Positions 1 through 64,000 of a stretch of DNA of 64,000 nt are shown here, piece by piece. The position numbers and the translations under genes are program-made. The DNA is taken from positions 2,337,745 to 2,401,744 of the forward strand of contig RPFO01000392.1 of NCBI GenBank assembly GCA_009746045.1, written 5' to 3'. This DNA is from Mesostigma viride (lineage: Eukaryota; Streptophyta; Mesostigmatophyceae; Mesostigmatales; Mesostigmataceae). Below the pieces are notes generated by a model that saw nothing but the letters and a program-made list of their open reading frames with translations, made no database searches and was not told the origin of the DNA. Within the stretch, counting starts at the first letter, position 1, and each line of letters opens with the position of its first letter.

Positions 1-1632
1 TTCTCTGGAAGGCTCTTTGGGCCATCCTAGCTCTGGATCGGGTACCACCTGCGTTTATTGCTGCCATTCGCCGACTGTATGAGGGCTCACAGGCAGTAGT
101 GCGGACTGCGGAGGGCACCACTCCACCATTCCCCCTTCACCACGGGGTGTGGCAAGGTTGTGTCCTGTCCCCATTGAATTGAATTGAATTGTAACATAAC
201 TCCGTTGGGAGTATATGTAGCACACAGCCCTTGAGAGGGGGGCATATGGCCTATCATACATCCTAAGCTACTTCCTGCAAGGGTGGGGATGTAAAGGACC
301 CTTGCTCTAGGTGCACCAGGGCACTTGCATCCCATGATCTTCAAGCTATGCCCAGCGAAGGGGGAGCCTGTCATGGGGGGGAAGAGCAGCATAGCTATAC
401 AAAGAAGCTAGGGCATGGCGTCTCAGCAGAGAGTTACTCCCTGCATGGGCACAACATAACTAAATAAAGCTAGGCATCATCCTGTCCCCATACCTGTTCA
501 TTATTGTCGTGGATCACGTCATGCGCCGGGCACGTGCGCGCTTTACTGCTCTTAAGGGGTTCGAGCCAGGCTTGGACATCCTTAACGTGAAAGAGCACGG
601 CGGGGTTAGACCTGGTTACCGCCTTGCCGACCTGATTTATGCGGATGATACCACCCTCATCGAGAGCCCCGAGCACATTCAGACCTGGCTGGACTGCCTG
701 GGCCTGGAGGCGCGGGCGGTGGGGCTGGAGATTAGTGTCAAAACTGAGGCGATGGTGATAGGGGCATCCAGTAAACCACCGCTGCCGCGCCTGCTCGACG
801 GGACGGAGGTCCCGTTCCGCGACCGCTTCAAGCTGTTGGGGAGCTGGCTTCCTGACACCGCCGACGATGTGGACACCCGCATCGGCCTTGCCTGGGCCAA
901 GCTCCGTTCGCTCACACCTTACTGGCGCTCGAAGGGCTTGGACGGGCACCGCAAGCGCATGCTCTTCAAGGTCCTCGTCCTCACGGTGCTCACGTATGGC
1001 GCCGAGGCGTGGACCCTCCCACCCAATCTGGCAGCTCGGCTCGACGGCACAGTTTACAGGATGCTCCGGCAGGTCCTTAACGTAGGTTTTTCCGAGCGTC
1101 CGTCATCAGAGTCTTTGTATCATGGCATGCCTCGTGTTTCGGACGAGATTAGGCAGCGTAGGATAGCATTTGTAGGACACCTTGCCCGCACCAGCCAGGT
1201 CGACACCACCCTTGGTCTGGCCGGCCCCCAGCGGCTTGGACAGCCAGGGCGGCACATTCTGACCTGGCCTGGCCCCGCGGACATTCCCAAAAGGGTAGGG
1301 AAACCTGTCACCAACTACGTTCAGATGTTGTTGGACGACCTAGTGGTCCCAGCCCAGTTTGAGCACCGCATCCACTCTCTCTCCCGTCTTTGGACTGCCA
1401 TGCAGGACAAGACGCGGTGGAAGAAGATTGTCAAGGCGCACACGCCCGACCCTGTGGGCAAGCCACCTCCCCCCAAGCGGAGGAGGCGTTTTGATGAGTA
1501 GTGTAGTTAGGATTTTCTAGATAGAGTCAGGATAGTTCGATCACGCGGCTTCCTCCACCCCATCCATCATGAAATATGTGCTACATGACCTCCCCACGGA
1601 GGCATGTTATAATTTAATTTAATTTTTTTTAA
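1..1632 (+). mobile_element. LINE remnant: 3' half of reverse transcriptase ORF plus 3' UTR
   Basis: A non-LTR retrotransposon fragment cut by the window edge. It aligns along its length with the better preserved copy at 12514-14266. The reading frame runs from base 3 to 173, is split by an inserted SINE (175-479), and resumes at 491 to the TAG at 1501. The encoded part starts inside the RT palm and includes the catalytic YADD box (in LIYADDTTLI, near 640) and the thumb/C-terminal region with LTYGAEAWTL and VGHLARTSQ. No endonuclease is present. The 3' UTR (1502-1632) ends in a hairpin (1589-1602) followed by an ATTTA-type tail. The C-terminus is basic and proline rich. Removing the SINE restores the frame, so this copy was probably a recent insertion before being hit. 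Clade not assigned. Confidence 0.85.
175..479 (-). mobile_element. SINE-like element nested in the LINE, with LINE-type 3' tail
   Basis: A 305-bp insertion in the LINE reading frame, flanked by a direct repeat of TCCTGTCCCCAT at 163-174 and 480-491; the uninterrupted sequence is visible in the LINE copy near 13100. Read on the minus strand it ends with GTGCTACATATACTCCCAAC, then GGAGTTATGTTAC and (AATTC)n. This matches the 3' terminus of the surrounding LINE family. It has no ORF and I see no tRNA-like head, so the origin of its 5' part is unknown. The shared tail suggests mobilisation by the LINE's reverse transcriptase. Confidence 0.8.
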
Positions 1633-1930
1633 TGCTCAAGATGACCCCAATATGCTCAAACGGTAGAGCTCGCGGAGCTGATCATTTTGCTCCCTAGGTT
1701 GAGCCCTACAACCCTTGGGACCTCAGGGTTTTGCTAGGTACAGCGCCTACGTGCTGGGTAGGTAAGGAAGGCACCCCACTTGCTCCGCATGTCACACTAC
1801 TAATAGATCATTCAGACTTATCTTATCCACCAACCCATGAAGTAGCCCAGAATGTATTAAAGGCCCTTCTCAGGGATACGTCCCACATGTACTCCCAACA
1901 GAGTCATGTTACTAATTAATTAATTATTAA
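1633..1930 (+). mobile_element. tRNA-headed SINE
   Basis: The 5' part contains a tRNA D-arm-like sequence, GCTCAAACGGTAGAGC (1654-1669), which pairs GCTC with GAGC, followed about 30 nt later by GGTTGAGCCC (1697-1706), a degenerate B-box. The 3' end carries ACTCCCAACAGAGTCATG and an (AATT)n tail, similar to the LINE 3' ends in this window. The same head occurs on the minus strand at 52545-52620. It sits directly after the LINE tail at 1632. A pol III SINE using a LINE tail is the best reading; exact ends are uncertain. Confidence 0.6.
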
Positions 1931-2101
1931 ATGAACTGAATCAACCATGAAACTGCACAGAATGTAATTACCTTATGAATCTTGTGCTCAATGCAGCAAC
2001 ACAATAAAAGTCCATTCAAATCTTTCATTGAATTCACAATAAGAAAACTGAATGATATTTACACATCAATCACTTCAGTGATCAGCAACACCGTCTAGAA
2101 T

Positions 2102-3297
2102 TTAGACAGACTTGTTGATCAGGCCAACCAGGCCAGAGGAGGTGGCGTAGGCGAAGCCGTTGTTGACGAAGGGGTCAGCCAGGTGGGCATCCAGGTTCTC
2201 GACTGGGCCCTTGCCGGTGACGATGGCCTGGATGAAGTAGCCGAACATGGAGAACATAGCCAGGCGGCCGTTCTTGATCTCCTTCACCTTGAGCTCAGCC
2301 AGGGTGTCGGGATCATCACCCAGGCCAAGTGGGTCGAAGGAGCCACCGGGGTACATCTTGTCACCGGCCTCACCCAGGGGGCCGCCACCAACACGGTAGC
2401 CCTCGACCAGGCCCATCAGCAGAGCCTGGATGAAGACGGTGGCAATGATGGACTGGGCGTGCACCAGGGATGGGTTGCCCAGGTAGTCCAGACCACCCTC
2501 CTGGAAGATCTGGCCACCAGCCTTGAACCACACGGACTCGCCGAAGTTGATGCCGGAGTACTTCTCCAGGGCCTCAGGCAGGAAGCAGCCGAGCGTGCCG
2601 AGCATGGCCCAGCGAGCGTGCATCAGCTCGATCTCGCGGTAGGCGGCGAAGGTCTCGGGATCAGCCGACAGGCCGACGGTGTCCCAGCCGTAGTCACCGG
2701 GGTACTCGCCGGTGAGGTAGGATGGCACATCGGTGAATGGGCCGAGGAAGGTCACACGGTCCGGGCCGTAGAAAGGAGAGTCAGGGGTCGCGGACTTGGT
2801 GCGGCGGGCCTCAACAACGGTGTTGATCTTCTTGGCCTCAACCTTCTGGGCGGGCTGTAAGCAACAAGATAAAAACAAGCGGAAGACAACCAGTGATCAG
2901 ACTGCAGCCTACAGTGCAAGCTCGTCCAGCACGGAGAGCACACTGCACACTCAAAGGGACGAAGCAGGTGACTGTGCCAAGTATGATCTGCTGGGCCTCA
3001 GCCCTCTTTCAGGCAACACAAATCAGAGACGATGTGCGCACACAATGTTGCGCGCCGAAATCGGCTGGCTACAGCAACACCTATACACTAGCATTGAGCT
3101 CCAGATGCCTGTCTCCTGCTGGGGTGTCCATCAAAGGCTTCATCCTGACCATCGGCCCCCTGTGCACTGCAACTTTCTAATCATCCATCCGCTACATCGA
3201 GCTCCGCTATCGTGAATGAGTGGCGTGGCATGGCAGTCTGACTTACCGCCACAACGGCGGCACCCAGGAAGGTGGACGAAGCAAGGGCGGCAGCCAT
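2102..3297 (-). CDS. Major light-harvesting chlorophyll a/b-binding protein (LHCII), two exons
   Basis: Two exons on the minus strand: 3247-3297 (17 codons from ATG at 3297) and 2102-2854, with a phase-0 intron 2855-3246 bounded by GTAAGT and TTGCTTACAG. The product is 267 residues, the usual LHCII length. Exon 1 encodes an Ala/Ser-rich start of a chloroplast transit peptide ([17 protein letters not shown]). Exon 2 holds the trimerisation-type motif [22 protein letters not shown], the helix-B region [15 protein letters not shown] and the helix-A repeat [16 protein letters not shown], with the Glu, His and Arg/Asn chlorophyll ligands in place. It binds chlorophylls a and b and carotenoids in photosystem II antenna trimers in thylakoids. 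The C-terminus ([12 protein letters not shown]) is not one I recognise. A TGTAA-type poly(A) signal lies at 2059-2063. Which Lhcb paralogue it is cannot be decided here. Confidence 0.95.
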
Positions 3298-3366
3298 TGA
3301 AATTGAGGGGTTGAAGGGGTTGATGGGTTGAAGGTCGGGTGGTGCCTGTCGCCGATGCGTGCAGCT

Positions 3367-3428
3367 GCTTAAAAGACTTCGGGAAAGAGATTTCTGGCCT
3401 CAGAAACGCATCCCCACCAATGTCCAAT
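3367..3428 (-). promoter_or_regulatory. Candidate LHCII promoter elements
   Basis: Upstream of the LHCII start codon there is a TATA-like GTCTTTTAAGC (minus strand, 3367-3377, about 75 bp before the ATG) and two CCAAT boxes in inverse orientation (3417-3421 and 3424-3428), 120-130 bp before the ATG. Spacing is typical for photosynthesis genes, but short motifs like these occur by chance. Confidence 0.3.
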
Positions 3429-5047
3429 GGCGTGAAAGGAAAGATCATAAGTCTATCTTCTTTATCTTCTTCGCCGCGCCGTTTGTTATTTTGCTCCAGA
3501 TAATTTTCCATCCCGACAAAGGTGCTACAGCGAAAAGACACTTTTCTAGATCAAAGTCCCTGCTCGTCCCTTCTCTTCAGTTACTCCCTATGATTGAAGA
3601 CTCATTCGCGGGCGAAGGTTCTGGAAGCTTTTCAACTTCTTGCCACGTGTCCGTTCCTTCCATCGACGACGGTTGATTGTTGTCCCCGCGAAACCGGTCG
3701 CTCGCAACTCGCAAGTCGCAAGTCAGTCAGAGGGGCACGGGGTGCCCCATGCATGCCCCCACTATGCTTGTTCCGGTGCCGTTCCCGTCGTCCCGATTTT
3801 GGACGAAAAGGAGACTTTTGGTTCGCCCAAAGTTGGTTTCCTCGTCCAGATGTGGTAAATTAAGCAGTTTAGATTTACAGAGCCGTCCAAGTGGTTGGCC
3901 GGAAGGAATTCCGGGTTTCACTGAACATGTCGGTCGTGTCCAGATCTTGTCCGGTCCACCTCCAGGGGGGAGATGGGCTGCGAATCGTCTGCGCCGGGAG
4001 TTGCCGCTGCCATTCGCCCCTGCACTCATTTGGGTGACTTGGGTCAGTCCAGTTGACGGTCGTTGTCTCCCAAGTCCCAAGGCGCGGATTGCGAGAAGCC
4101 GGAAGGAATACAGTAGGAATGAGGATTACTGTAGGAATGAGGATTACTTTGTGGGCTTACAGTAGCAGATAGCGGCAAATAGTTAATAGCGGCCCGGCGC
4201 AGGAACTGGGAACACCGAACAAACCCATAGAATGCTGAATGGCGCGTCGCCTGACTCGCCTCCCCAAATCTCAGTTCTGTGCACCGGGATATCTCACCGG
4301 AATTTACAGGATCAGTCAGTCCGTTGGCCAGCCGGCCAGCCGTAGTTCACAACATTGTTGTGCCGTGCTCATTGCAGGCTAGATCCCCTACCAACAGCTG
4401 GTGGCAACGGACTGACGCATGACGGTGCAAACCTTCAGGCAAACAGACTCCGCGCTCTCAACTTGATTTGAGGCTTACTGTCATTGGCGTGGGACACACC
4501 ACAACAACAATGTCATTGGCCTAGTATGGCAGGAGGGTGTCAGCGGGAGCATTCATTGATGAGTTGACGTTGGTTATACTGTGCGTACACACGCAAGGCG
4601 TTATGTGGAAAGCCTGGTCGTCTCTATTTACAACATTTAGTGATGGCGACAATGAAAGGTTAGCCTGGTGTCAATTCATCCATCTTCCCGCTTCTATGGC
4701 GGGATGAGATCATGTGCCTGTGAAGATGCAACGCCTCCCGGCAGTTTTTGCAGCCTATGAATTTAGTGGCGTTTCTTGCCTGCAATACCGGTGACAAATA
4801 GCAAATGCATGCTTTTCTGTCGCTAGTTTGCAGTCGTAAGGTTGCTCTGCTTGGAACGACTTTGCAATATCTTCAACCACTGAATAGTCTTCAAGGCCGA
4901 GCGACTTTGATGGGCATGTCTTTACAAGTCCGCTAGATATTGACCGGCACGAAGACACACGATGAGGAGAGGCCTGGTGGCGTAGGGTTTCTTTGGATTT
5001 TGATGCTAATGTTTTGAGACTGAATCCAACAGACTGGTTCGCATCCC
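3429..5047. other. Intergenic region, no gene recognised
   Basis: Between the divergently transcribed LHCII gene and the large gene starting at 5048. Open frames here are short and show no familiar domain. One small direct duplication is visible (TAGGAATGAGGATTACT at about 4113 and 4131). It presumably contains the promoters and 5' UTRs of both neighbours. Confidence 0.5.
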
Positions 5048-8000
5048 ATGGAGGCGACAGTAATAACCCGGAGCATATCCGGCATGTATGGGAGCGGAGG
5101 GAACGTTGCAATGACCGAAAAGCATGTTCTGTCGACTCTGCCGGTGCATCCACAGGGCGAAGGTGTTGCCCTGGAGGAAATCGGCGGCACGGATTGGAAC
5201 GCCATGTTTTCGGCCGTGATGGTTAAGGACGGGAGAGAGATTGACGTGCTTCTCGACGTCCGCGTAGAAGGATTGAGGATGCTGCGATCCGTGGTCCCAA
5301 CATCCTCCGCCGGGGGTGTCGGCAAGAAGGCTTGGAAGGAGTTTGCCTTCTACCCCATGAAGGCGGTGCTACACTGCGCGCTGGTGAACTCGGACATGTT
5401 CATCATCTTGTGCCAGGAAGCGACGGCGTCCATCTCCACGACCATGGTCGGCGGGGGCAAGACGCAGTACAATTTCAAGGCGCCGGCCTACATGGCCAAG
5501 TCCATCCTGCTGTCGCTGGAGAAGGCGCTCCGCTTGGCGGTGCTCGTCAAGAAGAAGGATATCCCCGAGCACGTCGTGGCCGACTACGTGGAGGACATCC
5601 CCACGGACTCAGCGCCCACAAGCGAGGGTGGCGCGAGGGGAGGGAAGCGTCACAAGCACCGCGACGCCTCCCATGCCCTGCCAGATGCCGCCAGTGCTCA
5701 AAAGGAGACCAGCGGGCCGGACGACGTGCCCAGCGGCTATGCAAGAGCGTTTGCGAGCGTGCGGAGCCCTCCCCTTGGGCGGCGGCAATCCGAAGATGGC
5801 ACCGCGTCATCGCGCAAGTCTGTGGCCGAGGATTCGGGCGCGACGGCACCAGGTCTAAGCACACTTTTCCCACACCCGCACCCCCACCACGCGCCCAACT
5901 TGCTGGCCAAGCGGGTGGAGGAGTTCCTCCACACGGGCCTGCAGAGGCAGGAGCGAGCCGTGCGCGAGGCAGAGCACCTGCTGGCCGCGCAGATGATGGC
6001 CGAGGGGGGGGGGCGTTGGGGGGGGGGCGCCGCCGCAAGGGCCCCGCCAGCACGTCGAGTGCGGAGCAGCTCCTGACCAACACCAACAGCCAGGTGTCGT
6101 TTGGCAGCACCAGTGTGTCTTCGTCGCAATCGGGGGGCGAGGCGGAGCGCCCCTCGCGTGCACGCACCGCGGTACGGCCACCCGGTGGATCGTCCACCAA
6201 CCTGTCGTCCTCCGAAGAGGAAGGTGCAGGGGAACGGTTTGAGGATGCCCGCAGCAGCCAGGGGGGTGGCGACACAGGCCCGGCCAGCCCCTCGTTCCTT
6301 TCCTGGCTGAAACAGAACCGAGGGAGCAAGGGCGCGCCGCAGCTGGCACCCGCACCGGGCGGGCAGGGCGGCGCACAGCCTCCCCCGTTCCACTCGCCGC
6401 CGTCACGCTCCCACGGCCGGCCAGCGCGCTCGGCCACCATGAACGCACTGTCCCCTGTGCACAGCCCAGATGGTGGTGCACCCTTGCTGTCGTTTGGCAT
6501 CGGGGCGCCCGCCCAGCAGGGCAGCGGGCCACAGGGCACGCCGTCGAGGGACACATCGGCCAGCAGCTCTGATGCGGTTGCGGAGAGTGGCACGGGCAGC
6601 GGGGCGCGGTACAGCAGTGCTCGCCGGGTGCCCAGCGGGCCGCATCCCTCGCTGTCCTACGGGGCCTCGCGGCGCCTGTTTGAGCCCGCTGCGTCCTCGC
6701 TGGCAGGGGAGGAGGGAGAGCAGGGGAGGGAGGAGACGGGGGCGCCGGGGGGGGGACGCGGCGCGCATGGGTCAGGCGCGGGGGAGCCTGCAACGCCCCC
6801 CCGCCGGTCCACCACGTCGCCACGTAAGGGCGGCAAGGGAAAGGGGGGGGGGCTGCGGCGGCGGCATCAGGGGAAGGGGAAGGGGGGGCGGATGCCGGTG
6901 GCACCGAGGATGTGTATACGCGTCTGTACCACCGCCGCCCCAGCTTCCAATCATCAGCACCGCGTGGCAAGGCCAGCTCGTCGCAAGACAAGCCGGAGGT
7001 TTCAGGTGGCAGCATGAGCGGCAGCGGTACCTGGTCCCTTTCGCACCAAGGGTCCACGTCTGGCACACGGCACTCAGGGGATGCGGACGATGCGCCCGCG
7101 TTTAGCCACGGTGTTTATCGTGCGGCGTCCACGGAGAGGGCCAAACCAGTGGAGGCCATCCTGCACGCGGCCACGGTGGCGGGTGGCAAGAAGCAGGCAG
7201 CGTCGCTCGAGGTCTGGCTGACGTCGCTGCGTGACTCGTCCCCGGCCGTGTCGGTGTCGCAGGCAACCATGCCAGGTTCGCCTGCAGGGAGCCAGGCCGC
7301 CAGCAGGGGGGGGGCGCGCACGAGCAAGGGGAAGTCGCGGGTGCCCCCGGGTGGGGGTGGGGGAGAGGAGGCGGCGAGCATGCCCAAGAGGCAGGCGTCG
7401 CCACGTGGGGATGGTCGTAATGTCAGCCCACCCAAGAGCGTGAGCGATGGTCGTAAAGGCAGCCCACCCAGGAGCGTGAGCCCGCCACGCATGCGCGGGG
7501 GCAGGACGCACGGCACGCGCAGCGAGCGAAGCGAGCGCAGCTCGGCGGGTAGCAGTCCCCGGCACGAGGCAGCGGAGGCGGGGCGGACGGATGGGAACAG
7601 CAGCCAGACGTCCCCGACAGGCCACGACGCGATGCTGTTGGCCCGCCTTCAGCACTCGGGCGACCCACTGGAGGGCCATGCGGGCGCGAGCGACACATCC
7701 TCTAGCGGGGAGACGCCCCTGATCACGCCGCGGTTTGGGGAGGAGGCTCTCGCGGGGATCGCGGCGGTGGTGGCAGCCGAGAGCACGGGGGCAGCAGCAC
7801 GCAAGGTTCCCGCGCTGGACATGGCCGCGTTCCAACAGGCGCGCGAGGGGGCCGGCGCGCAGCAGCCAGCACAGCCCTCGCCCGCGTCGCCCTCGCTGGA
7901 CCTGCCGGAGCGCCACCTGTTTGTGCGCACACGTTCTGCCAAGGCCTTGCCACCGCCGAGTGGGAAGGGGGCCACGGGGGAGGCAGGGAGGGAGAATGGG

Positions 8001-10376
8001 GGGGGGCACCGGCAGGGGAGTGGCCCGTCCTCCCCTAGTGACCACCCCGGCAGTAAGGGCGGCTCCTCCCCCCGCATGCGCAGCAAGGGGGCCAGCGCAG
8101 CGCATGGGCCAGGTGGGGGGGCAAGCGCGTCGGCGCGCGGCCGGGACAGCCCTACCTCTGCAGACGCCAGCCCTACCGGCGCGCGCGTGGTTGCGGCGAC
8201 CAGCAGTGGCGGCGACACCACGTCCGCGGGTCTCGCGCTGCTGTCGCGTGCCGTGCCGGCGTGGCGCGTAGACGATCACACGGGTCTGCCGCCGACGTCA
8301 CGCAGCGGATCCACTGCCAGCACGGGCAGTGCGCGCGCGTCCACCGCGGTGGCAGCCAGCACGGTGGGGGGCAGCACCAGCCGGGGCGCGGCAGTGGTGG
8401 GTCTAGACGCCAGTGCGCTCGACACCACGCTTGTCGTGTCCACGGTGGGCGCGGCCGTGTCGACGCAGTCCACCTCGCGGCCCTCCTCGGTGCGCGACAA
8501 TGCATCCGGGTGGCTCTCGCCCACATCCGGCGTGCCAGGGGGCAAGCATGGCGGGGCCAGGGACGTGGGGGGTGCTGACGCGGCTCTACTGGTGGCGCGT
8601 TCCGCCATGTCGTTCTCCTCATGGGGGGGTGGCGACACCGTGGGCAAGGCATCGGGGGCGGGGGATGCCGACACCTCGCTGGGCACGGCCGCGGTTCCGC
8701 CCTCCTCAGTGGCGGATGCAAGTGGCACGCAGCACGAGCTGGGCATGGGCGCGCCGAGCGAGTACGGGTCCGCCACGGGCGCGGACGAGCCGCTGGGGGG
8801 GAGTGAACTGGACTCCATATTGGAGGGCAGCTTGGCAGGCACCGCGGTGGTGGTGCGCACGCCGCGCGACCGGTACGGGCGCCCGATCGGCCGTAGCGAC
8901 CTGATGGCGTGGATTAACGTGCCCGGGACAGGGCCTGGGTCGGGGGGCGATGAGGATGATTCAGAGGATGGGGACTTCCATAACGCGGATGAGCACCTGG
9001 CAGGGGGCGAGGACGAGGAGGACAGTGCCGAGAACGGGGACAAGTACCTGACGTCCGGCACGGGGATCTCGTTCCACTACCACACGCCCAAGACGTTCTT
9101 GCTGCCGTCACCGGACGGGTCGCCCACGCAGTCCGAAGGGGATGCTGCGGAGGATCACGCGCTTGCTGGCAGCCCCCGCGGTGATAGCGCGTTCCCGCAG
9201 GAGAGTGACGGCGGGAGTATACTGCCCAAGGGGGACAACGGCAGCAACAACAAGGGGGAGATTGACGAGGGAGGGGCCGCCGGGTACGTGCTGCCCGTGC
9301 CGCCATCGTCACCAGCGTGGGCCCAAGCGTCGCTGGCACCCACATTCTCTGCCACGCTGGAGCATTCCTTGGAAGAGGGGCGGGAGGCAGGGGCGGCTGC
9401 AAGCAGCAAAGGCCAGACTGGTGCAGATGCTTCACGGCAAGTGCCAGCAGACAACACGGCCGCAGGGACCCCTCGTCGTAGCAAGGAGGACGCGGGCCGT
9501 ACTGCATCCAAGGGTGACGCCAGCACAGCGCCAGCAAGCAGGTCACCCAGGGGGGATGCCAGCAGTGCTGCTCTATCCGGGCGACCTGGTGGGCAGGCAG
9601 CAGCGCCTGCGGCATCACTTCCCGAGGGTGGAGGCAGGGCGCAGGGCGAGGGGAAAGCGCAACGTGAGCCAGCACAAGGCAGTGGCGGCGCCCCGCTGGC
9701 AAACCCAGGAGGGTCATCGAGAGCTGCCCCCGGCCCATCACCCAGGGCCGACCCTGCTTCCTCAATGGCTGCGGCCAAGGCGGGGGCGGGCGCGGCGTAC
9801 GCACCGGGTCTTGAGCCAGGCACGCCCGTGTGCATCCACGGGATGCCTCTGGATGGCCACGGTGGCAAGGGCGGTCACCAGGGGTGCTACCTGTGCGTGG
9901 GCGCAGAGCTGTCTGGCTACCTGTACGAGGGGTACGATTACCAAGAGACGCTCGAGGTGGCGGTGTCGCCGCACGTGCCAATTGGGGGGCGGCCACGGCG
10001 CCGGCTGGTGGTCCCTGGCCGCAGCCTGGATGGCACAGTGGGGGACGAGGAGTTGAGCCGGAGAGGACACCGGGCGTCTGCATCCGTGGGTGGTGGGCCA
10101 GCGGGCATTTCCCATGGGAGTGCCGGCCGGCCTGAGTCGTTTGAGGGCTACTATCCACCCATCTCCCTGGCAGCGTACCGGTTGACCGGTGGTGGGGTGA
10201 GTAGCAGCTTGGACGGTATTGCTGGCTTGAAGGGGTCATCCAAGGCGGCCGGGGGCTCACCGGCTGGTGCTGGGGTCATGTCCCAGCCGGCGCGCACGGT
10301 GTCCCTGGATGCTGCTTGGATACTGAGCAAGAACGATGCGGATTCCGAATTTGTGGAGGGATTCGCGTTCCTGTAA
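5048..10376 (+). CDS. Large low-complexity protein of unknown function, frame broken at two G-runs
   Basis: Not recognised. The coding signal runs for 5.3 kb but changes frame twice: at the two 10-base G-runs 6004-6013/6018-6027, and again between the 10-base G-run at 6843-6852 and the 7-base run at 6882-6888. Both steps go the same way and equal one missing base, so a single protein of roughly 1,776 residues is likely, with assembly undercalls rather than introns. The N-terminal ~190 residues are ordered (WKEFAFYPMKAVLHCALVNS, then FKAPAYMAKSILLSLEKAL) and could be a PH-like fold; that is a guess. Most of the rest is Ser/Gly/Ala/Pro-rich, with repeated SPPRSV-type motifs near 7420-7490 and acidic stretches near 8940-9040. 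A Cys/His cluster (VCIHGMPLDGHGGKGGHQGC) occurs near residue 1595. The start at 5048 is the first ATG of the ordered frame; an upstream exon is possible. Confidence 0.6.
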
Positions 10377-12513
<2,137 letters not shown>

Positions 12514-14266
12514 CGGCGGTCGGTGCCGACCACCTTTCTGCTGAGCTGCTGAAGACCCCTGATCTGGCGGTTAGGGATCTTCTGCTGGCGTTCTGCAACC
12601 GTGTCCTGCTCTCTGACGAGCCTCCGCCTGCTGAGTGGCAGACGGCCATCCGCGTCATGCTGTACAAGAAGGGCTCTGCTGCTGACCCCGGTAACTACCG
12701 GGGTGTCTGCCTCCAGAGCGCCGCGCTGAAGGTCTTCATGCGCATGATGCTGCACAGGCTCCGCGCCGCGCTGGACCCACACCTGGGTGAGTCTCAGATG
12801 GGTTTCCGTAGTGGTCGTAACACTGTCATGGCTGTGTTTGTCGCGCGCCGGTTGATGGAGGAGGTGCGTCGCCTTCCCCCTGACAGTTTGCCGCTGGTCC
12901 TCATTTTTGTTGACTATATCAAGGCCTTTGACACGGTCCTCTGGGAGGCTCTTTGGGCCATCCTAGCTCTGGACCGCGTGCCACCAGCGTTTATTGCTGC
13001 CATTCGCCGACTGTATGAGGGCTCACAGGCAGTAGTGCGGACTGCGGAAGGCACCACCCCACCATTCCCCCTTCACCACGGGGTGTGGCAAGGTTGTGTC
13101 CTGTCCCCATACCTGTTCATTATTGTCGTGGACCACGTCATGCGCCAGGCACGTGCGCGCTTTACTGCTCTTAAGGGGTTCGAGCCAGGCTTGGACATCC
13201 TTAACGAGCGTGGGCACGGCGGGGTTAGCACGGGTTACCGCCTGGCTGACCTGATTTATGCGGACGACACCACCCTCATCGCGCGCCCCGAGCACATTCA
13301 GACCTGGCTGGACTGTCTGGGCCTGGAGGCGAGGGCGGTGGGGTTGGAGATTAGTGTCAAAACTGAGGCGATGGTGATTGGGGCCTCCAGTCGCCCACCG
13401 CTGCCGCGCCTGCTAGACGGGACGGAGGTCCCACTCCGCGACCGCTTCAAGCTGTTGGGGAGTTGGCTTCCGGACACTGCCGACGATGTGGACACCCGCA
13501 TCGGCCTTTCCTGGGCCAAGCTCCGTTCGCTCAACACCTACTGGCGCTCCAAGGGCCTGGACGAGCACCGCAAGCGCATGCTCTTCAAGGTCCTCGTCCT
13601 CACGGTGCTCACGTATGGCGCCGAGGCATGGACACTCACGGCAACCCTGGCAGCCAAGCTAGACGGCACGGTCACCCGGATGCTCCGACAGGTCCTGAAT
13701 GTCGGGTTTTCTCAGCGTAGGTCCTTAGAGTCTTTGTATCACGGTATGCCGCGTATTTCGGACGAGATTAGACAGCGTAGGATAGCATTTGTAGGACATC
13801 TTGCTCGCACCAGCCAGGTCGACACCGCCCTTGGTCTGGCCGGTCCCCAGCGGCTCGGCCAACCGGGGCGGCACATTTTGACCTGGCCTGGCCCCAAGAA
13901 CATTCCTAAAAAGGTAGGGAAACATGCCATGACCTATACCCAGATGTTGCTGGACGACCTAGTGGTCCCAGCCCAGTTTGAGTACCGCATCCACTCTCTC
14001 TCCCGTCTTTGGACTGCCATGCAAGACAAGACGCGGTGGAAGAAGATTGTCAAGGCGCACACGCCAGCCCCTGTGGGCAAGCCGCCTCCCCCCAAACGGA
14101 GGAGCCGTTTTGATGAGTAGCGTAGATAGGCTTTTCTAGACTAGATATAGCTTAGAGTTAGGTTAGTTCGATTACGCGGCTTCCTCCACACCACCCATCC
14201 AACCTGGAATATGTGCTACATGATCTCCCAACGGAGACATGTTATAATTTAATTTTAATTTTTTTA
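12514..14266 (+). mobile_element. LINE, 5'-truncated, with full reverse transcriptase domain
   Basis: The best LINE copy in the window. An uninterrupted frame runs from the array edge to the TAG at 14120 (about 535 residues). It starts at the first RT block (GADHLSAELLK) and continues through GNYRGVCLQSAALKVF, the palm Asp in LIFVDYIKAFDTVLW, the GVWQGCVLSPYLF block, and the YADD box (in LIYADDTTLI, near 13255). It ends with a basic tail KPPPPKRRSRFDE. Endonuclease and ORF1 are missing, as expected for 5' truncation during target-primed reverse transcription. The 3' UTR ends with CTCCCAACGGAG (14225-14236) and TTATAATTTAATTTTAATT. The RT frame has no stop or shift, so the copy is young. Confidence 0.93.
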
Positions 14267-15101
<835 letters not shown>

Positions 15102-15257
15102 AAGTAAGTACTTGCGTGTCATGCGCATGGGCATGCCACGGAGTACTGTGCTAATCTCATTAGAAAATAATTGCACGAAAGTTACAAATATCGTCAGCAT
15201 AATGCCCCAACCTAGTGTCTCCGTGATTTTGTCACTAGAGGGGGATGTAATTCTCAT
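15102..15257 (-). repeat. Dispersed SINE-like repeat, copy 1
   Basis: About 155 bp, matched at 44740-44887 with small differences. Shared blocks include AAGTAAGTACTTGCGTGTCA, GGCATGCCACGGAGTAC and GGGGATGTAAT. On the minus strand it would end in a (CTTA)n tail, as expected for a retroposed element. No ORF. Confidence 0.65.
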
Positions 15258-16156
15258 TTGAGCTGTCCTCTGCTAAAATGGCAGACGAGGCGGTATTGTA
15301 GCGGCTATCCTCAGGGGCAATAACCTCCACCTGCAGACTTCTACCCTGCATTCTAGCCATGGGCCGCGGGGCCTGTGGGGAGAAAACAGGAGCATGCCCC
15401 TTCAGGAAAGTGCTTATCGCAGACGGCAGCCCATTTCTCCTTGTCTAGATATATGCATCCGGGCGCGGAGTACAGATAATCCCATCTGGAAGGCCTGCAT
15501 CCTCAAGCAATTGTGTCGTGCATAGGTCCGGGTTAGAGCTACACCGAGCCACGAGTCACCGCGAGGTAGCCATGGCTGACGGCAGAGCTAATTACTTTCA
15601 CGTTTGGGCACCAAATTCCGCCGTGAAGATCACAATCGCTTTGTCTTTCTAAGACGCACACGCTGATATATTTTCACGAAGCTATTACGCAATATCATGA
15701 CGAGCTTGAACCGGCTCAGGACTCTACGCAACGCAGCCTGGCGGCTGCGCTACTTAAGCCCTGAAAATACGTCTGCAGCTCCGGCTGCAGCTTCGCCCTC
15801 AGGCCCGGAAGGCAGCGGTGCCACTATGTCGTCGAGCACTGGTGGTCGACCAGGTCCCTCCCGGGCTTGCCTCGCCCTCGGCGTCGCCTTCAGGAGCCCA
15901 AGCGCAGGACTTCGCTCTGGCGAACCTATGTAGATGGTCCGAGCACGACTTTGACGTCGACAGGTTATTTTCAACCTTTATGTAATTGACGTCGACCGGC
16001 CCGGCTTTTTCAACAGCCCCCCGTCAAGATACTGGAACACGTGTTTTATGGGTCGCACGCCTCGCTCCTTGCCCCAGTGTGCCAGCAGCTTGAAGCCAGG
16101 TCACGCCTCCGCAATGGAGTTGACGGGGCCCCGGTTTTCCCACCGCGGACCTGACC
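15258..16156. other. No gene recognised
   Basis: Only short frames without recognisable domains. Part of the sequence between 15690 and 16000 is GC-rich and could be exon-like, but I could not assemble a gene model. Confidence 0.4.
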
Positions 16157-16546
16157 ATGCACCTGCCCGGCTGGTCTCGTCCTCGCCTTCAGCTCGCCGC
16201 ACTCTTCTCAATCCTTAGCTTGCGCTCTGCCGATGACCTCTGGGTCCCCTCCCCCTTGACCAAAGCCACGTTATGCACCCTCCTTAAGGAGGCTATCGAG
16301 CAGCACGTGACCCCCCTCGCTGCAGATGTGGCAGCCATGGGCAGCACGCTGAATGCCGAGGTCCCCGCCATCTCCACCGCCACCTCCACCCTCCTCGCCT
16401 CCATGCACCTCCACCGCCACCGACCACCGCCACCACTGACGCCATGACCGCCCAGCTCCGTGACATCAACAAGCGCCTCCAGGACAACGCCATCGCCATT
16501 GAGTGCCTGCAAAACACCACAGGCCTCACCGCCCAGGCCCGGTGAA
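16157..16546 (+). pseudogene. Possible LINE ORF1 coiled-coil remnant
   Basis: A frame of about 96 residues (LTKATLCTLLKEAIEQHV and following) ends at 16447. The next frame continues with MTAQLRDINKRLQDNAIAIE. Joined, these give a heptad-like helical stretch, as in LINE ORF1 or gag N-termini. It lies about 1 kb upstream of a LINE RT fragment. Assignment is weak and rests on composition and location. Confidence 0.3.
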
Positions 16547-16913
16547 GGACATTGCCGCCAAACCAGCCCCCGCTGGAGTTAACGCCAATCTTGAGCATTG
16601 GCGTGATCCTGATTCGCCATATCTCTGCGATTCCAGCGTCGCCGGAACGGAGCAAGTCCGACAAGTATCGAGAAAGTTATGGGCTTCAGACGTTTCAGGT
16701 CGCGCGCGAGCGCGAGCATTCTGTGTGAGAAGGTCGCACGTGAATATGTCGCTTATCTGAGTGTTGCCGACATATAGCGGGCTGACAGTAGTTCCCATGG
16801 CCGGGCTGGCAGGATTACTGAGCTGAGGCTTCGACGGTATTGGATTAATACCTCGTTATCGCAGGATGTGTGCCGGTCTTATTTTGTGGTTGCCTTCCAC
16901 AGTTTAGCCTAGA

Positions 16914-17534
16914 GTGGACTGTCGATCTCGGAATAACGCAGAAGTCTGTTGCAGATGCCACAATTACTGTGTGGCACCGGGCCTCTCCCGGCAGTGCCAT
17001 CCAGAGGGGTGTGCCTACCATGCTCTGGAGCCGGAGATCGCCCCGGCTGTTCGGAGCGCCTTATTTACGGCGCCATGGTACGGTACGGACCCCCAGGACC
17101 CCGCTGTACTCCACCTAGCTGCACTCCTATATGACGACGCGGGAGTATGTACGTCTCCTCATGGGTGTGGCCCGGACTGCCCTGGTCTGGAGCAGATCGA
17201 GGCGGTGCTGAACGGGCCGCGTATTTTCGCCTTCCTGTCTACACCGGTCTACCGAAAGCGCATCCGGGTTGTCTTTCGGTGTTTTCCGGAGGACTCAGAG
17301 GTCATGTTCGACGGTGAGCCTTGCGACCTCCAGCGAGCTGTCGAATATATGCAGTACGCAGATGACCAGTTTGCCGCGACTTCGTCGTCGCAGCCTCCGG
17401 CGGTGGCTACGGAGGTCCTACCGGCCCTACCTCTTACGGACGTCCCGGAGGATGCGCCCCCTCCGTCCCGTGATCGACCAAGCGTCGGTGTCCGACGACT
17501 CGGCCGGCCACGCCGTCGCCTCGGACGGCTATAG
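16914..17534 (+). CDS. Hypothetical Cys-rich open frame
   Basis: An open frame of about 206 codons without an early ATG. The first 40 residues are Cys-rich (CCRCHNYCVAPG, then QCHPEGC), suggesting a zinc-binding element. Near residue 95 there is a second cluster (CTSPHGCGPDC). The C-terminus is Pro/Arg rich. It ends about 90 bp before a LINE RT fragment and may be part of a mobile element. Function unknown; it may also be an exon of a larger gene. Confidence 0.3.
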   Translation: MDCRSRNNAEVCCRCHNYCVAPGLSRQCHPEGCAYHALEPEIAPAVRSALFTAPWYGTDPQDPAVLHLAALLYDDAGVCTSPHGCGPDCPGLEQIEAVLNGPRIFAFLSTPVYRKRIRVVFRCFPEDSEVMFDGEPCDLQRAVEYMQYADDQFAATSSSQPPAVATEVLPALPLTDVPEDAPPPSRDRPSVGVRRLGRPRRRLGRL

Positions 17535-17624
17535 CCCAGTGGACGACCCGCCTACCCCTGTACCGGCGTCACCGCTGCATGACCGTCGTTCCTGTCCCAA
17601 TTATGGACATCGATTCCTATGGAA

Positions 17625-18400
17625 TCGCGGAAGCTAGACGGCACGGTTTACAGGATGCTCCGACAGGTCCTCAACGTCGGGTTTTCCAAACGCCTGTCGC
17701 CCGTCATTAGAGTCTTTTGTATCAGGGTATGCGCCTCGTATTTCGGAGTTCGGACGAGATTAGGCAGGGTAGGATAGCATTTGTAGGACACCTTGCTCGC
17801 ACCAGCCAGGTCGACACCGCCCGGCTTGGTCTGGCAGGCCCCCAGCGGCTTGGCCAGCGGCCAGGGCGGCATATTCTGACCTGGCCTGGCCCCAAGGGCA
17901 TTCCCAAAAGCCGGGTATAGGGAAACATGTCACGAACTACATCCAGATGTCAACTGCTGGCCAACCAAGAGTGGTCCCAGCCCAGTTTGAATACCGCATC
18001 CACTCTCTCTCCCTTCTTTGGCCTGCCATGCAGAACAAGACGCGATGGCAGAAGATTGTCAAGGCTCACACGCCAGCCCCTGTGGGCAAGCCACCTTGAG
18101 CCCCCCAACGAGGAGGAGGCGTTTTGATGAGTAGTGTAGTTAGGATTTTTCTAGACTAGATAGCTTAGCATTGTTAGGTTAGTTCGATTACACGGCTCCC
18201 TCCACTACACCCATCCATGCATCAAGGAATATGTGCTACATGATCTCCCAACGGAGGCATGTTATAATTTAATTTAATTTTTAATGGAATCGACGGCTAA
18301 GCGCTTAGTGTCGACTACATGATCTCCCAACGGAGGCATGTTATAATTTAATTTAATATCTCCCAACGGAGGACTTCATGTTATAATTTAATTTAAGTTT
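17625..18400 (+). mobile_element. LINE 3' fragment with triplicated tail
   Basis: Starts within the LINE C-terminal region (KLDGTV equivalent) and carries several small insertions that break the frame, for example near 17700-17760 and 17905. The 3' UTR hairpin CTCCCAACGGAG occurs three times in succession (18245-18256, 18314-18325, 18360-18371), each followed by a TTATAATTTAATTTAA-type tail. Two further 5'-truncated copies thus seem to have landed in or next to the tail of the first. Confidence 0.85.
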
Positions 18401-18997
18401 AAGTTTATTTCCAAGTCCGAATTTGGGGCCGTATTTTCACCAGCTGTCTCACTTATTACTTGTTGTCTCACTTACTATCTAGGAATAGTTGTCTCCCTCA
18501 GCACATGGTAGTGGCTACACAATTGCAACTCCACATAAAGAACGACCCGACAACAGGAATAAGATGACAGCAGGAAGATAATGAGCTACCATGGTCTGGA
18601 TTTTCCAAACTTCAGCTTTGCGCTGGTTGCATCTCATTGATTATACCAGCTTGAGCGTGCAGCCACGAAGTCATATGAGGAATTCTTACGGCTTGACCCC
18701 TGAAAAGGGGCACTTGATTACTCCATAAAATGGATGTGAGACGCAACTAATGACACACTTAGTAGGCATCAACCCCATGCTTCATCGCACGCATGCTAAC
18801 CCATAGACTTGTCACATTGTGGACACAGAATCTGAAACATTTCAGATGAGGGCGGAACTGCGCCCGCATGTGCAACATGAGTTGAAAATGCATCAGCCAC
18901 TGCAAGTCACGTGAGTGCTCGTGATTTCCTTGCGCAGCGTCACCGCTCACATGGTGAAATTATGCTATGGGCTCGCACCCCTGCACATCGTGTGTCT
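18401..18997 (-). other. 3' UTR and flank of the selenoprotein H gene
   Basis: Downstream of the selenoprotein stop codon on the minus strand, where a SECIS element must lie if the TGA is decoded. I inspected it by eye for a kink-turn quartet with an AA apical bulge and did not find a convincing one. A short perfect hairpin, ATCTGAAA/TTTCAGAT, is at about 18829-18846, and a CCCC/GGGG hairpin is near 18697-18711. No other gene seen. Confidence 0.4.
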
Positions 18998-19671
18998 TCA
19001 CTTTGCCTTCAGCTTCTCCACGACCTTGGCTCCTATGTCGTCCATGTCAAGCGCCTTCAAGGCTGGGAATGGCCGCTTCAAGTCCAACAAGGAAACCACC
19101 GCCTCGTCTCCCACGCGGACCTGTTGGAATTAAGAAAAGAATTGCGCACGACGGACGAGAAAGCATATTGGCAGAGACATATTTTTTAACCTGCGAATAC
19201 CACGTCGCGGGTCGCAACCAGAGCTCGGCGATAATCGCGCCCCAGCGAGCCCGATAAGCCAGACATAACACGTCCAGAATCTCCTTACCATTGCACAGCA
19301 ATGCATAAATCTTACGGCTTGTAAGTTCAAAAACCTGTAGACGGAACCCTTGAGGAGCCTCTGTAACGTTGAAAATTACTCTAGATGTCATAACTGCACT
19401 TCGTAATCGTTACCTCGAAACATCCGCGACGAGGGGGTACTTCATTAATAACAACCTCCACGCGGCTTCCAACATCCGATTCTTTAATGTATTTTTCCAA
19501 CTTTACCGCCCTCGTTTTGAATGCACCTCACTGCTTGCATGCCTCGACCGTGACACGCGACTTAGTACCGGCGACGCTCGGCCCTGTCTTAGCCGTTTCG
19601 GCCGAATTTTCCTTAGGCCTTTTAGCAGGTGCCTCGCCTTCTTTGGCAGCAGGTTTCCGTTTGGGAGCCAT
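18998..19671 (-). CDS. Selenoprotein H, in-frame TGA (Sec) at codon 48, two exons
   Basis: Minus-strand gene missed by ordinary gene callers because of a TGA and an intron. Exon 1 is 19414-19671 (86 codons, ATG at 19671); exon 2 is 18998-19120 (40 codons plus TGA stop). The 293-bp phase-0 intron has GTAACG and a pyrimidine-rich AATTCCAACAG acceptor. The product is 126 residues. Residues 1-40 are basic (MAPKRKPAAKEGEAPAKRPK), matching the nucleolar/AT-hook-like head of the family. Next come VTVEACKQ-U (a CxxU redox motif at 45-48), PPRRGCFE at the intron, then VRVGDEAVVSLLDLKR and LKALDMD. SelH is a thioredoxin-fold nuclear redox protein. The TGA (19528-19530) sits where Sec is known in the family, with conserved sequence on both sides. 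Cys homologues also exist, so a pseudogene is the alternative; I consider it unlikely. Confidence 0.88.
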
Positions 19672-19854
19672 TCGTTTATGCTGACAACACAGCGCGACTC
19701 AGAAACGATACTCGTTAATGGCTGCCGTGTCCAACAAAAGCGATTTGAGTTGTTTTTACGGGAACTCTTTTACGGTGGGAGGGGGCCATTAGGTCGGATC
19801 AAGCAGACCAAGTCCACGTCATGCACGTTTCAACGGTTGGCCGTTTCCTACGGT

Positions 19855-19985
19855 TAGCTGTATCAAGTAATGTGCGTGTTTGCAACTTACCCGTTGAAAC
19901 TCAACGGCGGAGGAAATTTTCGGAAGAACCTCACCCTTGTGCTTGCAGATTAGGGACCAATTCGGTGGATGTATCAGGGATGTAT
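19855..19985 (+). repeat. Dispersed repeat, copy 1 (partner at 61895-62040)
   Basis: About 110-130 bp shares long blocks with the minus strand of 61895-62040, such as CAACTTACCCGTTGAAACTC. Differences fall so that both copies can encode YQV.CV.ATYPLKLNG followed by FRK, which hints at an old mobile-element coding fragment, but the sample is small. It lies about 190 bp upstream of the selenoprotein H start codon. Confidence 0.55.
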
Positions 19986-21085
19986 GGATGTATGGATGGA
20001 TTGACGGATTTATCCCCTAGCTACCTACGTGTACAGTACATGAAAGACCATCGGGCATCCTGTGGCCCGTACGCCGTAAATTTTCGTACATTTCCGTTAT
20101 CGACTCGTGATCGCAGGTGTCATTTTCGCCTTTTCCCGTTGGGCCCAAGTCGACGGAATTTGGAGATCGTACAGGATTCCGTGCGTGGTTGGACCAAGGA
20201 CGCTGTGTCTTGGGCGGCTGACGGAGATCATTGGTTCAGTGGGATACTATTGGCGTTAACTGTCTGGCATCTTTAATCACTGTGACTACCGCCGTACCAT
20301 GGAACGTATTGCGCAGCACAAATTTGGACCGCAAACGCGGCTCAGCCTTGCCCGCCGAGCCACGCGGATGCACAGGCCGTGGCCCGTGGGGCGCATACGT
20401 ATGGGCCGTTGTTTGGCTAGCACACATGGGGACTCGCGACATCCAGCTAGCATCGCGATGGCCACGCCAGCTGGTTCGCGTCGGAGCACGCCAGCTGGAT
20501 TGCCTAATGGCGAATCTGAACCTTTGCGCCTCCAGTTCAGCCACAAGTTTCTCTTGAATGGATTTGTACCAGCCAGCGGGGGTGCAAGATCTAGTTCAAT
20601 TAACGTCATTCTCTCTGGCAGTTAGATCCGGAATTACTTAAACTGAACTCAAGTGTAGAAGAATCTGATTAGCGAATTTTCACTGACATCGCTAGCTCGC
20701 CTCGGGCAATCCTGCCGCGCCCGTCTCTGGGGCCTGGGCGCGCTTCGAATCTTGCTGCTTCTATGATATTCTATGATATTTGGGGCAATTGCCAATTGAA
20801 GTCCTGCTCAGTCAGCAACCTGGTCAGCAAAACCACGTGACGCCTGGAAAGTGGACACGCGCGCAGGCTTGTTGCGCACCTGGCGGCCAGCTGACGGTGG
20901 TACTTTCCGGCAGTTCGGAAAACGACCTGCTGGCGTGGACATTTCAGAATTGGCCACGAGGACCAGGTTTGCAGTTTGGTCCAGCCCGTTGCGCTCACAC
21001 TAGGCCACGTTTCCGCAAGCCAGCGGTACGTGGCACCTTATAACGTGGCGCCTTGTAGCATGCTGGCACCTGGTAGCCAACCAGC
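19986..21085. other. Intergenic, no gene recognised
   Basis: Between divergent SelH and RRM genes. Short frames only. A 27-bp stretch (CTTTGCGCCTC.AGTTCAG and following, about 20522-20546) recurs near 54373-54399, readable on the minus strand as LVAELEAQR in both; too short to interpret. Confidence 0.4.
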
Positions 21086-21093
21086 TATAAAAA
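21086..21093 (+). promoter_or_regulatory. TATA box of the RRM protein gene
   Basis: TATAAAAA 141 bp before the ATG at 21234, with no competing ATG in the same frame in between. Position is right for a TATA-driven promoter with a ~110-bp leader. Confidence 0.5.
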
Positions 21094-21233
21094 CACGAAG
21101 TCCTCACCAACCGGCGGCAACGTTGTGTCAATTTGAGTTAGCCATTCAACCGAGTTTCCTTACCCCAGTCGAGCGAGCCCAAGCTCAGCGCAGTGATACC
21201 GAGATTTTAATCATACTCAGTACCTGAGAAGCC

Positions 21234-22076
21234 ATGGCTCCTTCATTCAAGCTCTTGCTGAAGTCGTCGGTACTGGGCAGCAACATTGCCGAGCCAGTGA
21301 AGCTAGGGCAAGGAAAGGGGGCCAGCAAGGCCAAAGGAACCAATGTCCTTGGGGCTAGCTTTTCGCAGCCGAATGCGGCGTCCTCCGCACGCTCTCAGAG
21401 GACGTCTTTCGAAGTAGTAAACAATGTGGTGAAGTTTGCTGCTCGCGGGACTGCGGCGGTGTCCGCACTATCTGGGCGTGACGACAGTCGCTGTCGTGTT
21501 GCTCCCCGTCCTTCTCTTGATGGCTATGCTACCTCTCAATCCAACGTTGAGGTGCCCCTTGACAACCGAACCGTTGTCGTGAAGAATGTCCATTACGACA
21601 TTTCGGAGCATGAAATGATGGAGCATCTGAAGTCACTTGGCGCTTTCCCGATTGCGATCGTCTATGCTTTCAACACCGCTGGAGCTTTCCGCGGGACCGC
21701 CTTCGTGAAGTTTTCCACCCTCCAGGAAGCCAAATTCGCCATGGCCGCTGCGGATGGTGTGGAGGTCAACGGCAGAAATTGGCATGCTGAGATGTACAGT
21801 AAGGACTATGTCCCCAGCAAGGCGACCCCTGCCTCGCTGGACGTACGCGGCAGCTTGTGCTCTGCGCTGGAGCTCGCCGACGCGGTTCTCGCTAGTGTCA
21901 AGGCCAAAGCATCCCTCCCATCCACACCAAGTGGTGAGGAGCGCCCACGGCGCTTCGCGGCCAGCCCAGCCAGCACCGCGGGCAAGACTTCTCCCTATGT
22001 GCCTGCGCGCCAGCCCAAGGGCCCTGATGGCACCAGGGGCTTCAGCATTGTCAGGACCCTACAAATGGCATTCTAA
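21234..22076 (+). CDS. RRM RNA-binding protein with LARP6/SUZ-C-like C-terminal motif
   Basis: Single-exon gene of 280 residues, start in a GCCATGGCT context. Residues 112-192 form one RNA recognition motif: RNP2-like TVVVKNV (113-119) and RNP1-like RGTAFVKF (153-160), with the expected spacing. Residues 1-110 are Ser/Ala-rich and of low complexity. The C-terminus contains ARQPKGPDGTRGFSIVR (258-274), similar to the GPDGTRGF box (SUZ-C) that ends La-related protein 6. The La motif that precedes the RRM in LARP6 is absent, so this may be a truncated LARP6 relative or an independent RRM protein. It likely binds mRNA; target unknown. TATA box upstream, AATAAA and TGTAA downstream support a functional unit. 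Confidence 0.85.
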   Translation: MAPSFKLLLKSSVLGSNIAEPVKLGQGKGASKAKGTNVLGASFSQPNAASSARSQRTSFEVVNNVVKFAARGTAAVSALSGRDDSRCRVAPRPSLDGYATSQSNVEVPLDNRTVVVKNVHYDISEHEMMEHLKSLGAFPIAIVYAFNTAGAFRGTAFVKFSTLQEAKFAMAAADGVEVNGRNWHAEMYSKDYVPSKATPASLDVRGSLCSALELADAVLASVKAKASLPSTPSGEERPRRFAASPASTAGKTSPYVPARQPKGPDGTRGFSIVRTLQMAF

Positions 22077-22097
22077 GGAGCAGCCAGTGTTTGTCTG

Positions 22098-22168
22098 AAT
22101 AAAGGGGGTTGGGAGATTTTTTCGAGCAAAACCTTGGAAACTAAAACAGAAATACTGTGGACTTGTAA
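22098..22168 (+). terminator. Poly(A) signals of the RRM gene
   Basis: AATAAA at 22098-22103, 20 bp after the stop codon, and TGTAA at 22164-22168. TGTAA is the usual green-algal signal and lies at a plausible UTR length, so it is the more likely one. Confidence 0.5.
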
Positions 22169-22990
22169 ATATATGCATGTGACCGTGGACATCATCGGTC
22201 TCATTTTTCAGCCAGCTTGGTCCCTGGCTAGATGGATTTGGTGTGCTTTATTTTTTTAATGATGCCACGCTCCTCAGAAAAGGCGAAAGTCTGCTTAGTC
22301 TTTTGTGGGAACAGGCTCCTAGTTGCATCCAAACCTGAAATGCAAACCCTAAGAGGTTTCCCTTGTACATATAACCTAGTCTATTTATTTAACAAATAAT
22401 TTCTTTACAATTCGCACTGTGTATGCATGTGTCCAACAACAATGTAGCCACGTAAAGCTTGGCTTTTACCCATAGAACGGAGAACATGGACGTACAACAT
22501 GATAATGGCTGTGTTCGTTGCTTTTGTCACTTAACAAGCCTGGATGACAATGTGTGTAGTACTTTGAGAGGGAAGCACGTACGAAGTTGTCTGGGCATAG
22601 TTAACCATTTGACATGGGAAGTGCTTAAGTGCACAACACCGCAATACCCGCCAAACTTTGTCTTAATTAAATTATTGTCCACTTTTCGTCCGGCATCTAG
22701 AGCTTTCCCGCCACATGAGAGGCGAAAACAACGAAAACACCCATGGAGGCAAATAATCAGCTAGAGTTCTGAAATGTGCGTCTTTCACATCAAACTTTTC
22801 CCGCGGAGAGCCGGCCGGAAAAGTCTTTCCGACTTGCCCGACTGAGCTGGACGGTATGGACCAATTAATTTCGGTGCAAATTGAGGCAAAAAAGCAATGT
22901 CGGCTGATTTATTGGCGGTGACCTTGATGGAGGCATTTATGCATTATTAACGCTGGAAAATTTTGCTGCACATGCTCCGGGATGTGCGAT
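22169..22990. other. AT-rich intergenic region, no gene recognised
   Basis: Short frames without domains; the longest (about 100 codons at 22459-22764) has no similarity I recognise. Confidence 0.4.
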
Positions 22991-23433
22991 CGCTCATTAA
23001 ACTAAATTAAATTAAATTATAACATGCCTCCGTTGGGAGATCATGTAGCACATATTACAGGTTGGATGGGTGGAGTGGAGGAAGCCGCGTAAGCGAACTA
23101 CCCTAACTCTAAGCTATTAAATTAAATTATAACATGCCTCCGTGGGGAGATCATGTAGCACATATTCCATGATGGATGGGGTGGAGGAAGCCGCGTAATC
23201 GAACTATCCTAACTCTAAGCTATCTAGTCTAGAAAATCCTCACTACACTACTCATCAAAACGCCTCCTCCGCTTGGGGGGAGGGGGCTTGCCCACAGGGT
23301 CGGGCGTGTGCGCCTTGACAATCTTCTTCCACCGCGTCTTGTCCTGCATGGCAGTCATAAGACGGGAGAGAGAGTGGATTAAATTAAATTAAATTAAATT
23401 ATAACATGCCTCCGTGGGGAGGTCATGTAGCAC
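22991..23433 (-). mobile_element. Three nested LINE 3' ends, head to tail
   Basis: Three minus-strand LINE ends in a row (about 22991-23115, 23116-23372, 23373-23433). Each shows the hairpin region (for example CCTCCGTTGGGAGATCATG, or its CCTCCGTGGGGAG variant), the GTAGCACAT block and an ATTAAATTAAATTATAAC tail. The middle one also keeps the C-terminal codons (KPPP..KRRRRF). The pattern suggests repeated insertion into the A/T-rich tail of an earlier copy. Confidence 0.85.
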
Positions 23434-24320
23434 ATGATGATGCATGATTTCCTGGCCGTCTTCGACGCCCGGGGCAGCCGACAGCAGTTACACGCCATTC
23501 CGCCGCCGGGTGACATTTCAGTGATCCTCCGTGGTGTCGCTGCCAAGTATCGCCTGGCTGCCCGCACGCTCCCCACCTTGCCTCCGCGCCGGCAGCTTGC
23601 TGTCCACCGTCACGCACCGACAGTAGTCGCCGCCAGGCAGATGCTCCGCCGCAACAGAGATCCGATCGCCAAACCTGGGCTGCAGCCTGCAAGCAGCTCT
23701 GAGGGTCGCCTACGAGCAGGCTGAGAAGGCAGATGCTCAGCAGATGGTCAAGGACCTGCGCAGCTGCCAGCAGAAGCACGACGGCAAGGGGGCCTGGTTC
23801 TGGTACAAGCGCCTCGGGCACCCGGACGGCCTCGGCCGGCCCACCGCCACGACGTCCCCGGCGCCCCAGCCAAGCGGCTTCGTACCTGGGCCACGGCCAC
23901 GGCCGAGGTCGTGGGGACAGCTGCGACGCCCCCACCCCTGCTCCCAGCCGCCGCCGCCCGCCCGGCCGCCGTGGCCGGCCCCGCTGGGCCCCCGGCCCCG
24001 CCTCGGTCAGCGGCGGACTACCTAGTCCCCCCGCTGGTCGGCCCACTTGGCGACCCGTCTGACATGCCTCCTTTCACCTCTCGCGAGGTCACGGAGGCGG
24101 TCCAGCGCCTGCGTTATGACGCAGCCACCGGCTCTGACGAGATTCCTGCCGCAGTTGTAAAACTTGCAGCCGAATTCGAGGACACAGGTGTTATGCTGCT
24201 CTTCCGGGACTAGATAGACTAGACCGGTAGGACTGTTTGCACCCATCCATCCATCCATCGGGGTTAAATGCTTCGTGACTCCCCAACGGGAGCACGAGTC
24301 TAATTAATTAATTAATTAAT
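23434..24320 (+). mobile_element. LINE internal segment upstream of RT, with a different 3' tail family
   Basis: Frames here give VKDLRSCQQKHDGKGAWFWY and then PPFTSREVTEAVQRLRYDAA and GSDEIPAAVVK, the block that opens many LINE RT domains. This is the only piece in the window that reaches upstream of the copy at 12514. From about 24190 it passes into a short 3' UTR ending CTCCCCAACGGGAG (24279-24292) and (TAAT)n, a variant of the LINE tail. Frame changes and the direct jump from RT start to 3' UTR mark it as an internally deleted or chimeric copy. Confidence 0.7.
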
Positions 24321-25768
24321 GTAGCACATATTCCATGATGGATGGGGTGGAGGAAGCCGCGTGATCGAACTATCCTAACTCTAAGCTATCTAGAAAATCC
24401 TAACTACACTACTCATCAAATCGCCTCCTCCGCTTGGGGGGAGGTGGCTTGCCCACAGGGTCGGGCGTGTGCGCCTTGACAATCTTCTTCCACCGCGTCT
24501 TGTCCTGCATGGCAGTCCCGAAAGACGGGAGAGAGAGTGGATGCGGTGCTCAAACTGGGCTGGGACCCCGGACCACTAGGTCGTCCAGCAACATCTGAAC
24601 GTAGTTCGTGACAGGTTTCCCTACCCTTTTGGGAATGTCCTCGGGGCCAGGCCAGGTCAGAATGTGCCGCCCTGGCTGGCCAAGCCGCTGGGTGGGGGCC
24701 GGCCAGACCAAGGGTGGTGTCGACCTGGCTGGTGCGGGCAAGTCAAGGTGTCCTACAAATGCTATCCTACGCTGCCTAATCTCGTCCGAAACACGAGGCA
24801 TGCCATGATACAAAGACTCTGATGACGGACGCTCGGAAAAAACTACGTTAAGGACCTGTCGGAGCATCCTGTAAACCGTGCCGTCTAGCCTAGCTGCCAG
24901 TTTGGGTGTGAGTGTCCAGGCCTCGGCGCCATACGTGAGCACCGTGAGGACGAGGACCTTGAAGAGCATGCGCTTGCGGTGCCCGCCCAGGCCCTTCGAG
25001 CGCCAGTAGGGTGTGATCGAGCGAACGGAGCTTGGCCCAGGCAAGGCCGATGCGGGTGTCCACATCGTCGGCGGTGTCAGGAAGCCAGCTCCCCAACAGC
25101 TTGAAGCGGTCGCGGAACGGGACCTCCGTCCCGTCGAGCAGGCGCGGCAGCGGTGGTTTACTGGAGGCCCCAATCACCATCGCCTCGGTTTTGACACTAA
25201 TCTCCAACCCTACCCCCCGCGCCTCCAGGCCCAGGCAGTCCAGCCAGGTCTGAATGTGCTCGGGGCTCTCGATGAGGGTGGTGTCATCCGCATAAATCAG
25301 GTCGGCAAGGCGGTAACCAGGTCTCAGGTATGGGGACAGGACACAACCTTGCCACACCCCGTGGCAAGAGAGTGGATGCCGTACTCAAACTGGGCTGGGA
25401 CCACTAGGTCGTCCAGCAACATCTGGGTGTAGTTCGTGACAGGTTTCCCTACCCTTTTGGGAATGCCCTCGGGGCCAGGCCAGGTCAGAATGTTCAAAAT
25501 GAACTCTAAGCTATATCTAGTCTAGAAAAGCCTATCTACGCTACTCATCAAAACGGCTCCTCCTCTTGGGGGGAGGCGGCTTGCCCACAGGGGCTGGCGT
25601 GTGAGCCTTGACAATCTTCTGCCACCGTTTCTTGTCCTGCATGGCAGTCCAGAGAAGGGAGAGAGAGGGGATGCAGCACTCAAACTGGGCTGGGACCACT
25701 AGGTTGTCCAGCAACATCTGGGTATAGGTCATGGCATGTTTCCCTACCCATTTAGGAATGTTCTCGAT
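24321..25768 (-). mobile_element. LINE fragments, minus strand (three pieces)
   Basis: Piece 1 (24321-25370) runs from the 3' UTR up to the CVLSPY block and includes LIYADDTTLI and the C-terminal region, with a stop/frame change near 25010. Piece 2 (about 25371-25495) is a short C-terminal segment. Piece 3 (25496-25768) covers the end of the ORF plus the 3' UTR start. Two more 5'-truncated copies are stacked on an older one; none is functional. Confidence 0.85.
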
Positions 25769-26114
25769 CGCTCATGATATTTTTTTTTTCTATTTTACCG
25801 ACGTGCTGCAAGTTGAAAAAAATATTCGCGTGGGGGTGGGTACGAGCCTGCCGACCCTTTTGCAGGCTGCTGTCCGCAGAAGCAAAAAAGTACACCATCG
25901 CGGTAGCCCAGCCACCACTGGGTTCGCGTGTGATAAGAGCGAATTTCTCTTCTTTGGTAAGTCTAATTTAGCGTTACCACGAGCTTTTCCCGAAAAATTT
26001 TCAGTTCGGTATATTTCCTCGTTAAATCTGCTAGTGGGTGCTTCGGAGCTCTAAAAACCCTGAAATCCACCGCCCCCCCCCTCCCCGATGCTTCATTGTA
26101 TTGCTCAGATCATC

Positions 26115-26282
26115 ATGAATTCTACGGAAGGCAACCTGCGCTATTGCTACCAGTGTGGCGACAAGCTTAGGCGCCGCACGTCCGATGGTGATCTCACCTA
26201 CGCTGGCCAGCCGCGCCAGATTCACTCCTCCAAGTGCGTCAACTGTGCGCAGAATTTTTGCGCTAGCAGTGTGCGGCCCTAG
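26115..26282 (+). CDS. Small zinc-ribbon-like open frame, possibly truncated by a LINE
   Basis: 55 codons from ATG at 26115 with two Cys pairs: CYQCG near the start and CVNCAQNFC 28 residues later, a spacing compatible with a treble-clef or ribbon zinc site. The frame stops about 40 bp before the LINE insertion at 26322, so it may be an exon of a disrupted gene. Family not recognised. Confidence 0.3.
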   Translation: MNSTEGNLRYCYQCGDKLRRRTSDGDLTYAGQPRQIHSSKCVNCAQNFCASSVRP

Positions 26283-26321
26283 AAAGTTTCTTATACGTGG
26301 CTGGCCAGCATGGAATGGAAA

Positions 26322-27455
26322 GAGCACGTGCGCGCTTTACTGCTCTTAAGGGGTTCGAGCCAGGCTTGGACATCCTTAACGAGAAAGAGCACGGCGGGGT
26401 TGAACCTGGCTACCGCCTGGCCGACCTGATTTATGCGGATGACTGACCACCCTCATCGCGCGCCCCGAGCACATTCAGACCTGGCTGGACTGTCTGGGCC
26501 TGGAGGCGAGGGCGGTGGGGTTGGAGATTAGTGTCATGCAAGACTGAGGCGATGGTGATTGGGGCCTCCAGTACACCGCCGCTGCCGCGCCTGCTCGACG
26601 GGACGACGGTCCCGTTCCGCGATCGCTTCAAACTGCTGGGGATCGAGTTGGCTCCCTGACACCGCCGACGATGTGGACACCCGCATCGGCCTGGCCTGGG
26701 CTAGGCTTCGTTCGCTCAACACCTACTGGCGCTCCAAGGGCCTGGGCGAGCACCGCGCGCAAGGGCATGCTCTTCAAGGTCCTCGTCCTCACGTAGCTCA
26801 CGTATGGCGCCGAGGCCTGGACACTCACACCCACACTGGCAGCTAGGCTAGACGGCACAGTTTACAGGATGCTCCGACAGGTCCTGAACGTAGGTTTTTC
26901 CAAGCGCCCATCATCAGAGTCTTTGTATCAGGGTGCATGCCTCGTATTTCGGACGACATTAGACAGCGTGGGATAGCATTTGTAGGACACCTTGACTTGC
27001 TCGCACCAGCCAGGTCGACACCGCCCTTGGTCTGGCCGGCCCCCAACGGCTTGGCCAGCCAGGGCGGCACATTCTGACCTGGCCTGGCCCCAAGGGCATT
27101 GCCAAAAAGGTCGGGAAACATGTCACGAACTACGTACAGATGTTGCTGGATGACCTACTGGTCCCAGCCCAGTTTGAATACCGCATCCACTCTCTCTCCC
27201 TTCTTTGGACTGCCATGCAGAACAAGACGCGGTGGAAGAAGATTGTCAAGGCTCACACGCCCGACCCTGTGGGCAAGCCACCTCCCCCCAAGAGGAGGAG
27301 GCGTTTTGATGAGTAGTGTAGTTAGGATTTTTCTAGACTAGCTAGATTAGCGTTAGGTTAGTTTGATTACGCGGCTCTCCCCACTCCACCACCCATCAAG
27401 GAATATGTGCTACATGATCTCCCAACGGAGGCATCTTATAATTTAATTTTTAATT
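26322..27455 (+). mobile_element. Degenerate LINE fragment
   Basis: Same region as the 491-1632 copy but with scattered 1-6-base insertions that break the frame (near 26442, 26535, 26645, 26757, 26990) and a stop in the thumb region. Ends with CTCCCAACGGAG (27419-27430) and a TTATAATTTAATTTTTAA tail. An old pseudogene copy. Confidence 0.88.
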
Positions 27456-27907
27456 TAATGGAATGGAAGCCAAGAGCCAACAAATATTTCGTGATCTCAC
27501 CTTGCCCCCGAGAGGTTTTCAACACCATGTTCAAGAACGTAGGGGAGGGCGCAGCAGATCGACCAACCGCACGGGAAGTGGCATGATGGTTTCAGGGAGA
27601 GCGATACCAAAGCGAGGCGTGTGGTCACAGACTTTCATGAGATAGAAGACTTGCTTCAGCATCTCAGGAGGGATCGGGGGGATACCGGCAAGATATCAAC
27701 AGTGTGGGCCGGGGCCAAGCTGTTTGGGGATAGCACCTGCTCCGGTGATCGTGCCGCCGTTGACAGCAGTGTGGGCGTCTAATTTAAGTATGGGGAATGC
27801 TCTCTGAAGCTGACCTATATTCTACGATGGTGCTCAACTCTATAGGGGTGAGGTGCTGTCCGCCAAAGACCACGACTACAAGGCGGTAGTGTGGGGCCGG
27901 TTGGGGA
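27456..27907. other. No gene recognised
   Basis: Short frames only; may be upstream sequence of the remnant at 27908. Confidence 0.35.
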
Positions 27908-28417
27908 ATGCTAGATGACGATAGTGTGAAGGAGAGCAAGCTGCCCCTGCGCATAGAGAAGTTCGTGGTAGAGAATCTGCGGTGGTATGTGGCTCGCCGG
28001 GCCCTGTTCAACCCTGCCTTGGGCAAGTCTCTTTACATGCCCATCGTGCCCGCCAAGGTGAGGAACGCTGCCCTCAAGTATAGGGAAGAGCATGACAAGC
28101 CCAAGTGGCAGCCCCACGTACGTGGTAGGGTCTGATGAGGAAATGAGTGATGGTGACGATGGGGACATGGATGCTGGCAGCACAGGGGCTCGGGTGGCGG
28201 TGGTGGTGGCGGCGGTGTGGAGGGTGAGGGCAGCCAGGTGGATGGCGGTGGGGGTGAGGGCAATTAATGGAGATGAACACACCCCTGTGGCAAGCCCGCG
28301 TGCTGTAGAAGGGGCAGATGATGTTTCCCCTGCATTGCTGCCCTTCAACACTCCCGAGAAAAATCACGGGTATGTGTATGATGCTGAGGAGGCCAAGGCC
28401 CTGGGGCTAGCCAATTA
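27908..28417 (+). pseudogene. Unrecognised protein remnant cut by a retroelement tail
   Basis: An open frame of 75 codons from ATG 27908 (KLPLRIEKFVVENLRWYVAR, then YMPIVPAKVRNAALKYREE) stops near 28135. A second frame continues with an acidic stretch (SDEEMSDGDDGDMD) and ends at 28417 with YVYDAEEAKALGLAN, where an (AATT)n tail begins. One small deletion would account for the frame change. No family recognised. Confidence 0.35.
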
Positions 28418-28710
28418 ATTAATTAATTAATTAAACTCGTGCTCCCGTTGGGGAGTCACGGAGCACCGAAGTGCTTTTAATCCCTGTGTGTGCACAACAG
28501 GAGAAAGGGCAGAGACCCCCAGTCTCCTTCATGCCTACTAAGGCATGCCACAGCTGCATTCGGGCGCGCTAGTAGCTAAACAGACACGCTAACGATCCGG
28601 CAGCCTGTGGGTGCAATAAGGCTGTGAGCATATCATAACAAGGAGCGTGGGCAAGTAATCTGATCGAAGCCAGGACGTAGCATGGCTGTACAAGGACTAA
28701 TTAGCTAAGG
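28418..28710 (-). repeat. SINE-like element with CTCCCCAACGGGAG hairpin end
   Basis: Read on the minus strand it ends TTCGGTGCTCCGTGACTCC and CCAACGGGAGCACGAGTTTA followed by (ATTA)n. The hairpin (28442-28455) matches 24279-24292. It starts near the 5' target duplication of the gypsy element at 28711. No ORF; head of unknown origin. Confidence 0.55.
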
Positions 28711-28715
28711 CTATG

Positions 28716-30727
28716 TGTTACGGCCCAGACCTTTGTATGGGCGTAACAATGCCTTCAATAAATAAGTCGAAAGTCATTTGTTATTCGTTTGGGACTTTCG
28801 ATAGCTCGCTTTCATAGTCCGCCGGACTATAGGACTCAATTCGGGACTTATTTGGGAATTTGTCCTACTAAGTTCGGGACTTTGTGTGTTTATTTGGTAC
28901 TTTGTGTGTTCCGGACCAGTTATTTTGGGCCTAGCCAGAAGTACGAGATCTTCTAGGGGCCGGGCCGGCCCTAGACGTCATACAGAACCTATTGGGGCTT
29001 GACGGCAGTATCTAGAAGATCGGCGCGCATGTCGGCGCGCCTGCACACCAACTTGCCAGCTTGGTAGCGCAGCTAGGTGAAATTGGTCTGTGGACGATGG
29101 ACTCTCTCTCTTTGGTTTGATGATTAACCCATAGTCCGCTGACCCATTTTTGGCATTTTCATACCCCTAAAAATGAAAAAAATCATAACTCACAGGCCAC
29201 ATCTCCAAATACCCTCAACCAAGATGCCAAACATATCTACGCTTCAAGGGCTTTCAGAATATGCAATAATACCATGGCTTTATCAAAGCATTTGGATGAC
29301 AGCGCCAGCCAAAGTTGGCCAAAAGACGATCTTTTTTCCCCAAGAAAAAGCGTACCTACCCCTAACTTCCCAGGGAGGGAAGGGAACCTCAAAACCAACA
29401 TTGGACAACTTAGTCCAATGGTGGTTTCCTTGGGTCAGACCACCCGGATAACCCATTGGACCAACAAAACGTGGTCGTATATGTGTGTGGGTTAGGCGCG
29501 CGTAAACAGCCATCCATGACATGCAATACAAGAATGCATTATAGCAAGCTATAAAAGACTGCCAAAGGTGCTGGAATACAAACATGCTGCATACCTGCAC
29601 TAACGGAATGATGTGCTCCAAAGAAATGCCATAAACTGGGCACGGCTTTCAGGGCTAATACCATTCTCTACAGCAGATATGGAAGCTTGCTAAACAGTGC
29701 ACTAATAAGATAGTCAAATATAATGCATGGAAGACATATTCCGCTGCAAACAACACGCAAACACGTTGTCGTACATTGCTCGTTCATGTCCTGCACGGAC
29801 TCCGCTGGCCGGGACCCTCATATCTCACACATACCGTTGCTCTACAGGCTAAGGCCGCCATAGCCCGTCATCCTGCATGCATCCTCCATGATTACCAGAT
29901 TGATGTTCCGTTGAAAGATGACCTATAAACGCGTCCGCATTCCCAGCTAACGCTGCAGCGGACATCCCGTACCAAACCTGGATGCTTGGGCTGGCGCAGA
30001 CTGCCCGGCCATAAGGAGAAAATCGACATATGATAAGCGATGAATCATCTGGCACTGACGACCAAGAAGCACTATTTTCCTACCTGTATTTTCCCAATCC
30101 TGTAAATCTGGCCATGCCTAACCTACGAAAATCACGCATCGACATTCTGAGCAACATTCTGAACCATTTCTGGCGGCGAGACGCAAAATTTCCATGATAA
30201 CGCACGTTGGCAGCCATATCTCGTTACGCGCGCGCGCGAGCGAAAATTTCCCGCCAAAGTCACGTGATCCTGTCTCAAGGCACGTTGTAATTACCAGGCT
30301 ATGGCGAATATTACCCCCAAACCTATGCATCACCTTCGTCCCTAAGTGTTCCCGGACCCACCGGACAACTTGCATCCGTCACGGGTGGCGCGGCGCTCAC
30401 GGCGCGGCGCGAATTAGGACCGTTGGTCAAACTACCCGAAATTTCGGGTGGTTTACGGACTAAGGGTTAATGAAACGAGTGTTGACGACTCTCTCAGACC
30501 AGGGGGCACTAATCCGGATGCCATTTGCCTCATGACATGCCGTGTTATATAGCTAGATTAATTAATCATGCTATAAGGCCTAGCTGAGGATAAACCGCTG
30601 CTCAGTTAGTCAATTTACTGCGATCTTTGCTTGCTATCGCGGTACGCGGATGCGCGGCTATGCCGGCTTATTAAACTGCACCTTATCTAGATTAGATCTT
30701 TCGCACCGTCCGGCACGGGACGTAACA
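28716..30727 (+). repeat. 5' LTR of the chromovirus, interrupted
   Basis: Matches the 3' LTR at 28716-29127 and 30471-30727. The 1,339-bp interruption (29128-30466) is described separately. Without it this LTR is about 669 bp. Differences from the 3' LTR are 3-, 1- and 4-base gaps. Confidence 0.95.
29124..30470. mobile_element. piggyBac-like non-autonomous element in the 5' LTR
   Basis: The 1,339-bp insert (29128-30466) is bounded by TTAA on both sides (29124-29127 and 30467-30470); the empty site is seen in the 3' LTR. Its ends are CCCATAGTCCG and, inverted, CCCTTAGTCCG. TTAA duplication plus CCC-starting inverted repeats is the piggyBac signature. No transposase is visible, so it depends on one elsewhere. 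A shorter inner palindrome CCCGAAATTTCGGG is near the right end (30435-30448). Confidence 0.8.
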
Positions 30728-30746
30728 CTGGATCGGAGGTAGTTCT
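30728..30746 (+). other. Probable primer-binding site
   Basis: One base after the 5' LTR, TGGATCGGAGGTAGTTC begins with the TGG expected to pair with a tRNA CCA end. The tRNA is not identified. The following ~700 bp (30747-31437) is the untranslated leader. Confidence 0.5.
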
Positions 30747-31437
30747 AGAGGTTTTCCACAGGTGCTCGCGAAGAGCCCTTGTGTTTAAGCCGCTAGGTGC
30801 ATTCTTAATAGCGCAGGGCCTGCGCAGGACCGGCCCAATATTTAGTGAGATAGAAAGCCGAGTTCGACCCGCCAGCCTGGGCAGCTGGCTGTGGTGAAAG
30901 GCGGCATCGTCTAGCTGAAAGGGCGGTCATAGTGTAGGGCTTAGAAGCATCACCTGTCGACTGGGCACCGACGGGGAGCTCGGCTCTGCACCACTACAAG
31001 GAATCGGCGCCACAAGCTAGGGAGGAAAGTCGGCTGCGCAACGCCAAGGTACGTTTTGTCATGCAGTATGTGGTAGTAGCTTGCAGCCAACCGCCTTGCT
31101 CCGTCTCTCTTACCTGCACGCGTAGGATGTGCGCCCATCCTTGTTGTTTTGTTTGTGAATTTGTCGTTTCTGTGACGTATTGTGACTAGCGTCCTGGCTG
31201 CGAAAGCTGTGGGCGCTGGTAGGGTGGTTTCCGTGGCTTCGTCCTTGCGAAAAGGCGGGCAGTTATCACGGAGGCTACCCTCTTGTATGGAATTAGGGGC
31301 GCGAAGCTCCTGATTTCTGTGATAGTGATTAGATTAGAGCCAGTTGGCATCCCCCCCTGTGACAGGTCACACACTAGAGGTAAAAAGGTTCCTTTCTCTT
31401 TTCTATCTCTGTCTGCTGGCAATAGACAACGTGTGTG

Positions 31438-31857
31438 ATGGCTAATAGTAATAATAGAAATAATAGATATAATAATGGACTTGGGGGTTGGGATAGTGAT
31501 GTATCTAGGCAACTTTACTATGCTGTGGCACATGATGGAGGCACAGGGAAAGTAGGTATTTTCTATAGCTGGGTAGACTGCAAGAACTATATAGTGGATA
31601 GGCATAGGGCTATCTTTAAGGGATTCAAGACAGCATGGGAAGCAGATAGGTTTATCCAGGAATACATGACACGTCCAGTAGGCTTGCACGTAGAGGCACC
31701 ACCTCAGGAGATTAGGACTCGCCCAATGCCTAGGGGCCGTAGCTGTGCACCCAATAGTGCAACAGTAGAGAGCAGGACGGGGGACACACAGGCTGTCACA
31801 GTCACGTTCAGCCAACTCACTGTCAGCACCCCACCTAGGCAGCCACCTAGTTTCTAG
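31438..31857 (+). CDS. Viroplasmin-like (RNase H1 N-terminal) domain protein, 5' ORF of the chromovirus
   Basis: 139 codons from ATG 31438, between leader and gag. Residues about 27-76 match the small RNA/DNA-hybrid-binding domain at the N-terminus of eukaryotic RNase H1 and in caulimovirus P6: YYAVAHDGGTGKVGIFYSWV followed by FKGFKTAWEADRFIQEYM. The N-terminus is Asn/Arg-rich, the C-terminus Thr/Pro-rich and disordered. There is no RNase H catalytic domain here; that activity is in pol. I know of no standard Ty3/gypsy element with a separate ORF of this type before gag. It may bind the RNA-DNA hybrid during reverse transcription or be a captured host exon. Confidence 0.75.
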   Translation: MANSNNRNNRYNNGLGGWDSDVSRQLYYAVAHDGGTGKVGIFYSWVDCKNYIVDRHRAIFKGFKTAWEADRFIQEYMTRPVGLHVEAPPQEIRTRPMPRGRSCAPNSATVESRTGDTQAVTVTFSQLTVSTPPRQPPSF

Positions 31858-32016
31858 AGGAGTAGAGTACTAATTATAGCTTACTATATAATAGCTACAT
31901 TAGCAGAATAACGTAGGGCAGTCGCTTGGTTGATTGCTTGTGGGCATGTGCATGGCATTTTCCTCCTTCTTCCTCTCTCCTTCCTTCCTTCTCTTGTGGA
32001 TGTGGTACTGGTAAAC

Positions 32017-34140
32017 ATGCCGCGGGGTAAAAAGAAGGTACGCGGCACGACTAGGAGTCATTCCGAGGAGGGAGGTGCAGACTTGGATAGGCAGGGCAGC
32101 CCAGAGTACCAAGTACAGGAGGTATCACAACAGGGCTCGTCCTACCAGCAAGGCAGTCCTGTAGGTCACCCAGGTGAGCTGGCTAGTACCTCCCGTGAGC
32201 CGCGAAGGCCACGAGGAGCGGATAGGATGGATAATAGGGAGGAATACCAGCCGCAGCGAATGCAGGCTGAGTATAACCAGCTGATGGAACGGGCAGGTGA
32301 TGAGACCCGGCCCAGATCGAATCCCACGAGTGCAGCCCAGCACCAGTCAGTGCAGCCGCAGCAACGCCCGCCCGGGCAGCCGCAGCAGCACCCAGTGCAG
32401 TCCCCACAGCAGCATTCGGAACAGCAACAGCCGTTGCCGCAGCAGTGGCAGCAGCAGCCAGTACAGCAGCAGCAGCCACCGCCGCCGCAGCAGCAACAGT
32501 GGCAGCAGCCGCAGCAGCTTCCGCCGTTGCAGCAGCAGCAGCAGCCGCTAAGCCAGCCGACCGGGTCGCAGATGTTTGGTCCGCTTAGTCAGAACGCGAC
32601 CTATTATCACGCGCAACGTGCCCAACGATTACAACATCCCTGGGCGAGCGGTCGACGGGTTTCTTTTGGCAGTGACCTGCAGTCCAATGCGACATCGCTG
32701 TGGACCCAGGACGAGGCTAGGGTTCCACCGCCGGTATACGATGAGGCTGGGCCCGCGTCGTCCCATCCGGCGCGCAATGTCCCAGCAGCCGGACCTGCGC
32801 GGCCGAGCGTGTCGCATGGCAATAACCTCAACTTGAGTCGCATGGCACCCAGTGATCCTGGCTACGCGCATCCCTCGTCTGTCTGGCTACAACGCAGCGC
32901 GACTAGGTCAGCGCCTGCATCGGCAGATGACTCGTTGTCGATCTTTAATGTTCCGCCGTATCGCGCAGTGGGCGGACCTCGGGCCGACGCGTTTAAGGCG
33001 CCGCCCATGCCTGACTTTAAACCAGTGCCCAAGCTGCGCGCGACTATGAACCCTCGCGAGATCGACGAATGGACGCGTATGTGGGTACAGATCTACTGGG
33101 CGTGGTGCAACCACAATGGGTGGGAGCTAGCTACCGAGGTTCTTATCTCCTACGTCGTCACCAACTGCATGGATCCCTCAGTGGTCGGCATACTCAACTG
33201 TGAGAGTGTCGCGTCGCGCTTGTACCCTCGCACAGTAGAGGAGCTACTAGAGCGCATTGAGCGCAAGCTGGTGCCCCCTGACTGGAAGCTCCACGAGCGT
33301 CTGGCTTTTTCCAAGCTACGCCAAGGCACCACACCGTTCCGCGAGTTTCTGACAGAGTTTGAAGCATTCTCGGCTCGCCTTGAGGACTTGACCTGGACCG
33401 AATATAGGGCGCGGTTCATTGAGGCGCTGAGTCCGGAACTCCTAGATGAGGTGCTAAAGCGCTTTGCTGAGATACCGTGGGAGCAGTGGGATGTGATCGA
33501 GATCCAGCAGTACCTTCTAAAGGTGTCAGATGTGCTCGCACGCCGCCGCGCAGCGGTCACCTATCGGCATGCTGGTGCTGCACCGCGTCGCGTCCACTTC
33601 ACTACGGTGGACCAAGATGGGTCCTCTGAGGACATTATCGACCACGAGCAGGAGGACGGCGACTATGAAGCGCCCCAGGTCAATGCAATCGATGCGTCCA
33701 AGGCGCGATGCTTCCGGTGCGGCGAGGTCGGTCATCTCAAGAAGGACTGCACGCGACCACCACGGGATCGCGATCGTGGCGACGAGCAGACGTCACCCCG
33801 TTTCTCCGGGCCTGCCTTCGGTAAGCGCCCGGAACAAGCACGGCGCCCAGACCGGCCTCGCAACGCGGGCGAGCGCGCAGCCAAGTTGCAGGACGCCCGG
33901 CAGCGTCCCACGCAGCACCAGACGCCCCGCGCTACGGGTCCTTCGTTCCAGCGGGTGAACCGCGAGTTGAATGAGTTGTTCTCACAGCAACAGGACTCGG
34001 GTAATGGCGCCTCGGGGGTTATGGATGGCAAGGCGGTCGCCGGCTATGGGCATGGCGACGAGGAGGATGAGGTAGAGGGGGAAGAGTGGACCGGGCGGTC
34101 GAACGAGGCGGTCTCCCGGCCCTCCGTTCCTCGTGCGTAG
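32017..34140 (+). CDS. gag: Gag polyprotein of the chromovirus
   Basis: 707 residues from ATG 32017 (MPRGKKKVRGTT), chosen because the frame upstream is a hydrophobic run unlike gag. Residues 1-110 are polar, about 105-195 Gln/Pro-rich, about 340-520 contain the retrotransposon gag/capsid region (MNPREIDEWTRMWVQIYW, then LRQGTTPFREFLTEFEAF), and a CCHC zinc knuckle CFRCGEVGHLKKDC lies near residue 565. It builds the cytoplasmic virus-like particle and packages RNA. Gag and pol are in different frames; see the linker entry. Confidence 0.93.
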   Translation: MPRGKKKVRGTTRSHSEEGGADLDRQGSPEYQVQEVSQQGSSYQQGSPVGHPGELASTSREPRRPRGADRMDNREEYQPQRMQAEYNQLMERAGDETRPRSNPTSAAQHQSVQPQQRPPGQPQQHPVQSPQQHSEQQQPLPQQWQQQPVQQQQPPPPQQQQWQQPQQLPPLQQQQQPLSQPTGSQMFGPLSQNATYYHAQRAQRLQHPWASGRRVSFGSDLQSNATSLWTQDEARVPPPVYDEAGPASSHPARNVPAAGPARPSVSHGNNLNLSRMAPSDPGYAHPSSVWLQRSATRSAPASADDSLSIFNVPPYRAVGGPRADAFKAPPMPDFKPVPKLRATMNPREIDEWTRMWVQIYWAWCNHNGWELATEVLISYVVTNCMDPSVVGILNCESVASRLYPRTVEELLERIERKLVPPDWKLHERLAFSKLRQGTTPFREFLTEFEAFSARLEDLTWTEYRARFIEALSPELLDEVLKRFAEIPWEQWDVIEIQQYLLKVSDVLARRRAAVTYRHAGAAPRRVHFTTVDQDGSSEDIIDHEQEDGDYEAPQVNAIDASKARCFRCGEVGHLKKDCTRPPRDRDRGDEQTSPRFSGPAFGKRPEQARRPDRPRNAGERAAKLQDARQRPTQHQTPRATGPSFQRVNRELNELFSQQQDSGNGASGVMDGKAVAGYGHGDEEDEVEGEEWTGRSNEAVSRPSVPRA

Positions 34141-34498
34141 TGTCCCTGCCTACACGGATAGAGGTAGATGTAGGACAGGTAGATAAGATAGCGCAAGTCA
34201 ATAACGTCGGGCAGATAGACAGCTTAGATAAGGACACCCCGTTGGTAGCGAATACCAGCGTGGGCGCAGAATCAGTCGTTACAGTAGATAGTCGCACCCC
34301 GCTTGTAGCGAATACAAGTGCGGATGCATCCTTGGGCGAGACTTCTGCCCAAGCACGCAGCCGGCCACGGGTAGCGCAGCGAGCTCCGACCAGCCTACGC
34401 GCGCAACTCCGGCTGGTACCCGCAACTTGCTCCTGTTTAGGGGAGGTCTGGCTGTACCGGGATCAGCATTAGACCCCTACCTCAAGGACAAGACCGTC
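34141..34498 (+). other. Gag-pol linker with overlapping frames
   Basis: The gag frame ends at 34140. A second frame, open across 34086-34472, encodes an imperfect tandem repeat (TPLVANTS twice). The pol frame is open only from 34292. Going from gag to pol through this linker needs two successive -1 steps, or separate initiation at the pol ATG at 34499. No classical slippery heptamer is obvious at the overlaps. Confidence 0.5.
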
Positions 34499-37400
34499 AT
34501 GGACGTGCAGTTCATGGTGGACACGGGTGCGTCTACGTCGTTCATCAACGAGGCATTGGCGCGTCGCGCAGGATACGACATCCGGCCACATGCGACAGTG
34601 GTGAATGTGACCTATTCAGATGGTCGCAAGAGCCCCTCGCCTGGTCGGGTTGATATCAAGGCTGTGATTCAAGGCATCCCTGTGGAGCTCACAGCCACGG
34701 TCGCACCGCTGGGAGCTGCCGACATCATCATCGGCATCGACTGGCTGGACGCGCAGGATGTGGACATTAGCATTCGGCGTCGCGTGGTGTGGTTCCCTGA
34801 CGGTTCCTTTTGGAGCCCTGTCAGCGAATACCAAGTGCAGGGCCCCGACGTGCATAACATCACGCACGAGCGGGAAGTCACCCAGCCCCGCAACGCCTCG
34901 CAGATCCTCATGAGCCTCAAGTCACTGGAGAGTAAGCTGCGTCGAGGCAAGGAGTACTACATGTACCGTCTTGACCTCTCCAACATAGAGGTTCTCCTTA
35001 ATGAGATCGGCGTGGGGTTTACACCCGAGGAGACGGAGCGTTATAACGCGGTTCTAGCGCGACGGGAGAAGCTCTTTGACGAAAGCAAGCAGGAGTTTCC
35101 CCCGCACCGCTCAGTGCTCCACCGCATCCAGGTGAAGGAGGGCTATGGTCCCACGTCCTCCCCCATGTACCGCATGGGTCCAGTTGAGCTGGTGGAGCTG
35201 AAGAAGATCTTGATGGCGCTCTTGGAGCGGGGTCTCATCGAGCCTAGCAATAGCCCCTTCTCGGCTGGTGTGCTACTGGTCCCTAAGCCTGGGGGCAAGT
35301 GGCGGCTCGTCACGGACTACCGGAAGCTCAATGCTATCACGGTAAAGTCCAAGTACCCCCTTCCGCGCATCGACGATATCTTCAACCGCGTCCAAGGAGC
35401 CACGTGCTTTACAGTCCTAGACTGCGCGGATGGCTTCTGGCAGCTTCGCATCGCCCCGGAGGATTGTCACAAGACGGCGTTCAACACGCCCTTTGGGCAT
35501 TACCAGTTTCGGGTGGCCGCGATGGGTTTGTGCAATTCCCCCGCGAGCTTCCAGATGCTCATGAACGACATCCTCCGCCCTGTCATGGGAACCGCGCATC
35601 TTCCGCAGGTTTCCCGTGACCTCAAGGACCCCAACAGGGGCGTGAAGCCCCCGTGGTCCTACAAGCGCACATGCGCTCTCGCGTACCTGGACGACATCCT
35701 CGTGTACTCCAAGACTTTCGAGGATCACTTAGAGGACGTCGACACAGTGTTGCGCATTATGGAAGAGGAGCATCTTTCGGTCCGCAAGGCCAAGGTCCGC
35801 GCTGGACGCAGCGTGCCCTTTTTGGGTCACACCCTCTCTGCCGCTGGCGTCGCGACGGACCCCGCAAAGATTGCTTCCATCCAACAGTGGCCGACCCCGA
35901 CCGACGTCAAGGGTGTGCGCAGCTTTTTGGGTATCGCGTCATACTACCGACGCTTTATCCCCCGCTTCGCGACAATAGCTGCCCCCATCAACGCCCTCCT
36001 CAAGAAGGGTGTTCCCTTTGTCTGGTCGGAACCGTGCCAGCAGGCCTTCGAGGCCCTCAAGCACAGCTTGACCACAGCACCCGTGCTCGCTATCCCGGAT
36101 CCGTCAAGGCCCTTTGTGGTGGCCACGGACGCGAGCAAGGTTGCGATTGGCGGCGTCCTCCTGCAGGACCAGGGTCAGGGGTTACAGCCGGTTGAGTATA
36201 TCTCCCGCACCATGATCCCCGCCGAGCGTAACTACCCGGTGCATCAGCAGGAGCTTCTTGCTGTGGTCTACTGCTGTCACACTTGGCGCCATCATCTTCT
36301 CGGGGCTCAGTTTGACGTTGCGATTAGCGAGCAGGGGGACCTTGATCCCCACCGGCTGATCATCCACACGGACCATCGGCCCCTCACGCATCTGCTCGCC
36401 CAACCTAACTTGACGCCCCGTCAGGCGCGGTGGATGGAGTACTTGTCTCAGTTTGCCCCTTTCAAAATTCAGTACGTGAAGGGTGCAGAGAATGTGGTCC
36501 CGGACGCCCTTTCTCGGCGGGCGGACTACGCAGATTTTTATGAGACTATGGACGTACTTCACACCACATGTGGCTCCGCGCAGGAGCCTGGCTCGCCTTG
36601 TGGCGACCCAGGGTCGCCGCACAGTCGCTATCTGTTCCACACCGGTCGCACGACCCAGGACGACCTGTCTCCCGACTGGGAGGCCGCGCGCGAGGACGTG
36701 CGCGCCCCCGGGGAAAGGGAGGGGTCCCGGTCACGAGTGCCACTCAGCCACGTGGTACCGGCTCAGGGAATTTTTCACCTGCAGCGCATCGGGCCCCCTA
36801 CCATTTTTTCGGAGTACGTGCACCAAACCCTTGAGGAGGAGGCGGACACGTACACGATCACTTCTGTCCTGGAGACGTTGATTAGTCGGTTCACTGTCAC
36901 GGAGCCCGCGGCCTTAGAGGCAATCAGGTCGCACCCCAAGCAGATGGGCAAGCTCCCGTGCAAGTTCCAGGACGGGCGACTCTATGTCATGGTGAGGCCA
37001 GACTGCTGGCGCCTGTACGTCCCGGAGTTATGTCGAGCGGCTCTGCTCCATGAGCTCCATGACTCTCTCGCCGGTGGCCACCAAGGGATCCACCGCTTGC
37101 TGCCACGGGCCAGAAAGAACTTCTATTGGCCAGGCATGCGAGAGTACATTGAGACGTACGTGCGCGAGTGTCCATCATGTCAGATCATGAAGTCCCGCAA
37201 TACGGGCTCACAGGCGGTCCCCCAGACCCTACCAGACCCGATGGGCCCTTGGGATTCCCTGATGATGGATTTTGTTGGCCCCTTCCGGAAGACCAAGAAT
37301 GGCAACAGCATGATTCTGGTTTTCCTGGACCGTTTGACGCGCATGTGTCACCTGGCACCATGTCCGGCCGAACTCACGGCCGAGGCTTGCGCTAAGCTAT

Positions 37401-38380
37401 ACCTTCACCACGTGTTCAGGTACCACGGACTCAGCCGGCAATTCATATCGGACCGAGACAAGCTGTTCACGGCCCGCTTCTGGCAGGAGTTCTTTGAATG
37501 CCTGGGCACCAAGGTGTCGCTGGGGACAGCATATCACAGCTCGTCCTCCCACCTGGTGGAGAGGCTGAACCGCACAGTGCAAGAGACCATGCGCCACTAC
37601 ACCGACGCGGTGGGAAGCAACTGGGAAGAGTTCTTGGGTTTGGTGGAGTTCTCCCTGAATAACGCCCCCCAGGCAGCTCATGGCTTCACACCATTCTTCC
37701 TCAACACGGGCAGGCATCCGCTCACGCCGACTGACCTTCTCACAAGCCCAGCCTTAGCTGAAAAGTCGGTCCGGCGAGACACCCTCGAAGGGGTGGAGAG
37801 GCTGCTGGTCCAGATGCGCCAGGCCCATGACAGTGCGGTCAAGGGCTACCGGGCCGCCGCAGAGCGCTACATGGCGAGGACTGCTGGCCGCCTAGATGCG
37901 CGCACGCCGGCCATCGAGGTGGGCGACTGGGTACTGGTGGAAGGCCCCCGCCTAGGACGTTTCTCTGAGAAGGTAGAGGGTGAGCTCAAGACAAAGCTCC
38001 GTCCTATGTTCCTGGGGCCACACAAGGTTCTGGAGAAGCTCGGAGATGTGATGTTCAAGGTGGACATCCCGAGCTCCTGGAACACTTCCTCCAACTTCCA
38101 TCGAGACCAGCTCAAGTTATACCACCAGAACTCCATCCAAGGTCGGCTCAACCCGCCGGCCCCTGTCGAGTACAACCCCGAGACTGGAGAACAGGAAGAC
38201 GAGGTGGCCGAGATCGTGGACCACCGGGACATCAAGCGTGGGAGAGGTAGACAGCGACAGTATCGCGTACGGTGGCGTTTTGCTCAGCATGATTACGAGG
38301 ATTCGTGGCGAACCGAGAATGAGCTAGAAGGGTGTGAACGTCTGCTTCGCGAGTATAAGGCCAAGCATGCCCTCCACTAG
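34292..38380 (+). CDS. pol: Pol polyprotein: protease, RT, RNase H, integrase, chromodomain
   Basis: Open from 34292; first ATG at 34499. Domains in order: aspartic protease (FMVDTGASTSF, near 34513); RT with LRIAPEDCHKTAFNTPFGHY and the catalytic YLDDILVYS near 35684; RNase H (VVATDASKVAIGGVLL, later HTDHRPLTHLL and YVKGAENVVPDALSRR); integrase with HHCC zinc finger (37050-37190) and a D-D-E core (MMDFVGPF, ISDRDKLF, VERLNRTV); C-terminal chromodomain (VAEIVDHRDIKRGRGRQRQY, then YRVRWRFAQHDYEDSW), which in chromoviruses directs integration to marked chromatin. Oddities: about 25 extra residues between the RT LMNDILRP block and YLDD (QVSRDLKDPNRGVKP), and HSSSSHLVERLN where HPQTDGQTERLN is usual. 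No internal stops, so it is probably active. Confidence 0.95.
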   Translation, partial: SHPACSEYKCGCILGRDFCPSTQPATGSAASSDQPTRATPAGTRNLLLFRGGLAVPGSALDPYLKDKTVMDVQFMVDTGASTSFINEALARRAGYDIRPHATVVNVTYSDGRKSPSPGRVDIKAVIQGIPVELTATVAPLGAADIIIGIDWLDAQDVDISIRRRVVWFPDGSFWSPVSEYQVQGPDVHNITHEREVTQPRNASQILMSLKSLESKLRRGKEYYMYRLDLSNIEVLLNEIGVGFTPEETERYNAVLARREKLFDESKQEFPPHRSVLHRIQVKEGYGPTSSPMYRMGPVELVELKKILMALLERGLIEPSNSPFSAGVLLVPKPGGKWRLVTDYRKLNAITVKSKYPLPRIDDIFNRVQGATCFTVLDCADGFWQLRIAPEDCHKTAFNTPFGHYQFRVAAMGLCNSPASFQMLMNDILRPVMGTAHLPQVSRDLKDPNRGVKPPWSYKRTCALAYLDDILVYSKTFEDHLEDVDTVLRIMEEEHLSVRKAKVRAGRSVPFLGHTLSAAGVATDPAKIASIQQWPTPTDVKGVRSFLGIASYYRRFIPRFATIAAPINALLKKGVPFVWSEPCQQAFEALKHSLTTAPVLAIPDPSRPFVVATDASKVAIGGVLLQDQGQGLQPVEYISRTMIPAERNYPVHQQELLAVVYCCHTWRHHLLGAQFDVAISEQGDLDPHRLIIHTDHRPLTHLLAQPNLTPRQARWMEYLSQFAPFKIQYVKGAENVVPDALSRRADYADFYETMDVLHTTCGSAQEPGSPCGDPGSPHSRYLFHTGRTTQDDLSPDWEAAREDVRAPGEREGSRSRVPLSHVVPAQGIFHLQRIGPPTIFSEYVHQTLEEEADTYTITSVLETLISRFTVTEPAALEAIRSHPKQMGKLPCKFQDGRLYVMVRPDCWRLYVPELCRAALLHELHDSLAGGHQGIHRLLPRARKNFYWPGMREYIETYVRECPSCQIMKSRNTGSQAVPQTLPDPMGPWDSLMMDFVGPFRKTKNGNSMILVFLDRLTRMCHLAPCPAELTAEACAKLYLHHVFRYHGLSRQFISDRDKLFTARFWQEFFECLGTKVSLGTAYHSSSSHLVERLNRTVQETMRHYTDAVGSNWEEFLGLVEFSLNNAPQAAHGFTPFFLNTGRHPLTPTDLLTSPALAEKSVRRDTLEGVERLLVQMRQAHDSAVKGYRAAAERYMARTAGRLDARTPAIEVGDWVLVEGPRLGRFSEKVEGELKTKLRPMFLGPHKVLEKLGDVMFKVDIPSSWNTSSNFHRDQLKLYHQNSIQGRLNPPAPVEYNPETGEQEDEVAEIVDHRDIKRGRGRQRQYRVRWRFAQHDYEDSWRTENELEGCERLLREYKAKHALH

Positions 38381-38746
38381 GCTACCGCGAAGGTAGTAGT
38401 GGTGGGGGCGCTATGACAACGGGCTTGATCACGTGTAGCCAGGATGCCGCGAAGGCACTTGTGTTATTCACGTCGATGTGTACGCACCAGTGGCGGAGCC
38501 TAAGCATCCCCAACGCCAGTGCAAGCAGGGCCGACTCGGCGAACGGGCGGTTCTGTCACACCTGTGGTGACACCGATCCAACAACAGGACGGTGATGCCG
38601 TGCGAACCATTCGGACCAGGGCACGGGGGGAATGACGGTTCTTGTCGGGACGGGACCGACCCGGCGAACGGGCGGCTCGACCGACCTGACTAAGCTCGAT
38701 TCCGAGGTTATTGAGCGCAACCAGAAACGGCCCCAAGTGGAACCGG
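38381..38746. other. Gap between pol and the extra ORF
   Basis: Contains a 60-codon frame with an FCHTCGDTD Cys pair (38413-38595) and a repeated GGCGAACGGGCGG motif (38537, 38653). No gene assigned. Confidence 0.4.
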
Positions 38747-39748
38747 ATGCCCAGCGAGAAGTTAGACGTCGCGCATGTACGAACGAGGTGTCGGCGGGCA
38801 GCGTCTCCGCGGATTCCCAGAGTCCGCGCCGAGAGGCTCGAACTTACTCCGAGCGGGTGGCCCGCGTGGAGCGTCCCGCGCCCATATACCGAGAGGCGTG
38901 GCCCGATACCAGCGGTGGGCTTTATATCTCCCGCGCAGGGGTCTTTGATCGTACAGGCGGTGGCTCGACCGGCGCCATGGACGGTGGGCGCTTACGTCAG
39001 CGCGTTTCCCGGCCCACAACGAGTACGCCCCTTACGTGAGTTTCGGGGTGTTCCCGTCTACATTGAACTCCCACCACCGCTGTTCGTGGCCGTCGACAGC
39101 GCGGACTATCATCGACCGCAACCGCTGCACTTTGAGGCAGGAACTCATGCGTATGTGGAGCGAGGCTCCATGCGCGAGCTAGTCTGCTTCGACTTGCACC
39201 CAGGGAGGGTGGCCCCGCGACCCCAGGACTGCCTAGAATCGACGTCAGAGGGTTCTGGTACGCGTTACGGCCCCAAGCGGGAGCTGCCAAAATACATGGT
39301 AGATGGTAAACCTCGAAAGGTTGACTGTCCCAAGTATGCTCCGTGCGAGGGAGAGGCATTCCTCGACTGGGTTGTGCCCAACTTTGTGAGGGCTCCGGGC
39401 TTTCGCTTCAACGCTCTCCAGGTGCGCGTCGTAGTGTTGACCCTGGCGGGGGGTTTCTTTGCGGAGCATGGATGTGGGGTTATTGATTGGAACGCGGGCA
39501 CAATCATGTTCACGCACCCGCAATACCTGGCCGCATTCATGTCGTACTGGCCCACCGGGACGTGGGTAGACCTCGTTCAAACGCGCACCAACGTGAACGA
39601 ATACCAGCTCGCATACAATGCGGATCACCTCACTAACCCCGCGAAGATCCTCGAGGAAATTTGTGAGCAGGGTCGCCAGGTACTCCACGAGTATCGTCAA
39701 CGGAAGGCGCGGTCGGGAGGGGTGGGCCCTAGCATTGGAGGAATGTGA
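38747..39748 (+). CDS. Extra 3' ORF of the chromovirus, unknown function
   Basis: 333 codons from ATG 38747 to 39748, between pol and the 3' LTR, where some LTR elements carry an additional gene. The first 120 residues are Arg/Pro-rich. From residue ~130 the sequence looks folded: VPVYIELPPPLFVAVDSADY, HAYVERGSMRELVCFDLHPG, FLDWVVPNFVRAPGFRFNAL, VLTLAGGFFAEHGCGVIDWN, and PQYLAAFMSYWPTGTWVDLV. No signal peptide or membrane segment is evident, which argues against an envelope-type protein. The frame is kept open in a GC-rich element, suggesting it is translated. No family recognised. Confidence 0.6.
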   Translation: MPSEKLDVAHVRTRCRRAASPRIPRVRAERLELTPSGWPAWSVPRPYTERRGPIPAVGFISPAQGSLIVQAVARPAPWTVGAYVSAFPGPQRVRPLREFRGVPVYIELPPPLFVAVDSADYHRPQPLHFEAGTHAYVERGSMRELVCFDLHPGRVAPRPQDCLESTSEGSGTRYGPKRELPKYMVDGKPRKVDCPKYAPCEGEAFLDWVVPNFVRAPGFRFNALQVRVVVLTLAGGFFAEHGCGVIDWNAGTIMFTHPQYLAAFMSYWPTGTWVDLVQTRTNVNEYQLAYNADHLTNPAKILEEICEQGRQVLHEYRQRKARSGGVGPSIGGM

Positions 39749-40700
39749 GGGTCGCGACCTCCTCATGGACAGTCTTGCAGACGGGATGACGAGTTCAGCG
39801 CTTGCGCGCGCATCTCCGCACAGGCAAGACGTGATTCAGCTTGGTGGTCCTCCCTGCATCGACCGCATTAATTGGACAGTTCTGCACGCGAGCACCTCCC
39901 GTAGTCGCTGATGACGACTGCCGTGATCCATATTTTGGCCTTTGCTCTGCGGTGGCGTTTACAACGCTGTCACATGCTGGCGCGTGCGCGCCCCGCGGAT
40001 CACTGTTGCGCACCCATGCAACTGTTGCGTGCCCGCCACTGTGCATGGTCGTGCGCAACATGTCTGCCACGCGCGTATTATTATCCCATGCAGTTGTGAT
40101 AAGCATCGTCGCCTGCAACCATGCATCCGGTAGTATTGGTATCGGTCGACCCCATCAATTGGGTTAATTGTCTTGCATGGCGTTGATTGGTGTGCGCCTC
40201 TGATTCGGGTCGCTGGCGGAATTTTATATGCTGCCGCGGCCCTGCACTAGCGCGGTCGCCAGGGAGGGCAGCGGTGAGAGGGAGATTAATTGATGGATTT
40301 GTGGGAAGTGGGGGAGATTCCAGGAAGGATTATATGGGGGTTCCTGTTCCTGCTGTTCCAGTCCAGAGATCCAGAATTTCCAGTCACATTGCCCTCCTGG
40401 ATTGCAACGGGATGGCGACAGCATCCCATCGGCTATCAAGGAATTGTCCTTGTGTGGCAACGCCGGGGAGAACTGGCTTTACTAACCCGCTGGCGAACAG
40501 GGGTTGGGACATAGTATCCCCACGGCCGATTTTGTACTATTGTTCTCTATAGCTGACTGCATGCCCAGCCTGGGCAACTGTCGCTTTTGTGTGTTGCTTG
40601 TTTTGCTTGCAAGAGCTTCTTTTTTTTTCTTGTTTGTTTGTTTGTGTTAATTGTCTTGTTGCGTGCGCCCCAAGCCTGGACGATATAGCTATCGTCCCCT
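39749..40700. other. 3' noncoding region of the chromovirus
   Basis: Nearly 1 kb without a credible gene, ending in the polypurine tract. Contains alternating CGCGTGCG-type repeats near 39975-40075. Confidence 0.5.
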
Positions 40701-40714
40701 GGGGAAGGGAGGAG
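40701..40714 (+). other. Polypurine tract
   Basis: GGGGAAGGGAGGAG directly abuts the 3' LTR; primes plus-strand synthesis in LTR elements. Confidence 0.85.
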
Positions 40715-41391
40715 TGTTACGGCCCAGACCTTTGTATGGGCGTAACAATGCCTTCAATAAATAAGTCGAAAGTCATTTGTTATTCGTTTGGGACTTTCGA
40801 TAGCTCGCTTTCATAGTCCGCCGGACTATAGGACTCAATTCGGGACTTATTTGGGAATTTGTCCTACTAAGTTCGGGACTTTGTGTGTTTATTTGGTACT
40901 TTGTGTGTTCCGGACCAGTTATTTTGGGCCTAGCCAGAAGTACGAGATCTTCTAGGGGCCGGGCCGGCCCTAGACGTCATACAGAACCTATTGGGGCTTG
41001 ACGGCAGTATCTAGAAGATCGGCGCGCATGTCGGCGCGCCTGCACACCAACTTGCCAGCTTGGTAGCGCAGCTAGGTGAAATTGGTCTGTGGACGATGGA
41101 CTCTCTCTCTTTGGTTTGATGATTAATGAAACGAGTGTTGACGACTCTCTCAGACCAGGGGGCACTAATCCGGATGCCATTTGCCTCATGACATGCCGTG
41201 TTATATAGCTGCTAGATTAATTAATCATGCTATAAGGCCTAGCTGAGGATAAACCGCTGCTCAGTTAGTCAATTTACTGCGATCTTTGCTTGCTATCGCG
41301 GTACGCGGATGCGCGGCTATGCCGGCTTATTAAACTGCACCTTATTCTAGATTAGATCTTTCGCACCGTCCGGCACATGCAGGACGTAACA
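40715..41391 (+). repeat. 3' LTR of the chromovirus
   Basis: 677 bp, TGTTACGG to CGTAACA, followed by the CTATG duplication. It preserves the empty target (GATTAATG near 41121) of the TTAA insertion seen in the 5' LTR. Confidence 0.95.
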
Positions 41392-42162
41392 CTATGGCTG
41401 GTTGTGTACCGTGCGTTAGCAGTGCACGTGACTAGGTACTGTAAGGTGGCACAACTAGGCAAACATTCTAAGCATGGCTGCCATGGCGGCATTCAGTGAC
41501 TACCATTGAAGTAAAGCTAGGGCTACAAGCTATTCTAGCCCGCTGGGGGCGTCCACATCTTGTGGTTGATCATCAGGTCCCCGCCCCTCCAGTACACCTT
41601 GGGCTTCTGGGGGTCTGGCCACAGGTCACGTCGCTGCTGCTGCTGAGCGGGGGTCAGGTCGTCGTCCAGCGTCCAGGTGAGGTCGTGCAACCGCTTGCGA
41701 CGATCGAGAGAGGAACCGCTGCTTGTCCTCACGGGAGGGGAAGGTGAGCAGGACTGGTGGGGGAGCCGCCTTGTCCCGTGAGTGGGGAAGGCGGTGGCAC
41801 CCACGCAGTTCTATACCTCACCTACCAGGCCCATGAGGGTAAGGAGCTGGTCCTTAAGCATGTCGGCAAGGGAGGTTGACGTCTCACCTGGCTTCTGGGG
41901 GAAGCGACGCAGCACCATGCACCCGGCAGTCGCGGCGGGCGCGGTCGGTGGCCTCCCGTTGTTGAGCCTGGCGAAGGTCTTCAAGCTCCTGGAGCTTCGT
42001 AGCGATGGCGTCGGTGGTGGAGGCGGTCGCTGTCCGCAGCAGGTCCGCATAGGAGAGGGGCGGGAGGTCACCAGCATCCAGCCGGGGTGGCTGGGATGCG
42101 ATGGTGGCCGTCTGCTCCGCTATCTTTGGGACCTGTGAGGCAAGGGACTCGGTGTGGGCGGT

Positions 42163-44189
42163 AGTTACGTTAAATAGTGCCGGAACCTTTTGCCGCCTGA
42201 GGCAAATCGGGCCGGAACACTATAGTTAGGTTAAATAGTGACGGAACCTTTTGCCGCCTGAGGCAAATCGGTCCGTCACACTATTTTGCCCGGAATAACC
42301 ACTTCCGGGCACCCAAGTTAATTCGGCCGAATTAACTTGGGTGCCCGGAAGTGGTTATTCCGGGCAAAATAGTGTGACGGACCGATTTGCCTCAGGCGGC
42401 AAAAGGTTCCGTCACTATTTAACCTAACTAAAACCTGGCCTCGTGGAGGGGGACGAAGAGCCCGAGACATCCGCCTAGGCCGCTGAGCACGCACCACTAA
42501 ATGCGCCGGAGCTGCCTCAGTGAGGATTCGAACCCCTGACCTCCAAGGTGCACAGGTTTTAGTTACGTTAAATAGTGCCGGAACCTTTTGCCGCCTGAGG
42601 CAAATCGGTCCGTAACACTATTTTGCCCGGAATAACCACTTCCGAGCACCCAAGTTAATTCGGCCGAATTAACTTGGGTGCTCGGAAGTGGTTATTCCGG
42701 GCAAAATAGTGTTACGGACCGATTTGCCTCAGGCGGCAAAAAGGTTCCGTCACTATTTAACCTAACTAAAACCTGGCCTCGTGGAGGGGGGACGAAGAGC
42801 CCGAGACATCCGCCTAGGCCGCTGAGCACGCACCACTAAATGCGCCGGAGCTGCCTCAGTGAGGATTCGAACCCCTGACCTCCAAGGTGCACAGGTTTTA
42901 GTTAGGTTAAATAGTGACGGAACCTTTTTGCCGCCTGAGGCAAATCGGTCCGTAACACTATTTTGCCCGGAATAACCACTTCCGAGCACCCAAGTTAATT
43001 CGGCCGAATTAACTTGGGTGCTCGGAAGTGGTTATTCCGGGCAAAATAGTGTTACGGACCGATTTGCCTCAGGCGGCAAAAAGGTTCCGTCACTATTTAA
43101 CCTAACTACTATTTTGCCCGGAATAACCACTTCCGAGCACCCAAGTTAATTCGGCCGAATTAACTTGGGTGCTCGGAAGTGGTTATTCCGGGCAAAATAG
43201 TGTTCCGGCCCGATTTGCCTCAGGCGGCAAAAGGTTCCGGCACTATTTAACGTAACTAAAACCTGGCCTCGTGGAGGGGGGACGAAGAGCCCGAGACATC
43301 CGCCTAGGCCGCTGAGCACGCACCACTAAATGCGCCGGAGCTGCCTCAGTGAGGATTCGAACCCCTGACCTCCAAGGTGCACAGGTTTCCGAGCACCCAA
43401 GTTAATTCGGCCGAATTAACTTGGGTGCTCGGAAGTGGTTATTCCGGGCAAAATAGTGTGACGGACCGATTTGCCTCAGGCGGCAAAAGGTTCCGGCACT
43501 ATTTAACGTAACTAAAACCTGGCCTCGTGGAGGGGGGACGAAGAGCCCGAGACATCCGCCTAGGCCGCTGAGCACGCACCACTAAATGCGCCGGAGCTGC
43601 CTCAGTGAGGATTCGAACCCCTGACCTCCAAGGTGCACAGGTTTTAGTTACGTTAAATAGTGCCGGAACCTTTTGCCGCCTGAGGCAAATCGGGCCGGAA
43701 CACTATTTTGCCCGGAATAACCACTTCCGAGCACCCAAGTTAATTCGGCCGAATTAACTTGGGTGCTCGGAAGTGGTTATTCCGGGCAAAATAGTGTTCC
43801 GGCCCGATTTGCCTCAGGCGGCAAAAGGTTCCGGCACTATTTAACGTAACTAAAACCTGTGCACCTTGGAGGTCAGGGGTTCGAATCCTCACTGAGGCAG
43901 CTCCGGCGCATTTAGTGGTGCGTGCTCAGCGGCCTAGGCGGATGTCTCGGGCTCTTCGTCCCCCCTCCACGAGGCCAGGTTTTAGTTACGTTAAATAGTG
44001 CCGGAACCTTTTGCCGCCTGAGGCAAATCGGTCCGTCACACTATTTTGCCCGGAATAACCACTTCCGAGCACCCAAGTTAATTCGGCCGAATTAACTTGG
44101 GTGCTCGGAAGTGGTTATTCCGGGCAAAATAGTGTGACGGACCGATTTGCCTCAGGCGGCAAAAGGTTCCGGCACTATTTAACGTAACT
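42163..44189. repeat. Family A palindromes (seven units plus one arm fragment)
   Basis: Arm fragment 42163-42222. Palindromes: 42224-42429 (perfect, 206 bp, centre at CGGCCG 42324-42329), 42561-42767 (arms of two subtypes), 42900-43107 (perfect, 208 bp), 43109-43257 (left arm cut), 43387-43513 (left arm cut), 43646-43851 (perfect, 206 bp), 43984-44189. Each arm holds a hairpin A (AATAGTG...CACTATT), a hairpin B (GCCCGGAA-TAACCAC-TTCCGGGC, some copies with TTCCGAGC) and half of the central hairpin. Subtypes AGTTACG/GCCGG and AGTTAGG/GACGG, and three inner subtypes, are shuffled among copies. Confidence 0.95.
42430..43983. repeat. Family A spacers with B-box
   Basis: Five ~129-bp spacers: 42430-42560, 42768-42899, 43258-43386, 43514-43645 and, inverted, 43852-43983. 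Ends form an inverted repeat AAAACCTG/CAGGTTTT that continues into the palindrome termini. Near one end is a perfect pol III B-box GGTTCGAATCC (minus strand, 42524-42534 in the first spacer). Near the other end, on the opposite strand, TGGCCTCGTGG matches the A-box TGGCNNAGTGG at 10 of 11 positions. No complete tRNA can be folded. Confidence 0.85.
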
Positions 44190-44239
44190 GCGGTGATGGC
44201 TTCAAGCTTCTTCATGAGCACGCCGCACTAGGCTAGCCA

Positions 44240-44587
44240 ATGATCGAGGTAGAATGGCGTGCATATATCAAGAAGCACGTAGAGAGTGTGGCTAGGGACG
44301 AGCGCCTCAACAAGGCTGGCAAGTTTAGGGGGCTTACCATGGGGGACATCCAATGGATGGTGGATAACGACATAAAGGTACACCCTTCCCTGATAGAAGA
44401 GGCGAACAACAAGGTGCCCCCGCCCCCGCCCCCTCCTAAGAAGCCCACCAAGAAGCAGTTCAAGGCGATAGAGGCTGCATTATTACGAAGCTTGGCAGCT
44501 AGAGAACATCCGCCGAGAGAACAAGGGCCTGCCCCCCCTTCAGTGGGTGCCCCCAGCATTTTAGAGGCCATGCATGCATGCTTATGA
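44240..44587 (+). CDS. Hypothetical 115-residue protein
   Basis: ATG 44240 to 44587. N-terminal half helical and charged (WRAYIKKHVESVARDERLNK, then MGDIQWMVDNDIKVHPSLIE), followed by seven prolines and a Lys/Ala-rich segment. Not recognised. It starts 25 bp from the LINE ORF1-like start on the opposite strand and may be part of a mobile element. Confidence 0.35.
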   Translation: MIEVEWRAYIKKHVESVARDERLNKAGKFRGLTMGDIQWMVDNDIKVHPSLIEEANNKVPPPPPPPKKPTKKQFKAIEAALLRSLAAREHPPREQGPAPPSVGAPSILEAMHACL

Positions 44588-44739
44588 TAATGAGCATGTC
44601 ATGCTTGATGCAATTCAGTGGGCACGCTTACATGGTTTTAAAGTGTCCAGCTGTGCATCTGTTTCTTGACTTGTTAATGCGCAATCTATAACGTCTTACG
44701 TAAATTTGTAGTAAACACAGCGATCTTCTTGCCCATGAG

Positions 44740-44887
44740 TAAGTAAGTACTTGCGTGTCATGCGCAAAGGCATGCCACGGAGTACCATGCTAATCTCATA
44801 ATAAAAATAATTACACAAAAGTTTAAACAAATATCGTCTGCATCATCCCCCAACCGTTAAGCACTAGATGGGGATGTAATCCTCATC
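44740..44887 (-). repeat. Dispersed SINE-like repeat, copy 2
   Basis: Partner of 15102-15257, same orientation. Has the (TAAG)2 tail next to CATGAG rather than an ATTG array. Confidence 0.65.
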
Positions 44888-45235
44888 CATGACTTAATTA
44901 ATTAGTTCATTAATAGACACGTCGGACTGCGTCACGCCCATGACTTACACTGTAAAAAATGTGGTGTGTTGTTTTTTGTTGTCATACAATTATATGCACA
45001 TTGCACAGTCTGACCAAAGGTGGCTGGCTGCATAGCAGCCAGCCTTGCAGCAGACGCTCGCGGTGTCCGGCAAAATGAAGCTTACAACACGGTTAATCCG
45101 GCCATGGAAAAATTTTGGACGTTTGCCAAGGGGGCTGGGTACTCGAAACATAAATATCAGACACTAACGCCGAAAATTTCCAAAAGTTGGCCCTTGAACC
45201 CTAGCCTACCTAGCTTTCGGGCGCTTTACATACAG
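44888..45235. other. No gene recognised
   Basis: AT-rich, short frames only. Confidence 0.4.
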
Positions 45236-45309
45236 TCATTCCCGCGTTAAGTTGCGATCGCCCCCTAAAACTTTGCGCCGCAACTTAACGCGGGAACGCA
45301 ACTTAACGG
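45236..45309. repeat. Small inverted-repeat element, copy 1
   Basis: CATTCCCGCGTTAAGTTGCG pairs with CGCAACTTAACGCGGGAA in inverse orientation, with an extra CGCAACTTAACG. A longer version lies at 52386-52512. Likely a MITE fragment. Confidence 0.6.
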
Positions 45310-45371
45310 TAGAATTAGGCTAGCAGCCGACCACCTCCTCCTCTGACGGACTTCTATACGGCATTCGACAG

Positions 45372-45806
45372 TGTTAGGAGTGAGAAAGCAATGTTTGCCA
45401 CAAAGTTTTACTTTATTTCACTCAGATAAAAATAAGTCTCAGTTGGCAGCTGGCCGGCTGCTAGTTCCACCACAGGAGGGTGTGAGGTGTGAGGTACTGA
45501 GAGAGCAACCAAGGTGCGTAGCTTCGCCTTTTCAACAATTCCAGGCTCAGCTACTGGGTAGCAGTTATGATCTACCTACAACGTGGCCACACCGCCAAAC
45601 CGGGTCTTTTCTGACTGTGTGGCAGTTACAATCATAACGTGATCTCAAGCCAACCATTCACAACCAAAGTTCAAGGTCAGTCACAGAATGACTGGGTCAC
45701 TTATGGAACAGAACTTAAACATGCGGCACATGCCCGTCCATGTAGTCCAGAGCTAGCACTAAACTATAAGTACTAGTTTCAGGCAGGTGTGTCGATACTT
45801 CTGACA
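45372..45806 (-). repeat. 3' LTR of the copia element
   Basis: 435 bp; matches 51303-51741 with a few substitutions and a 4-base gap. Confidence 0.95.
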
Positions 45807-45949
45807 CCGGGCCCTTACTCGGCACACAGGCCGGAAAACAAACTCAAGCAAGCCAGAACAAATGTTCACTAAAAGAACTGTAGTATGGGACCACTGTCAC
45901 AGGCTAGCAAGTGTGTCCTTATGTTGGCTCATCACGAATTGCCAGTAAC

Positions 45950-48900
45950 TCAAATACCCAACAACTTGTGTCTGAGCTCCACAAAACGTGGCTCGGGTAG
46001 TGCCTTGGTGAGCATGTCGGCGATCATCGCTGCCCCAGGAAGGTGAGACACCTGAACGGTGCCATCCGCGACCTTCGCGCGAATGTAGTGGTACTTGACG
46101 TCGATGTGCTTGGTACGCCGAGGGTGAACAGGGTCTCGTGACAGAGCCACAGCACCAGTGTTGTCGCAAAACACCTGAATTGGCCCTGAGGCCGGGTCAC
46201 CCAACTCCTTGGTGATGGTGAGAAGGGGAACCACCTGCTGCGTGACACCGCACAGGGCCATGTACTCGGCCTCACAGGTGGACAGGGCTGGAGTGGGCTG
46301 CTTGCGACTGGTCCACTCCACCGCAGCACCGCGGTACATGACCACGTTGCCAGTGATTGACTTGCGGTCCACAGGATCGTTTGCCCAGTCGGCATCCGAG
46401 TAGGCCACCAGCCCCCCCTGCCCCGAGTAGGACAGACCCAGGTCCTTGGTGTGTACCGCGTACTGAAGCACCCGGCGTGCCAGCCCAAGGTCGCTTACAG
46501 TAGGGTTTTTCATATTCTGAGTCAGCAGGTTGACTGCGAATGCCAGGTCAGGCCGAGTGCATCCCATCGCATACAGGAGTGCCCCGGTGATCGCTTGGTA
46601 GACGCGAGTGTCGTCCGCGTTGAGAAGCCCCCCCTCACCACGGGGGGTGTTGGGGACGATGGGCGTCTTCACCGCCCGTGGGGAGACCCCAAAGCGCTCA
46701 GCGAGGGCCTCCAGTACGGGCCTTGGTGCAGAAAAACTGTGCGCGCCGGCGGGTCGAGGACCAGGGAGACCCCCAGAAAGAGGGAGGGGGCATCCGTCTC
46801 GGTGATCTGGAAGCGCTGGGACACCCGTTGGGTCCACTGCGATAGCCACTCCGCCGAGGAGTGGGAGACCAGGAGATCGTCGACATGGACGAAGGCAAAA
46901 CCACCAACATACAGGAACAGACACGTGTCCGTGGTGCTCTGGACAGCGCCAGTCTCATGGATGAGGTAGTCCCGGAGCGTGTGGTGCCAGTTCCGGGGCG
47001 CCTGTTTGAGCCCATAGAGGCTCCGCCGGAGGCGCCAGAGGTACGTTTGGCCAGTGGGGTCGCGCTCCTCAAAGCCCTTGGGGGGAAGGACATACACGTC
47101 CTCCTCCAACTCAGCATAGAGGAACGCGGTGCGGACATCCAGCTGCCGGATGGGGTGGCCAGCAGTGCCAGCACGAGCCAAGCCCAGGCGCACGGTGGCA
47201 GCACGGACGGTGGGAGCAAAAGTCTCACCGAAATCAATGCCCTCGCGCTGTGCAAACCCCTTGCACACAAACCGGGCCTTGCACCGCCCATCAGCTTTCT
47301 GGGCGAAGACCCACTTGGTGGGTAGGAGCTTGGCACCGCGCGGAAGATCACGCATATGCAGAAGCTCGTAAACCTGGTGCTCCTGGAGGCTGGCCAGCTC
47401 ACTCTCCATGGCCGTGCGCCATTCCGGCAAGGCAAGGGCGGCAGCGGGAGAGGAGGGCACGGACGCAGGCTGGCTATGAAAAGCAGCAGCGAAGCACAGG
47501 TCAGCGACAAGTGAGTGATGCGCGTGGATCCGTGCAGCCTTGGTGACAGGTTGATCCGGCCAGGAAGAAAGCGCGTCATCCAATACATCATCGCCCCCGA
47601 AACCAGGGGGAGCGGGGGTGTTACTGCCATGAGAAAGGTCGCCACACAAGGCAGCACCACGGGAACCCCACACGGGGAGGAGACCTGCAGAGGCACCAGG
47701 GGACGCCGGAGGAGAATAGCCGGTGCTGTCAGCCGTGCTCTCCAGGTCAACCGAGGTACTCAAATGCGGCGGAGGCATCCCCGCCCCGGCGTGTTCATAT
47801 GACGCCGCAGAACGCGAGTGGCCAGAGGCCTGTCCGCGCAACAGAGGGGCATGCTGTCGAGCATCTGACACGGTGAGGTAAGATGTCGGCGCCGAGGCAG
47901 GAGCCGGAGCCGTCGGAGCAGGGCCGTTCCGCACAAGTGCCTGGATGGCCGCAGCGGCGGGGGGAGAACGAAACGCTCAGGAGTCCCCCCGATGCTGACA
48001 TAGCTGTCCTCACGGCCTGCGGGCAAGGCAGTGGAGGGCGTTGCCGGCCCCCCAGAGTCCTCGGCAGAGGCAGAGGGTAACTGCAAAGGGGCAGGAGTCA
48101 GCATGTCGGCGGGAAAGAGGTCGGCCTCCGCAAAGGGGGCCGCCGGGAGCCACTGCGCAGCCTGCGGGGCCCGGTTGCGCCACGTCTCGTCGAACTGCAC
48201 GTGCTTGCGCTCGATGACACGCCCGCCGCCCGTCGCCTTGTCGGGCACCCATACGAGGTAGGCCGGGGAGTCAAGCTTGTATCCCACGAAGAGGCCATCC
48301 TCAGCGCGAGAATCAAACTTCTCACGGGCTGCCCCCTCAACCAAGACGTGGGAGGGGCAGCCAAACACACGCATGCCGGATAAATCCGCAGGGCGCCCAT
48401 ACATGAGGAAGTAGGGCGTTGCGTGCTCCGGGTTGCTGCGGCAGGGCAGCCTGTTGATGATGTAGATGGCGCATGCAAAGGCTAGAGCCCAGAACTCCTT
48501 GCCGAGGCCAGCATGCGCCAGCATGCTCCTGGTCATGCTAACTGCGACGCCCCAGAATCGCTCCGCCACGCCGTTCTGCTCCGGCGTATAGGGGGACGAG
48601 AACTCTTGCCGCACGCCATACTCGGCGCAGACGGCGCGCCAGTCCTGGCCAGTGAAAACCGCGTCTTGGTCGGAGCGAAGCTCCACAGGCGCCGTGGCCG
48701 CGGACGCCCGGAACGGCTTGATCTCCGTGGCCAGGAAGTGACGCAGGCTCCCAACGGCAGCGTCCTTCGTCTTCAAGAAGTAAACCCAGTGAAAACGAGT
48801 GGCTTCATCCGTGATGCCCAGGACATACCGCCAGTCCCCCAACACGGCAGGGGTCCGCATGGGACCTAGCAGGTCGCAGTGCAGGCGATGGCGAGGGGTC

Positions 48901-49598
48901 GCGCAGCGTGGCGTCGTGCTGGGGGGAAAGCTGCTCCGCCGCAAGTGACCGGCAGGGCAGGAAGGACACGTGGGAGCCTTGGGACCGTGGGTCACCATGT
49001 TTGAGGCGGGGTCGGCGGCTAGCCGAGCAATACGATCCGCGCCAGCGTGTCCGAGGCGCAGGTGCCACTGCATCAGGTCCACGGGGGCGGCTGATGTGGC
49101 GAGGGCATGGGGCGCCACCCCGCGGAGCAAGTAAATGCCGTCACACTCCACGAGGGGGAACGTGCGGGTCCCCAAAGTGAGGCGCAGGTGCTTAAAGTCC
49201 ACATCATGGCCGGCTTTAAAGAGCTGGCTCACCGAGAGTAGGCGGGCCTGAAGGCCTGGGACATACAAAGCTGGGCCGAGGTGCACGTCCGGGGTGCCGA
49301 GCCGGAGAAGCAGAGGGCCCCTGCCGCCCGCATGCAGATTGCCGCCCGAGCCGGTGATGCGCAGCCGGAAGGCGGGATCAAATCCATCGCCAAAGTCCGC
49401 CCGGTGAGGCGTCATGTGGTACGTGGCACCCGTGTCAACCACCCACTCCGGGGCACACCTAGCCGAGGCCGTTGCGGCCGTGTGAAGCACAGAAGGAGCG
49501 GTGGTTGAGGAACCAGCCGTCGAGTCCGAGGAGGTGCTGGGGCGGGGTGCCGAGAGACGACTGCCCGAGCGGGACAGGGAAGGCGCAAGGCCGTGCAC
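45950..49598 (-). pseudogene. pol: Copia pol: protease, integrase, RT, RNase H, two frame changes
   Basis: Three consecutive frames on the minus strand. 49598-47760: protease WVVDTGATYHMTPH, GAG-pre-integrase MQWHLRLGHAGADRIARL with CPSC, integrase D-D-E (HCDLLGPM, ELRSDQDAVF, SPYTPEQNGVAERFW). A change at the G6 run 47959-47964 moves to 47934-46669: RT with LPTKWVFAQKADGRCKARFV, QLDVRTAFLYAELEEDVYV, and the catalytic FVHVDDLLV (a variant of YVDD). A second change near 46713-46740 leads to 46924-45950: RNase H YSDADWANDPVDRKSITGN, STCEAEYMALCG and the end LRHKLLGI. Both changes look like single-base indels, so either recent decay or assembly error. Confidence 0.88.
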
Positions 49599-49613
49599 TG
49601 GACGAAGCGAGGC

Positions 49614-51055
49614 CTAGCTGCCCGTGGGGCTGCACACCGTCGCGCAGGGAAGCACCCAAAGGGTTGGCGCGCATGCAGGGAAGCACACAAAGGGCCTCGA
49701 CCCACGTGGAACGCGTATGGACATCGTCTCCAAGGGAGGCAGGCCTGCGGCGGTGTGATGGGCGTGCCCGGCGCCGTCACCGCGGAGGTGAGCAGGGCGC
49801 TGGGCGGGATGGGCAGTCCAGCAGGTGGCGTCGTCATGTCCAGGCTTGGCGCAGACGGAGCAGGGCGGCCTGCGACCACGCCCGACCCCTGCGCCACCAC
49901 CGCGACCACCACCGGCTCGCCGCGCCCCCCGCTGCTGCCGCCATGGCCGTGGCCGTTGCCGTGGCCAGTGCCGTGGGCGCGGCCGTTGCCGTGGCCGTTG
50001 CCGTTGCTGTACGTTGCCGTTGCCGTTGCCGTTGCCGTTTCCGCTTCCGGTGCCGTTGCTGTTGCCGTTGCCGTTGCCGCGGGCACCGCCATTCCGTGGG
50101 CCACGCCCCCGGCCAGGGGTATGGTATGTACGCGTGGTTGGAGGCAGAGCCAGAATCTGCAGGGGACGGGAGGCCACCCGTCAGCAGATCTTCAACTTCC
50201 ATCAGGCGCTGCCGCAGGACAGGAACAGTCTCGACCTCGTCAAGACGGAGGGAGATCAGCGCAGGCCGGTACCCCGCGCGCAGACCGCTGAGGACGCTGG
50301 CAATGAAGGCAGCGACTGGGAACGTAATGCCTGCAGCCTGGAGCTTGGCGTACAGCAGTTCCGAGCGGTTCACATACGGCTCCACAGTCTCGCGAGCAGT
50401 TTGACGAAGCTGGGCCATTTGTTTCCACAAGTCCAGACGCATGGACTTGGTGAGCTTGCCATGCTCATAGAGACCTGGATGAGCTTGGTGATGGCCAGAC
50501 TGCCCAGGCGACGATCCAGGGGGAGCGTCTGCATCAAGGCACGCGCAGGCCCATCGACGACGGCCAACAAGGCAACGTAAAGGAGCCGATCCAGTTGCAC
50601 GTTCTGGACAACACCTGCCAGCACTCCAAGGAGGCCAGCATAAAGGGAAACAAGGCCCAAAAATGGTCCTTAAAAGGGATCCACAGCGTCCAATCTGAGC
50701 CGGTAAAAACCTTGACCCCAGGAACATCCTTCAAAAGCTCCTTGCAAGCCACAAAGGAGGCTCGGGCGGGGCCCCCCCCCGCCGTACCGCGGCTCAAACC
50801 ACCACCGTCAACAGCCGGATTCTCACCGTCGGGAGCACCGAGGGCGGCGTCTTCGTCACCACCTGGCGGGTGCAAGGCCAGGGCAGCCAGCCCAGCTGCG
50901 GCGTCAAAAAATACTTCGCCTGGGAGACCCGAATCGGTAAGGGTTACGGACGATGCAGTCAAAGCGGCCAGACCGGCAGCGTCGTCGGCATCAAAATCGT
51001 TACTGCCAGCAGCGCGACTCGCGGAAGCGGCCTGGCTACGAGTGCCGGAAGCCAT
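49614..51055 (-). pseudogene. gag: Copia gag with multiple frame changes
   Basis: Starts at ATG 51055 (MASGTRSQAASASRAAG) and is spread over at least three frames: FTGSDWTLWIPFKDHFWALF (to ~50660), LDRLLYVALLAVVDGPARAL (about 50600-50470), LTKSMRLDLWKQMAQLRQTA and YVNRSELLYAKLQAAGITFP (to ~50150), then a Gly/Asn-rich low-complexity block and the zinc knuckle CSVCAKPGHDDATC near 49840. Order is normal for copia UBN2-type gag. The repeated GGCAACGGCAAC tract at 50000-50080 is a likely site of length errors. Confidence 0.75.
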
Positions 51056-51302
51056 TCCAGCAAAAAACAGCAGAAAACTCCTAAAAAAAAAAAGGTAACG
51101 TTGAGCAAAGATTCCGGCCAGGAATCGAACCAAGCACCTTTTGTATACGCGCCAGACGGGAATCAAACCTCCGCCTACGGTGTCGTCATGCAAATCTCGC
51201 CGAAATACACAAATCTAAAGTCGTACGCGAGCAGAGCCTCGGGAAACGACTTTTACCAGCGGTAAGCAGGTCGAAAGGCGTGCGATCCGCACTCCGATGC
51301 CA

Positions 51303-51741
51303 TGTTAGGAGTGAGAAAACAATGTTTGCCACAAAGTTTTACTTTATTTCACTCAGATAAAAATAAGTCTTAGTTGGCAGCTGGCCGGCTGCTAGTTCCA
51401 CCACAGGAGGGTGTGAGGTGTGAGGTACTGAGAGAGCAACCAAGGTGCGTAGCTTCGCCTTTTAAACAATTCCAGGCTCAGCTACTGGGTAGCAGTTATG
51501 ATCTACCTACAACGTGGCCACACCGCCAAACCGGGTCTTTTCTGACTGTGTGGCAGTTACAATCATAACGTGATCTCAAGCCAACCATTCACAACCAAAG
51601 TTCAAGGTCAGTCACAGAATGACTGGGTCACTTTAATATGGCACAGAACTTAAACATGCGGCACATGCCCGTCCATGCAGTCCAGAGCTAGCACTAAACT
51701 ATAAGTACTAGTTTCAGGCAGGTGTGTCGATACTTCTGACA
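51303..51741 (-). repeat. 5' LTR of the copia element
   Basis: 439 bp, partner of 45372-45806, followed by GACAG. Confidence 0.95.
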
Positions 51742-51746
51742 GACAG

Positions 51747-52385
51747 CTCTCGTCAAGCCCGATCCAGTTGCAGCGTCAAAGCCGGCCAAAGTCCATTTTC
51801 CAGGCCAGATATTTTGGACAAAGGCGGGCAGCAAAACACGCCGTGGGCAGCCACGCAGTGAGTGCCTGCGTTTTATACCACAAAATAATGTGTGTTTTTA
51901 CCCTCTGACTTCGGCCCTCTTTTTGGCGGGTTACTTAATTGCCTACCGGCTTCACGTTTGACTGTGACAAACATGGGAACAGTCGTGAGGGAAGCTTCAT
52001 TTACTGTCAATGGCCTGCATGTAAACACCGGCTATAATAACAGCATGGAGGCCACAGGCAGCGAGACTGCCTGTGGCCTCAACGACCTTGTCTTTGCCGC
52101 CCTTCTGTGGTGCATTCGGCATGATGATGGTGGTAATTATTTTCGGCAAGATGTCTCAATTACAGACCCTGCACGGTCGTGGATTCTTATGTACCGCAGC
52201 CCGCAGGCTGCAAAACTGAATTTGTAAGGTTGCATTCGCGCTTTTCACCTAAGTGGCCAGCAGGCGGGGAAATTTGCGCGCGAGTGGGGCTTGCGTATTT
52301 TGCCGCCTAAAATCACGTAGCGGGTCCGGACTTGGCAAAAAATGGCCTCCTGCGCGGCCAAAAATGGCCTGACACCTACAAATTG
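51747..52385. other. No gene recognised
   Basis: Includes a short perfect inverted repeat GAGGCCACAGGCAG/CTGCCTGTGGCCTC (52048-52079) inside a 111-codon frame (51892-52227) with no known domain. Confidence 0.4.
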
Positions 52386-52512
52386 AGTCATTACCGCGTT
52401 AAGTTGCGCTGGCCCCCATGCTTAAGTTGCGGTCGCCCCCCAAGCTTTGGCGCCGCAACTTAACGCGGGAACGCAACCTTAAGAAACGCAACTTAACGCG
52501 GGAATGACTGTA
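52386..52512. repeat. Small inverted-repeat element, copy 2
   Basis: Begins TTACCGCGTTAAGTTGCG and ends CGCAACTTAACGCGGGAATG, with internal partial copies of the same 18-mer in both orientations. Related to 45236-45309. Confidence 0.65.
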
Positions 52513-52544
52513 GCAAAACCTTGTGAAGCCAGGAGTTCTGGGGG

Positions 52545-52620
52545 TCGCGATCGATAGGGAGCAAAATGATCAGCTCCGCGAGCTCTACCGTTTGAGCATA
52601 TTGGTGTATGGGAAAATAGA
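52545..52620 (-). mobile_element. tRNA-SINE head fragment
   Basis: Minus strand matches 1640-1695, including GCTCAAACGGTAGAGC (52582-52597) and CGCGGAGCTGATCATTTTGC. Tail missing. Confidence 0.6.
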
Positions 52621-52689
52621 AAATTCTGGTTTTCTAAAATGCGTCGTTGGCCGGCGCGACGCGATACTGGCACGGCACGGCGCTGGATA

Positions 52690-52870
52690 GCCGAAGCCTT
52701 GTACTGGTGGAGCTTTGCTGAGTAGAATAGGTAGGGTTTTCTCGATTAGATTAGCTTAGACGGAGTTAGATTAGTTCGGTTGCGCGGCTTTGTCCCCCCT
52801 CCATCCATCCATGGGAATATGTGCTACATGATCTCCCAACGGAGTCATGTTTATATAGTTCAATTTTATT
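52690..52870 (+). mobile_element. LINE 3' UTR fragment
   Basis: Diverged 3' end: TTGCGCGGCTTTGTCCCCCC, ATGTGCTACATGATCTCCCA and the hairpin CTCCCAACGGAG (52833-52844), then a T-rich tail. Confidence 0.75.
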
Positions 52871-53006
52871 TTGTTTTTTGTACTGGTGGCAGACGGCAGC
52901 ATACTTCCGTGCCTAGGGGCAGCACCATCTTGCGGGCAACCCCCCCCCCCCCCTCTATGGTACCTGCCAAAATTTTGACTGCAGATTTGGGTTCAGCTCG
53001 CCAAGT

Positions 53007-54104
53007 GCTATAGTTAGGTTAATATTGTGCGGAAACCTTTTTGCCACTTGGGCTACTCAGGTTCCGCACAATATTACCGGCGATAACCACTCGCCGGACA
53101 CTCAAGTTCACGACGTTGTGAACTTGAGTGTCCGGCGAGTGGTTATCGCCGGTAATATTGTGCGGAACCTGAGTAGCCCAAGTGGCAAAAAGGTTTCCGC
53201 ACAATATTAACCTAACTAAAACCTAGCCTCTTGGGGCGAGGACGAATCACTAGGCTCGGAACACCCGTATGCATGAATATGATCGAATATAAGCATCTCG
53301 TTGGTGCAAATATCGATATGAATATGATCGAATATGAGCATCTCCTTGGTGCGCATATGATTAGAGCCGGGTGCCAAATCGGAACGAATTATTCCCCAAA
53401 TAATCCGCTTCCGAGTGGATTCGAACCTGCGCCCCGCAAGGATCCAGGTCTTAGTTAGGTTAATATTGTGCGGAAACCTTTTTGCCACTTGGGCTTCTCA
53501 GGTTCCGCACAATATTACCGGCGATAACCACTCGCCGGACACTCAAGTTCACACCGTCGTGAACTTGAGTGTCCGGCGAGTGGTTATCGCCGGTAATATT
53601 GTGCGGAACCTGAGTAGCCCAAGTGGCAAAAAGGTTTCCGCACAATATTAACCTAACTAAGACCTGGATCCTTGCGGGGCGCAGGTTCGAATCCACTCGG
53701 AAGCGGATTATTTGGGGAATAATTCGTTCCGATTTGGCACCCGGCTCTAATCATATGCGCACCAAGGAGATGCTCATATTCGATCATATTCATATCGATA
53801 TTTGCACCAACGAGATGCTTATATTCGATCATATTCATGCATACGGGTGTTCCGAGCCTAGTGATTCGTCCTCGCCCCAAGAGGCTAGGTTTTAGTTAGG
53901 TTAATATTGTGCGGAAACCTTTTTGCCACTTGGGCTTCTCAGGTTCCGCACAATATTACCGGCGATAACCACTCGCCGGACACTCAAGTTCACACCGGTG
54001 TGAACTTGAGTGTCCGGCGAGTGGTTATCGCCGGTAATATTGTGCGGAACCTGAGAAGCCCAAGTGGCAAAAAGGTTTCCGCACAATATTAACCTAACTG
54101 CTAT
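53007..54104. mobile_element. Composite foldback element B (1,088-bp nested palindrome)
   Basis: Insert 53012-54099 flanked by GCTAT (53007-53011 and 54100-54104). Layout palindrome-spacer-palindrome-inverted spacer-palindrome: 53012-53217, 53218-53452, 53453-53658, 53659-53893, 53894-54099. The whole is symmetrical about 53555.5, so identical peptides appear on both strands. Termini AGTTAGGTTAATATTG match family A. Arms: hairpin A (AATATTGTGCGGAA with TTCCGCACAATATT), hairpin B (CCGGCGA-TAACCAC-TCGCCGG) and a central ACTCAAGTTCAC hairpin. No transposase. Confidence 0.9.
53218..53893. repeat. Family B spacers (235 bp, inverted pair) with B-box
   Basis: 53218-53452 and its inverse 53659-53893. 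B-box GGTTCGAATCC on the minus strand at 53417-53427. The other end (TAGCCTCTTGG) resembles an A-box at 9 of 11 positions. Outer ends correspond to family A (ACCTG-N-CCTTG before the B-box; TTCGTCC...GAGGC.AGGTTTTAG at the other side). The middle contains a ~43-bp tandem duplication around ATGAATATGATCGAATAT. Confidence 0.85.
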
Positions 54105-54548
54105 CAGTTTGTCCGTCAAACCGTTTCAAAATTCCGACCATACAGGGAGCTAGCAGAAAATCCAAGTGTTTTGTTGTAAAAAACCCATATCGGCCCAGCA
54201 CCCTACCTCCCTACCCTTTAAGTTAACGGTTTTTGAGGCTCTGTCAGTAACTCAGTTCTAACCTAGGTACCCCCTGGGATTGCGACCAGAGGCAAACATG
54301 CTTGTTTTCGCGAGATCTACTCGAATTCAGTGTTGTGTAAAATGATTTTCTTGTTTTCTAGTACCCCCCTTGCCTTTGCGCCTCTAGTTCAGCCACAAGT
54401 CGGGTTGGGTCAGACGGCACCCTCCTGCGTTTCCGACGCGTCCAGACGCCGTTTCGCGGCCTCGAGTTTGGCGGCGACGAGTCCAGACGCAGCCGACGGC
54501 GACGCGACCGCGTGGGCCTGGAGCCCTGGACTCTGGAGCTACAGTACC
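54105..54548. other. No gene recognised
   Basis: Short frames only; see the 27-bp match noted for 19986-21085. Confidence 0.4.
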
Positions 54549-55047
54549 GTAGTGGCTGAAATCACATTGCGAATAAATCTTTTCGAATGACCCCCCCAAA
54601 AGTGCTAAAATAATACTTCAATTTACCCCGTAAAGTATGAAAACCGGGAGACCGCTACACCTGTTTCTGGCTGCAGGCCGCGGCGCAGCTAGATGAAGTG
54701 GAGCGCCGCGCTTGCCGCGCCGGGCCGCGTCGCGCCAGATTGAGAACGCGTTCAATTTTGAATTCTAGGCCCTATTAGCACTGATTAGGGGCCCTATTAA
54801 TTAAGATTAGGGCCTTATGTCATACTGGTACTCACTTAATTGTCAGATAGGAACTGCGCTTGGTGGGTAATTAATGTACTTGATAGGTTAGAATCCAAGT
54901 CAGACACTGAACTAGGTGCCCTAATATAAACAAGCTCCCGGGCTCGAAGTTTACCTAACCCGGGCTGAACTTTCCCCGCAAAGTGTCAAAACCATGCAGA
55001 AAAACCCTCGAAAAATTATTTATTCGCAATGTGATTTCAGCCACTAC
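54549..55047. mobile_element. Inverted-repeat element (MITE-like) 1
   Basis: Perfect 30-bp terminal inverted repeat: GTAGTGGCTGAAATCACATT... at 54549-54578 and its inverse at 55018-55047. About 500 bp, AT-rich, no ORF. Its right end overlaps the next element by three bases. No clear duplication. Confidence 0.6.
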
Positions 55048-55520
55048 ACCCCTAGCATTAGTAGTTTTATATAAATAAGTAGCTTGAACTCTAAAATGTT
55101 CTGGCTGAAAACCAGGAAACAAACAAAAGAAAATTAATTAATTAACTCCGGGGGCTGAGGACTGGACTAAACAAACAAACAAACAAAATTAAATTAATGA
55201 ACTCCTGTGGGCTCTGGGTATCACTGACCTCCACTGACTCTAGCCTATGGCCGCCGAAGGGGGGCCGCCGGGCCGGATTGCCGGCCGAATTGGGGACGGC
55301 GTGTACGATATCTACCAAACAAACAAAAGAAATTTATTAAATAAATAAGTACCCATGTGCCTTGAACGGCTGCAGGACAAACAAACAAACCAAATGTTTT
55401 GATTAAATAATAAAGAACCCGGGACTCTAACTGGCTCCCAACAAACAATCCAGGGTTATTCGTAATGCAAATACGGCAAAAATTGACCCATAATAACAAA
55501 CTACTAATGCTAGGGGTGTA
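55045..55520. mobile_element. Inverted-repeat element (MITE-like) 2
   Basis: 23-bp perfect terminal inverted repeat beginning TACACCCCTAGCATTAGTAG (55045-55067 and 55498-55520). If the outermost TA is the duplicated target, it fits a Tc1/mariner-type MITE. The interior has four (ACAAA)n and ATTAATTA runs (about 55125-55400). Confidence 0.6.
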
Positions 55521-55590
55521 CGGTATACAGTGTAATGGCTGACGACGGGCGCGGCGCCCCATGTTGCGGACTACAGCCCCCGCATCCCCT

Positions 55591-58500
55591 AATGTAACTA
55601 CGATTTACGAAGCCCGAAAACTTTGGCCGAGGCCGTAGGCCGAAAGTGGGGCCGTCCCCCGCGCCCCCTAGCGCGGGAGCGGACGACGTACAGGACCGTA
55701 GCGAGATGGCCAATCGCGTAGTACAAAGAAATTACCCAAACCTTAGAGATCGACTGTCAGGAGTTCTGAACGGGTCTGAAACGCTGAACATGTTCAGGGT
55801 TTCGCGGGCAGGTGGGGCGTCTCGCCAATCCGCGCGGCCTCAGGACGGTACAGCGCGTTGACTAATTTAACCGTCAAACGTTTGGGTCGCGAATGGATCT
55901 CTCCTCAAACTTTCCCCAGTTTCCCGTTGCACCACTTTGGACGGGGACCAACCGGTGCACGCCGTTTCGAATAACGCGCTCGAGGTTAGGGCCACACGTA
56001 ACGAAATTTTCAAGTATCTGACGCCGAAATATCATTATTGTATCGAATGGTATGCTGAAATTCCTTGTGGTTCAGTCCGAGTTGACAAAATTTCATTTTC
56101 GATACGAACGTGACGAAATTTCCAAGTATCTCACGCTCGGAGAGCTTCCACTGTGTTCACGGGGAAGGGTCCGTTGCGCGTGGCGCACGGAGGCGGTTCG
56201 TCCCGGTCGGAATCGTCCGCTCGCGCGTCCTCCGTGGAAGGGTCTTGGCGCGTCGCGCGGGCCGGTGCGGTTGGCGTCCAGAAGGTCGACTATCGGCCTC
56301 TGGGCCGCTAGCGGCGAGTCACGTCCTCTCAAGTCGGAGAGGGGGGGCGATAGCCCCCCCTCCCCCACTTTTTTCTTGTCCCCTAATGTAACTACGATTT
56401 ACGAAGCCCGAAAACTTTGGCCGAGGCCGTAGGCCGAAAGTGGGGCCGTCCCCCGCGCCCCCTAGCGCGGGAGCGGACGACGTCCAGGACCGTAGCGAGA
56501 TGGCCAATCGGCGTAGTACAAAGAAAACCCCCAAACCTTAGAGATCGACTGTCAGGAGTTCTGAACGGGTCTGAAAAACTGAACATGTTCAGGGTTTCGC
56601 GGGCAGGTGGGGCGTCTCGCCAATCCGCGCGGCCTCAGGACGGTACGGCGCGTTGACTAATTTAACCGTCAAACGTTTGGGTCGCGAATGGATCTCTCCT
56701 CAAACTTTCCCCAGTTTCCCGTTGCACCACTTTGGACAAGGGGACCAACCGGTGCACGCCGTTTCGAATAACGCGCTCGAGGTCAGGGCCACAACGTCAA
56801 TGGAATGCGATTTTCTGAACGGATGGATCAAATTTGCAGGACGGTTGGAAGGTTCAGAACCGAACTGGCGTTCAGTCAGGGTGGGGCGAAATAGTTCAGG
56901 CGGAAATTGGTTGTGTTTCAGTCCGAGCGTTGAAATTTGTCAGAATTTCATTGGAGATACGACCGTAACGAATTTTCCAAGTATCTGACTCCGAAATATC
57001 TCGAAAGTTTATCGAATGGTATGCTGAAATTCATTGTGGTTCAGTCCGAGCTGAAAATTGGTCAGAATTTCATTTTCGATACGAACGTGACGAAATTTCC
57101 AAGTATCTCACGCTTGGAGAGCTTCCACGGTGTTCACGGGGAAGGGTCCGTTGCGCGTGGCGCACGGAGGCGGTTCGTCCCGGTCGGAATCGTCCGCTCG
57201 CGCGTCCTCCGTGGAAGGGTCTTGGCGCGTCGCGCGGGCCGGTGCGGTTGGCGCCCAGAAGGTCGACTATCGGCCTCTGGGCCGCTAGCGGCGAGTCACG
57301 TCCTCTCAAGTCGGGGAGGGGGGGCGAGAGCCCCCCCTCCCCCACTTTTCTCTTGTCCCCTAATGTAACTACGATTTACGAAGCCCAAAAACTTTGGCCG
57401 CGGCCGTAGGCCGAAGGTGGGGCCATCCCCCGCGCCCCCTAGCGCGGGAGCGGACGACGTCCAGAACCGTAGGGAGATGGCCAATCGGCGTAGTACAAAG
57501 AAAACCCCCAAACCTTGGAGATCGACTGTCAGGAGTTCTGAACGGGTCTGAAAAACTGAACATGTTCAGGGTTTCGCGGGCAGGTGGGGCGTCTCGCCAA
57601 TCCCCGCGGCCTCAGGACGGTACGGCGCGTTGACTCTTTTAAACGTCAAACGTTTGGGTCGCGAATGGATCTCTCCTCAAACTTTCCCCAGTTTCCCGTT
57701 GCACCACTTTGGACAAGGGGACCAACCGGTGCACGCCGTTTCGAATAACGCGCTCGAGGTCAGGGCCACAACGTCAATGGAATGCGATTTTCTGAACGGA
57801 TGGATCAAATTTGCAGGACGGTTGGAAGGTTCAGAGCCGAACTGGCGTTCAGTCAGGGTGGGGCGAAATAGTTCAGGCGGAAATTGGTTGTGTTTCAGTC
57901 CGAGCGTTGAAATTTGTCAGAATTTCATTGGAGATACGACCGTAACGAATTTTCCAAGTATCTGACTCCGAAATATCTCGAAAGTTTATCGAATGGTATG
58001 CTGAAATTCATTGTGGTTCAGTCCGAGCTGAAAATTGGTCAGAATTTCATTTTCGATACGAACGTGACGAAATTTCCAAGTATCTCACGCTCGGAGAGCT
58101 TCCACGGTGTTCACGGGGAAGGGTCCGTTGCGCGTGGCGCACGGAGGCGGTTCGTCCCGGTCGGAATCGTCCGCTCGCGCGTCCTCCGTGGAAGGGTCTT
58201 GGCGCGTCGCGCGGGCCGGTGCGGTTGGCGCCCAGAAGGTCGACTATCGGCCTCTGGGCCGCTAGCGGCGAGTCACGTCCTCTCAAGTCGGAGAGGGGGG
58301 GCGATAGCCCCCCCTCCCCCACTTTTTTCTTGTCCCCTAATGTAACTACGATTTACGAAGCCCGAAAACTTTGGCCGAGGCCATCAGAGTGCAATCGTAC
58401 GTTATACGCGTTATACGGTCACGGTGGAGTATAATGTATAATACGGTATAATACGGTATAATACGGTATTATACGTTTTCGTACGGACACACTCAGAATA

Positions 58501-61500
58501 CTCTGATTTTACACATTTTAAGACACCCACCATCAATCCACATGTTTTTAACACTGTTTTGGACATAATCCAAGGTTGCCCTACCCTCGGCTATACTCTA
58601 TACGGTGGATATTGTGGACACGATCGATATATTGCATGTAATACTGAGAATGTAAACGTGCGCATGCATAATTGTGTGCATGTGTATAACTGTATATATG
58701 TGGCTTTATATTGGTTATGTTTACTTGGGTGCCTTCACTTTGATGCAAGTAATTATATATGGTAAAAAGGCCAGCAATAACTAGGGGACCGTGCAGTGGG
58801 CCAGCAAGGGGCCAACATGTTAAACATGGCTAAACAGGTGGGGATGTGATAATAAGTAACTCACATATTCTCACCTTCCATACAACAACCTTGTTTTCCA
58901 GCAGGCTGAAGAGCATGACAGGCGTCTATGAGCTCGCCAGCTCCTTGCAACGGTGATGCCGCTCCCAGGCAGCTAGGGTCCTTGACTACGCAATATAGAA
59001 TGTCTACCGTGTGAAAACCTCCATACAGGAAGCGTAGCAAAGCCAGATAACTGCCCGATCAATTCTGGGTAGCTTTAGGAAGCATGGCATACGCAGCGTA
59101 AGGAAAACCATTGAAAGCTGCGGAAAATCTGATAGCACAACTGCAACAAGTGGAGAACAAAATAGCAAGAAAAACCCAGAAACGGCGCAAAAAGTTTCAT
59201 GCCAGGTTCATTAAGAGCGCAAACAGACTGGGCGGTGACATGCGGCAAATCAACGTACCACGGCCGGCATTATTTCCTACCCAGGCGCGCAAGAAAAGCC
59301 AGCCAGCCATGGATGGATTAACCGCGGATCGCGCAGGCCTGAACGAAATCATTTTAGAAATGACAGGAAATGGCCGCAGATCGAAGATGCTTAGGTTATT
59401 TTCATGGTGTCCGTTACTAAACGGCTCTTGCTGCATCAAAATAACCCACGAATGTCGAGTTCTACCGTCGCAGGCACACATGCTAGATTATTCATCGCGG
59501 CCAAATTGACGTTGGATGAGACCCCCGTGCAAATCTGTACCAACAAAGGCAGCGAATTTGCAAATAGTGCAGATCTTGCTATGAAACATCATAATAGAAC
59601 ATCACTTTTAACCATCGGCTTAATTTTTTCGCCTGTCGCCCGCCGGATTAGCCATATTTTAACGGAACGCACGTCGCCATGGCCACCTCCGCACGGTGCG
59701 CGCACTGTGCACCACAATGTCAAAATAAGATCGCGTCGAATTGTGAAAGTTCAGACGGGTCAGTACTTATAGTAGAGATACGAAATCTGTGGCTTCAAAT
59801 CGTTGCCCTGTCGTTCTGGCATCCTAGCCGCGCAAAACGTAAAAAAAACGCGGAAAACACGGCATCATACGGTATAATACGGTATTATACGTCATTATAC
59901 GCTAAAACGTATTATAACGTATGAATCATACGCTCAAAGCCAGCGTATTACGTATTATACCGTATTATACCGTATTATACGGCGTATGATTGCACTCTGG
60001 AGGCCATAGGCCAAAAGTGGGGCCGTCCCCCGCGCCCCCTATATAGCGCGGGAGCGGACGACGTCCAGGACCGTAGCGAGATGGCCAATCGCGTAGTACA
60101 AAGAAATTACCCAAACCTTAGAGATCGACTGTCAGGAGTTCTGAACATGTCTGAAAAACTGAACATGTTCAGGGTTTCGCGGGCAGGTGGGGCGTCTCGC
60201 CAATCCGCGCGGCCTCAGGACGGTACGGCGCGTTGACTAATTTAACCGTCAAACGTTTGGGTCGCGAATGGATCTCTCCTCAAACTTTCCCCAGTTTCCC
60301 GTTGCACCACTTTGGACAAGGGGACCAACCGGTGCACGCCGTTTCGAATAACGCGCTCGAGGTTAGGGCCACAACGTCAATGGAATGCGATTTTCTGAAC
60401 GGATGGATCAAATTTGCAGGACGGTTGGAAGGTTCAGAGCCGAATCGGCGTTCAGTCAGGGTGGGGCGAAATGGTTCAGGCGGAAATTGGTTGTGTTTCA
60501 GTCCGAGCGTTGAAATTTGTCAGAATTTCATTGGAGATACGACCGTAACGAATTTTCCAAGTATCTGACTCCGAAATATCTCGAAAGTTTATCGAATGGT
60601 ATGCTGAAATTCGTTGTGGTTCAGTCCGAGCTGAAAATTGGTCAGAATTTCATTTTCGATACGAACGTGACAAAATTTCCAAGTATCTCACGCTCGGAGA
60701 GCTTCCACGGTGTTGACGGGGAAGGGTCCGTTGCGCGTGGCGCACGGAGGCGGTTCGTCCCGGTCGGAATCGTCCGCTCGCGCGTCCTCCGTGGAAGGGT
60801 CTTGGCGCGTCGCGCGGGCCGGTGCGGTTGGCGTCCAGAAGGTCGACTATCGGCCTCTGGGCCGCTAGCGGCGAGTCACGTCCTCTCAAGTCGGGGAGGG
60901 GGGGCGATAGCCCCCCCTCCCCCACTTTTTTCTTGTCCCCTACTAGTAACTACGATTTATGAAGCCCGAAAACTTTGGCCGCGGCCGTAGGCCGAAGGTG
61001 GGGCCGTCCCCCGCGCCCCCTAGCGCGGGAGCGGACGACGTCCAGAACCGTAGGGAGATGGCCAATCGGCGTAGTACAAAGAAAACCCCCAAACCTTGGA
61101 GATCGACTGTCAGGAGTTCTGAACGGGTCTGAAAAACTGAACATGTTCAGGGTTTCGCGGGCAGGTGGGGCGTCTCGCCAATCCGCGCGGCCTCAGGACG
61201 GTACGGCGCGTTGACTCTTTTAAACGTCAAACGTTTGGGTCGCGAATGGATCTCTCCTCAAACTTTCCCCAGTTTCCCGTTGCACCACTTTGGACAAGGG
61301 GACCAACCGGTGCACGCCGTTTCGAATAACGCGCTCGAGGTTAGGGCCACAACGTCAATGGAATGCGATTTTCTGAACGGATGGATCAAATTTGCAGGAC
61401 GGTTGGAAGGTTCAGAGCCGAACTGGCGTTCAGTCAGGGTGGGGCGAAATAGTTAAGGCGGAAATTGGTTGTGTTTCAGTCCGAGCGTTGAAATTTGTCA

Positions 61501-61534
61501 GAATTTCATTGGAGATACGACCGTAACGAATTTT
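55591..61534 (+). repeat. Tandem satellite, 977-bp monomer
   Basis: Copies start with AATGTAACTACGATTTACGA: R1 55591-56384 (794 bp, ~183-bp internal deletion near 55993), R2 56385-57361 (977), R3 57362-58338 (977), R4 58339-58384 plus 60008-60942 (interrupted by a hAT-like element), R5 60943-61534 (cut). R2 and R3 differ at few positions. The monomer includes a G7-C7 hairpin (for example 56341-56361) and several A/T-rich GAATTTCATT blocks. Frames repeat in each copy but have no recognisable domain and shift between copies, so I do not call genes. Confidence 0.93.
58377..60007. mobile_element. hAT-like non-autonomous element in the satellite
   Basis: Insert 58385-59999 (1,615 bp) with an 8-bp duplication GAGGCCAT (58377-58384 and 60000-60007) and terminal inverted repeats CAGAGTGCAATCGTACG / CAGAGTGCAATCATACG. 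CAG-starting ends and 8-bp duplications are the hAT signature. Both ends carry clusters of a subterminal motif (TATAATACGG and its inverse), as hAT transposases require. Inside there is a 132-codon frame (59111-59509, Lys/Arg-rich, coiled-coil-like start) without transposase motifs. Confidence 0.85.
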
Positions 61535-62689
61535 GTGGGAATTATTGGCAACTAACTAACGAAGTAACTAACTAACTAATAGACATAGGAATCAAGAAAC
61601 AGATAAAATGCCAAAAATAACACCTTAACTGTTATATGGAAATAAACTAACACCCATTTCACCGGAAAAAAAAAGAAACAGATAAAATGACTCAGGTCCA
61701 CTCACGGCGACATGACTCAGGTCCACTGGCTTCCCTGGTCTAATAACGCGCCCTATTAGCCTTTCACCTGTCACCTCCACACGTGTGTGTGCCCACCTTT
61801 AATTATTAGGATTCGCTGATACTCATTTCCCCTCTCACCTCTTTGGTCCATAATTGGCTAATAAAAATATACCCATTTCCCCGAAACAGATAAAATCCGT
61901 CCACAGAATTTGTCCCGAATTTGAGACCATAAGCCTGCCATAAGGGTGAATTTCTTCCGAAAGTAGGCTTCGCCGTTGAGTTTCAACGGGTAAGTTGCAC
62001 ACACGCACGTTACTTGATAAGCTGCGGCTGATAGGACTGCCTTAGCAGGTTGTCGATAATTTTTTGGTAATGTCCTTGTTCTTGAGAAACTACGACGTCC
62101 GAGGTCTCTCGGCTTGTCTGTGTGTGCGGAGGGGGAAGGGTCTTGATATGGAAGGACTTGGTGGATGGCTTTCATGTTGTTGTGATATTTTGTTACGGCA
62201 AAATGGAGCAGCTAGAAGTTAATGAGGAAAGTGTTTTTGCATGACTTGTTTACTCTCAGCGACAATGGAAGAGTTTTATGTCATGAGGTGGATGGGTCTG
62301 GTGTGCACCGCGATCCTTGTTGGGTGCTTTGCGCATCTGGAAAGGGAGATGCCAGATATTGTCTCTGCAGGTGGGCATTGCGGAAGTTTTGTTGTTGGCA
62401 TGTGTTATATTGCGTAACGAAACGAGTTACTAGTTGTCCATCGTTTCATTTATTCTTTTACTTTGTGTTCCCAGGATGTTAGCGTACGATGCATAGTGCA
62501 CCATGTTAACGTTCTGCCGTGTTACTATGTGTGTCTTGTATGTCTATCCAGGTTTGCTTATATCACCGATGCAGGTGGTATACGTGGCGGGGGTTCTGCA
62601 CGACCTGTTTTGGGGTAACATTTTGCTGATGTCGGAGAGTGATCTGACATTCTTAGAAGGATCGTAGGGTTGTGGGATGCGTGGTGTGA
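61535..62689. other. No gene recognised; holds dispersed repeat copy 2
   Basis: 61895-62040 on the minus strand matches 19855-19985. A (TAAC)n-like stretch lies at 61548-61580 (AACTAACTAACGAAGTAACT). Remaining frames are short. Confidence 0.45.
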
Positions 62690-63389
62690 TTGCTACCTTT
62701 GATTGCTGTTACCAATTTTTTATATGCTTTTCCTGACGATGATTGCTTGTGCTTTAACAGTCTATTGCTGTTTTGGGTTACCGTGCTCCATTTTGTATAT
62801 GTTTTTCTCGACGATGATTGCTTGTGTTTATTTGGTCTCTTGCTGTTTTTGTTGGGGTGCCTTTTGCAGTGTTGGCAATGCAAGGGTGGAGGATCCCCTG
62901 CGTGGCTGTTTTGAGGTCGGGTCCGCAAGCACTCTGGCGGAGTGTGTCCGCATGGCTGGGCGCCACTGAGATTGTACACGAGCTTCTGTGGGGTAAGGTG
63001 TCGCTGCAATGGGAAAGGGTTCTTTTTTTGCATGTATGTGCTTGGCATGGACTGTGGTTGCCATGGAAAAGGTCGTGTACAATTTCACTTACTTTTGTTT
63101 GTGCGTTGTCCCACGGTGCTTGGGCTTTTCTTGGGTGGCGCATTTGCAGTCGCGGAGCTGCGAGGGTGGGGGGTCGCTGGAGGGGCTTGCTTGATGCTGG
63201 GGCCCTGGGTGCTCTGGCGGAGCGTGGCTGTGTGTATGGTCAACCTTCTGAACGAGCTTCTGTGGGGTAAGGTGTTCCTGACATGGGAAAGGGTTCTTAT
63301 TGTTTGTCGCTTGGACTGTGGTTGCCATGGAAAAGGTTGCATCAAGTTTCGTTTAAGTGGCCAGCCGGAGCGGCTGCTTAGGTTTTAGC
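62690..63389 (+). repeat. Diverged tandem duplications
   Basis: Two ~274-bp units (about 62863-63136 and 63137-63389) share CTCTGGCGGAG, GAGCTTCTGTGGGGTAAGGT, ATGGGAAAGGGTTCTT and GGACTGTGGTTGCCATGG. Before them a ~74-bp unit with GACGATGATTGCTTGTG is repeated at 62737 and 62811. Coding status unknown. Confidence 0.7.
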
Positions 63390-63460
63390 GGACAAGTGTT
63401 CGAAGCGCGTCATTGGTGAATTACTTGGGAACTTGGGTTTCCCCGCGAAACTCCAACCGC

Positions 63461-63769
63461 ACGTTCAGATTTCCAAATCTCAAGTAAAGTTCGGCGCAAC
63501 TTTCTGAACGGGGGCAGTTGACGAGCAGCATTCCTCCGGACGAATGAATTGCGTTCCATACTTGCGCAAAATTTTGAAAGGTAGCTTGCGTGCAGCCCTA
63601 CTAAAATTTGCGCGGACGTTCAGATTTCCAAATCTCGGGTAAATTTCGGCGGAACTTTCTGAACGGGGGTAGTTGGCGGGCAGCGTTCCTCCAGACGAAT
63701 GAAATGCGTTCCATACTAGCGCAAAATTTTGAAAGGTAGCTTGCGTGCAGCCCTACTAAAATTTGCGCG
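63461..63769 (+). repeat. 155-bp tandem repeat, two copies
   Basis: 63461-63615 and 63616-63769, beginning ACGTTCAGATTTCCAAATCT and ending CCCTACTAAAATTTGCGCG, about 90% alike by eye. Confidence 0.9.
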
Positions 63770-63960
63770 AAGTGTGGGACTGAAAATTCGTAACGGAAAC
63801 TTTTTGGTAGTTGCCGTCACTTCCTTTTGTGCAAACGTGTGGGAGTGAAAATTCGTAACGGAAACTTTTTGGTAGTTGCCGTCACTTCATTTTGCGCGAG
63901 TGTTGGGCTGAAAATTCGTAACGGAAACTTTTTGGTAGTTGGCGTCACTTCCTTTGGTTC
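63770..63960 (+). repeat. ~64-bp tandem repeat, three copies
   Basis: Units at about 63770, 63836 and 63899, each with TGAAAATTCGTAACGGAAAC and TTTTTGGTAGTTG.CGTCACT. The array continues into short GCTGAAATTC repeats at the window end. Confidence 0.9.
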
Positions 63961-64000
63961 GACTGAAAATTCGCTGAAATTCGCTGAATTCGTACCGTAG

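Follow-up and report, generated by a model that had tools for sequence, protein, structure and literature searches.

The locus considered here raises two questions: what kind of mobile DNA consists of long palindromes alternating with short spacers, and how much of such an array moves at one time. It lies in a stretch of 64,000 nucleotides (the window; assembly GCA_009746045.1, contig RPFO01000392.1, positions 2,337,745 to 2,401,744) from Mesostigma viride, a streptophyte alga of the earliest-diverging clade according to the accessible text of PMC7027972. A Mesostigma viride protein matches the LHC ORF at 2102-2878 (-) with 98% identity across 99% of the ORF; among the best 120 of 3,521 matches the next highest identity is 77%. 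In the preliminary description the block at 42163-44189 was treated as one composite foldback element. Base-by-base reading confirmed GCGGT at both borders of the 2,027-bp block as well as the alternation of palindromes (P, 206-208 bp) and spacers (S, 131-132 bp; S' where inverted) throughout. We consider it likely that a non-autonomous DNA transposon of foldback type occupies the block in two copies, one nested in the other, and that a third copy, from a diverged family, lies at 53012-54099. The features of the block are the following, with the strand given for the spacers.

42158-42162, outer target duplication GCGGT, left copy (flank comparison)
42163-42223, first 61 bp of the first palindrome of the outer element, ACTAT copy included
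42219-42223, inner target duplication ACTAT, left copy (flank comparison)
42224-43107, inner element P S P S P (884 bp), with ends AGTTAGG..CCTAACT
42224-42429, palindrome i1, 206 bp, perfect
42430-42560 (+), spacer S, 131 bp
42561-42767, palindrome i2, 207 bp; hybrid in its outermost part, perfect over the inner 78-nt arms
42768-42899 (+), spacer S, 132 bp
42900-43107, palindrome i3, 208 bp, perfect
43108-43112, inner target duplication ACTAT, right copy (flank comparison)
43113-44189, remainder of the outer element, with 42163-42223 amounting to 1,138 bp: P S P(deleted) S P S' P
43113-43257, remaining part of palindrome o1; with 42163-42223 equal to o3 (0/206 differences)
43258-43388 (+), spacer S, 131 bp, terminating at the deletion junction
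43389-43513, palindrome o2, 125 bp; about 80 bp of the left arm deleted
43514-43645 (+), spacer S, 132 bp
43646-43851, palindrome o3, 206 bp, perfect; a 724-bp palindrome is centred on it
43852-43983 (-), spacer S', 132 bp, inverted with respect to the other four of the block
43984-44189, palindrome o4, 206 bp, perfect
44190-44194, outer target duplication GCGGT, right copy (flank comparison)

Read from left to right, the block contains a 61-bp P stub, i1, S, i2, S, i3, a partial P, S, o2, S, o3, S' and o4, and its ends are AGTTACGTTAA and TTAACGTAACT. The seven palindromic units counted previously were found again, with the restriction that five are complete and contiguous (206, 207, 208, 206 and 206 bp), one is split and one has a deleted arm. 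Instead of three perfect palindromes there are four among the five contiguous ones (42224-42429, 42900-43107, 43646-43851 and 43984-44189), and the split unit is also perfect after rejoining. Five spacers had been given at about 129 bp each; their number is correct, their length is 131-132 bp. A perfect palindrome of 724 bp (43387-44110) is made up of S, o3, S' and the neighbouring parts of o2 and o4.

The stub at 42163-42223 and the incomplete palindrome at 43108-43257 are two halves of one P. Excision of 42224-43107 together with one ACTAT yields a perfect 206-bp palindrome that shows 0/206 differences from the P at 43646-43851. The block is an 884-bp inner element inside the first P of a 1,138-bp outer element. 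Since two nested insertions explain the block exactly, restored palindrome included, its proposed insertion as a single unit is refuted. GCGGT at both borders would suit a 2,027-bp composite that entered in one event; the ACTAT duplication around 42224-43107, whose excision gives back an intact and identical palindrome, leaves this reading with a probability close to nil. The idea of arrays moving as units has to be given up for 42163-44189 and holds for the inner PSPSP and for PSPS'P at 53012-54099. The nesting serves as a clean internal control, the occupied and the restored target being present within one sequence.

It had further been stated that removal of the block restores a LINE ORF1-like frame. 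With the flanks joined, a frame is indeed open over about 100 codons, only about 12 of which lie right of the junction, and a Pfam search with the 92 aa left of the junction (E up to 0.001) matched no family. The frame also remains open for a few codons inside the element. For these reasons the restored frame was dismissed as evidence.

The third element is situated in the same manner between two copies of a 5-bp sequence and is composed as follows.

53007-53011, target duplication GCTAT, left copy
53012-54099, third element (1,088 bp), from the second family, layout P S P S' P
53012-53217, palindrome b1, 206 bp, 1 site differing between the arms
53218-53452 (+), spacer S, second family, 235 bp
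53453-53658, palindrome b2, 206 bp, 3 sites differing between the arms
53659-53893 (-), spacer S', second family, 235 bp, inverted
53894-54099, palindrome b3, 206 bp, perfect
54100-54104, target duplication GCTAT, right copy

Most of this element can fold back on itself through inverted repeats, its 541-nt arms being 99% complementary. To its left, a repeat at 52714-52877 has copies of 78-81% identity at 14109, 18123, 23259 and 27305; it is perhaps a LINE 3' end, and the third element may have inserted beside a LINE-type tail.

Identical 5-bp flanks were found in 3 of 34 end pairs, a pair being a left and a right end 100 to 4,000 bp apart: 42163/44189 (GCGGT), 42224/43107 (ACTAT) and 53012/54099 (GCTAT). 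Random flanks would give 34/1024 = 0.03 matching pairs, a rough value as many internal flanks are fixed spacer ends. The matches fall exactly at the outer edges of the three elements. All insertions, three only and all inside one 64-kb window, have the form P(SP)n (n = 3 for the outer, 2 for the inner and 2 for the third element) and differ in their 5-bp duplications. Each lies between one such pair. The reading as a mobile element of foldback type is supported. AGTTA(C/G)GTTAA..TTAAC(C/G)TAACT terminal inverted repeats occur at all outer edges. The end motif AGTTA(C/G)GTTAAATAGTG has 13 exact matches in the 64-kb window compared to 0.01 expected, and the P at 43984-44189 folded as DNA with z = -31.9; on these two grounds a chance origin is excluded. 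A palindrome scan of the window (at least 38 of 50 pairs) gave nine centres, none outside the arrays, and a covariance-model search of the window for more arms returned the two known arrays only, with 18 full arms and partial matches.

The 18 full arms (12 of family 1, 6 of family 2) comprise 8 distinct sequences, which show a mean column identity of 85% when those of both families are aligned. Four arms taken from both families were folded singly as DNA, and each formed two hairpins, A and B, located behind the end motif (z -2.87, -3.35, -5.66 and -7.06). The inner element (ACTAT, 42219-42223 / 43108-43112) inserted into another copy, close to the base of that copy's hairpin A. Hairpin B carries a 7-nt loop, TAACCAC, common to both families. 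Comparison of the hairpin B stem in arms i1 and b3 revealed 4 unchanged, 3 compensated and 0 one-sided pairs out of 7, and 0 in slid controls; this count derives from a manual alignment extended to both sides of the constant loop, with two families and with i1 as the best-paired arm. In the other 4 of the 5 distinct arm types of family 1, a C-A mismatch replaces one of these 7 pairs. RNAalifold on a MAFFT alignment, which places a gap inside the hairpin B stem, gave a weak consensus of -3.56 kcal/mol without hairpin B and with 2 both-sided changes in hairpin A. One base of hairpin A is unpaired in arm o4, and by eye i2L appears alike. With only two families, the changes in the hairpins are possibly not independent.

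Differences between the perfect palindromes are mirrored: 3/3 between o3 and o4 as well as 3/3 between i1 and o4 occur in both arms, although such differences are not independent where copies of P share descent. Since they are mirrored, the arms were copied from one another, and changes in one arm must often have been transferred to the other arm of the same P. In family 1, with o1 taken as rejoined and o2 omitted due to its lost arm, 5 of 6 P have identical arms compared to 1.0 expected for random pairing of the same arms (p = 0.0008), and 4 of 5 compared to 0.67 if o1 and o3 are counted once (p = 0.003). Family 2 has one perfect P out of three; the arms of b1 differ at 1 site and those of b2 at 3. 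Template-switch correction of quasi-palindromes by the host is a known process. It is enough to account for the mirroring of the arms, a transposition cycle with hairpin copying being the bolder alternative.

The spacers end in AAAACCT and AGGTTTT, with AGGTCTT at one family 2 end and AGGTTT at the o2 deletion junction, and they abut the palindromes in the same register everywhere except at that junction. Beyond the first 8 nt their ends form imperfect inverted repeats; in a shuffle test the score was reached by 1 of 300 shuffles for family 2 and by an unconvincing 19 of 300 for family 1. The folding z was -3.69 in family 2; in family 1 the two strands gave -2.41 and -1.69. Between the spacers of the two families, blastn detected one common stretch of 29 nt at one end (83% identical), and at the other end both have AA(A/G)ACCTG and a B box, as read by eye. 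The sequence GGTTCGAATCC, which we take to be the Pol III B-box consensus, is found in 7/7 spacers on the same relative strand. GGTTCGANTCC is likewise present in 7/7 spacers, with one further match in the 64 kb at 51131 (-). A-box-like matches occur inside the elements in 9 of 45 cases in the window, all in the second family. A Pol III promoter (B box) may thus be present in the spacer and would give rise to a short RNA.

No tRNA was found by ARAGORN or at the Rfam gathering score, and none is among the matches listed by Rfam at E up to 10 for the stretches 43500-44189 and 53012-53900. The same two stretches gave two weak matches to beta_tmRNA of the tRNA clan (E 0.23 and 1.6); two more matches to the clan, lower in score, went unnamed in one listing, and a weak tRNA match may be among them. 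Rfam matches to microRNA, viral-UTR and other families were discarded, their scores being below gathering and long hairpins being prone to such matches. By eye, family 1 shows a pairing between GCCTCAG of the arm and CTGAGGC of S, which family 2 lacks. A complete tRNA across the P/S border, read by eye, is a lead only, and the same applies to a Pol III unit with the A-box-like TGGCAAAAAGG in the arm and, within S, the B box and a terminal TTTT. Separately, 51090-51180 (-) contains two tRNA T-arm-like motifs, GGTTTGATTCC and GGTTCGATTCC, near the 5' side of copia-like ORFs (45950-51193, -); the second motif is the sole B-box match outside the palindromic elements.

As to class, the earlier statement that none of hAT, piggyBac, Mutator, CACTA and Helitron fits could be upheld for duplication length and ends, given the features of these classes (8 bp; TTAA; 9-11 bp; CACTA ends with 2-3 bp; no duplication, respectively). 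SINE-type retroposition is marked by a duplication of variable length and a 3' tail, whereas the duplication here is fixed at 5 bp and the ends are palindromic. FB-like transposons such as Galileo and Mutator/foldback are similar in their long inverted repeats, a duplication of fixed length and variation by recombination between repeats; they differ from the present elements with their 5-bp duplication and their loopless closed palindromes, mostly perfect, that alternate with short spacers as P(SP)n. The target duplication of the P superfamily is 7-8 bp. Multimers of MITEs and nested MITEs also provide composite runs between terminal repeats that can move as one. In comparison, two modules alternate here, and the spacers abut the palindromes in a fixed register except at the o2 junction. 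Transib shares the 5-bp duplication and has CACWATG-like ends instead of AGTTA(C/G)GTTAA. Galileo is assigned to the P superfamily in the accessible part of PMC4168063. TDD-4 and TDD-5 (Ginger2) have 5-bp target duplications with TGTNR ends in contrast to AGTTA here (accessible text of PMC2836005), and duplications of about 4, 15 or 25 bp are given for IS481EU (PMC10045372, likewise in part). None of IS481EU, Ginger2 and Transib fits these elements.

Foldback transposons match the elements in kind. Exact ends, 5-bp duplications, nesting and mirrored differences can be observed directly. The elements are most likely non-autonomous foldback-type DNA transposons moved by a predicted staggered-cut transposase, and are probably a poorly known kind of mobile DNA from an early green alga. 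The sequence features carry the classification as far as a non-autonomous DNA transposon family of unassigned superfamily; the undescribed mobile system of the preliminary description, though conceivable, goes further than that.

Fixed 5-bp duplications at exact ends point towards a DDE-type transposase or integrase acting in trans. Such an enzyme, presumably supplied by another element, would bind the end motif and the two subterminal hairpins of the arm, and would join the ends to the target with a 5-bp stagger. Because each P carries a usable left and right end, any run from P to P could serve as a mobile substrate, from which n = 3, 2 and 2 would follow. Recombination between palindromes would alter the array length n and flip the orientation of S, and the arms of P may be kept identical via hairpin copying, either by intrastrand template switching or by cruciform repair. 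A more far-reaching proposal is a new superfamily of streptophyte algae with folded single strands as the working form, palindromes as structural end sites (hairpins A and B, fixed TAACCAC loop) that hairpin copying makes perfect again, exchangeable Pol III spacer cassettes and chains growing as P(SP)n, any run of which is mobile with a 5-bp duplication. We regard it as unlikely, slightly more so in view of the C-A mismatch in hairpin B.

Several other origins have to be weighed against a non-autonomous DNA transposon. LTRs end in TG..CA, and 5S rRNA is a Pol III gene. The closest architecture is that of tandemly arrayed TRIMs, for which 4-6-bp duplications, arrays such as L3I2 and L5I4 of the form L(n+1)I(n), and one maize array with two inverted TRIMs are described in the accessible text of PMC4717578. 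With P as a miniature LTR and S as the internal part, mobilized by the reverse transcriptase and integrase of an LTR retrotransposon, the elements would read L4I3 (outer), L3I2 (inner) and L3I2 (third); the 5-bp duplication falls within the TRIM range, and a tRNA-like B box is located in S. The terminal unit is, however, a palindrome with AG..CT ends in all three elements and not TG..CA, and spacer orientation is mixed in 2 of 3 elements. Moreover, reading four kinds of P-adjacent spacer end by eye gave no consistent primer-binding site and no polypurine tract; TGG at offset 6 was seen at one S1 end and at a non-homologous S2 end. The TRIM Cassandra, a short arrayed element with 5S rRNA-like sequence in its LTRs (PMC4717578, same portion), differs in that the B box here is of tRNA type and lies in the internal part rather than in the terminal repeat, the element itself being palindromic. 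Overall, a TRIM origin appears unlikely.

Perfect palindromes with mirrored differences, hairpins within the arms and the head-to-head dimer layout of the third element (P S P S' P, with its 541-nt complementary arms) would also be expected for an element copied through a linear or single-stranded intermediate with folded ends. This is distinctly unlikely, as the inner P S P S P is in direct orientation and the outer element is mixed, host palindrome correction explains the mirroring without such an intermediate, and the three copies are without a replication gene, being too short to hold one. Descent from a Polinton, polinton-like virus or virophage, as a short non-autonomous form inserted by an integrase of retroviral type, is in our judgement very unlikely. 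Polintons resemble the elements in 5'-AG ends and short fixed duplications, yet their target duplication is 6 bp and not the 5 bp seen in 3/3 insertions, and pattern scans of IMG/VR were without an informative match. That such viruses are common across protist genomes (PMC10120064, accessible part) speaks in favour of this origin. An assembly artefact, for instance from palindromic long reads or a collapsed satellite, might be suspected in view of the perfect 724-bp palindrome at 43387-44110, and is highly improbable since three target duplications, two diverged families of like build and a nesting with restored palindrome are unlike misassembly. A resemblance of the GTTAGGT core to integron-like attC was dropped because the 5-bp duplication does not fit.

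To search for relatives of the elements, the conserved core was used as a pattern. No relative was found in IMG/VR viral contigs or in prokaryote genome contigs, and a plasmid similarity search with the second family only (53012-53893) gave none; in viruses, prokaryotes and plasmids, the collections scanned, no relative need be expected. No copy bearing a transposase was seen. Five IMG/VR pattern matches were attributed to chance, their excerpts being without similarity beyond the pattern (a palindrome scan was made on three of the five). At the level of titles and abstract beginnings, with subscription journals thinly covered, no description of such an element was found in the literature, and "palindrom" has 0 occurrences in the main texts of two Mesostigma genome papers.

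In genomes, long perfect palindromes tend to be unstable. A family whose multi-unit mobile arrays retain several perfect 206-bp palindromes with mirrored changes would offer a natural system for studying the maintenance and copying of palindromes. It would also give Mesostigma, near the base of the plant lineage, an unassigned transposon family with 5-bp duplications.

Abundant transposable elements are reported in the accessible text of one Mesostigma viride genome paper, which is based on an assembly of SMRT reads with an optical map (PMC6947507). In the window, Ty3/gypsy-like ORFs with zinc knuckle, protease, RT, RNase H, integrase and chromodomain occupy 31930-38380 (+). A LINE-like reverse transcriptase ORF (12507-14120, +; RVT_1) is bordered by near-perfect tetranucleotide arrays, (GATT)426 at 10809-12513 and (ATTG)209 at 14267-15101, which are probably microsatellite tails of LINE copies. 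More short tandem repeats are located at 58436-58475, 59859-59980 and 63461-63955 (GTATAATACG-type decamers; 155-bp, 65-bp units).
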